DNA of 61,638 nucleotides, from NCBI GenBank assembly GCA_030524715.1, contig JAUNGB010000021.1:1-61638 (forward strand), given 5' to 3'. Positions 1-61,638 of this stretch are shown in pieces; position 1 is the first letter of the stretch; each line of letters begins with the position of its first letter. Under the pieces are notes generated by a model. The model was not told the DNA's origin, searched no databases, and saw only the letters and a program-made list of their open reading frames with translations. The position numbers were made by a program, and so were the translations under genes. The stretch is from Eubacteriales bacterium (lineage in GTDB: Bacteria > Bacillota > Clostridia > Lachnospirales > Lachnospiraceae).

Positions 1-85
1 ATTCATTCCCTTTCTTGCAAAAAATATAGTACAATGTTAAAATAAATTTACAAATCAGTGATTTCAGTGATTTATACAAATCAAG

Positions 86-118
86 GTTACTGTTCATGCC
101 TGCGGTGTAAACAGTAAC
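86..118. repeat. 33-nt palindromic intergenic repeat, copy 1
   Basis: The arms GTTACTGTT and AACAGTAAC enclose a GC-rich centre. A second 33-nt copy with three differences lies at 60625-60657 and a shortened copy at 14635-14661. It sits about 45 bp upstream of the first glycosyltransferase start, so it could be a hairpin in the leader or an operator. The rest of 1-161 is AT-rich and shows no gene; the upstream gene lies outside the window. Confidence 0.75.
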
Positions 119-161
119 AAATCAGAGTTTATAAGAATCAAGAATCCGAGGTTAAAGGAAA

Positions 162-2048
162 ATGAGTAAAGAACAAAACCCGGGCGGACAGATACAGTGG
201 GGGAGACTTTTAAAAAAACTCTCGCCCTATACCATCCAGAAGGGCTTCCGGTATCTGAAGCACTATGGACCAAAGGAATTTTGGATCCGCCTTCATGAAC
301 GCTTTGAACCCGAAGAAGTCCCCTACGGACCATGGTACGAGGCTTATATACCGGATGAGGAGACGCTGGCGCGGCAGAGAAAATACCGTTTCCGCAATGC
401 TCCGCTTATCAGCGTGGCCGTTCCGGCATATAAGACTCCCGGAATATTTTTACAGCAGATGATAGATTCCCTGTTGGCGCAGACCTATTCCAACTGGGAG
501 CTTTGTATTGTCAACGCAAGCCCGGAGGACTTTGAGATGCAGAAGGTGCTGCGCTCCAATATGAAAAGGGACAGGCGTATCCGCGTCCGCTCCCTGGAAA
601 AAAATCTTGGGATCGCGGAAAATACCAATGAAGCGCTGGCTATGGCAAAGGGGGAGTTTGTTGGACTTTTGGACCATGACGACCTGTTGGCGCCCAACGC
701 TCTCTACGAGATCGCCCTTGCCTTAGAGAAGGATCCGGAGATTGACGCGGTCTATACGGACGAGGATAAGGTTACGGCGTCCCTGGACGAGCATTTCCAG
801 CCCCACTTAAAGCCGGACTTTAATCTGGATCTGCTCCGCTCCAACAATTATATCTGCCATTTTTTTGTGGTAAGGCGTACGGTGGTGGAGAAGGCGGGGG
901 GCTTCCGCCGGGAATTTGACGGGGCTCAGGACCATGACTTTATTTTCCGGTGCGTGGAGTCGGCAAATAAGGTCGCCCATGTTCCGGAGATCCTTTATCA
1001 CTGGAGAACCCACAAGGCTTCTACGGCAGATAATCCTGCCAGTAAGATGTATGCCTTCGACGCCGGGAAGCGCGCCGTCGAAGCTCATCTTGCCCGGATG
1101 GGAGTACAGGGAGAGGTCAGCCACACTAAGGATCTGGGATTTTTCCGGGTGAAATATCCTGTGCAGGGAGAGCCGCTGGTTTCTATTATCATTCCCAATA
1201 AGGATGAGAAGGAAACCCTGCAGGCATGTATCCGCTCCATCCGGGAAAAAAATGACTACAAAAATTACGAGATCATCATTGTGGAAAATAACAGCGAAAC
1301 AGACGAAATTTTCCATTATTATAAAGAATTGTCTAAAGAGCCGGATATCCGGCTTCTCCGCTGGAAGAAGGAATTTAATTATGCCGCCATTAATAATTTC
1401 GGCGCCCGCCATGCCAGGGGAGAGTATCTGCTGTTCCTGAATAATGACGTGACGGCCATTGAGCCGGACTGGCTTTCCGAGATGCTGGGCGTCTGCCAGC
1501 GCCGGGAGGTAGGGGCGGTGGGAGCCAAGCTGCTTTATCCTGACAATACCATCCAGCACGCAGGCTGCGTGGTGGGTATCGGAGGGATCGCAGGGCATCT
1601 TTTTGTGGATATGCCTGCCAGCCGTACGGGATATCTGCATAAGGCGTCGCTTCTTCAGGATATGAGTGCGGTCACAGCCGCCTGTATGCTGATGAAAAAA
1701 GAAGCCTTTGAGGCGGCGGGAGGCTTTACGGAGGAGCTTGCCGTTGCCTTTAATGACGTGGATCTCTGTCTGAAGGCAGGCCGCGCGGGGTATCTGATCG
1801 TGTATGACCCTTATGCGCTGCTTTATCATATGGAATCAAAAACAAGAGGGGCAGAGGACAGCAAGGATAAGGTACGCCGCTTCCAGACCGAGATAGAATA
1901 TATGCGCTGTCACTGGATCGACATCCTGAAAAACGGCGACCCCTACTATAATAAAAATCTTTCCCTGACCAAGTGGAATTATTCACTTAAGCCCCTGCCG
2001 GGAATGGGAAAGGACAAGGAGAAGTCATGCAGCAAGTATCAGTTATAA
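162..2048 (+). CDS. Two-domain family-2 glycosyltransferase
   Basis: This 628-residue protein carries two consecutive GT-A (GT2) domains. The first begins near residue 82 (ISVAVPAYK) and has its metal-site motif in GLLDHDDLL. The second begins near residue 341 (VSIIIPNKD) and has FLNNDV plus FNDVDLCLKAGRAGY. No membrane segment is obvious, so it probably works at the inner face of the membrane on lipid-linked sugar. The start has an AAAGGAAA-type ribosome site. It overlaps the next glycosyltransferase gene by 22 bp, which implies translational coupling in a surface-polysaccharide operon. Sugar specificity cannot be read from the sequence. Confidence 0.93.
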   Translation: MSKEQNPGGQIQWGRLLKKLSPYTIQKGFRYLKHYGPKEFWIRLHERFEPEEVPYGPWYEAYIPDEETLARQRKYRFRNAPLISVAVPAYKTPGIFLQQMIDSLLAQTYSNWELCIVNASPEDFEMQKVLRSNMKRDRRIRVRSLEKNLGIAENTNEALAMAKGEFVGLLDHDDLLAPNALYEIALALEKDPEIDAVYTDEDKVTASLDEHFQPHLKPDFNLDLLRSNNYICHFFVVRRTVVEKAGGFRREFDGAQDHDFIFRCVESANKVAHVPEILYHWRTHKASTADNPASKMYAFDAGKRAVEAHLARMGVQGEVSHTKDLGFFRVKYPVQGEPLVSIIIPNKDEKETLQACIRSIREKNDYKNYEIIIVENNSETDEIFHYYKELSKEPDIRLLRWKKEFNYAAINNFGARHARGEYLLFLNNDVTAIEPDWLSEMLGVCQRREVGAVGAKLLYPDNTIQHAGCVVGIGGIAGHLFVDMPASRTGYLHKASLLQDMSAVTAACMLMKKEAFEAAGGFTEELAVAFNDVDLCLKAGRAGYLIVYDPYALLYHMESKTRGAEDSKDKVRRFQTEIEYMRCHWIDILKNGDPYYNKNLSLTKWNYSLKPLPGMGKDKEKSCSKYQL

Positions 2049-2983
2049 TTCCTAATTTTAACGGCGTTGCTTATCTGGACGGCGTTCTGGGAAGCCTGGA
2101 GAAACAGACCATCAAAAGCTACGAGGTCATTCTGGTAGACAACGGCTCCTCGGACGGGAGCTGTGCGTTTGTGGCGGCCCATTATCCGTGGGTGCATCTG
2201 ATCGAGCTGCCGGAGAATCTGGGCTTCTGCGGGGCGGTGAACCGCGGTATTATTGCGTCCGGGGCGCCCTATGTCCTTCTTTTGAACAACGACACGGAGG
2301 TGGAGCCGGATTTTCTGGAAGAGATGTGCGCAGCCCTTGGACGCCATAAAAAGGCGTTTTCCTGCGCCGCAAAGATGGTCCAGTATTACGACCGGGACAA
2401 ACTGGACGACGCGGGAAATTATTACTGCGCCCTGGGCTGGTCCTATGCCCGCGGAAAAGGAAAGGATATCCATACCTACGAAAAAGAGGAACAGATCTTT
2501 GCCGCCTGTGCGGGAGCGGCCATTTACCGTAAAAAGATTTTTGATAAGATCGGCCTGTTCGACGAAGAGCATTTTGCCTATCTGGAGGATACGGACGTGG
2601 GATACCGGGCGCGGATCTACGGCTATGAAAACTGGTACGCCCCCAAAGCAGTGGTTTATCATGTGGGAAGCGGAACCAGCGGCTCCAGATATAATCAGTT
2701 TAAAACCAGATATTCATCCAGAAATAATGTGTATCTGATCTATAAAAACATGCCGTTCCTGCAGATTCTGTTAAATCTTCCGTTTCTTATTGCGGGATTC
2801 GGCGCGAAATTTTTGTTTTTTGCCCTGAAGGGAATGGGCAGGGAATACGCGGCAGGGATCAAGAACGGCTTCCAGATCAGCAAAAAAGGGCACAAGGTAC
2901 CTTTTTCCGGAAAAAGGCTGCGTAATTATCTCCGCATTCAATGGGAGCTCTGGGTGAACGTTATACGCCGTTTTTTGGTGTGA
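2027..2983 (+). CDS. Family-2 glycosyltransferase, rhamnosyltransferase-like (WbbL type)
   Basis: A 318-residue GT2 protein. The N-terminus has the fold signature VSVIIPNFNG, a nucleotide-sugar site near VDNGSSDGS, and the metal motif LLNNDTEVEPDF. FAYLEDTDVGYRARIYGY matches the acceptor/catalytic region of WbbL-like rhamnosyltransferases. A hydrophobic stretch near residues 245-265 (LLNLPFLIAGFGAKFLFF) suggests membrane association. The start lies inside the upstream gene behind an AAGGAG site. Linkage and sugar are not determinable; rhamnosyl transfer is only the best family guess. Confidence 0.9.
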   Translation: MQQVSVIIPNFNGVAYLDGVLGSLEKQTIKSYEVILVDNGSSDGSCAFVAAHYPWVHLIELPENLGFCGAVNRGIIASGAPYVLLLNNDTEVEPDFLEEMCAALGRHKKAFSCAAKMVQYYDRDKLDDAGNYYCALGWSYARGKGKDIHTYEKEEQIFAACAGAAIYRKKIFDKIGLFDEEHFAYLEDTDVGYRARIYGYENWYAPKAVVYHVGSGTSGSRYNQFKTRYSSRNNVYLIYKNMPFLQILLNLPFLIAGFGAKFLFFALKGMGREYAAGIKNGFQISKKGHKVPFSGKRLRNYLRIQWELWVNVIRRFLV

Positions 2984-3028
2984 GAGATGCATTTCATAGA
3001 AAATTTATAAAATAATGTTAAGATTTTA

Positions 3029-3055
3029 TTGCTTTTGGCGTTCATCTATTATAAT
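3029..3055 (+). promoter_or_regulatory. Possible promoter of the sugar-transferase gene
   Basis: TATAAT at 3050-3055 is a perfect -10 box. The best -35 (TTGCTT, 3029-3034) is only 15 bp away, so the assignment is tentative. It lies in the 103-bp gap between the second glycosyltransferase and the sugar transferase. Confidence 0.4.
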
Positions 3056-3086
3056 ATTACAATGAAATAGAGCGAGGTGGCAGAGA

Positions 3087-4487
3087 TTGATTGTAGATAA
3101 CCAGAAGAATTTCAGTCGTCTCCATATGCTGATCGATATTTTAATAGTTGCTGTTTCCTATATCTGCGCATGGTTTATCAGGTTCATATTGATGGGCGCT
3201 ACGGCTGTCCGGGCCAGAAGCTTCGGGGAGTACATGATGACCCTGGTATTTATCATACCGGTTTATGTGCTGCTGTATCAGGCCTTTGGATTATATGAAC
3301 CTATGCGCATGCAGGGACGCCGTCTTGTGCTTGCCAGTGTTATAAAGGCAAATACGCTGGGACTGATGATCACAACCTTCATCTGGTATGCTATGGGCGA
3401 GGATCATTTCGCCCGAGGCATGGTTTTCAGCTTTTATATTATTAATGTATGCCTGGAATGCAGTATCAGGATGCTGATCTTTTATGCCCTCCGGAATATG
3501 CGCAGGCGGGGGCTCAATCAGAAGCAGATGATACTGGTAGGCTACAGCCGCGCTACGGAAGAGTACATTGACCGGATCCAGCAGAATCCTCAGTGGGGAT
3601 ACGTCATCAGGGGGATCCTTGACGACAATATTCCGGCGGGCACTATGTATAAAGGCGTAAAGGTGATCGGCAGGATCGCTAATCTTATGGTGATCCTTCC
3701 CACGAACCGTCTGGATGAAATAGCAATCACTCTGGGATTAAGCGAATACTACCGCCTGGAGGAAATCGTCGCATTATGTGAGAAATCAGGGGTACACACC
3801 AAGTTCATCCCGGATTATAATAAGATTATTCCGACCAAGCCTTATACGGAGGATATCCTGGGGCTTCCGGTCATTAATATCCGATATGTTCCTTTGACAA
3901 ATACATTTAATGCTTTGGTCAAACGTGCAATGGACATCGTAGGCTCTGTGGCAGGGATCATTGTGGCTTCGCCGGTAATGCTCCTGATGTGCATCCTTAT
4001 TAAACTGACTTCCCCGGGACCGCTGATCTATAAGCAGGAACGGGTCGGCCTTCACAACAAAACCTTCCGGATGTATAAGTTCCGTTCCATGGAGCTGCAG
4101 CCGGAGGCTGAAGAGAAAAAAGCCTGGACGGTCAGGAATGACCCCAGAGTTACCGGAATCGGCAAATTCATGCGGCGCACAAGTATTGACGAGCTGCCGC
4201 AATTGTTTAACATACTCAAAGGTGATATGAGCCTTGTGGGACCCCGCCCGGAACGTCCGTTTTTTGTGGAAAAGTTCCGTGAGGAGATACCGCGATATAT
4301 GGTGAAGCATCAGGTGCGCCCCGGGCTGACAGGGTGGGCGCAGGTAAACGGATACCGAGGGGACACTTCCATCCGCAAACGTATCGATTACGATCTTTAC
4401 TATATTGAGAACTGGACCATAGGGCTTGATATTAAAATATTGTTTCTGACAATATTCAAAGGTTTCATCAACAAAAATGCTTACTAA
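3087..4487 (+). CDS. Polyprenyl-phosphate sugar phosphotransferase, WbaP/WcaJ-like
   Basis: This 466-residue enzyme should start a polysaccharide repeat unit by moving a sugar-1-phosphate from a nucleotide sugar to undecaprenyl phosphate. Four to five hydrophobic segments fill the first ~125 residues, followed by a Rossmann-like CoA-binding-type middle (MILVGYSRATEEYI). The C-terminal catalytic domain begins near residue 275 (KRAMDIVGSVAG) and carries the family marks SPGPLIYKQERVG, FRMYKFRSM, DELPQLFNILKGDMSLVGPRP and RPGLTGWAQVNG. The start is TTG at 3087 behind GAGGTGG. The sugar is usually glucose or galactose in this family, but the sequence does not decide it. Confidence 0.93.
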   Translation: MIVDNQKNFSRLHMLIDILIVAVSYICAWFIRFILMGATAVRARSFGEYMMTLVFIIPVYVLLYQAFGLYEPMRMQGRRLVLASVIKANTLGLMITTFIWYAMGEDHFARGMVFSFYIINVCLECSIRMLIFYALRNMRRRGLNQKQMILVGYSRATEEYIDRIQQNPQWGYVIRGILDDNIPAGTMYKGVKVIGRIANLMVILPTNRLDEIAITLGLSEYYRLEEIVALCEKSGVHTKFIPDYNKIIPTKPYTEDILGLPVINIRYVPLTNTFNALVKRAMDIVGSVAGIIVASPVMLLMCILIKLTSPGPLIYKQERVGLHNKTFRMYKFRSMELQPEAEEKKAWTVRNDPRVTGIGKFMRRTSIDELPQLFNILKGDMSLVGPRPERPFFVEKFREEIPRYMVKHQVRPGLTGWAQVNGYRGDTSIRKRIDYDLYYIENWTIGLDIKILFLTIFKGFINKNAY

Positions 4488-4503
4488 GACAAGGGGAAAA
4501 GTC

Positions 4504-5928
4504 ATGAAAGGAAAAATGAAAAAAGTTCTGTTTTTTCTTGAGATTGTGATTCTGCTGGTATTTATCGGCGGCCTGTATATTTACGGGCAGGTTACTTCAA
4601 AAATGAAAAAAATTGAACAGCCTGTGCTAAATGAAGAAGAAATTGTGATCAATCCTGAAGCGCCGAAGATGACAGGCTATACGACCTATGCGTTGTTCGG
4701 TATTGACCACAGAGATAAAAACGCTGCGCTTAGCGGTGAAAACAGCGACACCATCATTATTGCCAGCGTCAACAATGATACCAAGGATGTGAAGCTGGTT
4801 TCCATTTACAGAGATACGCTCCTGAATATCGGAAGCAGCGACACCTATGCCAAGGCAAACGCCGCCTATGCTTACGGCGGCCCGGAGCAGGCCATTTCCA
4901 TGCTCAATACCAATCTGGATCTGGATATCAAGGATTATGCTACCGTTGATTTTAACGCGCTGGTAACTGTCATCGATTTGCTCGGCGGACTGGATATTCC
5001 CATGTCCTATGCGGAAATCGAACATATGAACAATTACAGCGTGGAAACTTCAGAAGAAACAGGAAAGAGTTTTACGCCTATTGAGAAGCCGGATCCTGCG
5101 CCTGAGAACCAGGAGGAGATCATCGGTACGTATCACCTGAACGGCGTACAGGCAACCTCCTACTGCCGTATCCGTTATACCTCCAGTCTTGATATGGGAC
5201 GTACGGAGAGACAGCGAAGAGTGATCCAGATGATCGTTTCCAAAGCAAAGACCGCAGGGCTGTCTACTATTTTTGACATTATGGATGAGGTATTCCCTAT
5301 GGTGCAGACCTCCATGAGCCAGACAGAGATCCTGAAAATGATACCTACGCTCATCGGTTACAGTGTGGACGATACGATAGGTTTCCCACAGAGCTATAAG
5401 TTCTCCAATATTAAGGGAAGCATTATCGTGCCTACCTCGCTGGAGAGCAATGTGATCGAGCTCCACAAATTCCTGTACGGAGAGGACACTGCTTATACTC
5501 CATCCGCAGAGGTAAAGGCTTACAGTGAAAAGATCCTGGAAATCGTCGGCGGCGGTGAGCAACTTCTGGATGAGGCTCCTGCAACATCAGAGGAGACGGA
5601 AGGAACGGACGATGATAACTTTATCTGGCAGGATAACGGGGATAATACTGATTATGATTCTGATCCTGGTTATACAGATTACGATTCGGATTATACAGAC
5701 CCCGATCCCGGTTATACGGATCCCGATCCGGGTTATACGGATCCCGATCCCGGCTACACGGAGCCAGACCCTGACCCCGGCTACACAGAGCCGGATCCGG
5801 ACTATACGGAGCCAGATGATTCGGGTTATACGGAACCGGAAGGCGGCGGAGAAGACGGAGGCTACGAATCCGGTGGTGAAGTACAGGAGAGCTCCGGCGT
5901 TTCAGAAACAGAGGGGCTTTCTGAATAA
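4504..5928 (+). CDS. LCP (LytR-CpsA-Psr) family protein with acidic repeat tail
   Basis: LCP proteins attach undecaprenyl-linked polymers to peptidoglycan on the outer membrane face. The 474-residue protein has one N-terminal membrane anchor (VLFFLEIVILLVFIGGLYIYG). Its LCP domain has the conserved NSDTIIIASVN and SIYRDTLLNI stretches and the Arg-rich end RYTSSLDMGRTERQRRV. After about residue 360 comes an acidic tail of YTDPDPG / YTEPDPD repeats, possibly a wall spacer. I prefer ATG at 4504 over the in-frame ATG at 4477: it has an AAGGGGAAAA site and does not overlap the preceding gene. It fits the polysaccharide cluster as the ligation step. Confidence 0.92.
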   Translation: MKGKMKKVLFFLEIVILLVFIGGLYIYGQVTSKMKKIEQPVLNEEEIVINPEAPKMTGYTTYALFGIDHRDKNAALSGENSDTIIIASVNNDTKDVKLVSIYRDTLLNIGSSDTYAKANAAYAYGGPEQAISMLNTNLDLDIKDYATVDFNALVTVIDLLGGLDIPMSYAEIEHMNNYSVETSEETGKSFTPIEKPDPAPENQEEIIGTYHLNGVQATSYCRIRYTSSLDMGRTERQRRVIQMIVSKAKTAGLSTIFDIMDEVFPMVQTSMSQTEILKMIPTLIGYSVDDTIGFPQSYKFSNIKGSIIVPTSLESNVIELHKFLYGEDTAYTPSAEVKAYSEKILEIVGGGEQLLDEAPATSEETEGTDDDNFIWQDNGDNTDYDSDPGYTDYDSDYTDPDPGYTDPDPGYTDPDPGYTEPDPDPGYTEPDPDYTEPDDSGYTEPEGGGEDGGYESGGEVQESSGVSETEGLSE

Positions 5929-5985
5929 GGCTTTGCGTTGCTCTGTTGTTTCTGTAAGCGGCTGAGAATCGCAACAGTAAGAATC

Positions 5986-6026
5986 AAAAACCATCCCGTA
6001 AGCGGCTGCGGCAGGGATGGTTTTTC
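5986..6026 (+). terminator. Rho-independent terminator after the LCP gene
   Basis: AAAAACCATCCC (5986-5997) pairs with GGGATGGTTTTT (6014-6025), leaving a 16-nt loop and a T-run on the 3' side. It separates the LCP gene from the next glycosyltransferase. Confidence 0.85.
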
Positions 6027-6057
6027 TTGTATATCAGATGTGCAGAAAGGATTAAAA

Positions 6058-6978
6058 ATGGAAAATATAAAAGTCGATGTGATCATTCCGACATACCGTC
6101 CGGGAAAAGAATTCGGACGTCTGCTGAAACGTCTCAGCCAGCAGGATTATCCCATTCATAAAATTCTGGTCATGAATACGGAAGAGGCTTTCTGGGATCC
6201 CGTCTGGGAGAAGGAATATCCTCTTTTGGAAGTACATCACCTGAAAAAGGCGGAATTTGACCACGGAGGAACAAGAAAAAAGGCGGCGGCCCTGTCTGAT
6301 GCGGAGATTATGGTGTTTATGACACAGGACGCCCTTCCCGGAGACAAGACTCTGATTATCAATCTGCTGCGCCCTTTACTTGAGGATGAAGGTGTGGGCG
6401 CGGCGTACGCGCGGCAGCTTCCCAACAGCGGATGCAGCTTTCTGGAAAGGTATACCAGATCCTTTAATTATCCGGCGGAAAGCTGTATCAGGACAAAAGA
6501 AGATCTGCCGCAGTACGGAATTAAAACCTTCTTCTGTTCCAATGTATGCGCGGCATACAAAAAGCATATTTATGAGGAAGCAGGAGGCTTTGTTGACAGA
6601 ACCATTTTCAATGAGGATATGATCTATGCAGGAGGGCTGATCCAACGGGGATATGGGATCGCGTACGCTGCGGACGCCAGAGTGATTCATTCCCATAATT
6701 ACTCCTGTATGCAGCAGTTTCATCGGAATTTTGACCTGGGCGTTTCTCAGGCGGAGCATCCGGAAATTTTTGCAGGCGTGCCGTCAGAAGGAGAAGGAAT
6801 AAAAATGGTAAAGAAAACCTTCTGTTATCTGCTGAAAAGCAGGCACCCATGTCTGATACCGGAGCTGATCCTGCAAAGCGCATGCAAATACGCGGGATAT
6901 CTGGCCGGGAAGCATTATCGGTCCCTTCCCCGCAAAGTCATTCTCTGGTGTACCATGAGCCCTTCCTATTGGCAATAA
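6058..6978 (+). CDS. Family-2 glycosyltransferase, rhamnosyltransferase-like
   Basis: A 306-residue GT2 protein with VDVIIPTYRPGKEF at the N-terminus and MTQDALPGD at the metal site. FNEDMIYAGGLIQRGYGIAYAADARVIHSHNY matches the distal part of bacterial rhamnosyltransferases. The start ATG at 6058 follows AGAAAGGA; a longer upstream frame exists but would read through the terminator hairpin. It lies downstream of the terminator, so it is probably a separate transcript of the same envelope-glycan locus. Acceptor and sugar are unknown. Confidence 0.88.
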   Translation: MENIKVDVIIPTYRPGKEFGRLLKRLSQQDYPIHKILVMNTEEAFWDPVWEKEYPLLEVHHLKKAEFDHGGTRKKAAALSDAEIMVFMTQDALPGDKTLIINLLRPLLEDEGVGAAYARQLPNSGCSFLERYTRSFNYPAESCIRTKEDLPQYGIKTFFCSNVCAAYKKHIYEEAGGFVDRTIFNEDMIYAGGLIQRGYGIAYAADARVIHSHNYSCMQQFHRNFDLGVSQAEHPEIFAGVPSEGEGIKMVKKTFCYLLKSRHPCLIPELILQSACKYAGYLAGKHYRSLPRKVILWCTMSPSYWQ

Positions 6979-6982
6979 GCCG

Positions 6983-7176
6983 TCAAACACACTCCGGTAC
7001 CGGCGGCAAGGCTATGGACCAATACCGGGTAATTGTCAGTGTCACTATTTCTTAAAACATCTATCACAATTTGAACACAATTGGTTGATAAACTGTCTTC
7101 ATACTCAGAAAAAAATATAGTCAGATATTATAAAAACGACAGTCCATAGTACATCGCGGCGCCGGAGCGTGTTTGA
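6983..7176. repeat. Long imperfect inverted repeat upstream of the HtrA gene
   Basis: The left arm (6983-7019, from TCAAACACACTCCGG to CTATGGAC) is matched in reverse complement by 7142-7176 (GTCCATAG to CCGGAGCGTGTTTGA), with a few mismatches. About 120 AT-rich bases lie between the arms. The outer motif CAAACACACTCCGG also forms an inverted pair at 58171-58245, again just upstream of an exported-protein gene. Confidence 0.6.
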
Positions 7177-7249
7177 ATCTTGATGTAATAAGTACAATGG
7201 CGCACCGGGCACAGCCTATGGATTTGCAGGATAGAAGGGAGCAGTAAAC

Positions 7250-8761
7250 ATGAATGATGAAAGGAAATGGGGACAGCCGCCTGAGACGCCGGAAGGGACG
7301 CAGGGAAGGAATCCTGTGCAGCCTGTTCAGAGAACGTATACAGAATCAGAAGATGAAAGAAACAGAAGAGCGGTTCCGCCGCAGTATTCACATTACCAGG
7401 TGCATCAGAATTCCGGCGGAAGGCCTCCGGTAGGACCGCCTCCGGAAAAGCCCAGAAAAGAAAGCGGCAGCTTTGGCAAAAAGGCGGGAACCACAGTTGC
7501 GCTGGCAGTGATATTCGGCCTGGTTGCCGGGGTGGTATTTCAGGGAGTAAATATTATTTCCGGGAAATTTTTCGGGACAGATAACCAGACAGCCCTTTCA
7601 ACTACAGAGACAGTTCCCGGTTCTGCCGATACAGCGTCATTGGCTGCCTCTGATACAGACGTAAGCACGTTGGCCGCCCAGAGCGGCAATGTGGCGGGAG
7701 TAGCCCAGGCGGCTATGCCGGCTGTAGTTGCGATCACTTCCGTAAGTATTCAGGAAATTCCAAGCTTTTTCGGTTACGCTTTTGGGTATGGAGTAAGGGA
7801 ATATCCCAGTACAGGAAGCGGATCCGGTATCATCGTAGGGGAAAACGACGACGAACTTCTGATCGCCACCAATAACCACGTGGTAGAGGACGCTACTACT
7901 CTCAGCGTCTGCTTTATCGGAAATGATGTTGTAAACGCTGAGGAAGAGACGCAGAATTTAGCCAGCAATGACGGAGATATTAACGTAGAAGATGCGGTCA
8001 GCGCTAAGATTAAAGGCACCGATCCGGAAAACGATCTTGCTGTTGTTTCCGTAAAGAAAAGCGATATTCCCGAGGACACCATGGCTCAGATCAAGATCGC
8101 GCAGATCGGAAGCTCTGACGATCTGGTAGTAGGCGAGCAGGTGGTCGCTATCGGAAACGCTTTGGGTTACGGGCAGTCCGTAACTTCCGGATGGGTCAGC
8201 GCCCTTAACAGAACCATTCAGCTTGACAATGGAAGCAGCGCGGAGGTAATTCAGACAGACGCAGCGATTAACCCCGGAAACAGCGGAGGCGCTCTTTTGA
8301 ATATGAAAGGCGAGCTTATCGGTATCAACTCTGCAAAATACGCGGACGATGCGGTGGAAGGTATGGGTTATGCCATACCGATCTCCAAGGCGCAGCCGAT
8401 CCTTGAAGAGCTGATGGACCGCCAGACAAGGGATAAGGTGGAAGAATCCAAGGCCGCTTATTTGGGCGTGGAGGTTCTGGATCTGTCAGCGGAAGCGATC
8501 CAGATGTACAATATGCCCACAGGGGCTTTCGTTTCCAAGGTTATCGCCGGTAATGCGGCTCAGAATGCAGGAATGCAGAAGGGCGACATTATCGTAAAGC
8601 TGGACGGACAGAAGGTCAGCGACAGGGACGACTTGTTGGATAAGCTTCAGTATTATGCGGCAGGGGAAAGCGTGGAAATATTGGTCGCAAGGGCAAGCAA
8701 TGGAGAATATACAGAGCAGACGCTGCAGGTAGTGCTGGACGCCCAGCCTTCCGCAGAATGA
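7250..8761 (+). CDS. htrA: HtrA/DegP-type S1C serine protease with PDZ domain
   Basis: This membrane-anchored quality-control protease should degrade misfolded proteins outside the membrane. The 503-residue protein has a polar N-terminal cytoplasmic tail (~75 residues) and one membrane segment near residues 80-105. The trypsin-like domain has its triad at His210 (NNHVVED), Asp262 (ENDLAVV) and Ser345 (NPGNSGGALL). A C-terminal PDZ domain starts near residue 400 (AYLGVEVLDLS ... GMQKGDIIVKLDGQKV). The start ATG follows GAAGGGAG. It is a single-gene unit with its own terminator; the long inverted repeat upstream may affect its expression. Confidence 0.95.
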   Translation: MNDERKWGQPPETPEGTQGRNPVQPVQRTYTESEDERNRRAVPPQYSHYQVHQNSGGRPPVGPPPEKPRKESGSFGKKAGTTVALAVIFGLVAGVVFQGVNIISGKFFGTDNQTALSTTETVPGSADTASLAASDTDVSTLAAQSGNVAGVAQAAMPAVVAITSVSIQEIPSFFGYAFGYGVREYPSTGSGSGIIVGENDDELLIATNNHVVEDATTLSVCFIGNDVVNAEEETQNLASNDGDINVEDAVSAKIKGTDPENDLAVVSVKKSDIPEDTMAQIKIAQIGSSDDLVVGEQVVAIGNALGYGQSVTSGWVSALNRTIQLDNGSSAEVIQTDAAINPGNSGGALLNMKGELIGINSAKYADDAVEGMGYAIPISKAQPILEELMDRQTRDKVEESKAAYLGVEVLDLSAEAIQMYNMPTGAFVSKVIAGNAAQNAGMQKGDIIVKLDGQKVSDRDDLLDKLQYYAAGESVEILVARASNGEYTEQTLQVVLDAQPSAE

Positions 8762-8790
8762 AAACAGCATATGAAAAATAGCAGATAAAA

Positions 8791-8817
8791 GGGACCTGAC
8801 CGTCAGGTCCTTTTTTT
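8791..8817 (+). terminator. Rho-independent terminator after the HtrA gene
   Basis: GGACCTGAC and GTCAGGTCC form a stem at 8792-8810, followed directly by seven T residues. Confidence 0.93.
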
Positions 8818-8851
8818 CAGAAATAAAAACTGATTTTATAAAAACTTTAGT

Positions 8852-8879
8852 TTGATACAGCCGAAAATTGTGGTATAAT
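8852..8879 (+). promoter_or_regulatory. Promoter of the clpX gene
   Basis: TTGATA (8852-8857) and TATAAT (8874-8879) are separated by 16 bp. The leader of roughly 100 nt contains AAACTATAAAAGC twice in tandem around 8905-8935. Confidence 0.75.
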
Positions 8880-8988
8880 TCCGTTATACTGGTAATTTCA
8901 TTATAAAACTATAAAAGCTGTAAAACTATAAAAGCGCTGACCGGCAGCCGCCATGCGGCAGAGCCGTTTAGTATAGAAGGGAGTCGCT

Positions 8989-10401
8989 ATGACAGACGAA
9001 TTTGACAATGAAGATTTTTTTGAGGAAGATTTCGAAGACATGGATGAGGATGAGAATTATGAGAAATTCTGCTTTCTCTGCCACCGCCCTGAAAGCCAGA
9101 CGGGCAGAATGATCGAACTTCCCAACAATATACATATCTGTTCAGATTGTATGCAGAAGAGCTTTGACACCATGAACCAGCATATGACGGATGGCAAGAT
9201 CAATTATGCCGATCTGTTTAATATGCCCAATATAAGCATGATCGATCTGAGCAGCCTTCAGAATCCGGCTCCGAAGCCTAAGAAGGCAAAGAAAAAGAAA
9301 AGCGAGAGCCAGCCGGAGATCGATCTGCGGAATATTCCCGCCCCTCATAAGATCAAGGCTACTTTAGACGAATATGTTATCGGTCAGGAGCATGCCAAGA
9401 AGGTGATGTCCGTTGCTGTTTATAACCACTATAAACGAGTGGCGACCGATACAATGGATGAGATCGATATTGAGAAATCCAACATGCTCATGATCGGACC
9501 CACCGGATGCGGCAAGACATACCTTGTGAAAACCCTTGCGAAGCTTCTGGACGTTCCTCTTGCTATCGCGGACGCAACCTCCCTGACGGAGGCCGGTTAC
9601 ATTGGAGACGATATCGAGAGCGTGGTATCCAAGCTTCTTGCCGCGGCGGACAATGACGTGGAGAAGGCTGAGCACGGCATTATTTTTATTGATGAAATAG
9701 ACAAGATCGCCAAGAAGAAAAATACCAACCAGCGCGACGTCAGCGGAGAGGCCGTACAGCAGGGGATGCTTAAGCTTCTGGAGGGCAGCGATGTGGAGGT
9801 TCCTGTGGGCGCCAACAGCAAGAACGCCATGGTTCCCCTGACTACCGTTAATACCAGGAACATTCTGTTTATCTGCGGCGGAGCGTTCCCGGATCTTGAG
9901 AATATAATTAAAGAGAGGCTGAATAAACAGGCGTCTATCGGTTTTTATGCGGACCTGAAGGATAAGTATGACAATGACCCGCATCTTCTGGAAAAGGTAA
10001 CGGTAGAGGATATCCGCAATTTCGGAATGATCCCGGAGTTTATCGGACGTCTTCCGATTATCTTTACTCTGGACGGCCTGAGCGAGGATATGCTGGTAAA
10101 AATATTAAAAGAACCCAAGAACGCTATTCTCAAGCAGTATCAGAAGCTGCTGGCGCTGGATGAGGTGAAGCTTGAGTTTGAAGAGGGAGCCCTTCATGCC
10201 ATCGCTTCCAAGGCTATGGAGAAGAAGACCGGCGCCCGTGCCCTCCGCGCGATCCTGGAAGAATATATGCTGGATATCATGTATGAAATCCCCAAGGACG
10301 ACAGCATCGGGCAGGTGATCATCACAAGAGAATATATTGAAGGGACCGGAGGCCCGAAGATTTTGCTCCGGGGACAGGAAATGCCTCTTCTGGAGGGATA
10401 A
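8989..10401 (+). CDS. clpX: ClpX-type AAA+ unfoldase with acidic N-terminal extension
   Basis: An ATP-driven unfoldase that normally delivers substrates to ClpP. The 470-residue protein opens with a strongly acidic stretch of 27 residues, then a four-cysteine zinc site (C28, C31, C51, C54). Walker A is GPTGCGKT near residue 170 and Walker B IIFIDEIDK near 231. The pore loop reads GYIG near 203. An IGF tripeptide near 317 corresponds to the ClpP-docking loop, so ClpP partnership is likely. No tig, clpP or lon gene is adjacent, so this may be a second, stand-alone ClpX. It is followed at 26 bp by a zinc-ribbon gene. Confidence 0.93.
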   Translation: MTDEFDNEDFFEEDFEDMDEDENYEKFCFLCHRPESQTGRMIELPNNIHICSDCMQKSFDTMNQHMTDGKINYADLFNMPNISMIDLSSLQNPAPKPKKAKKKKSESQPEIDLRNIPAPHKIKATLDEYVIGQEHAKKVMSVAVYNHYKRVATDTMDEIDIEKSNMLMIGPTGCGKTYLVKTLAKLLDVPLAIADATSLTEAGYIGDDIESVVSKLLAAADNDVEKAEHGIIFIDEIDKIAKKKNTNQRDVSGEAVQQGMLKLLEGSDVEVPVGANSKNAMVPLTTVNTRNILFICGGAFPDLENIIKERLNKQASIGFYADLKDKYDNDPHLLEKVTVEDIRNFGMIPEFIGRLPIIFTLDGLSEDMLVKILKEPKNAILKQYQKLLALDEVKLEFEEGALHAIASKAMEKKTGARALRAILEEYMLDIMYEIPKDDSIGQVIITREYIEGTGGPKILLRGQEMPLLEG

Positions 10402-10427
10402 AGCTTAAAAAGAATGGAGGTAAGACT

Positions 10428-10988
10428 ATGGGTACAGAGTTTTTTGACGAATTAGGAGAAACCATTACAAAGACGGCCAAAGGGCTTGGCGAGCGTGCGG
10501 AATTGCTGTATGAAACACAGAAGCTGCGCGGCAGGATTTCCGGCGAGGAACGTATGGTCCATAAGACAATGGAGGAACTGGGAAATATTTTATATAAACG
10601 CTACTTAAAGGGAGAAGCCCTGGATGATGAGCAGCGGAGCTTGTGCGAACAGATTGCCATGCATAAAGAGAGGATCCTGAAGTACAAGGACAGCCTTGCA
10701 GATATGAAGGGCAAAAAGATCTGCCCTTCCTGCCAGAGGGCGTTAGACAGAGACGCGGCGTTCTGCTCCTATTGCGGCGCGTCGTGTGCCCGTCCGGAAG
10801 AGGCGGATGATACGGTGGCGGAAGCGCCGGAGGAGGCTTTTGAAGAAGCCGTACCGCAGGAAGCAGAAGAAGGAACAGCGGCGGAGGACGATACCCCGGT
10901 GGGGGAGTTCAAAACGGAAGCTCCGCAGGCAGACGCCGCAGAAGAAGCTTCCGAAGCACAGGCTACTACAGAGGAAATTCCAGAATAA
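10428..10988 (+). CDS. Coiled-coil zinc-ribbon protein, function unknown
   Basis: The 186-residue protein starts with a helical region of ~90 residues rich in Lys/Glu, probably a coiled coil. A CPSC ... CSYC zinc ribbon follows near residues 98-115. The last ~65 residues are Glu/Ala-rich and probably disordered. The start ATG follows AATGGAGG. No signal peptide or membrane segment is seen, so it is cytoplasmic. It is in line with clpX and may be cotranscribed; the function is not recognisable. Confidence 0.85.
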   Translation: MGTEFFDELGETITKTAKGLGERAELLYETQKLRGRISGEERMVHKTMEELGNILYKRYLKGEALDDEQRSLCEQIAMHKERILKYKDSLADMKGKKICPSCQRALDRDAAFCSYCGASCARPEEADDTVAEAPEEAFEEAVPQEAEEGTAAEDDTPVGEFKTEAPQADAAEEASEAQATTEEIPE

Positions 10989-11061
10989 GAAAAAGCTATC
11001 CAAGGGAAAGGGTTATCCAAAGGAAAGAGAAGAAAGAGTAAAGAAAAGAAAGAGCAAAGAA

Positions 11062-12390
11062 ATGGGAGAAATGAAAAAGATAAAAAACATAGTGGCTGTC
11101 CTGATGCTGGCAGCCTTTGTTTTTATGGGAACAGGGACGGTACAGGCAGCCTCCGGGAGCAGCAGCCCGTCCGTTTCAGTAAAGGCGGCGGCTTCTGTTA
11201 AAAAATATTCTCTGCCGGATAAAAGCGGCAGGGATTTCCTGCTGAAGGGAAACGCCTGGTATCTGACCGACAGTGAAGGACAGGCGCTTACCGGATTACA
11301 GTATCTTCCCGCGGGAAAGGCGGGAAAAACAAGCTTTTCCGCAGGCTATTATTATTTCAGCAAGGAAGGGAAGCTCTGTACGAAAGCTGACTTCCATAAG
11401 CTGGATACCAAGGTCAACGGCAAACGCTTCCGGGGGACTTATTATTTCGGAGGTTCCAACGGAAGCCTCTATACGAAACGGGGCTGGATCACCATCGGGA
11501 AACAGAAATATTATCTTTCCAGCAGTGGAAGGCGTTACCAGGACTGCTGGAAATCAGGATACTATTTACTGTCCAACGGAAGGATCGCCAAAAACCAACA
11601 GGTACCGGACGGTTCTTATGTGGACTGCGACGGACGTAAATGCGCAAAAGAAGAAATGGCCTTAAGCTCCCTGAAGAAAAGTCTGGAGAGCATGACCAAA
11701 AAGTACCCGGGAACATGGTCCGTATATGTAAAGAACCTGAAAACAGGAGATATCATAAACCTTAACGAGAAAACCATGTATCCCGCAAGTACCATTAAAG
11801 CGTTTGTAATGGCGTCTATCTATGACCAGATCAACAGCGGGAAGCTGTCCTACAGCTCTGCGATCAAAAATCTGCTGAAGCAGATGATCACAGTCAGCGA
11901 TAATGAGTCCTGCAACCAATTGGTCCGTTACCACAGCAAAAGCAGAAGCTTTATATCCGGCGCCGGGGAAGTAAATAAATATCTTAAGAAAAACGGTTAT
12001 ACAGGTACAGAAATTCATCATACCCTGAGTCCGTCTTCTTCGGCATATACCAGCGACGGGAAGTCAAATATGGGGTCGGCAAAGGACTGCGGCGTGCTTC
12101 TGGAAAAAATTTATAAAGGAACTTGCGTGTCGAAAAAGTACTCCAAAGAAATGCTGAACCTTCTTCTGGGGCAGACAAGACGCTGGAAGATCCCTGCGGG
12201 ACTCCCTTCAGGCGTCAAGGTTGCCAATAAAACGGGAGAAACCTCGGCGGTCCAGCATGATATGGCCATCGTATATGGCAAAAAGACGGACTACATCATC
12301 TGCGTCTTTTCCAGCGGCGCCGGAGAAAGCAGCGGGATCAGCGGAATACGCAGCATATCCCGGAAGGTATATGAATATCTGAACCCATGA
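11062..12390 (+). CDS. Secreted serine hydrolase, class A beta-lactamase fold, with cell-wall-binding-like N-terminus
   Basis: The ~442-residue protein has a signal peptide (VAVLMLAAFVFMGTGTVQA). Aromatic-Gly repeats like choline/cell-wall-binding modules cover roughly residues 50-210 (YYFSKEGKL, YYFGGSNGSLY, YYLSSSGRRY). The C-terminal domain has the three active-site marks of class A beta-lactamase-like enzymes: Ser243 in STIK, S279-D-N, and KTG at 390. A wall-localised D-peptidase or hydrolase role is as likely as antibiotic hydrolysis. The start is uncertain between ATG 11062 and ATG 11071; GGGAG is too close to the second. Confidence 0.85.
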   Translation: MGEMKKIKNIVAVLMLAAFVFMGTGTVQAASGSSSPSVSVKAAASVKKYSLPDKSGRDFLLKGNAWYLTDSEGQALTGLQYLPAGKAGKTSFSAGYYYFSKEGKLCTKADFHKLDTKVNGKRFRGTYYFGGSNGSLYTKRGWITIGKQKYYLSSSGRRYQDCWKSGYYLLSNGRIAKNQQVPDGSYVDCDGRKCAKEEMALSSLKKSLESMTKKYPGTWSVYVKNLKTGDIINLNEKTMYPASTIKAFVMASIYDQINSGKLSYSSAIKNLLKQMITVSDNESCNQLVRYHSKSRSFISGAGEVNKYLKKNGYTGTEIHHTLSPSSSAYTSDGKSNMGSAKDCGVLLEKIYKGTCVSKKYSKEMLNLLLGQTRRWKIPAGLPSGVKVANKTGETSAVQHDMAIVYGKKTDYIICVFSSGAGESSGISGIRSISRKVYEYLNP

Positions 12391-12444
12391 CAAGCCGCGG
12401 GGCGGCCTGCGTTTATGATTGAGGGGCAAATGGAAATGCGAATG
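12391..12444. repeat. Diverged copy of the CAAGCCGCG intergenic repeat
   Basis: The segment begins CAAGCCGCG and contains CCTGCGTTTATGA, matching the element at 14914-14967 with many substitutions. It starts directly after the hydrolase stop codon. The rest of the gap to 12674 holds an 8-bp hairpin (CTTATCGA 12468-12475 with TCGATAAG 12498-12505) and the next promoter, but no gene. Confidence 0.55.
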
Positions 12445-12594
12445 TCTATATTACTGCATGATAAATACTTATCGACAGAACAGAAGATATGACGTTTTCG
12501 ATAAGAAACAGTGACGGGCAGGGATGAAAAGAAACGAAAATGCAAAATAAAATTAATTTTTTATAAAGAATTTTAATAAAACGCAGTGTATGGG

Positions 12595-12623
12595 TTGCGT
12601 TCTACTGAAAAATGGGGTAGAAT
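12595..12623 (+). promoter_or_regulatory. Promoter of the LRR surface-protein gene
   Basis: TTGCGT (12595-12600) and TAGAAT (12618-12623) are separated by 17 bp, about 50 bp upstream of the start codon. Confidence 0.6.
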
Positions 12624-12674
12624 GGAAGCGTAGGGATATTTTGAAATAAGCTTAAACAAAACAGGAGTGAAAAA

Positions 12675-14180
12675 ATGAAAAACAAAAAATTATTTCGTGC
12701 ATGTATGGCCGGAATGCTCAGCGCAGCATTATTGATGACGAGCGTTCCTGCTATGGCCGCAGAGTTCGGAGATGATGCCGCAGGAGAGGGCATTACAGTT
12801 CCTGTAGAAACACAGGAGGACGAGCTGTTTACCACAGAAGAAGCGGATACAGAAATTGCCGCAAAGGGTGCTTCGGAAGTAGCGATCAATTCCACCAACT
12901 TCCCGGATTCGAATTTCCGCAGCTACGTTTTAGACAATTTGGATACTAATAAGAGTAAGGGCTTATCTTCCACAGAAATCAAAGCCGTTACAGAAATCGA
13001 CGTATCCGGCAAGGGTATTAAGAACCTGAAGGGTATCGAGAGATTTACATCCTTAAAAGAATTGTATGCTTCCAATAACAAGCTGACAAGCATCGACCTG
13101 ACCAAGAATACCAAGCTTACCTATGTCAATGTCAGCAAGAACAGCTTAAAGACTCTGGATCTGAGCAAATGCACGGGCGGGCTGACATATGTCATCTGCT
13201 CCAATAACTCATTGACGAAACTGACACTTCCATCTGTGTCCTACTTAAAGAAGCTGAATTATATCGATGTAAGCCATAATAAGTTTACATCTCAGGGAAA
13301 TGCAGGACTTACAACTATTTCGAAGTCCAAGCTTGCAGATTTAGACCAGATCGACGCAAGCTACAATTCCATGACTTCCTTCAACTGCTCCGGCTTTGAG
13401 GGAATCCTGGATCTGAGCAATAATAAAATCACAACCTTATCCGGCGGTTCAGAAGGATATCAGGCGGCAGCTATTTATCTGGAAGGCAGCGGCAATACCT
13501 TAAGCAAAACCTCCAAGGTGGATTTTGCGACACTTGGCAACAAGGTACCACAGCGTTTCAGCTGCAATTCCAGTGTGAAGAGCAAGATCGTCATGGTAAC
13601 TCCAAGGCTGACCGCAAAAGCAGATTCCAACTACACCAAGATCACAGTGGCTGTTGGTTCCACCTCCGATAACGCAAGCTACAAGCTTGAGAGAAAAGTC
13701 GGAAGCGGCGCATATACAACTGTAAAAACATGGGGCGAAGGCGAGCTTGACGATCCGGAATTCGGAGACGACGGATATGTGGATACAGATGTGGCTGCCG
13801 GCAAGTCTTATACATACAAACTGACTGCAACGGTAAGCGTCCAGAACAGAAACCAGACTCCGACCTCCTGGTCTTCTACCAAGAGCGTAACTGTTAAGAC
13901 CATACCCGGAACTCCGTCCATAACTGTGAAGTCTTCTGCAAAGAAGACAGCAAGTATTAGCTGGAAAGCTGTCAGCGGCGCAAGCGGATACGTAGTATGC
14001 ATAGGAACCAGCAAGAGTAAGGTAACCACAAAGATCGGCACGACTACCAAGGTGTCCGTGACCAAGAAGGGCCTGACCAGCGGCAAGACCTATTATTTCC
14101 GGGTTCGCGCTTACAGAACCGTCAACGGTAAAAAGGTTTACGGAAGCAGCAGCTCCATTAAGAGCGTAAAGGTGAAATAA
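12675..14180 (+). CDS. Secreted leucine-rich-repeat protein with fibronectin-III-like domain
   Basis: The 501-residue protein has a signal peptide (MLSAALLMTSVPAMAA). Short LRRs follow between residues ~75 and 270 (LKELYASNNKLTSIDL, LTYVNVSKNSLKTLDL). The C-terminal ~200 residues are beta-rich with a fibronectin-III pattern near residue 410 (PGTPSITVKSS ... SGYVVCIGTSKSKV ... GKTYYFRVRAYRTVNGKKVYG). No LPXTG or membrane anchor is visible, so it is secreted or bound non-covalently. The start follows ACAGGAGTG. Adhesion is a reasonable inference but unproven. Confidence 0.88.
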   Translation: MKNKKLFRACMAGMLSAALLMTSVPAMAAEFGDDAAGEGITVPVETQEDELFTTEEADTEIAAKGASEVAINSTNFPDSNFRSYVLDNLDTNKSKGLSSTEIKAVTEIDVSGKGIKNLKGIERFTSLKELYASNNKLTSIDLTKNTKLTYVNVSKNSLKTLDLSKCTGGLTYVICSNNSLTKLTLPSVSYLKKLNYIDVSHNKFTSQGNAGLTTISKSKLADLDQIDASYNSMTSFNCSGFEGILDLSNNKITTLSGGSEGYQAAAIYLEGSGNTLSKTSKVDFATLGNKVPQRFSCNSSVKSKIVMVTPRLTAKADSNYTKITVAVGSTSDNASYKLERKVGSGAYTTVKTWGEGELDDPEFGDDGYVDTDVAAGKSYTYKLTATVSVQNRNQTPTSWSSTKSVTVKTIPGTPSITVKSSAKKTASISWKAVSGASGYVVCIGTSKSKVTTKIGTTTKVSVTKKGLTSGKTYYFRVRAYRTVNGKKVYGSSSSIKSVKVK

Positions 14181-14260
14181 AACTCCCATAAAATCAATCA
14201 TGGGAATACAAGGCTATAGCGTGAAAATAAGATTATAATGTGAAAACAAGATTATAACGA

Positions 14261-14305
14261 AAAGGCATTGTCTTTCGCAGAATAAAATGCGGGCAATGCC
14301 TTTTT
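14261..14305 (+). terminator. Rho-independent terminator after the LRR gene
   Basis: AAAGGCATTG (14261-14270) pairs with CAATGCCTTT (14294-14303). An inner CGCA/TGCG stem lies within, and a T-run follows. Confidence 0.85.
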
Positions 14306-14634
14306 ACACCCAGACAGTGGACGAGCTGCAGTTCATCCGCAGTTCATCACTGCTATCCTGTTCCTGGTTCCTGTAACAGCCTTCCATTCAGGATTCCGGA
14401 ATTTTTACCATTTGCTTCCCGGGCGGGCTGGACGGCGTGAGTTTTGGGAAATTTCCTGCCATAAAGGATGATTTGCGGGGAATCGTTCAAGCACTTGAAA
14501 TTTCACGCCAATTCTGTGAGGAAGAGCAGAAACATTATCCGTACGGCAGACCCTTTCTGATTCTTGCGCGGATCATTGTATTGCTATGCAAAATACAAAG
14601 AAAGGCAGATAGAAGCGTAACCTGTCCGCTATTG

Positions 14635-14661
14635 GTTAACACCACAGGTGTGAACAGTAAC
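14635..14661. repeat. Shortened copy of the GTTACTGTT palindrome
   Basis: It reads GTTAACACCACAGG followed by TGTGAACAGTAAC. Its reverse complement matches the ends and centre of the 33-nt copies at 86 and 60625. Confidence 0.5.
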
Positions 14662-14699
14662 TTCCATACGGGATTTTTTCGATTTCTTTCTGATAGTTA

Positions 14700-14727
14700 T
14701 TGCATTGAATTATTTTAATGATATAAT
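14700..14727 (+). promoter_or_regulatory. Putative promoter with a long leader before the 15078 gene
   Basis: TTGCAT (14700-14705) and TATAAT (14722-14727) are 16 bp apart. The nearest downstream gene starts 350 bp later, so the transcript would carry the repeat modules in its 5' leader. Confidence 0.55.
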
Positions 14728-14913
14728 GTAATTGTAACTGAATTGTCAAAAGCCACAATTTGCAAGTTGATTGTAATTTCGCACAATGAGGTACAGAAAA
14801 ATAAGCAAGTCATAAATCGAATGCAGATAAGCATTCCCTGCTTCAAGCGGGCAGAACTCTAGGGGCGGATATGGGGGATGTTTATGTCTGTGGAAGTTTA
14901 TAGTTCCCACTTG

Positions 14914-14967
14914 CAAGCCGCGTAGCGACCTGCGTTCATGAGCATGTAGCGAAGCGGAATGCGGATG
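14914..14967 (+). repeat. CAAGCCGCG intergenic repeat, forward copy
   Basis: The 45-nt core at 14918-14962 is matched in reverse complement by 49413-49457 with one mismatch. A diverged forward copy is at 12391-12444. The core includes CCTGCGTTCATGAGCATG. Confidence 0.8.
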
Positions 14968-15077
14968 AACGCTTTGCTTTAAGCTTAATTAATGCTGAAA
15001 TTTGTGCAATATCGCAAATTAGATAGGTATTTTGGGCAATGGAATCATAATTATCAAATTTGAGGAAGGGATAGTGT

Positions 15078-16259
15078 ATGAAAAGAATAAAAAATATGCA
15101 ATTGAGGAAATGGCTTGTTTCAATAGGAATCTTAGTTATGGCTGTTTTTATCACAAAGGTAGATGTACGGGCTTCAAACTGGTATGATAGTATACTGAAT
15201 TCGACAAGTGGGACTTTTAAAGTAAAAAATATTTCCGGGGGAACTGTAACCGCTTATAGAAAAAACTATTCTTATTATAAAGCTATAGATATAAATGGAG
15301 ATGGCGTAAAAGAACTGTTTTTATCAACGACTAAATCATCATTTTATGCGTACGGTGATTCTATAATACTTTTGTCATATAAAAATAAAAAGGTTACGCC
15401 TTTACTATATATTAGTTCTTCTGGCGGAGGGGAAGTACTATATAAAAATAATGCTATTTGCCATTATCATAGAATTGCCGGTGCTGACTGGTATGATATT
15501 TATCAATTAAAGAATGGCACTTTAAAATCTGTAGCAAAACTTCGACGAATACATGATTATTTTGGTTCTGGTAAGAACTTGACTTATCAAGAGATTTTTT
15601 ATAAAAATGATGTAAAATGTTCGAAATCTACATATAACAGTTATGTAAAAAAATATTATACTGGAGGTAAGAAATTAACGTATTCTGTTATCAAATATAA
15701 AGAGCAGAATCCAAATTTATCGAAAACAGCTCAGCATAAGCTATATCAGAATACAATAAAAAATTATAACAAAAAAATGAAGAAAGGTGCAGCACAATGG
15801 GGAGAATCCGGGTATGCTACTTATTATGCATTTGCAGATATAGATAAGAATGGGACTGATGAATTGATTTTACGTTATGAGTATATTGGGCAAAACAACC
15901 ACAAAACTAATATTGACTCCGGATATGGAGAGAATACCTATATCTATACAATTAAAAATGGAAAAGTAAAAACAGTGTTATCAAGTGGCGAGTATTCTCC
16001 TGCGTTTGCGCATGAAAATTTTGTGAGAGTATACAAAAATAGTAATTTAATAAACCGAGGATTTTCACATGAACCTACGGATGATATATTTTACAAGTAT
16101 AGCAATGGCGTATTGTCTTCGAAAAGATCACTTTCTTTGACAAGAGGAAGTTTGTGGACAATTAATGGTAAGAAGTCTACCCGTCAGGCATGTATGAATA
16201 TTTTTAATAAAGCGACCAACAACGATACAGGATATTCAATGAAAAGATATAATGGATAG
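15078..16259 (+). CDS. Secreted protein of unknown function with VCBS/calcium-loop-like segments
   Basis: The 393-residue protein has a basic N-terminus and hydrophobic signal (WLVSIGILVMAVFITKVDV). It carries two acidic loop motifs of the DxNxDGxxEL kind (DINGDGVKELF near residue 72; DIDKNGTDELI near 255), typical of VCBS/FG-GAP-like beta repeats. It is rich in Lys, Tyr and Asn. The ribosome site is GAGGAAGGG. It is clearly AT-richer than the preceding genes. The next protein (16468) shares the same loop motif, suggesting a related pair separated by a MITE-like element. I do not recognise a function. Confidence 0.8.
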   Translation: MKRIKNMQLRKWLVSIGILVMAVFITKVDVRASNWYDSILNSTSGTFKVKNISGGTVTAYRKNYSYYKAIDINGDGVKELFLSTTKSSFYAYGDSIILLSYKNKKVTPLLYISSSGGGEVLYKNNAICHYHRIAGADWYDIYQLKNGTLKSVAKLRRIHDYFGSGKNLTYQEIFYKNDVKCSKSTYNSYVKKYYTGGKKLTYSVIKYKEQNPNLSKTAQHKLYQNTIKNYNKKMKKGAAQWGESGYATYYAFADIDKNGTDELILRYEYIGQNNHKTNIDSGYGENTYIYTIKNGKVKTVLSSGEYSPAFAHENFVRVYKNSNLINRGFSHEPTDDIFYKYSNGVLSSKRSLSLTRGSLWTINGKKSTRQACMNIFNKATNNDTGYSMKRYNG

Positions 16260-16268
16260 TTTTTTATT

Positions 16269-16448
16269 TCTGAACTTCCTTGAATTTTAACACTCAATTG
16301 TATAAATGTTCGATTTTTACGTTTTTTCTTGATTTACAACTGAATATTATGAGAATCAATTAACACTTAATTTTTTTAGCATTGATGGCAGAAAACATTG
16401 TGTTTATGGTTTTTTGTAATTGAGTGCTAAAAATGTAGGAAGTTCAGA
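16269..16448. mobile_element. Candidate 180-bp MITE with ~33-bp inverted ends
   Basis: The left end (16269-16301, beginning TCTGAACTTCCT) and the reverse complement of the right end (16416-16448) share a perfect 12-bp outer block and a nearly perfect inner block (CACTCAATT). The element is flanked on both sides by TTATT (16264-16268 and 16449-16453), which fits a 5-bp target duplication. The inside is AT-rich with no coding capacity. It fills the gap between two secreted-protein genes. No parent transposase is in the window. Confidence 0.6.
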
Positions 16449-16467
16449 TTATTAGGAAGGAGAAACT

Positions 16468-17496
16468 ATGAAAAGGATTTTAGCATTTATTCTTTCGCTA
16501 ATTCTTTTATTTCAGGTGATAATTCCTGTATCAGCAAAAACTACAGTTGTTTCTGACTCAGCACCAGATTATGATATCTGGATGTCAGATACTTTGATAC
16601 AGGGACTGAATGGAGCAGGAGGTCTGTATAAAACGTTCAGACAATCGCAGGAACCTGTATCTATAAAATTAAATAAGACATCCGTAACATTAAAGGTTGG
16701 AGAATCAGTTTCAATAAAAGCGACAGTTACTGGGAAAGCGAATAAGGTGACATGGAAGTCAACGAATACTTCCGTTGCTACTGTTAATTCAAAAGGGAAG
16801 ATAACTGCAAAGGCAAAGGGCACCACAACTATAAAGGCAACAGCAAATGGTGTGAAGACGACTTGCAAAATAATAGTAAAAAATGTTGATAAAAAGGAGA
16901 AGGCAAGAAAAGCCTATAAAACATTAATTAGTCAATACGAAAAGAAATACGGTATTGCAAAATTTGGTTATATTCGTGGGAATTATTACTGGACGGGGCT
17001 TTGCTTTTGTAAGCTTTTTGATTTTAACAATGATGGGATTGAAGAATTAGTTCTTGTTTATCAGTCTGAAAAATCCAATAAAGATAAAATACAATATCAT
17101 GTTGAATTCTGGACCCATGATGGTAAAAGGTTAAATAATATTATATCTACAATTTCATGGTCTGGAAATAATAGCCCATTGTTTGGATTTGTTTCATTCG
17201 TAAAGTATAAAGGGAAAACATACCTTCATATATCACCGGATCCTATGTTTAAGGATTATTATTATGGGAAAAAAAGTACTGGAAACCTTGGTTTAGTACA
17301 CAAGTTTGAATGGAAAGGAGATATGATAAAAGGTCAGTGGTATTATAATGGTAAAAGAATAACTGTCGCAAAGCACTCAGAGTTGTTTAATTCACTAAGT
17401 GCATCTTCTACTGGTTATGGGTTCAGTTCTTTGGAACATAAAAGTAAAATTGAAGAGCAAATTAGAAAAACAAAAAATGTTCTAAATCTTCCTTAA
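16468..17496 (+). CDS. Secreted BIG2-domain protein
   Basis: The 342-residue protein has a signal peptide (ILAFILSLILLFQVIIPVSA). A bacterial Ig-like group 2 domain spans residues ~65-140 (KLNKTSVTLKVGESVSIKA ... STNTSVATVNSKGKITAKAKG). The C-terminal ~190 residues include an acidic loop FDFNNDGIEELVLVY like the one in the upstream protein. The ribosome site GGAAGGAG lies 10 bp downstream of the MITE-like element's right flank. A surface or secreted binding role is inferred from the Ig-like domain only. Confidence 0.85.
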   Translation: MKRILAFILSLILLFQVIIPVSAKTTVVSDSAPDYDIWMSDTLIQGLNGAGGLYKTFRQSQEPVSIKLNKTSVTLKVGESVSIKATVTGKANKVTWKSTNTSVATVNSKGKITAKAKGTTTIKATANGVKTTCKIIVKNVDKKEKARKAYKTLISQYEKKYGIAKFGYIRGNYYWTGLCFCKLFDFNNDGIEELVLVYQSEKSNKDKIQYHVEFWTHDGKRLNNIISTISWSGNNSPLFGFVSFVKYKGKTYLHISPDPMFKDYYYGKKSTGNLGLVHKFEWKGDMIKGQWYYNGKRITVAKHSELFNSLSASSTGYGFSSLEHKSKIEEQIRKTKNVLNLP

Positions 17497-17854
17497 AAAA
17501 CTAAAGACTGTAAAATAGATACCAAAAAATATCTATATAGATTCGGAGTTTTTCGTGGACAGATTCAGGTAGTATTGAGTATAATGTATGATGTAGACAG
17601 AACGTGGATTTCTATGACTGTGTGATTAAAGGATGCTCTCTTTTATCTTTCTACGTCTGCTCTGGAAATATGGTGGCTGGCATGGCTTGACTGTGCCAGC
17701 CTTTTTGGAAATTATTTTTCGTGTCATCAAAATGAGAATTAAAAGAGTTATCCATAGTTTAGGGTTGGGTGTTTTTTGAAATTTCAGTGCTTTTAGAGAG
17801 AAATTTGGGTCTATCAGAATGAATATTCTTTGTTTGCCAGTTTAACCTTATTAA
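17497..17854. other. Non-coding gap between the BIG2 gene and the IS element
   Basis: No gene is seen. It holds a clear hairpin terminator at 17675-17706. The stretch after it is AT-rich and shows only the approach to the IS left end. Confidence 0.5.
17675..17706 (+). terminator. Rho-independent terminator
   Basis: GGCTGGCA (17675-17682) pairs with TGCCAGCC (17694-17701), followed by TTTTT. It lies 180 bp downstream of the BIG2 gene, so it may end that transcript or one entering from a decayed gene. Confidence 0.82.
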
Positions 17855-17968
17855 GCAAGAAGTCTCCCGCCTCTTAGGTAGGGGATGAATTGCGTCCCCG
17901 TGATGCTTGAAAAAATTAGTGAAAAGTATTATACTGAAATCAGTCGAATGGAATAGAAAGGCTGAAAT

Positions 17969-18386
17969 ATGATAGAATTAGACAATAATGATCATTTAGT
18001 ATTTTTTGTTGCACTATCATCTTATACTTGTGGTAAAATATCGTCGACAGGTTTTCGATGACGGTGTATCAAAAAGGGCAAAGGAAATATTTGAGTATAT
18101 ATTGCCAAAATACAATATTACTTTGCAGGAATGTAATCATGACAAAGACCATATACACATATTGTTCAGGGCACATCCTAATACTGAAATCAGTAAATTC
18201 ATAAACGCATACAAAAGTGCCAGCAGCAGACTTCTGAAAAAAGAATTTCCTCAAATACGGCAAAAGCTTTGGAAAGAATATTTCTGGCGTCAGAGTTTTT
18301 GCCTGCTTACAACAGGCGGCGCACCAATTGAAGTTATCAAGCAATATATCGAGAGCCAGGGTCAAAAAGACAGAAAAAGGAGGTGA
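17969..18386 (+). pseudogene. tnpA: IS200-type Y1 transposase TnpA, frameshifted
   Basis: The N-terminal part starts at ATG 17969 (MIELDNNDHLVFF) and is thrown out of frame at a run of six T residues (18002-18007). The rest continues in another frame as LLHYHLILVVKYRRQVF. Five T residues would restore the frame. The body keeps the HUH motif HIHILF and the catalytic Tyr of IEVIKQYIESQG, so only the frame is damaged. Slippage on the T-run or a base-calling error could each still give a working enzyme. It is followed at 4 bp by tnpB. Confidence 0.85.
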
Positions 18387-18390
18387 AACA

Positions 18391-19488
18391 ATGGCGAATA
18401 AAGCTTACAAATTCAGAATATATCCAAATTCAGAGCAGCAGGTTTTGTTTGCCAGGACCTTTGGCTGTGTACGTTTTGTGTACAATCGTATGTTAGCTGA
18501 TAAAATCAAATATTATAAGGAAACAGGAAAAAAACTGAATAATACACCGGCACAATATAAAAAAGAGTATGAGTGGCTGAAGGAAGTAGACAGTCTTTCT
18601 TTAGCGAATGCTCAAATGAATTTGCAGAGAGCATATAACAACTTTTTTAGAAGGCCTGAAATGGGTTTTCCGAAATTCAAGTCTAAGAAATCGAATCGTA
18701 AAAGTTATACGACGAATTGCATAAACGGAAATATTTCGATTGAAAGCGGGTATATAAAACTCCCGAAGATCGGATTTGTGAAATTGAAACAGCATAGACG
18801 GATCCCATCCGGTTATAAACTGAAATCAGTGACGGTAAGTCAAACTGCGGGCGGACAATATTATGCAAGCGTTCTTTTTGAGTACGAAAGCCAAATACGG
18901 AAAAAAGAATTGTGTAATTTCTTAGGCCTGGATTTTTCCATGCATGGGCTGTACAAGGACAGCAATGGAAACGAGTCGGCTTATCCCAGGTATTACAGAC
19001 AGGCAGAGAAGCGATTGAAACGGGAACAACGCAGGCTCTCGCTCATGCAAAAGGGCTCTGAAAACAGAAACAGGCAAAGAATAAAAGTAGCGAAATTACA
19101 CGGAAAAGTTGCTAACCAAAGGAAAGATTTTCTACATAAGGAATCAAGGCAGATAGCCAATGTCTATGATTGTGTTTGTGTGGAGGATTTGGATATGAAA
19201 GCAATGTCACAGACATTAAACTTTGGAAAATCTGTATCTGATAATGGCTGGGGAATGTTTGTAACATTTTTGAAATACAAACTGGAAGAGCAGGGTAAAA
19301 GGCTTATAAAAGTAGATAAATTCTTTGCAAGCAGCCAGATCTGTTCCTGTTGTGGATACAAAAATTCTGAGACAAAAAATATGAGTATCAGAGCATGGGA
19401 TTGTCCTGAATGTGGAGCGCATCACGATAGAGATGAAAACGCTGCGATAAATATCAGAAATGAAGGAATGCGGATAGCATTTGCATAA
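18391..19488 (+). CDS. tnpB: TnpB RNA-guided nuclease of IS605 type
   Basis: TnpB proteins are RuvC nucleases guided by an RNA from the element's own right end. The 365-residue protein looks complete: an N-terminal helix-turn-helix-like part (YKFRIYPNSEQQVLF), RuvC-I Asp in LGLDFSMHG, RuvC-II Glu in CVEDLDMKAMS, a four-Cys zinc finger (CSCCGYK ... CPECGAHHD) and RuvC-III Asp in DRDENAAINI. ATG 18391 is chosen over an upstream in-frame start because AAAGGAGGTG precedes it directly. It follows the frameshifted tnpA. Confidence 0.95.
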   Translation: MANKAYKFRIYPNSEQQVLFARTFGCVRFVYNRMLADKIKYYKETGKKLNNTPAQYKKEYEWLKEVDSLSLANAQMNLQRAYNNFFRRPEMGFPKFKSKKSNRKSYTTNCINGNISIESGYIKLPKIGFVKLKQHRRIPSGYKLKSVTVSQTAGGQYYASVLFEYESQIRKKELCNFLGLDFSMHGLYKDSNGNESAYPRYYRQAEKRLKREQRRLSLMQKGSENRNRQRIKVAKLHGKVANQRKDFLHKESRQIANVYDCVCVEDLDMKAMSQTLNFGKSVSDNGWGMFVTFLKYKLEEQGKRLIKVDKFFASSQICSCCGYKNSETKNMSIRAWDCPECGAHHDRDENAAINIRNEGMRIAFA

Positions 19489-19620
19489 TTATGAAACAAA
19501 ACCGTGGGGCACACGGGGATAGCTCGCTTATGCTGTAGTCAGTGGACTACTCGAACGAGAACCGACTGCTTGCTTTTGCAAGAGGAAGTCCCTACTTCTT
19601 CAAGTAGGGGAGGATGTCAC
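19489..19620 (+). ncRNA. Putative omegaRNA scaffold and IS right end
   Basis: The 3' end of tnpB and the right end of IS605 elements normally encode the guide RNA. This stretch has several possible hairpins and ends in a perfect 8-bp stem with loop CTTC (19590-19609), followed by AGGATGTCAC. The guide would begin at about 19621, in DNA just upstream of the opp promoter. The boundaries are inferred and the RNA probably begins inside tnpB. Confidence 0.5.
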
Positions 19621-19636
19621 ATTCGCAGTTTGTTAC

Positions 19637-19665
19637 TTGCTTAAAGCGGAAAAGTGTGGTATAAT
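19637..19665 (+). promoter_or_regulatory. Promoter of the opp operon
   Basis: TTGCTT (19637-19642) and a perfect TATAAT (19660-19665) are separated by 17 bp. It begins only 17 bp after the estimated right end of the IS element, giving a leader of about 340 nt before oppB. Confidence 0.8.
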
Positions 19666-20015
19666 TCGACATACGTTTGGTTATTTATGAAAGCAAGGAG
19701 GCGAAAACGATACCTAAAGCTGTCTATATTGTATAGAATAGTGCTGTGAAGTCTCAGGTGTTTTATAAAAATCCTGGTATGCTGCCTGAGACAACATTAC
19801 ATAGATCTGTCTTCTTATTGGGCGCATGGTCAATACATGCTTATTGGGGCATGGCGGATACATGCAGGTTTTAGTATGGCAAATACATACAATTTTTATA
19901 AGCACACGAAACAGCCTTTGAAGCAGCTTTTGAGGGCTGTTATTTCGCATGTGGAAAGAATATGAAGGATGGATGTTTAAATACCGGGAAAAAGAAAAAA
20001 TAGGATGTGATAAGT
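19666..20015 (+). other. Structured leader of the opp operon
   Basis: The ~350-nt leader has no convincing gene. An AAGGAGG (19697-19703) precedes only an ATA-initiated eight-codon frame. A perfect 8-bp stem GTCTCAGG/CCTGAGAC sits at 19751-19792. Three 25-bp repeats follow at 19824-19898. A second hairpin AACAGCC/GGCTGTT occupies 19910-19941. The combination suggests protein binding or attenuation control; it does not match a riboswitch I recognise. Confidence 0.55.
19824..19898. repeat. Three 25-bp iterons in the opp leader
   Basis: Units begin at 19824, 19849 and 19874. Each has the pattern G(C/T)ATGG, three bases, ATACAT(G/A)C and an eight-base spacer. Within each unit GCATG and CATGC (or GTATG and CATAC) are inverted, so each unit is a possible dyad operator. 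The exact 25-bp spacing is about 2.4 helical turns. Confidence 0.75.
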
Positions 20016-20963
20016 ATGGCAAAATATTTTGCAAAAAGATTGGGAATGGCGCTGCTGACAATTCTGCTTGTGGCCTGTGTAACATTCCTTTTAATGAATG
20101 CAGTGCCGGGAAGTCCCTGGTTAAGTGAAAAGACGCCTTCAGAAGCAACTCTGGCTGCGCTGAATGCGAAGTACGGACTGGATAAGCCTGTTCCGGTTCA
20201 GTTAGTAAAGTATCTTGGCAATCTGCTCCACGGTGATTTCGGCGTATCCTTGAAGATGCAGAAGAATCGTGCTGTCTCAAGTATTATTATTGAAATGTTT
20301 CCAATATCTGCAAAGGTAGGCGCGATCGCACTGCTTTGGGCGGTGCTGGTAGGCATACCGTTAGGCTGTCTGGCCGCTTTTAAGCGCGGCAAGCTGACTG
20401 ACAGTATTTTGAGAGTGGTATGTACACTTGGAATCTCCATGCCAAGCTTTGTTGTGGCCTCCACATTGCTGGTGGTTTTTGCAGGCGGACTGGCGTCGCT
20501 GAAATTCTTCCCGACGATTTTTGACGCCTCGCTGGGCTGGCGTTCCTATGTGCTGCCCTGTTTTTCGCTGGGATTTTATCCTATGTGCTATACGGCCCGT
20601 CAGACACGTTCCGCCATGCTGGATGCTCTGAATCAGGAATACATTAAAACAGCAAGAGCCAAAGGTCTGAAAAATAAAAAGATCATTTTTAAGCATGCGC
20701 TGAGAAACGCATTGATCCCGGTTATTACTTATCTGGGACCGCAGGTTGCGTTCACCCTTTGCGGAGGCTTCGTCGTAGAGAGCGTTTTCTCCATTCCGGG
20801 GCTTGGACGTTATCTGGTGCAGTCCATTCAGAACCGTGATTACCCGGTTATTATGGGAACCACCATTTTCGTCGCTTCCTTTGTTATTCTGATGAATCTT
20901 GTGGTGGATCTTCTTTACAGGCTGGCGGATCCGAGGATCGACCTGACGAAGGGAGGAGAATAA
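20016..20963 (+). CDS. oppB: Oligopeptide ABC transporter permease OppB
   Basis: A 315-residue membrane protein of the OppB/DppB type with six hydrophobic segments. The N-terminus (FAKRLGMALLTILLVACVTFLLM) is the usual first segment. The cytoplasmic EAA loop is present (EYIKTARAKGLKNKKIIFKHALRNALIP), where the ATPases dock. ATG 20016 is preferred over the GTG nine bases upstream because TAGGAT lies at proper distance. It is first in a five-gene operon, two bases from oppC. Substrate (peptides versus nickel or other solutes) is not certain from sequence. Confidence 0.93.
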   Translation: MAKYFAKRLGMALLTILLVACVTFLLMNAVPGSPWLSEKTPSEATLAALNAKYGLDKPVPVQLVKYLGNLLHGDFGVSLKMQKNRAVSSIIIEMFPISAKVGAIALLWAVLVGIPLGCLAAFKRGKLTDSILRVVCTLGISMPSFVVASTLLVVFAGGLASLKFFPTIFDASLGWRSYVLPCFSLGFYPMCYTARQTRSAMLDALNQEYIKTARAKGLKNKKIIFKHALRNALIPVITYLGPQVAFTLCGGFVVESVFSIPGLGRYLVQSIQNRDYPVIMGTTIFVASFVILMNLVVDLLYRLADPRIDLTKGGE

Positions 20964-20965
20964 AC

Positions 20966-22321
20966 GTGGCGGAAAAGAAAAAAATAAAACGTTGCCCTGT
21001 CAGCTTTCAGCCGGATATTGAATCCCTGCTGGAGGATCTGTCAGAGGACGATTTCAGCCCTGCGTCCAGGGAAGAAAAGGATGACTTTATACAGGATCGT
21101 CAGAGCGTTTCTTATTGGAAGGACGCATGGCGGAGATTAAAGAAAAATGTTGTGGCTATGGTAGCGCTGGGCGTGATCATATTCCTGTTTCTGTTTGCGT
21201 TTGCAGGACCTTTGTTTGTTCCTTACGGATACGAAGAGTTTAATTCCGGCGCGGAGAACTTATTCCCATATCATTATACTTTAGAAGACCAGCAGCGCCT
21301 GGATGAGGAAATTGCGGCGAGAACACAGACTGACGTTGTGGATGTAGACGAGATGATCGCCCAGGCACAGGCAGAGGCTGAAGCCAACGGAGAAAAATTT
21401 ACGAAAAAGGATGAGGCTGTGATCAGGGCTCAGGCAAAGGTTGCGGCAAAAAGCAACACCTCTGAAGACTCTGAGGACGTGGATCAGGAAGCCGTCCGCA
21501 AGGAACTGGGAATTAAAAAGCATTTGTTCGGCTATTCCACGGAGGAACTGGAGAGAAAGGCCGCCGGAGAAAAGGTATTCCCCCATATATTCGGTACGGA
21601 TATGTACGGGCGTGATATTCTGGTCCGTGTGATGTACGGCGCCCGGGTGTCCATGTCCGTAGGCGTATTTGCGGCCCTTTTGGTATTGGTCATCGGAGCT
21701 GTGTACGGCTCCATTTCCGGATACTGCGGCGGAAAGGTGGACGCCGTGATGCAGCGTATTGTGGAATTGATCTATTCAGTTCCTGAGATGCTGGTAGTTC
21801 TTTTGATCGCAACGGCTATGAAGCCGATTTTAACAGAATATGTGAACTCAGGAGGCGGCGGACCGCTGAAGTCCTTTGTTTCCGTGCTCGGCCCGAACCT
21901 GATCTCCATGTTTATCGCATTCGGCATGCTGTACTGGGTAACCATGAGCCGTATTATCCGCGGACAGGTGCTGCAGTTGAAACAGCAGGAGTATGTTACT
22001 GCCGCAAGGGCATTGGGCGCTTCCGGCGGACGGATCATCCGCCGTCATCTGCTGCCTAACTGTATCGGTCAGATCGTAGTTACCACCTGCCTGCAGATCC
22101 CGTCTGCGATCTTCCTGGAATCCTTTTTGTCCTATCTTGGCGTGGGCGTATCGGCGCCGCTGCCAAGTCTTGGTTCCATGGCAACGGACGCACTCAGCGG
22201 CATGTATACTTATACTTATCGTCTGATCGTTCCGTCGGTCGTCCTCAGTGTTATGATCCTGGCCTTTAATCTCTTTGGCGACGGCTTAAGAGACGCGCTG
22301 GATCCGAAGCTGAAAAAGTAA
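20966..22321 (+). CDS. oppC: Oligopeptide ABC transporter permease OppC with large extracytoplasmic insert
   Basis: At 451 residues it is about 150 longer than usual OppC proteins. TM1 (VAMVALGVIIFLFLFAFAGPLF) is near residue 55. The conserved FGTDMYGRDILVRVMYGARVS comes only near residue 208. In between lies a charged, Ala/Glu/Gln-rich helical insert (roughly 95-195), which by topology faces the outside. The rest has the normal membrane segments and EAA loop (TAARALGASGGRIIRRHLLPN). GTG start behind GGGAGGAG, two bases after oppB. Confidence 0.92.
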   Translation: MAEKKKIKRCPVSFQPDIESLLEDLSEDDFSPASREEKDDFIQDRQSVSYWKDAWRRLKKNVVAMVALGVIIFLFLFAFAGPLFVPYGYEEFNSGAENLFPYHYTLEDQQRLDEEIAARTQTDVVDVDEMIAQAQAEAEANGEKFTKKDEAVIRAQAKVAAKSNTSEDSEDVDQEAVRKELGIKKHLFGYSTEELERKAAGEKVFPHIFGTDMYGRDILVRVMYGARVSMSVGVFAALLVLVIGAVYGSISGYCGGKVDAVMQRIVELIYSVPEMLVVLLIATAMKPILTEYVNSGGGGPLKSFVSVLGPNLISMFIAFGMLYWVTMSRIIRGQVLQLKQQEYVTAARALGASGGRIIRRHLLPNCIGQIVVTTCLQIPSAIFLESFLSYLGVGVSAPLPSLGSMATDALSGMYTYTYRLIVPSVVLSVMILAFNLFGDGLRDALDPKLKK

Positions 22322-22338
22322 AGAAGGAGGTAGGTACG

Positions 22339-23352
22339 ATGTCTGAACAGAAGAATAATACAAAATTATTGGAAGTAAAAGACCTGAAAGTCTCCTTCTT
22401 CACTCCGGCAGGGGAAGTAAAAGCCGTAGGAGGGATCTCCTACGACCTGAATTATGGAGAGGTCATGGGAGTGGTTGGCGAATCCGGTTCCGGCAAGAGC
22501 CAGGAGGCGTATTCCATTATGGGGCTTCTGCAGTCCCCGGGTAAGGTGATCGGCGGTTCCATTACCTTTGAGGGGCAGGATGTGCTTTCCTTTTCCAAGG
22601 ACGAGATGACGTCCTTCAGAGGCAATAAGGTGGCTATGATCTTCCAGAACCCGATGACCTGTCTGAATCCGGTGTATACCATCGGCAATCAGCTTGTAGA
22701 AGCGCTGCGCGCCCATGATAAAAAAATCACCAAGGCAGAGGCGGAAAAGCGCGCCATGGAAATGATGGAAATGGTGGGCATCAATAACGTAGAGAAGCGT
22801 ATGAAGCAGTATCCCCACGAGTTTTCCGGCGGTATGCGCCAGAGGGTTATGATCGCCATGGGCCTGATCTGCCATCCCAAGCTTCTGATCGCCGATGAGC
22901 CCACTACGGCCCTGGATGTTACCATTCAGGCCCAGATTCTGGATCTGATGAAGGATTTACAGAAGAAGACGGGAATGGGAATTATTTTTATCACGCATAA
23001 TCTTGGCGTGGTGGCAGATATCTGTGACAAGGTATCCGTTATGTATGCGGGAAAAATTGTAGAACAGGGACCTGTGGACGATATTTTTTATGCGCCCGCC
23101 CATCCGTATACGAAGGGCCTTCTGCGCTCCATGCCCCGCGTGGACGCCCAGAGCTATGAACGTCTGATCCCTATTGAGGGAACGCCTGTGGATATGCTGA
23201 ATCCGCCGGAGGGCTGCCCGTTTGCGCCCAGATGCGAGAGCTGTATGAAAATATGCCTGAAAAAAATGCCTCCGTATGTGGAAGTGGGAGAGAAACACCG
23301 TTCGGCATGTTGGCTGCGCGTACAGGAACAGATAAAAGGGGAGGAAAAGTAA
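22339..23352 (+). CDS. oppD: Oligopeptide ABC transporter ATPase OppD
   Basis: A 337-residue ABC ATPase that powers import with OppF. Walker A is GESGSGKS near residue 49, the signature FSGGMRQRV near 160, and Walker B LLIADEPTTALDV near 180. The C-terminal extension has the oligopeptide-transporter Cys cluster (GCPFAPRCESCMKIC), which may bind a metal or Fe-S cluster as known for some Opp/Dpp ATPases. The start is ATG behind AAGAAGGAGG. It ends one base before oppF. Confidence 0.95.
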   Translation: MSEQKNNTKLLEVKDLKVSFFTPAGEVKAVGGISYDLNYGEVMGVVGESGSGKSQEAYSIMGLLQSPGKVIGGSITFEGQDVLSFSKDEMTSFRGNKVAMIFQNPMTCLNPVYTIGNQLVEALRAHDKKITKAEAEKRAMEMMEMVGINNVEKRMKQYPHEFSGGMRQRVMIAMGLICHPKLLIADEPTTALDVTIQAQILDLMKDLQKKTGMGIIFITHNLGVVADICDKVSVMYAGKIVEQGPVDDIFYAPAHPYTKGLLRSMPRVDAQSYERLIPIEGTPVDMLNPPEGCPFAPRCESCMKICLKKMPPYVEVGEKHRSACWLRVQEQIKGEEK

Positions 23353-23353
23353 A

Positions 23354-24367
23354 ATGGCAAAAGAAGAAAAGAATCTCCTTGAAATAAAAGATCTGAGAAA
23401 ATATTTTCCGATTAAAGGAGTCAAGGGACCGGGAGTACAGGCGGTTCAGGATGTTTCTCTTTTTATTAAAAAAGGAGAAACACTGGGTCTTGTAGGAGAG
23501 TCCGGCTGCGGCAAAACGACCCTTGGCAGAACGATCCTGCGGCTTTATGAACCTACGGGCGGTACGATCATCTATGACGGAGAGCCCATCTATGATAATC
23601 CCCTTGGGCCGGATGGAAAGCCGCTGGGCAAGGCAAAGGCTGTAAAAATGCTTCCCTACCGCAGAAAAATGCAGATCATTTTTCAGGATCCGTCAGCGTC
23701 TCTGGACCCGCGTATGACAGTAGGGGAAATTATCGGAGAGGCAATTGATATCCATAAGCTTGCGGCAAGCAAAAAAGACCGCGCCGACATGATCAAAGAA
23801 CTGCTGGGGCGCGTAGGCCTGAATACCGAGCATGCAAACCGTTATCCCCATGAATTTTCAGGAGGACAGCAGCAGCGTGTGGGTATTGCCCGTGCACTGG
23901 CTGTAAAGCCGGAGTTTATCGTATGTGACGAGCCGATCTCGGCTCTGGACGTTTCCATTCAGTCACAGGTCGTAAACATGCTGGAGGATATGCAGCAGGA
24001 ATTGGGGCTTACCTATCTGTTTATCGCCCATGACCTGTCTGTAGTGCGTCATATTTCCAACAGGATCGGCGTTATGTACCTTGGTTCCCTTGTGGAGCTT
24101 GGGGAGAGCTATGAACTGAACCGCCATCCCATCCATCCATATACCCAGACGCTCCTTTCCGCAGTGCCGGTTCCTGACCCGCAGTTGAGCCGCACAAGAC
24201 AGAGGATCATTCTGGAGGGGGATGTGCCCAGTCCTATGAATCCGCCAAGCGGATGCCGTTTCCACACCAGATGTCCCTATGCCACAGAGCAGTGCAGCCG
24301 GGAGACGCCGAAATTCAAGGAACATGAGCCGGGACACTGGGCGGCCTGCCATTTGTTGGATAAGTAA
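23354..24367 (+). CDS. oppF: Oligopeptide ABC transporter ATPase OppF
   Basis: A 337-residue ABC ATPase paralogous to OppD. Walker A GESGCGKT is near residue 51, the signature [15 protein letters not shown] near 170, and Walker [14 protein letters not shown] near 190. The C-terminus has [16 protein letters not shown], the oligopeptide-family extension. It follows oppD directly with a GGGGAGG site overlapping the oppD end. A hairpin lies between it and oppA, as expected where the binding protein is expressed more strongly than the membrane components. Confidence 0.95.
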
Positions 24368-24389
24368 TATAGGTTAGCCCGTCCGATAT

Positions 24390-24426
24390 CCATGCACCAT
24401 TGCGTACGAGTACGCATGATCCATGG
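24390..24426 (+). other. Intercistronic hairpin between oppF and oppA
   Basis: TGCGTA/TACGCA with loop CGAG (24401-24416) sits inside an outer CCATG/CATGG pair. No T-run follows, so it is more likely an RNA-stability or partial-termination element than a full terminator. Confidence 0.5.
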
Positions 24427-24517
24427 CTGCCGTCCGGGACTTTTACAAGGTATTATGCTCTTCGGGGCTGTAAATACATGCGCAGGACTGCGCAAAAATA
24501 AAAAGGAGGATATGTTA

Positions 24518-26182
24518 ATGAAAGCAAAAAAATTTATGTCTCTGACATTATCTGCTGCTATGGTTGCAAGCCTGGCAACAGGAACGTCCGTATTTGCTGA
24601 GGAAGGGGGGGCTTCTTCTGAAGGCTTTAACATTGCAGTGTGCCTGGCATCTGAACCTCAGAGTATTGACCCGGCGTTAAACTCTGCAGTTGACGGCGGA
24701 ATTATGATCAACCATATGTTTGAGGGCCTTGCCAAATGGGTTGACGACGGTGAAGGCAATGCTGTTACTGCTCCGGGACAGGCTGAATCCTGGGAAAAGA
24801 CTGAAAACGAAGACGGTACTGTTACCTATACCTTTACCCTGCGTGACGGAATCAAATGGTCCGATGGCAAGGATGTAACAGCAGGAGATTTTGAATATAG
24901 CTGGAAACGTCTGGCAAATCCGGATACTGCTGCTGACTACAACTATATGATCCAGATGGTAAAAGGCTATGCAGAGGTTGCCGACGGAAGCGCAGACCCG
25001 GATACTCTTGCAGTAAAGGCACTTGATGATAAAACCCTGGAAGTTGTATTAACCTACGACTGCCCGTATTTTGAGGGAATTATGGCATTCCCGGCAACCT
25101 ACCCTGTTCGTGAGGATATGGTAGAGGGAAACGACGAGTGGACCTATGACACAGCAACCTATATCGGAAATGGTCCATACAAGATGAAGGAATGGACACA
25201 TAATGCGTCTATCGTAGTTGAAAAGAATGAAAATTACTATGACTACGATAATCTTGGACCGGATACGATTCAGTTTACGCTTCTGGATGACAACAATGCA
25301 ATGCTGGCAGGTTACAAGAGCGGCGAGCTTGACTTTATCGAAAACCTGCCGGTAGACGAACTTCCAAACTATCTGGCATCCGGCGAACTGGAAATCGGAG
25401 ATTATCTGGGAACCTATTATGTATGCTTTAATACAGAAGACGAAGTTTTCTCTGATCCAAAGGTTCGTAAAGCATTCTCTCTGGTAATTGACCGTAACTA
25501 TATTGTTGAGAATGTTTCCCAGTCCGGTGAGGTTCCGGCAACAGGCTATGTACCGGCCGGCGTGTATGACGCAGAGGGTGCAAGCGGTGATGATTTCCGT
25601 ACGGTAGGCGGAGAATATTACAGCGTTGCAGAGGAAGATTACGAAGCTAACTGTGAAGAAGCACGCGCTCTTCTGGCAGAGGCAGGCTATCCGGACGGCG
25701 AAGGCTTCCCGACTGTTGAGTATTTATATAATACCGACGACAAGCACAAAAAGATCGGCGAGGCTCTTCAGAATATGTGGCAGGAAGAACTTGGCGTAAC
25801 AGTAACTCTGGATAACCAGGACTGGAACGTATTCCTTGAAAACAGAAAAGAAGGTAACTATCAGATCGCTCGTAACGGCTGGATCGCAGACTACAATGAT
25901 CCTTGCTCTTTCCTGGATATGTGGTATACTGACGGCGGAAACAACGACGCACAGTACTCCAACCCGGATTACGATGCTAAGATCGATGAAGCTACATCTA
26001 CTTCCGTGCCGGAAGAACGTATGGAAGCATTCCATGCAGCAGAAGACATTCTGATCAAGGATGACAGCGTTCTGGCTCCGATCTACTTCTATACACAGCC
26101 ATATATGCTTGCAGACGATATCGAAGGCATGTACTATACACCGCTTGGATACTTCTTCTTCGGATATACATCCCGGAAATAA
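24518..26182 (+). CDS. oppA: Oligopeptide ABC transporter substrate-binding protein OppA, without lipobox
   Basis: The 554-residue SBP_bac_5-type protein has a signal peptide ending TGTSVFAEEGG, which looks like an ordinary signal-peptidase-I site. No cysteine stands at the expected lipidation position; the only nearby Cys is inside the mature fold (NIAVCLASEP). Family marks are SIDPALNSAVDGG near the N-terminus, YTFTLRDGIKWSDGK, and VRKAFSLVIDRNYI. ATG 24518 is chosen because AGGAGGA is seven bases upstream, against one base for ATG 24512. A surface-retained form would need another tether. Confidence 0.9.
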   Translation: MKAKKFMSLTLSAAMVASLATGTSVFAEEGGASSEGFNIAVCLASEPQSIDPALNSAVDGGIMINHMFEGLAKWVDDGEGNAVTAPGQAESWEKTENEDGTVTYTFTLRDGIKWSDGKDVTAGDFEYSWKRLANPDTAADYNYMIQMVKGYAEVADGSADPDTLAVKALDDKTLEVVLTYDCPYFEGIMAFPATYPVREDMVEGNDEWTYDTATYIGNGPYKMKEWTHNASIVVEKNENYYDYDNLGPDTIQFTLLDDNNAMLAGYKSGELDFIENLPVDELPNYLASGELEIGDYLGTYYVCFNTEDEVFSDPKVRKAFSLVIDRNYIVENVSQSGEVPATGYVPAGVYDAEGASGDDFRTVGGEYYSVAEEDYEANCEEARALLAEAGYPDGEGFPTVEYLYNTDDKHKKIGEALQNMWQEELGVTVTLDNQDWNVFLENRKEGNYQIARNGWIADYNDPCSFLDMWYTDGGNNDAQYSNPDYDAKIDEATSTSVPEERMEAFHAAEDILIKDDSVLAPIYFYTQPYMLADDIEGMYYTPLGYFFFGYTSRK

Positions 26183-26298
26183 GACAGGCGTATTTATGAA
26201 GAAATAGGCGTGCAGCGCCGCCAAATGGACGGAAACACGTGCGTTTGGCGCGGGCTGAACGCAGGCTTCAGGACTCGCGAGCGAGTTTAAGCATATAA

Positions 26299-26346
26299 TC
26301 TCCCGGTTTTTGCGGCATTTGTCAGGCCGCAGCCGGGGGATTTTTA
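26299..26346 (+). terminator. Terminator of the opp operon
   Basis: TCCCGG (26301-26306) pairs with CCGGGGGA (26333-26340), with an inner GCGGC/GCCGC stem, followed by TTTTTA. Confidence 0.85.
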
Positions 26347-26347
26347 T

Positions 26348-26449
26348 GTATCAGATGCGGGATGACTCCCGTCTCTATAGGCGGTGAGTAACGAATTTGT
26401 ATCAGATGTGGGATGACTCCCGCCTCTATAGGCGGTGAGTAACGAATTT
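26348..26449 (+). repeat. Two tandem 51-bp units
   Basis: Units 26348-26398 and 26399-26449 differ at two positions only. Each runs from GTATCAGATG through CTATAGGCGG to AACGAATTT. The second abuts the 125-bp module, whose start resembles the unit start. A diverged partial unit precedes the other 125-bp copy at 59256-59280. Confidence 0.93.
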
Positions 26450-26451
26450 GT

Positions 26452-26576
26452 ATCAGTGGCGTGATTCAATCCCTCATCTGATATATGCTCCGCGGGGATG
26501 TGCAGGGATTCGGTTTGGAATTATGTCAGCGTAACTGACCCGAATCCCGCACCAAGACTCGCGAGCGAGTCTTGAA
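26452..26576 (+). repeat. 125-bp structured intergenic repeat, copy 1
   Basis: It matches 59281-59405 over the full length with about five substitutions. It contains two strong dyads: GGGATTCGG/CCGAATCCC enclosing GTCAG/CTGAC, and CAAGACTCGC/GCGAGTCTTG with a two-base centre. It ends 18 bp before the M42 peptidase start codon. Confidence 0.95.
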
Positions 26577-26594
26577 CGGGAAAGGAAGAGAGAA

Positions 26595-27638
26595 ATGGAA
26601 TATATACAAAGAGATTATACGGATTATATCATTGATCAGGCTGTGAAGCTTTTGAATATTGACAGTCCCAGCGGTTATGGAGAGAAGGTAACAGAGTATT
26701 TGCTTGAAGAGCTTCACCGCATCGGCGTTCACGCAGAGCGTACGGTAAAGGGCGGCGTTATAGCTGATTTTGGTGGAGAAGATACAGATAATGGCATTTT
26801 ACTGGAATCCCATTGCGATACTCTGGGCGCGATGGTGCATCAGATCAAAGACAACGGAAGGCTGAAACTGACCCCTGTAGGCGGTATGCGCCCGGAAAAC
26901 GCAGAAGCGGAAAACTGCCGTATTATCACAAAAAGCCGGAAAATTTACGAGGCGACCTGCCAGCTTGTGAATGCATCAGTCCATGTGAATGATAAGTATA
27001 CAGTAAAAAGAACATGGGACAGTGTGGAGGCAGTCATTGACGAGCCTGTCCGTGCAAAGGAAGACGTAAAGAAGCTGGGAATCAGGAACGGGGATTATGT
27101 GTGCTTTGAACCGCGTACCCGGGTAACGGAAAGCGGATATATCAAAAGCAGATTTCTGGATGATAAGATTTCAGCCGCCATTCTTCTGGGATATGCAAAA
27201 TACTTAAAGGATAATAAAATCACGCCGAAACGGCGGGTATATGCTCATTTTACCATTTTTGAGGAAGTGGGCCACGGCGCCGCCGCTTCCTGCCCGGAAG
27301 GAGTGACGGAAGTATGGTCCGTGGATATGGGCTGTGTGGGAGAGGGGCTTGAGTGTACGGAGCAGGAGGTTTCCATCTGCGCCAAGGACAGCGGCGGGCC
27401 CTACAGCTATGCGGTAGTAAGACGTATGATTGAAATCGCGCAAAAGCATAACATCGGATTTGCCGTGGATATCTATCCCCACTACGGCTCGGATGCAGAG
27501 GCGACGCTTGCGGCAGGCAATGACGTCCGGCACGGACTGATCGGCCCCGGCGTCTATGCCAGCCATGGATATGAAAGAACCCACCGGGATGGTGTGAAAA
27601 ATACCTTTGACCTGATACGATATTATCTGGAAGAGTAG
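26595..27638 (+). CDS. M42-family metallopeptidase (aminopeptidase/deblocking type)
   Basis: The 347-residue cytoplasmic enzyme should remove N-terminal residues from short peptides using two metal ions, which fits its position after a peptide importer. Likely metal ligands are His in LLESHCDTLGAM, Asp in SRFLDDKISAA, Glu-Glu in FEEVGHGAA, Asp in WSVDMGC and His in ASHGYERTH. The start has AAAGGAAGAGAG. It is separated from opp by a terminator and repeats, so regulation is probably independent. Related glucanase-annotated M42 members exist, but peptidase is more probable. Confidence 0.92.
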   Translation: MEYIQRDYTDYIIDQAVKLLNIDSPSGYGEKVTEYLLEELHRIGVHAERTVKGGVIADFGGEDTDNGILLESHCDTLGAMVHQIKDNGRLKLTPVGGMRPENAEAENCRIITKSRKIYEATCQLVNASVHVNDKYTVKRTWDSVEAVIDEPVRAKEDVKKLGIRNGDYVCFEPRTRVTESGYIKSRFLDDKISAAILLGYAKYLKDNKITPKRRVYAHFTIFEEVGHGAAASCPEGVTEVWSVDMGCVGEGLECTEQEVSICAKDSGGPYSYAVVRRMIEIAQKHNIGFAVDIYPHYGSDAEATLAAGNDVRHGLIGPGVYASHGYERTHRDGVKNTFDLIRYYLEE

Positions 27639-27663
27639 TGACGAGGGGGGAGGAAAGAGACCA

Positions 27664-28746
27664 ATGAAAAAGATTGCAATAGCGTTATTGACAATTCTGA
27701 TTTTTGTTTTGCCAGCGGGAATGGTACATGCGGAAGTACATGCTGAACGGCTGGTTTTTTTCGGTGGAGATAAGGCGGAAATGGAACTTCAGACAGGAGA
27801 ACAGGAACCTTTGACCGGATGGAAAACCATAGATGGCCAGATTTTTTATTTTGAAGAGTCCGGGGAATCGGCCGGTAAGATGGCAACCGGATTTTATTCT
27901 GTTGGCGGGAAGGACTTTTACTTTAGGAAAACCGGTGGACCGGGGGTAAAAGGCCGCCTCGTTACAGGATGGATAAAATCCGGCAATAATCTTTTTTACG
28001 GACAGCCCAACGGTTCGGCAGGAAGTAAAGGCGCGCTTTATACCGGACTGAAAAAGGTGGGCAAAGAGACTTATTATTTCAAAAAATCAGGAGCTGCCGG
28101 GGTAAGAGGAAAAATCGTAACAGGGGAAGTCAAAGTTAACGGCAATGAATATTACTTTAAGAAGACAGGGGCGGCAGGCGAAAAAGGAAAGGGCGTCACA
28201 GGCTGGGTTAATCTGAAACGAGGCCGCTGCTATTGTTCAAACGGGAAAATTTTGAAGAACCGGTATGTACACGACTATTATGTTGGAAAAAACGGGGCTA
28301 TGTCTGCAAAATCAAAGAAACTGTATGGTCTTGTACAGCAGATCATCAAACAGAAGACCAACAGCTCTATGAGCAAAGAGAAAAAACTGAAGGCATGCTT
28401 CGATTATATCAGCAGCAGGAGCTTTCGCTACGTCCAGAAACGTGAGTTTAAAAACGAGCCTTCCTGGAAGCTGGATTATGCATACGAGATGCTGACGACG
28501 AAATCAGGAATCTGCTATAACTTTGCTTCCGCCTTTGGCTTTATTGCCAGAGAACTTGGATACTCGCCCAATATTATAGCGGGAAAGATTTCTTCCGTAA
28601 GCGGAGGATATACCGTCCATTCCTGGGTTGAAATTACCATCGGCGGGCAGGCGTATGTATTTGACGCGTCTATGCAGCATGGCGGCAGGGGCGATTTCTA
28701 TAAAAAGAAATACAGCCAGACAGGAAAAACTTATTTGAAACCATGA
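27664..28746 (+). CDS. Secreted transglutaminase-like protein with cell-wall-binding repeats
   Basis: The 360-residue protein has a signal peptide (AIALLTILIFVLPAGMVHA). Four to five aromatic-Gly cell-wall/choline-binding-like repeats occupy residues ~55-210 (GWKTIDGQIFYFEE, GFYSVGGKDFYF, GLKKVGKETYYF, GWVNLKRGRCYC). The C-terminal transglutaminase-like domain shows a Cys284/His319/Asp337 triad in GICYNFASAF, YTVHSWVEI and YVFDASM. A wall-located cysteine peptidase or crosslinking activity is inferred. The start follows GGGGAGGAAAG, 25 bp after the M42 gene, so the two may be cotranscribed. Confidence 0.88.
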   Translation: MKKIAIALLTILIFVLPAGMVHAEVHAERLVFFGGDKAEMELQTGEQEPLTGWKTIDGQIFYFEESGESAGKMATGFYSVGGKDFYFRKTGGPGVKGRLVTGWIKSGNNLFYGQPNGSAGSKGALYTGLKKVGKETYYFKKSGAAGVRGKIVTGEVKVNGNEYYFKKTGAAGEKGKGVTGWVNLKRGRCYCSNGKILKNRYVHDYYVGKNGAMSAKSKKLYGLVQQIIKQKTNSSMSKEKKLKACFDYISSRSFRYVQKREFKNEPSWKLDYAYEMLTTKSGICYNFASAFGFIARELGYSPNIIAGKISSVSGGYTVHSWVEITIGGQAYVFDASMQHGGRGDFYKKKYSQTGKTYLKP

Positions 28747-28777
28747 GGTGGGAAACTTCCCACCTCATGGTTTCAAA
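28734..28777. terminator. Perfect palindromic terminator-like hairpin
   Basis: TTTGAAACCATGAGGTGGG and its exact inverse meet around AAAC, giving a stem of about 19 bp that includes the transglutaminase stop codon. It lacks a long T-run but is strong enough to end transcription in either direction and insulates the defence-like operon. Confidence 0.75.
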
Positions 28778-28827
28778 TGGACATAATAAAAAATCTATAT
28801 TTATATACAAAAAGTACCAATTCTTAT

Positions 28828-28856
28828 TTGTACCCTTATACCAGATATGGTATACT
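28828..28856 (+). promoter_or_regulatory. Promoter of the nine-gene helicase/kinase operon, with operator-like dyad
   Basis: TTGTAC (28828-28833) and TATACT (28851-28856) are 17 bp apart. The dyad TACCA-GATA-TGGTA lies inside the spacer and touches the -10 box, where a repressor could block RNA polymerase. Confidence 0.72.
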
Positions 28857-28896
28857 AAAGAAAATTATTTAATATTTACTTTTTGAGGTGACAAAC

Positions 28897-31800
28897 GTGG
28901 AAGAAATGGTGTTGTTAAAATATGAAAGAGGGTCAGAAATGGCCGTTGTAGCCTGTAGAAAGTGCGCAAGAATCAGTGAACAGGTTTTAAAGAATCCTTA
29001 TTCACCGTTGGTAAAAACAGAATTTGTTAGTACTCATACTTGTCCTGTATGTGGTGAGGTTTATGAGTCATGTACTATAAGTGATGCGGAGAATTTTCAT
29101 GCTGATTTTGAAAGATATAATAATGATCCGGCAAAATACAATAATGCTGTAAAGGATAGCTATACCCAAAAACAAGAAACAGATAGAAAACAACTTACTC
29201 AAACAACACTATTTAAAACTGATTCGGATAATAATTCTATAAACGATGTTGAGCAGATAGAAAATTTCATTTCTGTTCTTCAACAAGTATCTATTTCAAG
29301 ATCATTAACTGTGTCAGGGATTCCAACAGAGAAGATATCTCCAATAGAAGAGCTGGATAGAAAGATTGCTCATTGGAAACAAGAACTGTTGAGCACTGAT
29401 AAGAAAAACAAGATGATTAATTATCGTGAAACCAAGCGTAAAACGTTAAAAATTTTTGAGCCGAGTGCAGAAGAATTGTTTAATCAGCTTGCAGTTTCTG
29501 AGAAAACATTAACTTTTCAGAAACCAATTAGTAAGGAATCCGATATTCGTACCTATTCGTTATTGTCGCTGCTGGAAACACTTTCGTATACCTTGCCGGT
29601 TACAAAAGGTGATATTAAAACTGAAGGAACAATTGTAGAAAGAGAGCGTACACTAAAAAATCTCAGATCACAAGCGAAACTGGCACAAGAAGAGCAAGGT
29701 ACCAATATTTTGTATTTGTGTTTTGGGTTTATCTATTGGAGAGAGCATAATCGCGGGAATTCTCCGTGGATTAAATCGCCGCTTTTAATGATGCCCGTGA
29801 CTCTTGGGTTGAAATCATTAAACGCACCGTATACTCTGACAAAGGGCGATGATGAAATTGAGGTAAATCCAACTCTCGATTATCTTTTTAATGCGGAATA
29901 TAATATTGATCTTCCGACTTTTGAACTTAAAAATAAGAGTTCTTTTGGGGAATATCTTAGAGTAATAGAGGAAATTGTAGATCGGCGCGGTTGGAAAGTT
30001 GTACCGGAAGTAAGCCTTGGTTTGTTATCTTTCTTAAAAATCAGTATGTATCATGATTTGAATGATAATCGTGAATTGTTGATTAATAACCCGATTCTTC
30101 GTGCTATGGCAGGAGACAGAACTGCAATAGGCAATCTTCCAGCGGATATTGCAAATTATGACTTTGATAAAGCAAACCCGGAAGAATGGCATGAAGTCGT
30201 AAATTCTGACTCAAGCCAGAAAGAAGCAATTCTTTTGTCAAAGATGGGAGTAAGTTTTGTAATGCAAGGTCCTCCTGGAACCGGTAAGAGTCAGACCATT
30301 ACTAATATTATTGCGGAGGCGTTGGCAGACGGTAAGAAAGTATTGTTTGTATCTGAAAAAGCAGCAGCTCTTCAAGTTGTTTTAAAACGGTTGACAGAAG
30401 TGGGGCTTGATGATTTCTGTCTCTCTTTGCATAATTATAAGGCGAACAAGAAGGAGATTATAGACAGTATTGGCGCGAATCTTAATTTGCAGCGCGAATA
30501 CGTAGGAAATTCTGTATTGAGAGAGCTTACAGAATTGTTCAATGACAGGCAATACCTGAATAAGTACGCAGATGAATTACATCAGCCAATTGCACCGCTT
30601 GGCGATAGTATTTATATGGCCTTTGGTAAATTGACAAAAATGGAGAATGCATCTGTTGTAGAATTTTCATTAGAGAAACCGACGGAAATAACTAAGGAAC
30701 AGTATGCATTTTTACTTTACAATGTAACTGCTTTTGAAAAAGCGCTGCAGAACATAGACAGTCCTTTAACAAAGAATCCTTGGTATGGCACCAAGGCTAC
30801 TTCTTCTGACCAAAATTATAAGCAAGAATTAATGCATTCTACCGGCAATCTTGTTAATGGGTTACGTGAATTAGACAATTTTGCGAATACGCTGAATAAA
30901 GTTTTTCATTTAGCGTTTGATCATACTTGGAATGGAATGCAATCCGGTGTTAACGAAATCAATAAAGTATTGGATTTGCCTATGTTTACACCAGATTGGA
31001 TGGATGCGGCAAAGCGTATCGAAATGATTGCTGTTGCTAAATATGAGGAACAGGAACAAAAGAAGTACTATGCTGCTTGTGATACTTTTAGAGATATTTA
31101 TGATGAGTCTGTACTGGAAGCGCCTGTTAACGATTGGGTTGAAAGAATAAATGCTGCAAGTGACGGGTTGAATAGACTTGGATTCGGAAATGATTCTCAG
31201 ACAGCATTTTATTCTAAAGTAATTAATGCAAAAGAGTCTATAAAGAGTTTTGCTGAACGATTAAAAATATTTGTGGAGCAATATCGTTGGGCAAACAGTT
31301 TTGCAGGAATAGGTGAAAATGATACATTTGCAAATGCAGAAACATTATATGCTGTTTTAAAAGCGTTAAATAATAACAATAAGTATGTCAACGATATTTG
31401 GTTTGATGATAAAATCATGAGAAAGGTTGATGTTCAGCTTTCAAAAGCCTCTGGACGAGCAAGTTCTCTTAAAAATATGGAAGCATTAGTCAGTGAAAAA
31501 TGGCACGAAGGCGTGTATGAAATTGATGCGTCTACTATTTCTGAAATTTTTTGTGAAGGCTATTCTTGGATTTATCAACGTGAAGGGGAGGTTGAGGATT
31601 TATTAGAAAGAGAGATTGCTAAGGCGGAGTTATTGCTGAAGGATATTAAGGGATTATTAGCTGCTCAGATGGAAGCATATGCTCTTTTGCATTATTCGGA
31701 TGTGGATAGTGCGGAGAATATGATGATGCTTTGCAGTGTACTTACGTTAATTGCAGATGTTCCATATATGCAGGCAGATTGGTTTGACGCGAGAAAGAAC

Positions 31801-34800
31801 GCAGAAATTATGCCCGTAATTGAGGAAGCTGTTAAAGTAAATGCTTCTATTAATGAGAAAACGGCAGCTATTTTGGATGAGTGGGAACCATCTGCACTTT
31901 CTATTGATGCAGATGGGATGCTTGGACGATTTAAAACGGAATATGTTGGCTTTTTCCGAAAAATGAAAGCTGGATATAAGGAAGATATAAAAACGATTCG
32001 CTTGCATTATAAATCAGTAGGAAAATCTATAGAAGAAGATCATGTGATTGATTTTCTACAAAGAGTTAAAAGATTAAATGAAGAAAAGAAATGGTTCGAA
32101 GAGCATTCTGCACGATTAATGTCTGCAATAGGAAATAGATATAAAGGGCTGGATACAGACTGGAGTTCAGTTCAGCACTCCATACAGATCGCACTACAAA
32201 TTGCAGGCAAGTTTCCATATGGAAATATACCGGATGAGACGATCCGTGCAATTATATCTATTACAGAGAGTTTACAATTGACAGGAGATGCAAAACGTCT
32301 TGCGGATGAGTTGTCTTTAACAAAAATTACAAAGTGTGTTACTGATATAAATTCAAATAAAGTATTGAATGGATTTAAACATGGAGATTCTTTAAGGAAT
32401 CAGGTTATTCCTGTGGTGGAAGAATTTATCAAAAACAGTAATCAGCAGCTCGCTTATATTCAACAATTAAAAAAGACAAAAAAGAATACTTCATTGACAT
32501 ATGACGAAACTATGGAATTATTAAAACAACTTATTTCTGTAAATGAAGAAAAGGAGTGGTTTAAAGAAAATGAAAGTTTAAATCAGGAATTGTTCGGTAA
32601 GTTGAATGCTAATGAAAATTCGGATTGGAATGCTATTTTGGAAGGGCTTAATCTGGTTGGCCGGATTAAGAAATTATTCGTAAATGGTTTTGTTCCGGAA
32701 AAAACGATTGATTATATTTGCTGTTTAGATAAGAGAGAAGCGGACGCGCTGCAGCGTGTTCAGATGCTTTCAGCGGAATCAATAAAGGAACTTCGTGGAT
32801 TTATTCAAAATATAGCACCTCATCTGAATCGGGACGATGTGCCTGTAGAGGATATTATTCTGAACAGTCTACAAGAATATACTTCGATTGGAGATGTCTT
32901 GGAATCTGTTATTACGGCGGCAAATAGGTACAGTACATCAGGCAATCCTACAGCAGAAGTTCATTGCTTAAAGCTCATTAACGCTTGCAAAGCAAGAAAG
33001 CTCCGTGGCGAAATCTTATCAAGGTATGCAAAGAATTCTGAATTGTTAGGAAGCAGATTTATTGGTATCGATACAGAATGGGAAGTGATCGAAAAAGATT
33101 TAGAAACAGTCGAGAATTTCAATAATACGGTTCGTACAGTGGTAACAGACGAATCGGTTAGAAAGATATGCAATAGCAGAGAATATCGTGATGAACTAAG
33201 AAATCAGCTTATCAGATTAGAAGACCTTGTTTCTGTAGTTGGACCAGAAATTGAATATTTCCAAAAACAGTTTAATGGCTCGGATTTTGTCTCTGAAAAC
33301 ATGCTGGCTGTTGTCACTAGATATGAGGCCTGCCTGAATGGGTTTGGTGAACTGGATAAATGGTTGGATTATGTCGAGACACGAGCAGAGTGTGATAAAA
33401 GCGGACTCGCTGATTTTACTGCAAAGATTGTCGCAGAAGATAATTCTATAAAGGATATATGTGCGGCATTTGAGAGAGGCTTTTATTACCAGTGGATTGG
33501 GTTAGTGATAGATAGGGTTCCATCTGTTCAATCTTTCCGTAGACGTGTTCATGAACAGAGGATCGAGAGATTTATTTCAATGGATGAAAAACAGTTTGAA
33601 CTCTCTCGGAAACGTATACGAAAGAGAATAATCAGCACCTATCCAAAAACAGACCAAATGGCAGGAGCTGGTTCGGAAATTGGTATTCTGCGTCATGAAA
33701 TGGAAAAGAAACGTCGCATTATGCCTTTAAGAAAACTTTTTAAGTCAATTCCTAATTTGTTATTGACCTTGAAACCTTGTTTAATGATGTCACCCCTTTC
33801 CGTGGCATATTTCTTGGAGGCCGGATTGTACAAGTTTGACATGGTCATTTTTGACGAGGCATCGCAGATATTTCCGCAAGATGCAATCGGTGCGATATTC
33901 CGTGCGAAACAAGTAGTAATTGCCGGAGATACAAAGCAGTTGCCCCCAACAAACTTTTTTACATCAAATACCGGGAACAATGACGAAGAATATGACGATG
34001 ATGATAGCTCTAATGATGAAATTTTTGATTCTATTCTTGAGGAAACTGCAAATATTTTGCCGAATAGAACATTACTTTGGCATTATAGAAGTAAGCATGA
34101 ACATTTGATTGCTTTTTCTAATAAGGAGATTTACAAGAATGAGTTGGTTACTTTCCCAAGCAGTAACGAGAGGGAAAAGGATACGGGCGTTGAGTTTGTA
34201 TATGTTGAAGACGGATATTATGAGGGTGGTGGCCGCAATTGCAATAAACTTGAAGCGAAACGTTGTGTAGAGCTTATAAAAGAACATATTGATAGGCATC
34301 CTGATCGCTCGCTTGGAATTATTGCCTTTAGTGAAAAACAGCAAAATGCTATTATTTTTGAAATTGACCAGTTCAGAAAAAATAATCCGGAATATGAATC
34401 GTTTTTTGCAGAAGGAAAGGAGGACGAATTTTTTGTTAAAAATCTCGAAAATGTTCAGGGTGATGAGAGAGATACAATATTCTTTAGCGTGGGATATGGA
34501 AAAACAAAAGAGCAAAAAGCAAATAATAAACCGATGGCAATGTGTTTTGGCCCTCTTGGTAATCCAGGCGGTGAAAGACGTTTAAATGTTGCGATTACAC
34601 GTGCCAGAAGAAATATTAAACTTGTCAGTTCAATTTTGCCTTCAGATATTGATCTTAGTAGAACTGAATCTGAGGGTATCCGTATGCTTAGAGCTTACAT
34701 TGAATTTGCAATGAAGGGAGAAGTGGCATTGGCTTCTACCCGTATAACAGCAAAGCCTGATGAATTTGTTGATGCAGTTGCAGATTTTCTTCGTAACAGA

Positions 34801-35826
34801 GGATATAAAATTAAGCAGTTTATCGGATGTTCTGGCTATAAAATTGATATTGCGGTTGAGCATCCTTCAGAGGTTGTTCAGCAATTCGCAGCGGGTATCG
34901 AATGTGACGGCTTTTCTTACGTATCGGCAAGAACGGCCAGAGATCGTGACAGGCTTAGAAGAACTGTTCTTAATAACATGGGATGGAATATGTATCGAGT
35001 GTGGTCTGCTGAATGGTTTAAAAATCCGGAGATTGAGGGTGAAAAGCTTATTGCATTTATAGAGTCAGCAATTGAGGAGTGCGACAAAAAAGTAAAGGCA
35101 ATGGAGTTAGAAAAGCGTAAAGCAGAAGAAGCTCGTAAGAGAGTAGAAGAAGATAGGAGGAGAGAACAGGAGCGCAAGAAAGCAGAACAAGAAGCGGCCG
35201 AGCGTAAGCGTATTGAGGAAGTGGCACGTAAGGAAGCAGAAGCTAAAGCTGCAAAAGAAGCAAAACGTAGACTGGAAGTTCAACGTAAAGCTGATGAGGA
35301 ACGGGCTAGAAGAGAAGTTTTAAGAAGGCAATGGGAAGAAGAACGCAAACAGAAAGAAGCAGAGAGACATGCTAAAATGCAAAAAGTAGATGTTTCATGG
35401 GTGAAAAAAGATGAACTTGTCATTCATAAATCTTATGGGATTGGTAAAGTCAATAAAATAAAAGATGGCTATATCCATATTACTTTTTCTGACGGTGAAA
35501 AAGAATTTGTATTTCCAGATGCTTTTGAGAAAGGTTTTTTATCAAAACCAACAAGTAACAATAATGTAAATCGTAGTAATGTGAAATCTGTTTCAAAGAT
35601 TGGAGCATCCAAAACTCCAAGTGAACTGATAGAAAAATTAAAAGAAAAGCAGTTTACATGTATTGATAATAGAATGACTTCCGGAATTCTTTGGGTACTA
35701 TATTCAGTAGATAAGAAAGCAGTTTTTGAAGATATTATTGCTGGATATGATGTTTCCTATAAGCTTGAAAGACGTGGTGCTGTTGCAACCAGAAATATTC
35801 CGGCATGGAGAATAATGTTTAATTAA
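28897..35826 (+). CDS. Giant DUF4011-type superfamily-1 helicase with Vsr/MTES_1575-like nuclease domain
   Basis: The 2309-residue protein starts with a CxxC...CPVC zinc ribbon (residues ~20-55). A DUF4011-like part follows near 155 (LDRKIAHWKQELLSTDKKNKMINYR is its core). The helicase has Walker A QGPPGTGKSQT near 455, a long helical insert, Walker B IFDEASQIFPQDA near 1650 and the C-terminal NVAITRARRNIKLVSS near 1898. A PD-(D/E)XK nuclease of Vsr/DUF559/MTES_1575 kind follows (IDIAV, then GIECDG near 2001). Then come a charged coiled coil (~2065-2165) and a small KOW/tudor-like domain. GTG 28897 is preferred because GAGGTG is six bases upstream. Similar helicase-nucleases are antiphage effectors. 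Confidence 0.9.
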   Translation: MEEMVLLKYERGSEMAVVACRKCARISEQVLKNPYSPLVKTEFVSTHTCPVCGEVYESCTISDAENFHADFERYNNDPAKYNNAVKDSYTQKQETDRKQLTQTTLFKTDSDNNSINDVEQIENFISVLQQVSISRSLTVSGIPTEKISPIEELDRKIAHWKQELLSTDKKNKMINYRETKRKTLKIFEPSAEELFNQLAVSEKTLTFQKPISKESDIRTYSLLSLLETLSYTLPVTKGDIKTEGTIVERERTLKNLRSQAKLAQEEQGTNILYLCFGFIYWREHNRGNSPWIKSPLLMMPVTLGLKSLNAPYTLTKGDDEIEVNPTLDYLFNAEYNIDLPTFELKNKSSFGEYLRVIEEIVDRRGWKVVPEVSLGLLSFLKISMYHDLNDNRELLINNPILRAMAGDRTAIGNLPADIANYDFDKANPEEWHEVVNSDSSQKEAILLSKMGVSFVMQGPPGTGKSQTITNIIAEALADGKKVLFVSEKAAALQVVLKRLTEVGLDDFCLSLHNYKANKKEIIDSIGANLNLQREYVGNSVLRELTELFNDRQYLNKYADELHQPIAPLGDSIYMAFGKLTKMENASVVEFSLEKPTEITKEQYAFLLYNVTAFEKALQNIDSPLTKNPWYGTKATSSDQNYKQELMHSTGNLVNGLRELDNFANTLNKVFHLAFDHTWNGMQSGVNEINKVLDLPMFTPDWMDAAKRIEMIAVAKYEEQEQKKYYAACDTFRDIYDESVLEAPVNDWVERINAASDGLNRLGFGNDSQTAFYSKVINAKESIKSFAERLKIFVEQYRWANSFAGIGENDTFANAETLYAVLKALNNNNKYVNDIWFDDKIMRKVDVQLSKASGRASSLKNMEALVSEKWHEGVYEIDASTISEIFCEGYSWIYQREGEVEDLLEREIAKAELLLKDIKGLLAAQMEAYALLHYSDVDSAENMMMLCSVLTLIADVPYMQADWFDARKNAEIMPVIEEAVKVNASINEKTAAILDEWEPSALSIDADGMLGRFKTEYVGFFRKMKAGYKEDIKTIRLHYKSVGKSIEEDHVIDFLQRVKRLNEEKKWFEEHSARLMSAIGNRYKGLDTDWSSVQHSIQIALQIAGKFPYGNIPDETIRAIISITESLQLTGDAKRLADELSLTKITKCVTDINSNKVLNGFKHGDSLRNQVIPVVEEFIKNSNQQLAYIQQLKKTKKNTSLTYDETMELLKQLISVNEEKEWFKENESLNQELFGKLNANENSDWNAILEGLNLVGRIKKLFVNGFVPEKTIDYICCLDKREADALQRVQMLSAESIKELRGFIQNIAPHLNRDDVPVEDIILNSLQEYTSIGDVLESVITAANRYSTSGNPTAEVHCLKLINACKARKLRGEILSRYAKNSELLGSRFIGIDTEWEVIEKDLETVENFNNTVRTVVTDESVRKICNSREYRDELRNQLIRLEDLVSVVGPEIEYFQKQFNGSDFVSENMLAVVTRYEACLNGFGELDKWLDYVETRAECDKSGLADFTAKIVAEDNSIKDICAAFERGFYYQWIGLVIDRVPSVQSFRRRVHEQRIERFISMDEKQFELSRKRIRKRIISTYPKTDQMAGAGSEIGILRHEMEKKRRIMPLRKLFKSIPNLLLTLKPCLMMSPLSVAYFLEAGLYKFDMVIFDEASQIFPQDAIGAIFRAKQVVIAGDTKQLPPTNFFTSNTGNNDEEYDDDDSSNDEIFDSILEETANILPNRTLLWHYRSKHEHLIAFSNKEIYKNELVTFPSSNEREKDTGVEFVYVEDGYYEGGGRNCNKLEAKRCVELIKEHIDRHPDRSLGIIAFSEKQQNAIIFEIDQFRKNNPEYESFFAEGKEDEFFVKNLENVQGDERDTIFFSVGYGKTKEQKANNKPMAMCFGPLGNPGGERRLNVAITRARRNIKLVSSILPSDIDLSRTESEGIRMLRAYIEFAMKGEVALASTRITAKPDEFVDAVADFLRNRGYKIKQFIGCSGYKIDIAVEHPSEVVQQFAAGIECDGFSYVSARTARDRDRLRRTVLNNMGWNMYRVWSAEWFKNPEIEGEKLIAFIESAIEECDKKVKAMELEKRKAEEARKRVEEDRRREQERKKAEQEAAERKRIEEVARKEAEAKAAKEAKRRLEVQRKADEERARREVLRRQWEEERKQKEAERHAKMQKVDVSWVKKDELVIHKSYGIGKVNKIKDGYIHITFSDGEKEFVFPDAFEKGFLSKPTSNNNVNRSNVKSVSKIGASKTPSELIEKLKEKQFTCIDNRMTSGILWVLYSVDKKAVFEDIIAGYDVSYKLERRGAVATRNIPAWRIMFN

Positions 35827-35846
35827 AATTAAAATGGGGGTATATT

Positions 35847-36089
35847 GTGGCTGGAAAAGAATTGAAATATGAGATTATTAATCAGATCGGCGTAATTTCT
35901 ACTTCGTCAAGTGGCTGGAATACAGAACTTAATCGAGTTAGCTGGAACGGAAATGAACCAAAGTATGATTTGAGATCTTGGTCTTCGGATCATATTAAGA
36001 TGGGAAAGGGAATTACTATTTCAGAAGAAGAATTGATTGTACTTGCAAAATTGTTAGAAAAAGAGTTGGGATTTTTAAAAAAAGATTAG
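35847..36089 (+). CDS. PC4/YdbC-family single-stranded DNA-binding protein
   Basis: An 80-residue protein of the YdbC/PC4 type: a short four-strand beta sheet with basic/aromatic residues (SGWNTELNRVSWNG, KYDLRSWSSDHIKMGKGI) followed by a C-terminal helix (SEEELIVLAKLLEKELG). These proteins bind single-stranded DNA or RNA as dimers. The GTG start has GGGGG seven bases upstream. It lies 20 bp after the helicase gene, so it probably assists it on unwound DNA. Confidence 0.82.
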   Translation: MAGKELKYEIINQIGVISTSSSGWNTELNRVSWNGNEPKYDLRSWSSDHIKMGKGITISEEELIVLAKLLEKELGFLKKD

Positions 36090-36120
36090 TTCCAAAGAGT
36101 AACATAAGGAGGGGCAAGCC

Positions 36121-37812
36121 GTGGATAATAGAACAGTTATTAATCCTGCTTTGCAGCAGTCGGCTCAGACTGTAATAAATAATGAGATTATTGAAGAATA
36201 TAATCGTCAGAACAATATTGACATTTCTATGACTACCCTGGTACGGGAAGGTGCAACGATCTTGGAAAAATATGTAGTTACAAGTCGTTTAGAAGTAGCT
36301 TCCGGAGAAGCAGACTTGTATCTTTGCAAATATAACCATGGGGATTATGTTGCAAAAATTTATAAGCGTCAGTTCGCAATTAAACAGGAAGTAGTAAACG
36401 CCCTTCTGAAGATTGACTCTCCTTATGTGGCAAAACTTCATGAAACAGGAACTTATAACGGTTATCCTGTTGAAATTTTGCCGTATTATGAAAATGGAAG
36501 TCTTCAAGGAAAGACTTTTTCTGAAGATGAATTAGTAAAACGGATTATTCCGAATATTAATGAAGGTCTCCATGCAATTCATGAAGCTGGTATTATTCAT
36601 AAAGATTTAAAGCCATCCAATATTATGTTAAACAGTGATGGTGAAACGGTTTCAATCATTGATTTTGGAATTAGTTCGGCAGTAGAAGGTAATAAAACCA
36701 TTCTGGTAACTAAGACTGGTATGACTCCTGAGTATTCGGCACCAGAAACTTTCAAGAATATTTTTTATGAAGGTTCTGATTATTATTCATTTGGAATTAC
36801 ATTATTTGAACTGTTCTGCGGTTATACTCCATATGCCAATATGCAGCCAGAAGAAATTGAACAGTTTGTATCTGTACAAAGAATACCTTTTCCAGAAGAA
36901 ATGTCTGCATTGTTGCAGGATTTTATATCTGCACTTACATACTATGATATCAGTTTCAGGAAAAATAAAAACAATCCAAACCGACGTTGGACATACGAGG
37001 AAGTTTGTAAATGGTTAAATGGAGAGCCGCTTGTGATTCCAGGAGAAGGTGTTGGAAATATTGGTAAAGGTGCAATGCCGGCTTATCAATTTCTTGGAGA
37101 ATCATATACAGATCCGGCGCTTCTTGTTGCAGCATTTGCGAAAAATTGGGAGGATGGAAAGAAACAGTTATTTAGAGGGTATATTACGGCGCATTTTCGT
37201 ACATATAATCAGGATATTGCAAGAAAATGTCAGGCGGCTGAAGAAGAAGCAGGCAGAGAAAATGGAAGAGATGATATTATCTTTTGGAAATTACTCTATC
37301 AAATCAATCCAAAATTGAAGGGCTTCTATTGGAAAGGGTATACATATGAAAGTATTCCTGCTTTTGGACGAGATGTTTTAGAGAAGCTTTGGGATCGAGA
37401 TCATTCTCAATTTCCTTATTATGCAAGTATATTGGAGGAAAAGCTTCTGACACAATATGTACTTCATGCTCAGCCTAAGAATGAAAAACTCAAAAATGCT
37501 GCTGCTGCTATTGAAGATTCATACGAATTAGAAAAAAACAACGGAACAGACATGCGCAGGACATATTACTTAATGGCATATACATTATCTGGTCAAAAAC
37601 TTTTGTTGTTAGATGGAGAACAATTCCGCACAGTTGGAGAACTTGTTGGTTATATGAGAACGATTCTTGAAGAGTCATACGATAGATTTGAGTCTTTGTG
37701 CCATCGACTTGTTGACTATGATGGAAACTTGGATTTTCAGCTTGAAACATGGCTTATGGCTATTGGAAAGCAGAAAGAGCTTGAAGCATGGCGGACTTCT
37801 ATGAACGAGTAA
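36121..37812 (+). CDS. Hanks-type Ser/Thr protein kinase
   Basis: A 563-residue cytoplasmic kinase. The kinase domain occupies roughly residues 45-310. The ATP-lysine is probably in DYVAKIYKRQ, the catalytic loop is IIHKDLKPSNIML near 158, DFG is near 180 and the activation segment includes TPEYSAPE. The residue before the catalytic Asp is Lys rather than Arg, so it is of the non-RD type. No membrane segment or PASTA repeats are present, unlike PrkC. The C-terminal ~250 residues are a helical region I do not recognise. GTG start behind AAGGAGGGG. Confidence 0.93.
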   Translation: MDNRTVINPALQQSAQTVINNEIIEEYNRQNNIDISMTTLVREGATILEKYVVTSRLEVASGEADLYLCKYNHGDYVAKIYKRQFAIKQEVVNALLKIDSPYVAKLHETGTYNGYPVEILPYYENGSLQGKTFSEDELVKRIIPNINEGLHAIHEAGIIHKDLKPSNIMLNSDGETVSIIDFGISSAVEGNKTILVTKTGMTPEYSAPETFKNIFYEGSDYYSFGITLFELFCGYTPYANMQPEEIEQFVSVQRIPFPEEMSALLQDFISALTYYDISFRKNKNNPNRRWTYEEVCKWLNGEPLVIPGEGVGNIGKGAMPAYQFLGESYTDPALLVAAFAKNWEDGKKQLFRGYITAHFRTYNQDIARKCQAAEEEAGRENGRDDIIFWKLLYQINPKLKGFYWKGYTYESIPAFGRDVLEKLWDRDHSQFPYYASILEEKLLTQYVLHAQPKNEKLKNAAAAIEDSYELEKNNGTDMRRTYYLMAYTLSGQKLLLLDGEQFRTVGELVGYMRTILEESYDRFESLCHRLVDYDGNLDFQLETWLMAIGKQKELEAWRTSMNE

Positions 37813-37827
37813 GGGAGGAAGGTTGAA

Positions 37828-39288
37828 ATGAGCGGTCCTAAAATATCGGTATATTCGTTAACAGGACATGCAAGAGCTATTGTAATGGGACAAATACGGT
37901 GTGAACAACAATCTCTTGCATGTGCTGAACAAACACGGGAAATTCTTCATGGTTTGCAGACTTTTTCCGGGGATTTTGAACGTGAAGTTGCGAATATTCA
38001 ACTCCTTATGAGACGTACAGCAGAAGGAGCTGATCAGATAGAAAAACTCCGGCAATTAAAAGAAAAACTTTCAAAAGAAGCTACAGCAATTCAGGAGGAA
38101 TTGAAGAATCATATGCCTCATGCCTCACAGAAATATCGAATTAGTGAAGAAGCATATGCAGAAAAACAGGCTGAATTAAAAATATTACAGGCAATCCGAA
38201 AAAGAGCAGAGACATTGCAGGGGGAGTTGAATGCAGTTTTTTCTCAGGATAAGAAGAATACATTGAACATTCAAGCCAGCATACTGAATGATTTAGGTAT
38301 GGCAGAAGGAGTTGAAAAAGAAACACAGACATTAGATTTTATGATGCGTGATAAAACACAGAACATTGAACGTATCCAAGCGAGTATTATTGATGATATC
38401 AGTGGAATATATTCCTTTGATCTCTCGGAGGAAGTACAGGTAGAGCAAGTTACGTCATTAGAAAATAAAAAAGCGGATCTTTCATTGAAATTAGTTTCAT
38501 TGCTTAATGATAATGTTCTTCCAGATAATATTGTGGTTGAAATTCAACAAGCTGAAAAATATCTTCAAAAAATATCAAACATTCAATATTTGAGTACATT
38601 TGAAGCAGTTACTCTGAGTAGATTAAAACAAAGAATTGCTGATTATAATGAAGAGCGAAATAAGTACAAAAAAGAATTTGATAATTTACGTGCAAGATAT
38701 AAAGCATTATGCAATATGGAAGAGGAAATTGCAAAAGAATATGATTTTACAGAAGAATCTTTGAATATTTTGAATACAGAAATTATACGTCTTGAACATT
38801 CACTTATTAAACAGCGGGAACAGGAATATATTAATGAATGTGTCAATGAGGTTATGACCGAAATGGGATATGATCTTATTGGAGAGCGTTCTGTGAAAAA
38901 GCGTAGTGGTAAGAGATTCAAAAATGAATTATTTACTTTTCATGAAGGAACAGCGGTAAATGTAACGTATTCTTCAGAAGGACAGATATCAATGGAATTG
39001 GGGAGGATTTCAAGAGAGGATCGAATTCCAAATTCGGAAGAATGTGAGATGTTAACCAGGGATATGGAGTCGTTCTGCAGTGAATTTACAGAATTTGAAA
39101 ATCGATTACGAGCAAAAGGAGTAGTGGTGAATAATCGTATTGCGTTGTATCCCCCTTCGGCTGAATATGCTGCAATTATCAATGTCTCAGACTATGATGT
39201 GGTAGAAGGAGCGCAGATTACTGAGATAAAATCTGTTGAGCGAAAAAAGAAAATTGTGGAGAAAAAGGTTATCCGGAGGAATGAATAA
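37828..39288 (+). CDS. Coiled-coil protein of the kinase operon, function unknown
   Basis: A 486-residue protein dominated by long Glu/Lys/Gln-rich helices (roughly residues 30-340) that should form coiled coils. The N-terminus (SGPKISVYSLTGHARA) and the last ~130 residues look globular (MTEMGYDLIGERSVKKRSGK ... FTFHEGTAVNVTYSSEGQISM). No membrane segment or catalytic motif is seen. It lies 15 bp after the kinase gene behind GGGAGGAAGG and overlaps the FHA gene by one base. It may be a kinase substrate or scaffold. Confidence 0.85.
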   Translation: MSGPKISVYSLTGHARAIVMGQIRCEQQSLACAEQTREILHGLQTFSGDFEREVANIQLLMRRTAEGADQIEKLRQLKEKLSKEATAIQEELKNHMPHASQKYRISEEAYAEKQAELKILQAIRKRAETLQGELNAVFSQDKKNTLNIQASILNDLGMAEGVEKETQTLDFMMRDKTQNIERIQASIIDDISGIYSFDLSEEVQVEQVTSLENKKADLSLKLVSLLNDNVLPDNIVVEIQQAEKYLQKISNIQYLSTFEAVTLSRLKQRIADYNEERNKYKKEFDNLRARYKALCNMEEEIAKEYDFTEESLNILNTEIIRLEHSLIKQREQEYINECVNEVMTEMGYDLIGERSVKKRSGKRFKNELFTFHEGTAVNVTYSSEGQISMELGRISREDRIPNSEECEMLTRDMESFCSEFTEFENRLRAKGVVVNNRIALYPPSAEYAAIINVSDYDVVEGAQITEIKSVERKKKIVEKKVIRRNE

Positions 39289-39926
39289 TGGAATTAAAAA
39301 AATATAAAGTGTGTCCGTCATGCGGAGAACATAATAAGCCGACTTCATTGGAGTGTAGAAAATGTGAAACGGATTTGACAGGTGTTCGTGTTGTTGATAG
39401 CGAAATTGAGCAACGCAAATTGGAAAAAGAGAACGCTGGGGGGAAACCAACAGATTCTGATGCAGGGAATGACATTCAATTGGTACGTGTCTGTGAAGAA
39501 TGCGGTGCTGAAAATGCTCCGCAGGCAAGAAAATGTAAACAGTGTGGAGAAGAAATATCTGATATATTACCAACACCTGTACTAAAAAGGGAAGAACCAA
39601 TATTTTCTTTTGAACTTAAATCTGTAGACGGAATTTTTAGTACGAAAATTTATAAAACACTATCTATAATCGGACGTGAAGCTGATTTGAAAGAATATCT
39701 TGGCACTAAGGCATATGTCAGTAGGCAGCATGCAGAACTCACTGTTGTTGCAGGTAAAGTGTTTATCAAGAATTTAAGCGGCACAAATAAAACATTTGTT
39801 AATAATGAAGAGATTTCAAATGATGAACCACATGTGTTAGCAAATGGTGATGAGATTGGTTTGGGCGGAAAGGTTATTGCAGATGAAAGACAGGATAATG
39901 CTGCATATTTTCTGTTTCAGGGATAA
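39288..39926 (+). CDS. Double zinc-ribbon and FHA-domain protein
   Basis: FHA domains bind phosphothreonine, so this 212-residue protein is a likely reader of the operon's kinase. Two zinc ribbons lie at the N-terminus (CPSCGEHN ... CRKCETD, residues ~7-26; CEECGAEN ... CKQCGEE, ~68-87). The FHA domain begins near residue 105, with the binding marks IIGRE near 125, SRQHAEL near 144 and LSGTNKTFVNN near 163. Its ATG overlaps the preceding stop codon (TAATG), which implies tight coupling. Confidence 0.92.
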   Translation: MELKKYKVCPSCGEHNKPTSLECRKCETDLTGVRVVDSEIEQRKLEKENAGGKPTDSDAGNDIQLVRVCEECGAENAPQARKCKQCGEEISDILPTPVLKREEPIFSFELKSVDGIFSTKIYKTLSIIGREADLKEYLGTKAYVSRQHAELTVVAGKVFIKNLSGTNKTFVNNEEISNDEPHVLANGDEIGLGGKVIADERQDNAAYFLFQG

Positions 39927-39928
39927 TT

Positions 39929-40552
39929 ATGAATGTAGCAAGATTATTATATCCAGTTAAAGTTCTGGGGCCGGGAAACCGTGTCGGGATATGGTTATGT
40001 GGATGTCATAGAAGGTGCAAGGGGTGCAGTAATCCGGAACTATGGGCAGAAAAAAAGGAATACGAAATAACTATTCCACAATTATTAGAACTAATTAAAA
40101 AAATAAATACAGAACACGATATAGATGGTTTTACGATTAGTGGCGGAGAACCGATGAATCAAGCTTTTGAACTGTCGATACTAGTGGATGAATTAAAATT
40201 AATATCAAAGGATATTCTGGTTTATTCAGGATACCGACTGGAAGAACTGGTCAATCGTGATTCTCAAACACAACATATACTCGATACAATTGCTGTTTTG
40301 ATTGATGGAGTTTACATTGAAGAAAATAACGATGGAAGTTTATTGAGAGGATCATCAAATCAAAGAATTCATATGCTGAATTGCGAATTGGAGTCGTTGT
40401 ATAAAGATTATTTAAGTAAAACAAAAAATCAGATACAAAACTTTACAACAGTGGATGGAATTGTTTCAGTAGGAATACATAGGAAGGGGTTTACCCCCTT
40501 AAAGGGAGAATGGCTATGGCAGACTATATTGCAAAATGGCACAAAGAAATAG
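39929..40552 (+). CDS. Radical-SAM protein of NrdG/activase type
   Basis: The 207-residue protein carries the [4Fe-4S] radical-SAM motif C26-X3-C30-X2-C33 (CHRRCKGC) and the SAM-binding FTISGGEPMNQ. The preceding GPGNRVGIWLCG is typical of small glycyl-radical activases such as NrdG and of single-cluster relatives. No glycyl-radical enzyme is encoded in the window, so the substrate is open: it may modify an operon partner or make a small molecule. It is two bases after the FHA gene, and its 3' end overlaps the AAA+ gene by 37 bp. Confidence 0.88.
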   Translation: MNVARLLYPVKVLGPGNRVGIWLCGCHRRCKGCSNPELWAEKKEYEITIPQLLELIKKINTEHDIDGFTISGGEPMNQAFELSILVDELKLISKDILVYSGYRLEELVNRDSQTQHILDTIAVLIDGVYIEENNDGSLLRGSSNQRIHMLNCELESLYKDYLSKTKNQIQNFTTVDGIVSVGIHRKGFTPLKGEWLWQTILQNGTKK

Positions 40553-42396
40553 GGATATTTTGTAGAATCAAACCTATGATTATCGTTGAAGGAAATGTTC
40601 TGGACGTATATCAATATCCAGAAGAAGGCAGTATTTCTAAAGGAAGCATTCTGCGTCTTCCGGAATATTTGCACTATTATTTTACTGACTTAGGATACAA
40701 GACAATCGTATTCTTTGATAGTATGCAGGGATTCTATAATACTTGTGAGGATGGCCATATTGAATCATTTGCTCAGATGACGAAAACAAGAATGGAAGGA
40801 CAGAATGTTCGAAGTGAGTTCAAAGGTAAAAGTAATTCGGCAACATCACTTGTGCGAACTGCTGTAAGTCAGAATAAAGTGCCTGTAGCAATAGTTATGA
40901 ATTTGGCATCGCGTTACATTACATCGCCAGATAATGTGGATCAGTCAGAAGTAGACAGTTTTACTAATTTGTTGATTGCTTCTATGGAAGGAAAAGATGT
41001 TCGTACCGATAATGGAATACTTAAAAATATTGTCATTATGATTGTAAATAAAGTAAACGATGTTCCTGCATGGTTTTATTTGGATAATCAAAACGTAAAA
41101 ACAATTAATATAGGGACTCCTTCTAAAGAAGAACGTGAAGCCCTGATTAAAGGGGAAAATTTTGAATCATTTTTTGCCGCAGAAGTTTTCGAAGAAGATT
41201 ATCCTTATTATGAAGAACATCCGGATGAATTAGAAAAAATACAGGATAAATTCGTAGGTTTAACAGATGGGTTCAGTTTTACGGAAATCAATGGATTACG
41301 TAGATTGTGCAAGAACGGACGGACCAGAATTCATAAAATGTCATCGGTGATTGACTTGTATAGATATGGAATTAAAGATAATCCTTGGGATGCGCTGGAT
41401 GTTAATGAACTAAAAAATGCAAAAGAAGATTTTCAAAAGCGTGTAAAAGGACAGGATTTTGCAATCATCAAAACTTTAGACGTTATTAAGAGAGCAGTAA
41501 CCGGAATGGCAGGACTCAGTAGTTCTTCTCATGCAAAGCCCAAGGGAATTTTGTTTTTTGCAGGACCTACAGGTACTGGTAAAACGGAAACTGCTAAAAC
41601 TTTAGCGGAGAAGCTTTTCGGAGATGAAAGTCGTTGTATTCGTTTTGACATGAGTGAGTTCAGCCAGTCTCACAGCGATCAGAAATTACTTGGAGCGCCT
41701 CCAGGATATGTAGGATACGAAGCAGGTGGTCAGCTTACTAACGCAGTAAAAGAGAATCCATTTTCCATTTTATTATTTGATGAAATCGAGAAAGCTCATC
41801 CATCTATATTTGATAAATTTTTGCAGATTTTAGAAGACGGCAGAATGACAGATGGTCAGGGAAATACAGTTTATTTTTCTGAATGTATTATTATCTTTAC
41901 CAGTAATCTGGGAATTTATACAAAAAATGATTATGGACGACGTGAAGCAAATGTTACACCGGATATGGAATTTTCTGAAGTGCAAAAGCGAGTTCGTCAG
42001 GCAATTGAGGATTACTTCAAGATAGAACTTGGCCGTCCGGAGATTTTGAATCGTATTGGAGAAAACATAGTTGTTTTCGATTTTATCAGACCAGAAGTTG
42101 CAAAACTTATTTTGGATACGCAGGTTAACAAGATTATCGAAAATCTTATGATAGAAAAGGGCATTGAGCTTATCGTTTCTGAAAAAGTAATGTCCATTCT
42201 TTTAACAAAAGCTGTTGATAATTTGGGTAATGGTGGTCGTGGAATCGGCAATATTGTTGAGAGTTTGCTGATTAATCCGCTTGCACGGTACATGTTTGAC
42301 GAGGATATTAGAAACAATGTAAAAATAGTAATAGAGGATATTGATGCAGAAAATATGCCATATGCATTGAACTGCAGGAAAGAGGCAGGGTCATGA
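40516..42396 (+). CDS. ClpB/ClpA-like AAA+ ATPase
   Basis: A 626-residue ATPase whose C-terminal half is a ClpB-D2-like AAA+ module: Walker A GPTGTGKTETAK near 350, DMSEFSQSHSDQKLLGAPPGYVGY, Walker B ILLFDEIEKAH near 420, sensor IIFTSNLG and arginine finger region RPEILNRIGE. The N-terminal ~290 residues replace the Clp N-domain/D1 and show a degenerate, Walker-less ATPase-like pattern. GYVG points to threading of protein substrates. ATG 40516 has GGGAG at good distance; ATG 40510 is the alternative. Its stop overlaps the phosphatase start (ATGA). Confidence 0.92.
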   Translation: MADYIAKWHKEIGIFCRIKPMIIVEGNVLDVYQYPEEGSISKGSILRLPEYLHYYFTDLGYKTIVFFDSMQGFYNTCEDGHIESFAQMTKTRMEGQNVRSEFKGKSNSATSLVRTAVSQNKVPVAIVMNLASRYITSPDNVDQSEVDSFTNLLIASMEGKDVRTDNGILKNIVIMIVNKVNDVPAWFYLDNQNVKTINIGTPSKEEREALIKGENFESFFAAEVFEEDYPYYEEHPDELEKIQDKFVGLTDGFSFTEINGLRRLCKNGRTRIHKMSSVIDLYRYGIKDNPWDALDVNELKNAKEDFQKRVKGQDFAIIKTLDVIKRAVTGMAGLSSSSHAKPKGILFFAGPTGTGKTETAKTLAEKLFGDESRCIRFDMSEFSQSHSDQKLLGAPPGYVGYEAGGQLTNAVKENPFSILLFDEIEKAHPSIFDKFLQILEDGRMTDGQGNTVYFSECIIIFTSNLGIYTKNDYGRREANVTPDMEFSEVQKRVRQAIEDYFKIELGRPEILNRIGENIVVFDFIRPEVAKLILDTQVNKIIENLMIEKGIELIVSEKVMSILLTKAVDNLGNGGRGIGNIVESLLINPLARYMFDEDIRNNVKIVIEDIDAENMPYALNCRKEAGS

Positions 42397-43130
42397 TTTA
42401 TATTGATACTCGAAAAGGACTATACCATAAGATAAGTGAAGATACAGTTTTAGTTGGAGATATAATTCTATCCGATGAAAACAATGTATTACCTGTTCCG
42501 AAAAAAGGGTTTGTTTGTGTTGCTGATGGGGTAGGCGGAAATAACGGCGGTGCAGATGCATCTGCTTTTGTTTTGAAAGCGTTGTTGCAGAGTAATGCTG
42601 TAGAAAATCCGGATGAATTAAAAAATAAGTTGATCGAAATTGATTCGCTTTTAATTGAAAAAGGTAAAGCAAATACATCCATTGCAACAATGGCTACTAC
42701 CTTAACAGGTGTTTTTTTGTCCGATGTATTGAATGTTATAATGCATATAGGCAATACGCGAGCTTATGTGATGCAAGGAAGCTATTTGAAACAGATAACT
42801 CAAGACCATACGGTATATAATTGGCTCAGGAGCATGGGGAGATATGTTGAAGCTGACGCTTGTAACAAAAATCAAATTACGAATTGCTTTGGAGGGGGAG
42901 ATTTGTCTCTTCTTTCAAAGCTATATGTGATGGAAATCCCTCGTTTTAACAAATTGCTGCTAACATCTGATGGAGTGCACGAGTATGTAGATATTGATTT
43001 ATTGGAAGAGGTTTTAAATGATTCTATTATCTCGAATGAGATGAAATGTGATCGCATTATTAATGCGGCAAAAGAAGCTGGATCAGAAGATGATATCACT
43101 GTTGTTCTGATTCAAAGGGAGGAAGAGTAA
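42393..43130 (+). CDS. PP2C-family Ser/Thr protein phosphatase
   Basis: The 245-residue enzyme should reverse the operon kinase. Metal-binding PP2C motifs are in place: FVCVADGVGGNNGG near residue 41, MATTLTGVFL, HIGNTRAYV near 120, LLTSDGVHEYVD near 190 and EDDITVVLI near the C-terminus. It is soluble. Its ATG overlaps the AAA+ stop codon, so its translation is coupled to that gene. Kinase, FHA reader and phosphatase in one transcript form a closed phosphorylation circuit. Confidence 0.93.
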   Translation: MIYIDTRKGLYHKISEDTVLVGDIILSDENNVLPVPKKGFVCVADGVGGNNGGADASAFVLKALLQSNAVENPDELKNKLIEIDSLLIEKGKANTSIATMATTLTGVFLSDVLNVIMHIGNTRAYVMQGSYLKQITQDHTVYNWLRSMGRYVEADACNKNQITNCFGGGDLSLLSKLYVMEIPRFNKLLLTSDGVHEYVDIDLLEEVLNDSIISNEMKCDRIINAAKEAGSEDDITVVLIQREEE

Positions 43131-43198
43131 CGTGGATCTTCAGATTAATGCGAACGCAGGAATTTAAAGATTTAGCTATATAATTAAGAGACGATGAT

Positions 43199-44101
43199 AT
43201 GAATAATTTGGTTGAGTATTGTTATAAAATGAATATGTCTTATTCTTACAAACCGGTTCTTATTATGGCATTAGTGGAATATGATGGGAAAATACATATT
43301 TCAGATGCTGTTAATTACTTTGTACAATTCTATGCTAAGCGTTTGTCATGGGGATTGATTGCTGAAAGATCAAATTCAATTTACAGCAATCTGAATTGTA
43401 GCCTTGAACAAATTGCGGCTAATATAAAAAATAATCCGGTGAAAGCACTACTTAATAGTGAGTTTTTTGAATATGACAAAAAACAGGAAATAATGTATGT
43501 TAAGCCATATGTCTGGGAAAGTTTGACACAGACAGAAAAGAAGAAAATTATGGATGCATGTAGTAGACGTTTGGATGAATATTATATTAAGATTGCCAAT
43601 CAACCTATGCAAGAGATAGTGTGTTTTCACAAACCAGATGAAGAAAATGGATATCTCAGTAATTGGTATTTATCTGAGTTTTTTGTTCAAGGTGAACGGT
43701 TTTCATCTATTAAACAATATATGGTGTACCAAAAAGCGTTGCAGTTTAATGATTTTAGTGCAAGAGATAATATTCTTATAACTAATGATGCAGCGGCAAT
43801 AAAACAAATAGAGCGTGAGGTTAGGAATTGCAACGAAAGAGTCTGGAAGGGTAAAAGTCAATTAATTGTATATCAGGGATTACTTTCAAAATTTTCTCAG
43901 AACGATGAGTTAAAAGATAAACTATTAGATACTGGGTCTGCAATGTTGGCTGAATGTTCTGTATCAGATCGAATATGGGGGATTGGAATTTCCATGAAGG
44001 ATGACAGGCGCTATTTAATTGATCAATGGGAAGGGCAAAATTTATTGGGATTTTCCTTAATGCAGGTAAGAAATATTTTATATGAGACAAGGAGTCTGTA
44101 G
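43199..44101 (+). CDS. NADAR-domain protein with N-terminal winged-helix-like domain
   Basis: The 300-residue protein has a C-terminal NADAR (YbiA-like) domain from ~150 to the end: YLSNWYLSEFFVQGERFSSI, a variable middle, NERVWKGKSQLIVYQGLL, KFSQNDELKDKLLDTGSAML, IWGIGISMKDD and LLGFSLMQVRNIL. NADAR enzymes act on ADP-ribose linked to bases or N-glycosidic derivatives. The first ~130 residues (SYKPVLIMALVEYDGKIHI ... FYAKR) resemble the winged-helix segment at the start of some restriction-type proteins. It is last in the operon, 68 bp after the phosphatase, with a weak AAGAG site. Confidence 0.85.
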   Translation: MNNLVEYCYKMNMSYSYKPVLIMALVEYDGKIHISDAVNYFVQFYAKRLSWGLIAERSNSIYSNLNCSLEQIAANIKNNPVKALLNSEFFEYDKKQEIMYVKPYVWESLTQTEKKKIMDACSRRLDEYYIKIANQPMQEIVCFHKPDEENGYLSNWYLSEFFVQGERFSSIKQYMVYQKALQFNDFSARDNILITNDAAAIKQIEREVRNCNERVWKGKSQLIVYQGLLSKFSQNDELKDKLLDTGSAMLAECSVSDRIWGIGISMKDDRRYLIDQWEGQNLLGFSLMQVRNILYETRSL

Positions 44102-44311
44102 GAGTAATTTTAATGAAAGATCAACATGAAAAAGATAAAGAGGTAGGCAGTAGTGAGAAAAGATGACCAAAGGTCTCCCCAAAATTATCATCTTTCCCTC
44201 CGATACCCTCCGGGAAACTTCTCTAAGATCAAGGTTTCTTCAACAAGTGTCTATACCTTAGTGCTGAATTAAAAAGTGTATTTTTAAAACGGCAGAAGAA
44301 CAATTCCAGAA

Positions 44312-44542
44312 TCAGTCTTTGAAAAATTTGCTGAAATCTACGTCAAAAATAATCTGCAAAGCTTTCAAGTCGCTGGCTTTTATATTTCTTCTGCCGGTCT
44401 CAATGTTCGCCAATGTACTTCTGGACATTGTGCTTCCTAAGAGCTGCATTTTAGCAACGACCTGCTCTTGCGTCATGTTTCTGCTCATTCGTATTGTCTG
44501 AATGTTCCTTCCTAACGGAATATCCTGCAAAATCCACTGCAT
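44312..44542 (-). CDS. Small XRE-type helix-turn-helix regulator
   Basis: A 76-residue protein made almost entirely of one HTH: LGRNIQTIRMSRNMTQEQVVAKM, then STMSRSTLANIETGRRNIKASDLKALQIIF. It points toward the end of the nine-gene operon and away from the BspA-like gene. An AGAGGACAGG site precedes the start. Palindromes just upstream (44558-44573, 44638-44652) could be its own operators. It may regulate the neighbouring surface protein, itself, or the defence operon. Confidence 0.85.
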   Translation of the reverse strand: MQWILQDIPLGRNIQTIRMSRNMTQEQVVAKMQLLGSTMSRSTLANIETGRRNIKASDLKALQIIFDVDFSKFFKD

Positions 44543-44557
44543 ATACCTGTCCTCTTG

Positions 44558-44652
44558 TGACTAATTAGTAACTTTTTATTGAGTATATCCAGTATTTGTG
44601 CTAAAATTGTCACTAGATAGAAACAATCCGCATAAGGTTGTCTTAGAGACAA
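44558..44652. promoter_or_regulatory. Operator-like palindromes upstream of the XRE gene
   Basis: GTGACTAATTAGTAAC (44558-44573) is a near-perfect 16-bp dyad 16 bp from the XRE start codon. TTGTCT-TAG-AGACAA (44638-44652) is a perfect 6-bp-arm dyad in the shared region before the BspA-like gene. Binding by the XRE protein is inference. The remaining DNA to 44815 shows only a strong ribosome site (AGGAGG). Confidence 0.5.
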
Positions 44653-44815
44653 TATCAAAACAAAAGAAAATAAGTCTATGCCCTGATCAACAAAAAGATT
44701 AAAGGAAGAATAAAGTTTGATTTTATACTACTATTGCAAACAGTGGTATTTACAGATTACTTCATTGGATGTAAAATAATTTACATAAATTTATTAAGCG
44801 CAGGAGGATAAGCGT

Positions 44816-47800
44816 ATGAGGAAAAAGGCGATAGCTATATTGTTAGCAATGTCTATGGCAATACAACCAAGTATGGTTGGAGCTGCTGAATTTACAGATG
44901 GCGAAGAAAAAAGTGTAAATGTATTGAGTGAGGACGAAGGAGATTACTTTACTGATGATGTAGAGGAAGTACAAGAAGTAGAGTCAGTTGGAGAAGGTGA
45001 ACCAACAGAAGATCCTGTACAGATTGGTGACAATGTATGGGTGACTTTTGATGACGCTACAGGTACGGCTACTATTTCTGGAACGGGAGACATGTGGGAT
45101 TTTTTGTCTGATGGATGGGATATAACTAAAAAGCATGAAAATCCATTTAACGGGCGTGAAATTAAAAATCTCATTATGGGAGATGGAATAACAAGTATAA
45201 GTGATTATTTATTACAGAAAAATAGTTCTAAGATTCAAAATATATCTATTGGAAAAGATGTAAAGCGTATTGGTAAGTATGCTTTTGCGAATAATATCTA
45301 TATAAAAAAAATAGTATTGCCCAATGGTGTAGAATTGCTGGATGAGAATTGTTTTGGAGGGTGTCAAGGCTTAGAATATATTGAACTTCCTAAAACTTTA
45401 AAAACTTTAGGAAAATCCTGTTTTAGTACTTGTGTTAGCTTGAAAGAAATTAATTTACCGGAAGGCTTAGAAGTAATAGGAGATGAAGCGTTCTCCTTCA
45501 ATAAAAAAATAGAATTTATAGAAATTCCTTCAACAGTCATTTCGATTGGCCAGTTTGCCTTTGAACGATGCTTAAATTTAACGACAATTGATTTTAAAGG
45601 GAATTCTTTTTCTAACATTCCATACATGATGCTGTCTGGTTGTATAGGCCTGACTACATTAGATATTCCAGAAGGAGTAAAGAATATCGCAGACAGGGCA
45701 TTTTATGGTTGTACACGACTAAATACGGTAACAATTCCTAAGAGCGTAACATATATTAACAGTAGAGCATTCGAAAACTGTGAAAATTTGGAAACAATTA
45801 AAGGATATGCCCCCTGTTCTGGTGCAAAGCATTACGTAGATACATACAATGAAAATAATCCAGATAATCAAATTGATTTTGAATCTATAGGAGGTGAAAA
45901 CGCTCACACATGGAATGAAGGATATACAGTAAAAAATCCGACAACTACAGAAGAAGGTGTTAAAAGATACACATGTCAGGTGTGTTACGAAATAAAAGAG
46001 GAACCAATCCCTAAATTATCTGAGCAACTGAAGCTTACGGGCAAGAGCATGGAGTGGACAGGCACCAATTCAGCAAAGATCGTCTGCGTTTCCAATAAAG
46101 ACGGCTGGTACTATGTGGACTGGGTTACCAGAGGCTCTGAGGATCCTACCTTTGACCTGGAAAAAGAGGGCGTTCCGGTTCAGGCAGACAGAGAGTTTAC
46201 CATTTATCTGGCGGATCTGGATACAGAGCACGCCATTGACGTCTATGTACGTGTAAAAGATAAAGATAACAATATTTCCAAGAAGATGCTGTTCCAGCTG
46301 GATGAAAAGAAACGTCCTACTCAGACTACTTCAAAAATTCAAGTTGGAGATAACATATATGCAACGGTGGAAGGAGATACGCTGACATTAAGTGGTGCAG
46401 GTGAACCATGGGAAGCAGCAGTTAGTTGGTCAGAAATTAACAAAAATGATATTAAAAAAATCATTGTCGAAGAAGGGACAACAAAATTAGGAGAGGGTTT
46501 GTTTAGTGGATTTTATAATTTAGAAGAAGTAACCTTACCAACTAGTTTAAGAAAAATAGAGCCATATGCATTTAGCAATTGCTGGTCATTAGAAAATATA
46601 GTAATACCAGAAGGCGTTACTACAATAGCAGCCGATAGTTTTCGAGGTTGTTTAAGTCTTAAAAGAATAAGCTTTCCTTCAACATTGAATGAGATACCCC
46701 AATTAGGAACATTATGGTCAACAGAGTTTGGATATCAGGGAGGACTTCCGTTAGAAGAAATATTGATTGCAGAAGGTGTAAAGAAAATTGCACGTGAAGC
46801 GTTTGTTGATTGTTCATCATTGAAACATATAGAGCTGCCGGATTCAATTAATGTTATAGACGGTTGTGCTTTCAGTGGATGTACATCATTAGAAAGCATT
46901 AAATTGCCTAAAGAATTATCAGAATTGGGAGAGAGTGTTTTTGATGGATGTAGTTCTCTCACTACATTGGTTTTCCCGGCAAGTTTAAAAACAATTCCAT
47001 CTTTGGGAGTAGAATCGGGAACAGGTGTAACTTCAGTAACCATTCCAGAAGGGATAGAGGTTATAGGTGATAGTGCGTTTTCTGGCTGTGAATCATTGAA
47101 AAATATAGATTTACCTGATTCTGTGACGTCCATTAATACCTATGCGTTTGCAGATTCAGGGATAGAAAATTTTGTATGGTCTGAATCAGTCACAACAATA
47201 CCAGATGGAGTATTTTGGGGTTGTAAAAATTTGAAAGAATTTTCAGTTCCAGAAACTGTAACAGAAATATCCAGTAATGCCTTTAGGGATTGCACTTCAT
47301 TAGAAAAGATTACCATTCCGAAATCAGTCACGTACATAGGATACAATGTTTTCTACAATTGCCGCAATCTTACGATATATGGTTACAAAGACAGTATAGC
47401 CGAAAAGTATGCTAACAGTAACAACATCCCATTCGTATCTGCTGATTATAAAGTGGTATTCAAAAATAACGGTCGAACGGTAAAGACGGAGTATGTTCTG
47501 GCCAGAGGAAATGCAACACCGCCTGCATTAACAAAAGAAGGATACACGTTATCATGGGACGGCGACTACACCGACATCCAAGAGGATATGATTATTAATG
47601 CAGTGTGGACAAAAGATGCTGCGATTATGCCTACTCCTACACCTACACCGCAACCTCCGGTTATCGTTGTACCATCCGAGCCGACAAAGTATACAGTTAC
47701 CTTCAAAGATCGTGGTAAAGTTGTTAAAACAGAAAAAGTAGAATCCGGTAAGGCGGCAGACTATCCATATATTCAGCGCAATGGATATGAACTTACTTGG

Positions 47801-48700
47801 GATACAGATTTTTCTAAAGTGACTAAGAATATTACTGTAAATGCTGTATGGACTATAATCAAGCCTGCAAAGATTACAGGTCTGACAGCAGAAGTATCGG
47901 CAAAATCAATCAGGTTATCATGGGACGAATCAGAATATACAGGATATTATCTGGTATACAGAAAAGTGCAATCTGATAAGGATTATACGCAAGTTGCAAA
48001 GACCACTAAAATCTTATGGACAGATAAAGCGGTGAAAGCCGGCACAGAGTACCAGTATAAAGTAATTGCTGTACGTTCTGTGGATGGAAAGAAATATGAG
48101 AGCGAATCTTCAGATATCGTTGCTGCCAAAATAGGTGAACCAGTGAAGGGGAATACCTATGCTGTAGGAAACCTGAAGTATAAAGTAATGAGCAGTAATG
48201 AAGTTCGTGTTACTGGTGCCGCTAAAAATGCTGCAAAAATTTCAATTCCGGCAGTAGTATCTATTAGCGGAAAATCATTTAAGGTAACGTCCGTTGACCA
48301 TAAAGCTTTTTACCGGAATCAGGATATTGTTAATGTCTCAATCGGTAATAATGTAACCTATATTGGGCAGTATTCTTTCTATCGGTGCCCGAACCTTGAA
48401 AAAGTGAAATTTGGCAATAAAATCAAGACAATCAGTACATGTGCTTTTACAGAATGCCCGAATCTTGGAAATGTAACTCTTCCGGCAAGTGTGGAACGTC
48501 TGGGAGCAAAAGTATTTTACCATTGTTCTGATTTGCAGGTACTTACTATTAAATCCAGTAAATTGAGTTATATCGGTAAGAAAGGGCTTGCTATTACTAA
48601 GACTACAACAATTAAGGTGCCGACGGCGAAGTATGCTGCATATAAGAAAATGATAAAAGAAAGTGTTACTTTCAGTAAAACTAAAATTCAGAAAATGTGA
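44816..48700 (+). CDS. Large BspA-like LRR_5 surface protein with InlB-type repeats
   Basis: A 1294-residue secreted protein with a signal peptide (AILLAMSMAIQPSMVGAAE). Treponema/BspA-type LRR_5 repeats fill residues ~75-360 and ~510-870 (pattern AFxxCxxLxxIxLPxxVxxI). Two Listeria-Bacteroides InlB_B-type repeats lie near 880-1020 (VVFKNNGRTVKTEYV; TVTFKDRGKVVKTEKV), separated by a TPTPTPQPP linker. A fibronectin-III domain follows near 1025-1105, then a third LRR_5 block. No LPXTG or membrane anchor is seen. Residues ~402-500 are encoded by visibly GC-richer DNA. An adhesin-like role is inferred. Confidence 0.92.
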   Translation: MRKKAIAILLAMSMAIQPSMVGAAEFTDGEEKSVNVLSEDEGDYFTDDVEEVQEVESVGEGEPTEDPVQIGDNVWVTFDDATGTATISGTGDMWDFLSDGWDITKKHENPFNGREIKNLIMGDGITSISDYLLQKNSSKIQNISIGKDVKRIGKYAFANNIYIKKIVLPNGVELLDENCFGGCQGLEYIELPKTLKTLGKSCFSTCVSLKEINLPEGLEVIGDEAFSFNKKIEFIEIPSTVISIGQFAFERCLNLTTIDFKGNSFSNIPYMMLSGCIGLTTLDIPEGVKNIADRAFYGCTRLNTVTIPKSVTYINSRAFENCENLETIKGYAPCSGAKHYVDTYNENNPDNQIDFESIGGENAHTWNEGYTVKNPTTTEEGVKRYTCQVCYEIKEEPIPKLSEQLKLTGKSMEWTGTNSAKIVCVSNKDGWYYVDWVTRGSEDPTFDLEKEGVPVQADREFTIYLADLDTEHAIDVYVRVKDKDNNISKKMLFQLDEKKRPTQTTSKIQVGDNIYATVEGDTLTLSGAGEPWEAAVSWSEINKNDIKKIIVEEGTTKLGEGLFSGFYNLEEVTLPTSLRKIEPYAFSNCWSLENIVIPEGVTTIAADSFRGCLSLKRISFPSTLNEIPQLGTLWSTEFGYQGGLPLEEILIAEGVKKIAREAFVDCSSLKHIELPDSINVIDGCAFSGCTSLESIKLPKELSELGESVFDGCSSLTTLVFPASLKTIPSLGVESGTGVTSVTIPEGIEVIGDSAFSGCESLKNIDLPDSVTSINTYAFADSGIENFVWSESVTTIPDGVFWGCKNLKEFSVPETVTEISSNAFRDCTSLEKITIPKSVTYIGYNVFYNCRNLTIYGYKDSIAEKYANSNNIPFVSADYKVVFKNNGRTVKTEYVLARGNATPPALTKEGYTLSWDGDYTDIQEDMIINAVWTKDAAIMPTPTPTPQPPVIVVPSEPTKYTVTFKDRGKVVKTEKVESGKAADYPYIQRNGYELTWDTDFSKVTKNITVNAVWTIIKPAKITGLTAEVSAKSIRLSWDESEYTGYYLVYRKVQSDKDYTQVAKTTKILWTDKAVKAGTEYQYKVIAVRSVDGKKYESESSDIVAAKIGEPVKGNTYAVGNLKYKVMSSNEVRVTGAAKNAAKISIPAVVSISGKSFKVTSVDHKAFYRNQDIVNVSIGNNVTYIGQYSFYRCPNLEKVKFGNKIKTISTCAFTECPNLGNVTLPASVERLGAKVFYHCSDLQVLTIKSSKLSYIGKKGLAITKTTTIKVPTAKYAAYKKMIKESVTFSKTKIQKM

Positions 48701-48918
48701 CTATAAAGAAAGGGCTGGAGTGATCTGGCCCTTCTCTTTTGAGAAATAATGGCTGGTATATTTTCAGTAATCTAATGACAGGAGAATTAGCTCTTGAAAC
48801 CAAGCCCAAAACGTGCTATGATTCACCCAAGGAGCAATGCGTTACAGGGTAGCTTGATCTCTATTCTACATAGAGTGGAGGTGGTGTTGATGAAAAACCA
48901 CCCTTGTAAATTCAATAG

Positions 48919-49164
48919 ACTTTATATTCTGGTTATGGTACAACCAACCTACAATATAAGAAGGGGCGTGATAGCACGGCATTAACAAAAGAGGATCTGC
49001 AGGAAATTGAAAAATTGTTGCAGCCTATTAAGAATGAAATTGCAGATATTCAGTTAACACTTAAAAACGAAACCAACAAAAATATTAAGTTGATTGCTGA
49101 AGGGCATTTGGATTTGAGCCGAAAACTTGAATCTTTTGAAGCGCTTGCAGTTTATGTGATCTGA
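48919..49164 (+). pseudogene. Remnant of a small coiled-coil protein lacking a start codon
   Basis: The frame reads ...GRDSTALTKEDLQEIEKLL followed by a helical segment and IKLIAEGHLDLSRKLESF. It resembles small accessory coiled-coil proteins that start MALTKEDL. Here the expected ATG before Ala-Leu-Thr is ACG (48976-48978), although AAGGGG stands upstream. No other in-frame ATG exists. It is probably a dead fragment; family function is unknown. Confidence 0.45.
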
Positions 49165-49412
49165 GAAAATGGATATAAAGCGTAAATAAGCGGCTCTCAT
49201 CGGTCAGAATATAGAATTTTCATTCTCTTAAAGAATTTTTCAGTGGAAAAATCCGCATCCATATGTTATGCTTATCTCAGGCAGATAATATCCTGCCCGA
49301 AGAGAAACAACGTCTTTTGCTAATGGACATGTTTACGGAAACTGCCTCTGGATAAAGCCGATTGATTTTTTATACATTTTTGTACAAGAGGCAGATCGTG
49401 AAGCGGACATTT

Positions 49413-49457
49413 GCATTCCGCTTTGCTACATGCTCATGAACGCAGGTCGCTACGCGG
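49413..49457 (-). repeat. CAAGCCGCG intergenic repeat, inverted copy
   Basis: The reverse complement matches 14918-14962 with one mismatch in 45 nt. It lies just upstream of the truncated frame beginning at 49484. The two copies are inverted and bracket 34.5 kb. Confidence 0.9.
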
Positions 49458-49483
49458 ATTGCGTTCAAATATACAAATGATAA

Positions 49484-49963
49484 AATATTCACAGACCTTC
49501 ATATAAGGTTCTCTCTGACTATAAAAACACCAAAGAACAATACAATATTAATTATAAGGAATTCCATATCTGGCTGACATCCCTTACCAGAAATATGAAA
49601 GCTGCCACTGCGGAAATGCTGGTCTACAGGATAGGAAATCTTACCGATAAAGATGACCTGCTCAATGCCAGTGCCGTCCTGAACCTGGCTTCTGAAGCCA
49701 ACCGGAAAGTCTTTAATGATATCAAGGAGGATGGAACTATGTTTGAAGAATTACGGAAACTTATGCAGCCTGAACTTGATGCTGAACTTAATGCCGCCGT
49801 CGCCAATACCACAGATATTGTAAAAGTTCAGGCCATTGATAACTTCGTAAAAAAATTTGGCATATCGCTGATGGAAGCATGTGAAGCATTAGGCATTACA
49901 ATCGAAAAGTACGAAGAGATTAAAGCAAGGGCAGCCCAGAATGAATTGAATAAAACAGAATAA
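49484..49963 (+). pseudogene. 5'-truncated gene, possibly of Rpn/PD-(D/E)XK transposase type
   Basis: An open frame runs from 49484 without an early ATG (HRPSYKVLSDYKNTKEQYNI) into a coding-like stretch from ATG 49595 (122 residues). The C-terminus (FGISLMEACEALGITIEKYEEIKARA) resembles tails of Rpn-type recombination-promoting nucleases. A catalytic domain is absent. The intergenic repeat ends 27 bp upstream, which suggests deletion or insertion removed the 5' part. The family assignment is weak. Confidence 0.4.
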
Positions 49964-49987
49964 TCAATGGCACTTTGAAGGTATAGA

Positions 49988-50030
49988 AAAACCACCCTCT
50001 AAACTTTGGCCGGTTTCCGGGGTGGCAATT
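49988..50030 (+). terminator. Hairpin, possible terminator
   Basis: CCACCC (49992-49997) pairs with GGGTGG (50020-50025), enclosing CCGGTTTCCGG. The T-run is poor, so termination is uncertain. Confidence 0.45.
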
Positions 50031-50248
50031 CTATGATTTGCTTTTTCTGATAAGGTCAACTCCTTGTGGGCGTTGTTCCTTTTCTATAATCAATATATCA
50101 TATGAAGCAGAATCATTCAAGCAATAATTTTGATAAGTCCAGATTTGTATAGCTTAAAAAATTCAGCACTTTTTTGGATGAAAAAATTTGGGGGCTCCTG
50201 AACTGTTGCTGCAGTTGCAATTTGTCATATATTTTCTTGCTTTATTTG

Positions 50249-50277
50249 TTGATTTTATGACAGATTCGTAATATAAT
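50249..50277 (+). promoter_or_regulatory. Promoter of the XRE/ImmA/PIN module
   Basis: TTGATT (50249-50254) and TATAAT (50272-50277) are 17 bp apart. TATGACA (50256-50262) lies in the spacer as a possible regulator half-site. Confidence 0.75.
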
Positions 50278-50309
50278 ATAAATGAAAAACAAAAAGGAGG
50301 AATATGACT

Positions 50310-50639
50310 ATGGCAAACATCATTGGAAATAATATTAAAACGCTTAGAGATGGCATGGGATTTAACCAGTCAACTATTGCCCATTTCCTCAATGTGGATC
50401 AGAGCTTGATTTCAAAAATTGAAAAAGGTGAAAGAAGCATATCTGCTGATATGCTAGAAAAACTTGCCTGTTTGTTTGGGGTTTCAATCGACGCTATCGA
50501 AAGTAGCACTATTGAAGCATCAAGCCTTTCATTTGCATTCAGAGCAAGTGATTTGGCCGCTGAAGATATGGAAGCGATTAGTGCCATTAACCGTATTGCA
50601 CTTAATTCCGAGTATATGGCAGAAATGTTGAAAGGGTGA
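50310..50639 (+). CDS. XRE-family HTH regulator, likely antitoxin or repressor
   Basis: The 109-residue protein has an N-terminal HTH (GNNIKTLRDGMGFNQSTIAHFLNVDQSLISKIEKGERSI in shorter pieces: NQSTIAHFLNVDQSLISKIE). A short helical C-terminus follows. ATG 50310 is chosen because AGGAGG is nine bases upstream, against three for ATG 50304. It is first of three tightly packed genes and probably controls its own promoter. Confidence 0.9.
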   Translation: MANIIGNNIKTLRDGMGFNQSTIAHFLNVDQSLISKIEKGERSISADMLEKLACLFGVSIDAIESSTIEASSLSFAFRASDLAAEDMEAISAINRIALNSEYMAEMLKG

Positions 50640-50644
50640 CACTT

Positions 50645-51400
50645 ATGGTTGATTATGCAGATTTAATGACAAAAGCCGAGCGTTTAAGAAAACAGCTCGG
50701 TGAAGATAATAACTCTCCTGTCGACATTTTTGCATTGGCACAGGGGATTGAAACGCTGACAATCGTTTATTATCCATTGGGTAAAAAGATTAGCGGAATG
50801 TGCGTCAAAGGAGCTGATGAAAGATGTACCATCGCATTAAACTCGTCGATGACATTAGGACGCCAGCGCTTTTCACTCGCTCATGAATTTTATCATCTAT
50901 TTTATGATGATAACATGAAGTCTGTTTGTGCCAAGTCAATCGGTACAGGCAGTGAAGTAGAAAAAATGGCTGACGCTTTTGCTGCATATTTTTTAATGCC
51001 TCGTGCAGCATTAGCCGATAAAGCAGATAGCCTCATTTCAAAGCATGGCGGCAAGATCATCCTTCAGGACATTATTCGCATTGAGCAATATTTTGGAGTC
51101 AGCCATCAGACCGCAGTGTACCAGTTAAATAATTGTGGTTATATCAGCAGAGATGACCGCGATGCCTGGCTGAACATCAGTGTCAAACGACAGGCTGAAG
51201 AAATGGGCTTTAGTTCCGATTTATATCGTCCATTTTCTGAAAATAGGCAGTATTGTACCTATGGTCATTATATCGATCAAGCCGATCAGTTACTAAAACG
51301 TAATATTATCTCGTACGGAAAGTATGAAGAATTACTGCTTGCTGCTTTCAGAGATGATCTGGTGTATGGCATCGAGGAAGGCGGTGAATTAATTGACTGA
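50645..51400 (+). CDS. ImmA/IrrE-family metallopeptidase
   Basis: A 251-residue protein with the zinc-peptidase motif H80-E-F-Y-H84 (LAHEFYHLFYDD) and the following acidic helix (EVEKMADAFAAYFLMP), as in ImmA/IrrE proteins. Relatives cleave or inactivate XRE repressors, and some XRE/ImmA pairs act as toxin-antitoxin or antiphage modules. ATG 50645 has AAAGGG eight bases upstream; a GTG at 50636 overlapping the XRE stop is the alternative. Its end overlaps the PIN gene by 8 bp. Confidence 0.9.
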   Translation: MVDYADLMTKAERLRKQLGEDNNSPVDIFALAQGIETLTIVYYPLGKKISGMCVKGADERCTIALNSSMTLGRQRFSLAHEFYHLFYDDNMKSVCAKSIGTGSEVEKMADAFAAYFLMPRAALADKADSLISKHGGKIILQDIIRIEQYFGVSHQTAVYQLNNCGYISRDDRDAWLNISVKRQAEEMGFSSDLYRPFSENRQYCTYGHYIDQADQLLKRNIISYGKYEELLLAAFRDDLVYGIEEGGELID

Positions 51401-51941
51401 GCCACTTTTCTTTGATACAGATTGCATTTCTGCTTTTCTGTGGGTAGATAATGAAAGTATTCTTTCCATGCTGTTTCCCGGAAAAATCGTTATTCCCAAG
51501 GAAGTGTATGATGAGTTATCTCATCCTGGTGTAAATCGTGTTAAGGGATTAAAGGCACAAATTGATTTAATGCTTCAGGCAGGAGATGCGACAATTGAGA
51601 CTATTACGGTCGGTACAGATACATATGAACTTTACCGAAAGCTTACAAGCCATCCAGACTCTGGGCACAAAATCATCGGTCGTGGAGAAGCTGCATCCAT
51701 TTCACTTGCGAAGGAGAAACAAGGCATAGTTGCCAGCAACAATTTGAGAGACATATCTGCCTATGTTACAGAATATGGTCTTTCTCATCTTACAACAGGT
51801 GACATTATGAAAATGGCACTTGATGCCGGATACATCAACGAATCGCAAGGGAATACCATCTGGGCTAATATGGTTGCGAGAAAAAGAAAACTTGGATATG
51901 CGTCATTTTCGGATTATCTTGCAGCTCATCAGACTGAATAG
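51393..51941 (+). CDS. PIN-like domain protein, putative ribonuclease toxin
   Basis: The 182-residue protein has PIN-type acidic positions: FFDTDCISAFL at the N-terminus, PKEVYDELS, GRGEAASISLAKE near residue 95, and ASNNLRDIS near 112. PIN proteins are metal-dependent RNases, often toxins. Translation probably starts at TTG 51393, inside the end of the ImmA gene. With the XRE and ImmA genes it forms a three-gene accessory module next to a tRNA gene. Enzyme activity is inferred. Confidence 0.8.
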   Translation: MTEPLFFDTDCISAFLWVDNESILSMLFPGKIVIPKEVYDELSHPGVNRVKGLKAQIDLMLQAGDATIETITVGTDTYELYRKLTSHPDSGHKIIGRGEAASISLAKEKQGIVASNNLRDISAYVTEYGLSHLTTGDIMKMALDAGYINESQGNTIWANMVARKRKLGYASFSDYLAAHQTE

Positions 51942-52095
51942 TCATAACAGATCAGAATATATTTCAAAGCATTATCGCACTTATGAATGGTGCCCCAGCC
52001 ATCCAATGACTGGGGCTTAAGTGTGTTATCTATAAAGAGATATCTGAACTGATTCGTTTCTTCCTAAAATCAAGGCTTCCCGGACAAAAAAATAA

Positions 52096-52179
52096 TGCAG
52101 GAGATGGGACTTGAACCCACACGATCTTGCGACCACAGGCACCTGAAGCCTGCGCGTCTGCCAATTCCGCCACTCCTGC
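52096..52179 (-). tRNA. tRNA-Leu (anticodon CAG)
   Basis: Reading the minus strand gives an 84-nt class II tRNA. The acceptor stem is GCAGGAG/CTCCTGC with discriminator A, the anticodon loop TTCAGGT carries CAG, there is a variable arm around GGTCGCAAGATC, and the T loop contains GGTTCAAGTCC. CCA is not encoded. Its 3' end faces the accessory region to the left, a usual arrangement for integration at tRNA genes. Confidence 0.97.
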
Positions 52180-52331
52180 ATTTCTTATTTATCAATCGCT
52201 CTCTCGCGACTGCTTTATTATAATACCGCACCTTTGAAGAAATGTCAATAGCAAAAATACAAAAAAATTAAAAAAATTTTGAATATAAAGAATTTTGGCG
52301 AAAACAGAAAAAATTTTTGCCCCGGAATTTA

Positions 52332-52360
52332 TTGAAAAAGAGAGAAGCTTGTGATACAAT
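52332..52360 (+). promoter_or_regulatory. Promoter of carAB
   Basis: TTGAAA (52332-52337) and TACAAT (52355-52360) are 17 bp apart, 55 bp before the carA start. The DNA from the tRNA to this promoter is AT-rich and has no gene. Confidence 0.8.
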
Positions 52361-52415
52361 CTTGAAGATTTAGGATAAAATAGATAAGAGAAGAAACGAC
52401 AGAAAGGGAGATTGT

Positions 52416-53492
52416 ATGAAAGCATTTCTGATATTAGAAGATGGACATGTTTTTACAGGGACCAGCATCGGTTCCACGAGGGATGTCATCAGTGAAATCG
52501 TCTTCAATACTTCCATGACAGGTTATCTGGAAGTGATGACAGACCCATCTTATGCAGGACAGGCAGTATGTATGACGTATCCTCTCATTGGAAACTATGG
52601 AATCTGCTATGAGGATCAGGAATCCAGGAAGCCGTGGATCGTCGGCTTTATTGTCCGTGAATTATCCCGCATCCCAAGCAATTTCAGAAGCGTAGACTCT
52701 ATTCAGCATTTCTTAAGCAAGCATGACATTCCCGGTATTGCCGGAATCGATACCCGTGCGTTGACGAAGATCCTCCGTGAAAAGGGTACGATGAACGGTA
52801 TGATCACTGTCAACGAAAATTTTGATTCAGATGCAATCATCCCCCGTTTAAAAGCATATAAAACAGGAAAAGTGGTAGAAAAGGTAACCTGCCGGGAAAA
52901 AGAAATTTTAAAAGGAAACGGCCCGAAGGTTGCTCTGATGGATTTTGGCGCGAAGCGCAACATTGCCAAATCATTGAATGAAAGAGGCTGCCAGGTTACG
53001 ATCTATCCGGCTTTGACTTCCGCAGAGGAAATCCTGAAAGGAAAACCGGACGGCATTATGCTCAGCAACGGCCCCGGAGATCCCAAGGAGTGCACTTCTA
53101 TTATAAAAGAAATAAAGAAACTCTACGATTCCGACGTCCCGATTTTTGCCATCTGCCTTGGCCATCAGCTTATGGCTCTGGCGACAGGCGGAGATACCTA
53201 TAAAATGAAATACGGCCACAGAGGCGGCAACCATCCTGTAAAGGATCTTGCTACCGGAAGGGTGTACATTTCATCCCAGAACCACGGGTATGTGGTAGAC
53301 GCAAAGGGATTGGAGGAGAAAAAAATTGCCAGACCCGCCTTTATCAATGTGAACGACGGAACCAACGAGGGAATGACATATGAAGGCAAGAATATCTTTA
53401 CTGTACAGTTCCATCCGGAGGCCTGCCCGGGACCGCAGGATTCCAGCTACTTATTTGACAGATTTATGGACATGATGGGAGGGAACAAATAA
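52416..53492 (+). CDS. carA: Carbamoyl-phosphate synthase small subunit
   Basis: CarA supplies ammonia from glutamine to CarB for carbamoyl phosphate, the precursor of pyrimidines and arginine. The 358-residue protein has the usual N-terminal domain ([20 protein letters not shown]) and a class I glutaminase with nucleophile Cys247 ([13 protein letters not shown]) and His near 333 ([11 protein letters not shown]). AAGGGAG precedes the start. Its stop overlaps the carB start (TAATG). No pyr or arg genes adjoin, so regulation is not evident from context. Confidence 0.98.
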
Positions 53493-56400
53493 TGCCAAAG
53501 AATACAGACATTCATAAGGTGCTTGTCATCGGCTCCGGACCGATCGTCATCGGCCAGGCCGCAGAATTTGACTATGCGGGAACACAGGCGTGCCGTTCCT
53601 TAAAGGAAGAGGGCATGGAGGTTGTCCTTCTCAATTCCAACCCCGCTACTATTATGACAGATAAGGATATTGCCGATAAGGTTTATATTGAGCCCCTGAC
53701 CGTTGAAGTGGTAGAGCAGTTGATCCTTAAAGAAAAGCCGGACAGCGTCCTTCCGACCCTTGGAGGCCAGGCGGGTCTGAACCTTGCCATGGAGCTTGAT
53801 GAAAAGGGCTTTTTGAAGGAGCACAATGTCCGCCTGATCGGAACAACTGCGGAAACTATCAAGAAGGCAGAGGACAGACAGGAATTTAAGGATACCATGG
53901 AAAAGATCGGCGAGCCGGTTGCGGCGTCCAAGGTAGTAACCACGGTTGAGGACGGTCTTGCCTTTACCAATACCATCGGTTATCCGGTGGTTCTCCGTCC
54001 CGCCTATACTCTGGGCGGCAGCGGCGGCGGAATCGCCAATAACGAATATGAGCTGCGTGAGATCCTGGAAAACGGCCTGCGTCTTTCCCGTGTGGGGGAG
54101 GTCCTGGTGGAACGCTGTATTGCAGGCTGGAAGGAAATCGAGTACGAGGTTATGCGCGACAGCGCAGGAAACTGCATCACGGTCTGCAACATGGAAAATA
54201 TCGACCCGGTAGGCGTCCACACCGGAGACTCTATCGTAGTGGCGCCGTCCCAGACACTGGGTGATAAAGAATACCAGATGCTTCGTACCTCCGCTTTAAA
54301 TATCATCACAGAACTTGGTATTACCGGCGGCTGTAATGTGCAGTATGCGCTCCATCCGGAAAGCTTTGAATACTGTGTTATAGAGGTAAACCCCCGTGTA
54401 AGCCGTTCCTCCGCGCTGGCAAGTAAGGCGACGGGATATCCTATCGCCAAGGTGGCGGCAAAGATCGCCCTCGGTTATACTCTGGATGAGATTCCCAACG
54501 CCATCACCGGAAAAACCTATGCAAGCTTTGAGCCGATGCTGGACTACTGTGTTGTAAAAATCCCGCGTCTGCCCTTTGATAAATTTATTACTGCCAAGAG
54601 AACCCTGACCACGCAGATGAAGGCCACCGGAGAGGTTATGAGCATCTGCCACAATTTTGAAGGTGCTCTTATGAAAGCGATCCGTTCTCTGGAGCAGCAT
54701 GTTGACAGCTTGATGTCCTACGACTTTACTCACCTTACAGAAGAAGAACTGATGGACGAACTGAAGATCGTAGACGACCGCAGGATCTGGAAAATAGCGG
54801 AAGCCATCCGAAGAGGCGTTTCTCAGGAAATCCTGCACCAGATCACAAAAATCGACCGCTGGTTCATTGATAAGATCGCGATCCTGGTAGAAATGGAACA
54901 GGAGTTAAAGACAGAAGAACTCACAAGAGAACTTCTTCTGGAAGCAAAGCGTCTGGAATTTCCTGATTATGTGATCGCGCGCCTTTGCGGCAGGACAGAG
55001 GCGGAAATCAAGGAAATGCGCAGACAGTACGGGATCACCGCCGCTTACAAGATGGTTGATACCTGCGCCGCTGAGTTTGCGGCGGCAACTCCCTATTACT
55101 ATTCCGTATATGGCGATCAGGAAACAGAAAATGAAGCGTCTGCGACCCCGGATAAGAAGAAGGTTCTTGTCCTTGGCTCCGGTCCGATCCGTATCGGACA
55201 GGGTATTGAGTTTGACTTCTGTTCCGTACATTGTACCTGGGCGTTTGCAAAAGAAGGGTACGAAACCATTATCATCAACAACAATCCGGAAACTGTCAGC
55301 ACGGACTTTGACATTGCCGATAAGCTGTACTTTGAGCCATTGACGCCGGAGGATGTGGAGAACGTTGTAAATATTGAGAAACCGGACGGCGCGGTTGTGC
55401 AGTTCGGCGGACAGACAGCCATCAAGCTGACGGAAGCGCTTATTAAGATGGGAGTCACCATTCTCGGCACCTCCGCAGAAAACGTGGACGCCGCAGAGGA
55501 TCGCGAGCTGTTTGACGGTATTCTGGAGCAGTGTCAGATTCCGCGTCCCAAGGGACATACCGTATTTACCGCGGAGGAAGCGAAACAGGCGGCGGCAGAG
55601 CTTGGTTATCCGGTTCTTGTACGTCCTTCCTATGTTCTTGGCGGCCAGGGAATGCGTATTGCAGTCAGCGATGAGGATGTGGAGGAATATATCGGCATCA
55701 TCAACCAGATCGCGCAGGAGCATCCGATTCTGGTAGATAAATATTTAATGGGAAAAGAAATCGAGGTAGACGCAGTCTGCGACGGCGAAGATATCCTGAT
55801 TCCGGGAATCATGGAGCATATTGAGCGTGCAGGCGTACATTCCGGAGACAGTATTTCCGTATATCCCGCGCAGACTATCAGCGCCAAAGCAAAGGAAACC
55901 ATTGCAGAATATACCCGGCGTCTGGCAAAAGCCCTGCATGTGATCGGTATGATCAACATTCAGTTTATCGTGTGCAACGAAGAGGTTTATGTCATTGAGG
56001 TGAACCCGCGTTCCAGCCGTACGGTTCCTTATATCAGCAAGGTAACCGGTATTCCCATCGTGCCTTTGGCAACCAAGGTGATTTTAGGGCATAAGCTGAA
56101 GGAGCTTGGCTATGAGCCGGGATTGCAGCCGGAAGCAAAGCATATCGCTATCAAGATGCCTGTATTTTCCTTTGAAAAGATCAGGGGAGCAGATATCAGC
56201 CTTGGACCGGAAATGAAATCCACCGGAGAATGCCTTGGTATTGCCGAAACCTTCAATGAAGCCCTGTATAAAGCATTCTTAGGCGCGGGAATCCGTCTTC
56301 CGAAGTATAAAAATATGATCATCACCGTGAAGGACGAGGATCAGCAGGAGATTATCCCCATTGCCAGAAGATTCGAGGCGCAGGGATACCGTATTTATGC

Positions 56401-56707
56401 TACCAGAGGCACTGCGAAGGCTCTTAAAGAAAACGGTATCAAAGTGATCCGTACCAACAAGCTGGAGCAGCCGTCCCCGAACCTGATGGATTTGATCCTG
56501 GGACACAAGATCGACGTGGTGATCGATACGCCGCCCCAGGGGGTAGAGCATCAGAAGGACGGTTTCCTGATCCGCAGAAATGCCATCGAAACAGGCGTAA
56601 ACGTTCTTACTTCCCTGGATACGGCAAAAGCGCTTGTAACCAGTCTTGAGAACACGGATCTGAACAATCTGACACTGATTGATATTGCGACGATTGATAA
56701 CAGGTAG
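53492..56707 (+). CDS. carB: Carbamoyl-phosphate synthase large subunit
   Basis: The 1071-residue synthase has the full architecture: two ATP-grasp halves (first starting [21 protein letters not shown] in shorter form at residue ~10, second at [18 protein letters not shown] near 550), and a C-terminal MGS-like allosteric domain near 940 ([20 protein letters not shown]). ATP-grasp marks such as [18 protein letters not shown] and [17 protein letters not shown] are intact. Length is normal for the family. It is translationally coupled to carA and ends 77 bp before a strong hairpin. Confidence 0.98.
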
Positions 56708-56783
56708 AAAAGTTTAGGGACTTCATAATATGATACCAGAGTGTTTAAAAGATCATATTTGTCATGCTTGCATAAGGTATCAT

Positions 56784-56813
56784 AGGCGTCAAAACATTTT
56801 TTGGCGCCTTCAT
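56784..56813 (+). terminator. Terminator-like hairpin after carB
   Basis: AGGCGTCAAAA (56784-56794) pairs with TTTTGGCGCCT (56799-56809), with one G-T pair and loop CATT. No T-run follows. A second 9-bp hairpin (AGGACGGAG 56831-56839, CTCCGTCCT 56858-56866) lies before uppP and may belong to its leader. Confidence 0.6.
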
Positions 56814-56959
56814 CATATATATACTATAAAAGGACGGAGATGTTGAAGACAGTTGACCTCCGTCCTCGTTCTAATATATGGAGTATATGGAAAATGCGGA
56901 ATTTTTCGTATAAACAGGATGGATTAACAAGATAAATTAAATGGGAGAAAGGGGACGTT

Positions 56960-57862
56960 ATGGACATTTTAGAGTTGCTGAAGGTAATTTTGCTCGGCAT
57001 TGTGGAGGGCATCACGGAATGGCTTCCTATCAGCAGCACCGGGCATATGATCCTGGTGGATGAGTTTATCAAACTGAATGTAAGCCCGGAATTTAAGGAA
57101 CTGTTTCTTGTGGTTATCCAGTTGGGCGCGATCCTTGCGGTCGTAGTGCTTTATTGGGGGAAGCTGTGGCCTTTTTACATACGGGAAATTCCCAGGAAGA
57201 CACAGCGTGCATTAGAAAAACAGCCGGCCGTTTCAAGGGCGGTCCTGACATTTGTGGAGAGGTTCTGCGATAAAGATAAATGGATCCTGTGGTTTAAAAT
57301 TCTGGTTGCGTGCCTGCCGACGATCATCATCGCGCTGCCGTTCAATGACGTCATAGAAGAGAAATTCAATAACTATGTGGTGGTTGCCATTGCGTTGATC
57401 GTATACGGCGTATTGTTTATTTTTATCGAAAATTATAATAAAAAGAGGCGGCCGAAGTGCACTTCTCTGGAGGATCTGTCCTTTAAAACTGCTTTTTTGA
57501 TCGGTATTTTTCAGGTACTGGCAGTGATTCCGGGAACCTCCCGGTCCGGTTCGACAATCATCGGAGGAATCCTTGTGGGAACCTCCCGTACGGTGGCTGC
57601 GGAATTTACCTTTTTCCTGGCGATTCCGGTCATGTTCGGGGCAAGCCTTCTGAAACTGGTGAAATTTGGATTTACATTTACGTCCAGTGAGGTTATCATA
57701 TTGATAGTAGGAGTTGTGGTGGCATTTGTGGTTTCTATTTTTGCTATCAAATTCCTGATGAGTTATATCAAAAAACATGATTTTAAAGCATTTGGCTGGT
57801 ACAGGATCATTCTGGGCATTCTTGTCCTGGGATACTTTATCGGTAAACAATTCCTCGGATAG
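56960..57862 (+). CDS. uppP: Undecaprenyl-diphosphatase UppP (BacA family)
   Basis: This membrane enzyme recycles undecaprenyl pyrophosphate to the monophosphate carrier used for peptidoglycan and the surface polysaccharide made by the first genes of the window; it can confer bacitracin resistance. The 300-residue protein has about eight hydrophobic segments. Family signatures are [18 protein letters not shown] near residue 13 and [16 protein letters not shown] near 190. The start has GGGAGAAAGGGG. It is a single-gene unit with its own terminator. Confidence 0.97.
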
Positions 57863-57974
57863 AAAGTGATGGGGCTGTCGGTCTGGGGATATCCGGCAGA
57901 ATCCCTTGCTTATCAAGGGGTGCGCTGCACCTTTGCCTGGGAAAAGGAAGAATGAAAAGTCAGAAATACAAATG

Positions 57975-58018
57975 AAAAAGGAGGATGTTCTAATATAAGA
58001 TTAGAATGTCCTCTTTTT
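57975..58018 (+). terminator. Terminator of uppP
   Basis: AAAAAGGAGGATGTTCTAA pairs with TTAGAATGTCCTCTTTTT with one bulge, and ends in a T-run. Confidence 0.88.
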
Positions 58019-58170
58019 GCACGCAAATACCCCGATCTTGCAGCGTGGTATTTGACTTGGACACAGAATTTTTACAAAAGTGTGTTATAATAAAAAGAAT
58101 CTGACACAGGTGGAGAAGGATATAGGAGCTCTTTACGATTATTCAGCCCAATCTGGTAAAGAGCGGCTCA

Positions 58171-58245
58171 GAGTGTGTTTGAACCAAATATCCAACAATT
58201 TGTGGAGTACATTTTGCAGAAAGCAATTTTCAAACACACTCCGGA
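58171..58245. repeat. CAAACACACTCCGG inverted repeat
   Basis: GAGTGTGTTTGAA (58171-58183) and TTCAAACACACTC (58229-58241) are exact inverses 45 bp apart. The right arm continues into CCGGAG, as at 6983-7000 and 7162-7177. It ends about 20 bp before the lipoprotein start. Confidence 0.7.
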
Positions 58246-58266
58246 GCGTATTCAGGAGGAAATAAA

Positions 58267-59154
58267 ATGAGAAAAAAAGGGAGAATAATTTTTGCGGTTT
58301 TATTTACAGCGCTTGCGGCGGCAATGTCGGGCTGCGGGAAAGAGGATGAGGAGCCTCTTGTAGAAATGGAGCCTGTTTCCGCGACGCCTACGCCGGTTCC
58401 CGTAACACCCACCCCGGCTCCTACGGCAACGCCGGGGCCAAGGATGATCGGTACGAAAAATTCGGACTCAGGGTTTATTTATCTGACCAACAGTACGGAA
58501 AGTGATATACGGGAAATCTATGTAAAAGAATCTCAGGCAGAGGACTGGGGAAAGAATCTGATCCCTGCGGAAGCTTCCGTAAAAGCGGCAGAACAGGTGC
58601 AGATGTATTATACTCCTTCTGAAGCAGAAGGCGAGCATACATACAGCATAAGGATTAAGGCACGGGATGGGAAAATCTACGAGATTTCCCGGGTTCCGCT
58701 TGAGGATATGGAAAAAGCAAGCCTTCAGTCTGACGGGGAACAGGGAATCTTTTATCTGAGATATATGAGCCTCAACGAAAAGAAGGAGAAGGATACGAAG
58801 GATACGGCGACGCAGAGCAGTAATTCTGACAGCGCAGATACATCCTCTGATGAAAATAGTTCTGGCAGTACAGATACCTCATCCGGCTATTCCGACAGCT
58901 CATATGATAACAGCAGTAATTATAATGACTATAGCTACGATAATGGCTATGATCAGAATTATAACGACGATTACAGCGATTATAATGAGCAGTACGGAGA
59001 ATTTGATGAGAACTATGACGGCGGCTATGACGAGGATTATGGTTATGGCTATGATGAGGACGAGGACTGGGGCAGCGACGATTTCGGCTATGATGAAAAT
59101 TATGCGGAGTATGACGAAAATGGAAATCTGATATGGGAGCAGTCAGGAAATTAG
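58267..59154 (+). CDS. Lipoprotein with Thr/Pro linker and Tyr/Asp-rich tail
   Basis: The 295-residue protein has a clear lipobox (LAAAMSGC), so Cys near residue 23 should be lipidated on the outer membrane face. A Thr/Pro linker (TPTPVPVTPTPAPTATPGP) follows, then a small domain of ~110 residues (GFIYLTNSTESDIREIYVK). The last ~120 residues are low-complexity Ser/Asp then Tyr/Asp/Glu (YDEDYGYGYDEDEDWG). The tail is strongly acidic and may bind cations or wall components. AGGAGG precedes the start. I do not recognise the domain's function. Confidence 0.88.
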   Translation: MRKKGRIIFAVLFTALAAAMSGCGKEDEEPLVEMEPVSATPTPVPVTPTPAPTATPGPRMIGTKNSDSGFIYLTNSTESDIREIYVKESQAEDWGKNLIPAEASVKAAEQVQMYYTPSEAEGEHTYSIRIKARDGKIYEISRVPLEDMEKASLQSDGEQGIFYLRYMSLNEKKEKDTKDTATQSSNSDSADTSSDENSSGSTDTSSGYSDSSYDNSSNYNDYSYDNGYDQNYNDDYSDYNEQYGEFDENYDGGYDEDYGYGYDEDEDWGSDDFGYDENYAEYDENGNLIWEQSGN

Positions 59155-59219
59155 AACATAGACGCCTATGATACCTTAGATCCGCGCTATGCACTCCTGC
59201 ATTCCGAAAAATATTTGAA

Positions 59220-59405
59220 CGCAGATAAGCATTCCCCGTTTCAAGTGCGCAGAGCTATAAGCGGTGGGTAATAAATTTGCATCAGTGGCGGGATTCAATC
59301 CCCCATCTGATATATGCTCCGCGAGGATGTGCAGGGATTCGGTTTGGAATTATGTCAGCGTAGCTGACCCGAATCCCGCACCAAGACTCGCAAGCGAGTC
59401 TTGAA
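59220..59405 (+). repeat. Mosaic intergenic repeat including 125-bp module copy 2
   Basis: 59220-59262 (GCAGATAAGCATTCCC ... ) matches 14822-14870. A partial 51-bp unit (CTATAAGCGG ... AAATTT) follows. 59281-59405 matches 26452-26576 with about five substitutions. It ends two bases before the stop codon of the minus-strand regulator. No gene lies between 59155 and 59407. Confidence 0.92.
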
Positions 59406-59407
59406 TG

Positions 59408-60331
59408 TTACAGATAAAGAAGTTCGCCGGTGTGGCTTACATCATACCCTGTCTGGTGGCTCAGACTGGCCTTAAAATCCTCAGAACAGACGATTTCCGC
59501 CAGAGCAGGAAAGCCGGGGCGTTCCAGGGAGTCCGCCTCTATGACTAAATACAGCGGTAATGTTCCAAGGGGGATAAAATCAAGTCCCGCAGACTGCAGG
59601 GAGATGAATTTTTCCCCGATGGCAGCATCCGCCTTGTGCCCGACGATTGCTGATGCTGTGGACAGGTCCGAAACAAGCTCTTTGCGGTAGCCGGAAATCT
59701 GAGAAGGGGAAAGCCCTTCATTTTTTAAATGCTCGTCCAGATAAATACGGCAGGTGCTGCCTTTTTCGCGATTGGCAAGAATCACATCTGCGCGGGTAAG
59801 ATCCTTAAAAGAATGGATATTCTTGGGATTCCCCTTCTGCACATAGAACCCTATAGGGTATTCGTACAGAAGAAATGCCGCAAGGGGGATACCGGGAATA
59901 AGACAGGAGATCATTTGAGCGGAAATACTGGCGGATGCGATATGTACCTTCCCGAAATACAGCGAATACAGGCCATTATAGGTGTTCATATGAGACTGCA
60001 GGATAGGCAGTCCCCGGGGATGAACCGCCATCTGGCTGCACAGCAGCTCCAGGGCAGGAGAGGTCTGGCCGCTTAAGATCAAACCGCTGGAATTAAGCAG
60101 GTAATCACGCTTTAAAAGAGAGCTTTCAGGCTGTACATCGGGAATGCACAGGGCAGGCTCCGCCGTCTGGCCGGAACTGCCCAGATACTGATCCAACTGG
60201 GCGTCGCTGATACGGAGCTGCTTGCCGATTTTTGAGGACTGCAGTTCTCCCCGTTTGATCAATTCATAAACTGTTGTTTTTTTGATCTTTAATTTGTCGG
60301 CTATTTCCTGAGCGGTATAGAGTTTATTCAT
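59408..60331 (-). CDS. Excisionase-type HTH regulator fused to a periplasmic-binding-like domain
   Basis: The 307-residue protein has an N-terminal MerR/excisionase-type HTH (LYTAQEIADKLKIKKTTVYELIKRGELQ). From ~residue 75 it has a PBP-like fold of the molybdate/anion-binding type (GLPILQSHMNTYNGLYSLYFG ... ILANREKGSTCRIYLDEHL ... SAIVGHKADAAIGEKF). It looks like a one-component sensor. The ATG at 60331 follows GGTGGG and overlaps the end of the TOBE gene, so the two are coupled. Placement opposite modA suggests it senses molybdate or tungstate and controls uptake. Confidence 0.85.
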   Translation of the reverse strand: MNKLYTAQEIADKLKIKKTTVYELIKRGELQSSKIGKQLRISDAQLDQYLGSSGQTAEPALCIPDVQPESSLLKRDYLLNSSGLILSGQTSPALELLCSQMAVHPRGLPILQSHMNTYNGLYSLYFGKVHIASASISAQMISCLIPGIPLAAFLLYEYPIGFYVQKGNPKNIHSFKDLTRADVILANREKGSTCRIYLDEHLKNEGLSPSQISGYRKELVSDLSTASAIVGHKADAAIGEKFISLQSAGLDFIPLGTLPLYLVIEADSLERPGFPALAEIVCSEDFKASLSHQTGYDVSHTGELLYL

Positions 60332-60536
60332 CAATTCCCACCATTACGTTTGTCGCCTTGATGACTGCGTAAGCGTCTGAGCCGACCTCAAGCTTCAATT
60401 CTTCTACTGCGGCGCAGGAAATCGTAGCGACGATGATATTTCCTCCTCCGATATCAATAGAAACGATGGAGTTGACTGCTCCTTTGTTAATATTTATCAC
60501 TTTTCCCTTTAATTGGTTGCGTGCGCTTAATTTCAT
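60324..60536 (-). CDS. TOBE/Mop-domain molybdate-binding protein
   Basis: A 70-residue single TOBE domain (LSARNQLKGKVININKGAVN ... VVATI-like core ... GSDAYAVIKATNVMVGID), as in molbindins that store or sense molybdate or tungstate as oligomers. A GGAGGTA site precedes the start. It is the first gene of a two-gene minus-strand unit with the HTH/PBP regulator and is divergent from modA. Confidence 0.92.
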   Translation of the reverse strand: MKLSARNQLKGKVININKGAVNSIVSIDIGGGNIIVATISCAAVEELKLEVGSDAYAVIKATNVMVGIDE

Positions 60537-60624
60537 AATAAAATACCTCCGTTTGCAGAATTTTGATTTTGTTTGAATTACTATGCTGCTGTTCTTCGCC
60601 GTGATGCAAACAATAAGATTGCCG

Positions 60625-60657
60625 GTTATTGTTCATACCTGCGGTGCAAACAGTAAC
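60625..60657. repeat. 33-nt palindromic intergenic repeat, copy 3
   Basis: It differs from 86-118 at three positions. Arms GTTATTGTT and AACAGTAAC enclose ACCTGCGGTG. It lies in the divergent region between the TOBE gene and modA, 39 bp upstream of the modA -35 box, so it may act as an operator here. Confidence 0.8.
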
Positions 60658-60696
60658 GATTGACGTTTCTTTTTATGTTACCATTGGCAGGAAGAA

Positions 60697-60725
60697 TTGA
60701 CAAGGGGTATCTTTTGAGTTAAAAT
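60697..60725 (+). promoter_or_regulatory. Promoter of modA
   Basis: A perfect TTGACA (60697-60702) and TAAAAT (60720-60725) are 17 bp apart. The following 50 nt are an A-rich low-complexity leader (repeats of AACAAAAT type) ending in AAAGGAG. Confidence 0.82.
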
Positions 60726-60784
60726 AAACGAAACAAAATAAAACAAAACAAAATAAAACTAAACCAAACAAAAGGAGAAAAACA

Positions 60785-61638
60785 ATGAAGAAAAAAGTAA
60801 TTGCAGCTCTTATGGCCGGAGTTATGGCGGCCGGAATTATGCCGGGAAGCGTGTATGCGGCGGATAATGCTGAGACAGAGGATCTGAAGGGCGAAATTTA
60901 TGTCTTTATTGCCGCAAGCTTAAATAATGCAATGGAAGAGATTCAGGAGAATTTCAACAGTACATATCCGGATGTGGAAATTTTATATAACGCAGACAGT
61001 TCCGGTACATTGCAGACTCAGATCGAGGAAGGCTCCAGATGCGACATTTTCTTTTCAGCGGCAACCAAACAGATGGATGCTCTTGTAGAAGAGGGGATTG
61101 CAGTAGAGGATTCCGTAGTTGACCTTCTGGAAAATAAAGTAGTCCTTATTAAACCGGCAGGCGGAGAAACGAAGGTAACAGGCTTTGAGAACATCACGGA
61201 TGCGGCAAATCTGGCGCTGGCAGGGGAGAGCGTTCCGGTTGGGCAGTACTCCCGTGAAATTTTCAATAACATGGGAATCATGGATGAGATCGAGGCAATG
61301 GAAATTAACGAAGGAAAGAATGTAACGGAGGTTCTTGCGGCAGTCAGCGAAGGCAGCAACGAGGTTGGTATCGTTTATGCCACAGACGCGGCTTCTGTAG
61401 CGGACAGTGTGGAGATCATCGCAGAGGCTCCGGCGGACATGCTGAATACTCCGGTATTATATCCGGTAGGTCTTGTGACAGATGCCGAGGCGTCTGAGGA
61501 AGAACAGAAGGCCGCAGAAGCTTTTCTTGAATATCTGCAGTCTGAGGAAGCAATCAAGGTATTTGAGGATTATGGCTTCAGCCCATATACAGCCGAAGCA
61601 GACCAGGAAGAAACCCAGGAAGCAGACCAGGAAGAAAC
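60785..61638 (+). CDS. modA: Molybdate ABC transporter substrate-binding protein, truncated by window end
   Basis: The first 284 residues are present, without a stop codon. A signal peptide (ALMAGVMAAGIMPGSVYAAD) lacks a lipobox cysteine. ModA-type anion-binding marks are IYVFIAASLNNAMEEI, NADSSGTLQTQIEEG, DIFFSAATKQMDAL, GQYSREIF and VGIVYATDA. The end repeats EADQEET, an acidic extension beyond the usual fold. The ATG follows AAAGGAG. modB and modC would be expected just beyond the window. Confidence 0.93.
   Translation, partial: MKKKVIAALMAGVMAAGIMPGSVYAADNAETEDLKGEIYVFIAASLNNAMEEIQENFNSTYPDVEILYNADSSGTLQTQIEEGSRCDIFFSAATKQMDALVEEGIAVEDSVVDLLENKVVLIKPAGGETKVTGFENITDAANLALAGESVPVGQYSREIFNNMGIMDEIEAMEINEGKNVTEVLAAVSEGSNEVGIVYATDAASVADSVEIIAEAPADMLNTPVLYPVGLVTDAEASEEEQKAAEAFLEYLQSEEAIKVFEDYGFSPYTAEADQEETQEADQEE

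Follow-up and report, generated by a model that had tools for sequence, protein, structure and literature searches.

Gene organization of the locus

Nine open reading frames lie on the + strand between positions 28888 (or 28939) and 44101 of the window, a 61,638-nucleotide stretch of DNA from a Eubacteriales bacterium of the Lachnospiraceae (Table 1). Successive gaps are 20, 31, 15, -1, 2, -37, -4 and 68 bp, confirming the preliminary description of nine same-strand genes with gaps of at most 68 bp and some overlaps. The domain identities given there were also recovered by Pfam and NCBIfam matches, the coiled-coil protein (486 aa) being without a family. The spacing of the genes suggests that all nine are co-transcribed. 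A single promoter had been proposed as well: a candidate can be read upstream of the first gene, but promoter-like matches in the region occurred at chance level (66 versus 57.7 +/- 7.7 in shuffled sequences).

Table 1. Features of the operon and the right boundary of its insertion hotspot, with positions in the window
Feature	Position	Strand	Evidence
Possible promoter TTGTAC-17-TATACT, weak	28828..28856	+	Read from the sequence letters
DUF4011 - SF1 helicase (AAA_11/AAA_12) - MTES_1575 PD-(D/E)XK nuclease	28888..35826 (start GTG 28888 or ATG 28939)	+	Pfam DUF4011 2.6e-30, MTES_1575 1.8e-30, AAA_11/AAA_12 also matched; PADLOC PDC-S37
PC4-type single-strand-DNA-binding protein, 80 aa, accessory	35847..36089	+	Pfam PC4 6e-9
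Ser/Thr protein kinase, core gene	36121..37812	+	Pfam Pkinase 1.3e-31
MSGPK coiled-coil protein, 486 aa, core gene	37828..39288	+	Conserved N-terminus
Double zinc ribbon - FHA phosphothreonine reader, core gene	39288..39926	+	Pfam FHA 9.2e-15
NrdG-like radical SAM / 4Fe-4S enzyme, core gene	39929..40552	+	Fer4_12 2.1e-31, radical SAM 8.8e-9
ClpB-like AAA+ ATPase, core gene	40516..42396	+	AAA_2 1e-49, ClpB D2-small 4.9e-6
PP2C phosphatase, core gene	42393..43130	+	PP2C_2 9.4e-7; NCBIfam Stp1 PP2C 1.1e-35 (below that model's cut-off)
NADAR protein with conserved N-terminal domain of ~135 aa	43199..44101	+	NADAR 2.1e-42
tRNA-Leu (CAG), right boundary of insertion hotspot	52095..52180	-	ARAGORN

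Genomic setting and distribution

The operon lies within a low-GC stretch in an insertion hotspot at the 3' end of the tRNA-Leu gene. The site was without the operon in all eight same-genus relatives examined, homology resuming at 52065-52089 in each of them, and no match at E <= 1e-120 was obtained in any of 60 relatives. Nine of 398 genomes of the phylum were positive, the window's own counted. An 89% identical AAA+ protein bears the name Segatella copri in its source, and one such label is that of a MAG. The operon is horizontally acquired, with a patchy spread, and is island- and plasmid-borne.

The core genes were also found on a 44-kb Aristaeella plasmid. On a Rhizobium plasmid the kinase, DUF4011 domain, helicase and MTES_1575 nuclease are fused in one protein, adjoining AAA+ and radical-SAM genes. 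The AAA+ gene adjoins the radical-SAM gene in 19 of the 20 plasmid records listed, from eight genera, several of these records being near-identical; on plasmids of five Pseudomonadota genera the partners of the AAA+/radical-SAM genes are a PIN protein and a different SF1 helicase. Named carriers are Desulfosporosinus sp. HMP52, Mediterraneibacter agrestimuris DSM 111629, Cuneatibacter caecimuris DSM 29486, Mitsuokella multacida DSM 20544 and Aristaeella lactis. Of these, M. agrestimuris carries the helicase, whereas C. caecimuris has none beside its kinase gene. A nucleotide search of E. coli genomes with the Moellerella AAA+/radical-SAM pair revealed no place covering 80% of the query, and the 12 matches listed were Clp proteins. 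No relative was found in viral contigs and phages, and thus no direct phage link.

A six-gene core with exchangeable ends

Wherever they were present, the kinase, coiled-coil, zinc-ribbon/FHA, radical-SAM, AAA+ and PP2C genes kept to a single order in 48/48 genome loci bearing the radical-SAM gene, some of which hold fewer than all six. The window carries the six in that order on one strand. Median gaps within the core range from -4 to 21 bp, and gaps of up to 4953 bp were observed where extra genes are inserted. When conservation of the whole set was scored across loci, the nine genes did not behave as one fixed system, as had been supposed, but as a six-gene core with exchangeable ends. On the other hand, the proposed tie of the kinase/PP2C/FHA set to the DUF4011 helicase-nuclease was upheld, since the set is conserved and kinase and helicase form one protein in Rhizobium.

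The helicase-nuclease was present in 18 of the 34 radical-SAM-bearing loci with room for it and absent from the other 16, suggesting that the core may serve other outputs. Relatives of the PC4 protein were found in two loci (L013 and L015).

The protein encoded directly after PP2C in 13 loci formed one blastp family, one member of which matched DUF4236 in Pfam. As a blastp family it occurred in 11/13 helicase-bearing and 0/10 helicase-lacking loci with room (Fisher 6.7e-5, uncorrected for relatedness); a profile built from the family added one helicase-lacking locus, L057, again after PP2C (1/10; Fisher 6.4e-4, also uncorrected for relatedness). This profile also matched the gene right after AAA+ in loci lacking the radical-SAM gene, in 21/25 with room under a strict distance window and in 23/25 when two larger overlaps were counted. 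The L066 and L079 sequences are without the DUF4236 start, and the profile matched the rest of the protein.

Conserved residues of the core and helicase-nuclease proteins

The HRD Asp, DFG Asp and APE Glu of the kinase were kept in 36/36 sequences, the Walker A and B motifs of the AAA+ protein in 76/76, the radical-SAM CX3CX2C motif in 49/49 and the PP2C metal-binding Asp in 33-34 of 34, with one gap. In the FHA domain G, R, R and N were found in 45/45 sequences, S in 44/45 and H in 42/45. The nuclease D, E, C and D residues were conserved in 15-16 of the 16 sequences aligned. The N-terminal part of the AAA+ protein is conserved and had no Pfam match.

In the coiled-coil protein M1, S2, G3 and K5 were invariant across 51 chosen sequences, and SGPK was present in 38 of the 42 coiled-coil ORFs of L013-L092, the remaining four being pieces of 56-188 aa. 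Its AlphaFold2 model had a mean pLDDT of 77. In hhalign comparisons of C-terminal domains, a protein of L008 (probability 97.6) and the 514-aa protein of L009-L011 (probability 62, E 7e-5) were linked to it. Links were weak for the MSGPK protein of Rhizobium (25.6, over 18 columns) and for a protein of Calothrix (19.7), and the 370-380-aa proteins encoded at plasmid loci of the PIN type gave none. A kinship with DUF2997 had been suspected by eye but was not borne out: hhalign linked the protein to neither DUF2997 nor DUF1257. DUF2997 was found in 0/101 genomes of the phylum.

Relation to known systems

The whole gene set had no entry in PADLOC, NCBIfam, Pfam or the literature searched; judged by their single-protein models, neither PADLOC nor NCBIfam catalogues it as one named system. 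In the window, the coiled-coil and FHA proteins were without a PADLOC model match, and AAA+, kinase, PP2C and radical SAM were matched by general domains only. The flanks of core loci matched 38 PADLOC models (models, not distinct ORFs, with many matches from the one family PDC-S02), compared to 2 in the flanks of AAA+ loci lacking the radical-SAM gene, with 100 ORFs in each set.

The first gene had been compared to DUF4011-helicase-Vsr antiphage effectors of the Hhe type. The protein is indeed related to the NCBIfam models Hhe (NF042953) and ProA (NF058533), but it falls below both cut-offs (847.9 vs 2000 bits and 1220.4 vs 1500 bits, respectively); against the PADLOC candidate PDC-S37 it scored 1323 bits, in four stretches. 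All three are single-protein models, whereas their relative in the window sits within a kinase/FHA/radical-SAM/AAA+/PP2C operon. No explanation of ProA or PDC-S37 was found in the literature searched.

In Mokosh, MkoA unites a Ser/Thr kinase and an SF1 helicase, and a PLD nuclease is present as a partner or domain; Mokosh is not known to have an FHA, radical-SAM or AAA+ core. The likeness lies in the Ser/Thr kinase with an SF1 helicase, and the MkoA models of PADLOC partially matched both the kinase and the helicase of the window. Unlike Mokosh, the operon proteins gave no match to a PLD nuclease. TerY-P systems have a vWA (TerY) protein beside a kinase and a PP2C. The last two are shared with the window, but no vWA match was obtained by Pfam in the eight operon proteins scanned, in agreement with the preliminary description, indicating that the operon is not TerY-P. 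A kinase-kinase-phosphatase module, KKP, has been linked to phage defence (PMC11341870). The window shares its kinase/phosphatase character, but has one kinase and an FHA/radical-SAM/AAA+ core, of which the available part of that report makes no mention.

Proposed function of the operon

The reading that we favour, at about even chances, is that of a mobile defence-like operon in which exchangeable effectors are joined to a core of six phospho-regulated genes. It starts from the observed gene content, order and spacing, the patchy distribution, the intact core catalytic residues and the natural kinase-helicase-nuclease fusion, from which we infer an antivirus-type, phosphorylation-gated function. 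The helicase would engage foreign or damaged DNA, aided here by the PC4 protein and perhaps also by the NADAR protein, which would bind nucleic acid that carries ADP-ribose. The Ser/Thr kinase would phosphorylate itself and/or the MSGPK protein, and the zinc-ribbon FHA protein would bind the phosphothreonine and dock the AAA+ motor, which would remodel or release the helicase-nuclease, leading to DNA cutting. PP2C would reset the switch and prevent self-harm. The radical-SAM enzyme would mature a partner protein, most likely inside the AAA+/coiled-coil assembly. This maturation role is a guess; in most of the loci observed the radical-SAM gene has AAA+ as its neighbour, and there was no glycyl-radical enzyme among the Pfam matches of the operon.

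A stress or DNA-repair module of TerY-P-like logic, which would process damaged chromosomal DNA under phospho-control and not be antiviral, is an unlikely alternative. The combination of kinase, PP2C, FHA and AAA+ proteins with a helicase-nuclease and a single-strand-DNA binder would also suit repair, but the patchy island- and plasmid-borne occurrence, the presence of the helicase in only part of the loci and the lack of a vWA match argue against it.

It is improbable that the AAA+, radical-SAM and coiled-coil trio serves a separate purpose as a machine for protein maturation, perhaps like the AAA/DUF1257/DUF2997/radical-SAM cluster, with the helicase, the kinase and NADAR as passengers only loosely linked to it. 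In its favour, AAA+ beside radical SAM is found repeatedly where no kinase, FHA or PP2C is annotated next to it, the radical-SAM gene is also found near other AAA families, and the core occurs without the helicase. However, within the 80 loci the kinase was present in 35/36 and FHA in 43/43 of the radical-SAM-bearing loci with room, and the Rhizobium fusion joins kinase to helicase.

The NADAR protein

The NADAR protein was found in 0/80 genome loci, 29 of them with room for it, and its link to the core in metagenomes was drawn from contig sizes (8/23 vs 0/17). It belongs to one variant of the system. Its N-terminal domain had no confident Pfam family in 42 members, and the protein matched the PADLOC candidate PDC-M42C (232 bits). 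At position 172, the site of a conserved ribose-binding glutamate (E43/E88 position), the window protein has K versus E in 64/64 NADAR-only relatives; E252 is kept, and the pocket retains its lysine and second acidic residue. Among fused NADARs, 22/55 are without both ribose-binding glutamates. Because K stands in place of the conserved glutamate, the activity of the window NADAR, and with it the nucleotide-level chemistry proposed, is uncertain.

According to PMC11543638, NADARs are antitoxins of DarT1; E88A was nearly active and E88Q inactive in vitro, and neither rescued cells from DarT1 in vivo. The window protein shares with that system the NADAR domain and most pocket residues, but it has an extra N-terminal domain, the ribose-binding Glu is replaced in it and in many relatives, and no DarT or other ADP-ribosyltransferase was matched among the eight operon proteins scanned. 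A toxin-antitoxin-like addiction unit, with NADAR reversing guanine ADP-ribosylation, would suit the DarT1 precedent, the retained pocket residues and the small loss caused by E88A, but is highly improbable in view of the missing transferase, the glutamate losses, the failure of E88 substitutions in vivo and the lack of NADAR in the genome loci.

A more detailed form of the defence-like reading, in which the radical-SAM enzyme modifies the MSGPK strand or another partner and so arms the AAA+ protein, the kinase/FHA/PP2C circuit times release of the interchangeable helicase-nuclease, and in the NADAR variant a former ADP-ribosyl-guanine hydrolase is turning into a protein that reads ADP-ribosylation on nucleic acid and so senses ADP-ribosyltransferase attack, seems doubtful; it would be a new class of immune switch. 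Confidence in it is slightly reduced because most in vitro activity was retained in a published mutant with alanine at the residue that differs in the window.

If the operon does act in defence, it would be an elaborate system of the phospho-gated kind, in which a nuclease effector is tied to a radical-SAM enzyme and a ClpB-like motor, and such a tie would span Bacillota and Pseudomonadota. That fused NADARs have repeatedly lost ribose-binding glutamates suggests a sensor rather than an eraser as an idea to test, and the six-gene core offers a clear profile with which to search for loci that are listed as a system in none of the catalogues searched.

Organization of the nine-gene operon

The nine ORFs are separated, in order, by 20, 31, 15, -1, 2, -37, -4 and 68 bp, which bears out the preliminary description of same-strand, tightly spaced genes. 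Pfam identified the first product as a DUF4011, SF1 helicase and MTES_1575 nuclease protein, followed by PC4, Ser/Thr kinase, double zinc ribbon plus FHA, and NrdG-like radical SAM (rSAM) proteins, and also backed the ClpB-like AAA+, PP2C and NADAR identities; the domains proposed earlier were thus recovered, the coiled-coil protein being the one operon product to which the search assigned no family. The single promoter proposed for the whole operon is plausible as a sequence match, although that match is not above chance.

Coordinates of the operon and associated features
Feature	Sequence	Coordinates	Strand
Nine-gene operon	window	28888 (or ATG 28939) to 44101	+
Plausible promoter match	window	28828-28856	
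BspA-type LRR_5 protein (1294 aa), downstream of the NADAR gene	window	44816-48700	
Insertion hotspot at tRNA-Leu 3' end; GC layers low, high, low	window	13400-52090	
Natural fusion of kinase, DUF4011, SF1 helicase and MTES_1575 nuclease	locus L094	13467-19727	

Conservation of the gene set

Species genomes were scanned with the N-terminal part of AAA+, giving 80 loci (the best 80 of 165 confirmed; many metagenome-assembled, several short), whose ORFs were called and searched with profiles that started from the window proteins; NADAR and PC4 were counted by single-sequence phmmer at 1e-5, their hits being too few for iteration. The rSAM gene was present in 48 of the 80 loci, and all 48 kept the order helicase-kinase-coiled coil-FHA-rSAM-AAA+-PP2C for the genes present. 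Where rSAM-bearing loci extended far enough on the side in question, FHA was found in 43/43, the coiled-coil protein in 37/39, the kinase in 35/36, PP2C in 32/39 and the helicase in 18/34. PC4 relatives occurred at two of the 80 loci and NADAR at none (0/80), 29 rSAM-bearing loci with PP2C having at least 1 kb beyond it. The proposal that the nine genes form one set therefore stood for the core order, but not for the irregular helicase or for PC4 and NADAR.

A DUF4236 protein tracked the helicase, being found in 11/13 helicase-bearing versus 0 or 1 of 10 helicase-lacking loci, and may serve as a second effector or an adaptor in the position that NADAR occupies in the window. Judged from sequence, some loci carry extra membrane-like ORFs in the kinase/coiled coil or AAA+/PP2C interval, or an extra coiled-coil ORF between rSAM and AAA+, and LRR-like ORFs separate these two genes in three selenomonad loci (L060, L062, L083). 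At locus L009, which combines the core with a 514-aa protein, nearby ORFs resemble type III CRISPR subunits by eye.

Thirty of the 32 loci lacking rSAM held AAA+ as the sole gene of the set, the other two having helicase and PP2C pieces or coiled-coil and PP2C pieces. At the rSAM-less loci L064-L092 (except L083) the gene immediately downstream of AAA+ matched the profile of the post-PP2C protein (23/25 with room), and is perhaps a second conserved AAA+ partner there.

The catalytic residues of the kinase, PP2C and helicase-nuclease, the rSAM cysteines and the AAA+ Walker motifs were kept in nearly every aligned member; the helicase Walker A was present in 11/16 with 5 gaps, in an alignment rich in partial helicases. 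The coiled-coil protein begins with MSGPK: M1, S2, G3 and K5 were invariant and P4 was conserved in at least 90% of 51 chosen sequences, N-terminally cut hits being excluded and three loci started at their MSGP methionine. Without selection, 38 of the 42 coiled-coil ORFs at loci L013-L092 had SGPK, and the remaining four were fragments of 56-188 aa. In its AlphaFold2 model (mean pLDDT 77, pTM 0.62) residues 5-11 form a strand. With ranges that run from residue 1 to 446 among its structural matches, the model suggests that the coiled coil is an insertion and that this strand is part of the C-terminal alpha/beta domain.

Plasmid relatives and fusions

The same core is carried by an annotated 44-kb Aristaeella lactis plasmid. 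A Rhizobium leguminosarum plasmid has AAA+ and rSAM adjoining a 2086-aa kinase-DUF4011-helicase-MTES_1575 protein and a 452-aa MSGPK protein. Plasmids of Moellerella, Leisingera, Acinetobacter, Photobacterium and Polaromonas are annotated with an AAA-domain (helicase-like) protein, a PIN protein, a hypothetical protein, AAA+ and rSAM, the helicase and PIN domains being backed by Pfam for Moellerella only; kinase, FHA and PP2C were absent from the annotated set in these five genera. The Acinetobacter plasmid at locus L101 is named pNDM1_010055. The rSAM gene adjoins AAA+ in 19 of 20 plasmid records listed (of 21; six Moellerella and seven Rhizobium included), the exception being Geminocystis, where they are about 9 kb apart. 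Other AAA genes, too, have NrdG-like rSAM genes in their vicinity (loci L100, L099 and L105); DUF1257/DUF2997 accompany them in Paenibacillus, and phage-baseplate-like genes adjoin them in Treponema.

The NADAR variant

The window NADAR carries an extra N-terminal domain (fused NADAR). Among the best 120 of 625 NADAR hits, nearly all of rows P0241-P0295 share this domain and nearly all of rows P0296-P0360 do not. Of the contigs of at least 5 kb, 8/23 in the first group equalled in size a contig bearing AAA+ or the coiled-coil protein (best 120 of 7999 and of 736 hits, respectively) versus 0/17 in the second, shifted sizes giving a mean of 0.15; matching metagenome contig sizes thus link fused NADAR to the core indirectly.

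By our own matching to published numbering, in comparison with the NADAR structures 8bau and 2b3w, window K172 aligns with E43 of PMC11543638 (E88 in E. coli C7) and E252 with E125 (D171 in C7). NADAR-only proteins (n=64) had E172 in 64/64 and E252 in 63/64, with one gap. Among 55 fused NADARs including the window's (58 aligned minus three NADAR-only fusions), 27 kept both glutamates, 22 lost both and 6, the window protein among them, lost one; the remaining pocket residues were mostly kept. Hydrolysis requires D171 and K95, according to PMC11543638. The window's K172 does not prove inactivity, and the fused NADARs that have lost both glutamates make the stronger case for a non-catalytic role.

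Insertion site

GC content is 0.363 for the operon, but 0.487 for the window's left end (1-12.4 kb) and 0.469 for the part that lies to the right of the tRNA. Forty same-genus genomes were searched and the carA region was taken from eight; in all eight the match to the left part of the window stops between 10.4 and 13.4 kb, is followed by 0.6-8.0 kb of other sequence, and resumes at 52,065-52,089 with tRNA-Leu and carA. No window match longer than 80 bp was found in the intervening stretches of these relatives. Since they carry other sequence there, at least the region from about 13.4 to 52.09 kb is variable, probably in several layers because its 20.0-28.7 kb part has a GC of 0.491. This hotspot also contains a TnpB/OrfB IS605 gene and a gene for an ImmA/IrrE-type peptidase. 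None of the 60 relatives searched, of which 36 belong to the same genus, matched the AAA+ gene at E <= 1e-120; across the phylum 9/398 genomes matched it, one of them the window's own.

Defence context and proposed mechanism

At core loci, 100 non-core ORFs sampled from 205 eligible matched 38 PADLOC models at 1e-10, SduA, LmuA, RTasMBL, Avs1a and PDC-S02 being among the 25 listed; the same search of 100 of 185 ORFs at AAA+ loci without rSAM matched 2. This enrichment is a soft signal, since a single ORF can match many models. The gene set was not found in the literature searched, including the parts consulted of PMC7159879, PMC13092281, PMC9503650, PMC11833690, PMC11125620 and PMC11543638, and may have been published elsewhere.

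That kinase, FHA and PP2C are linked speaks for a reversible phosphothreonine switch, whose direct partner, to judge from the Rhizobium fusion, would be the helicase-nuclease; the steps that would follow DNA engagement we infer. The core lacks the helicase in 16/34 loci, a sign that it can also act through other outputs.
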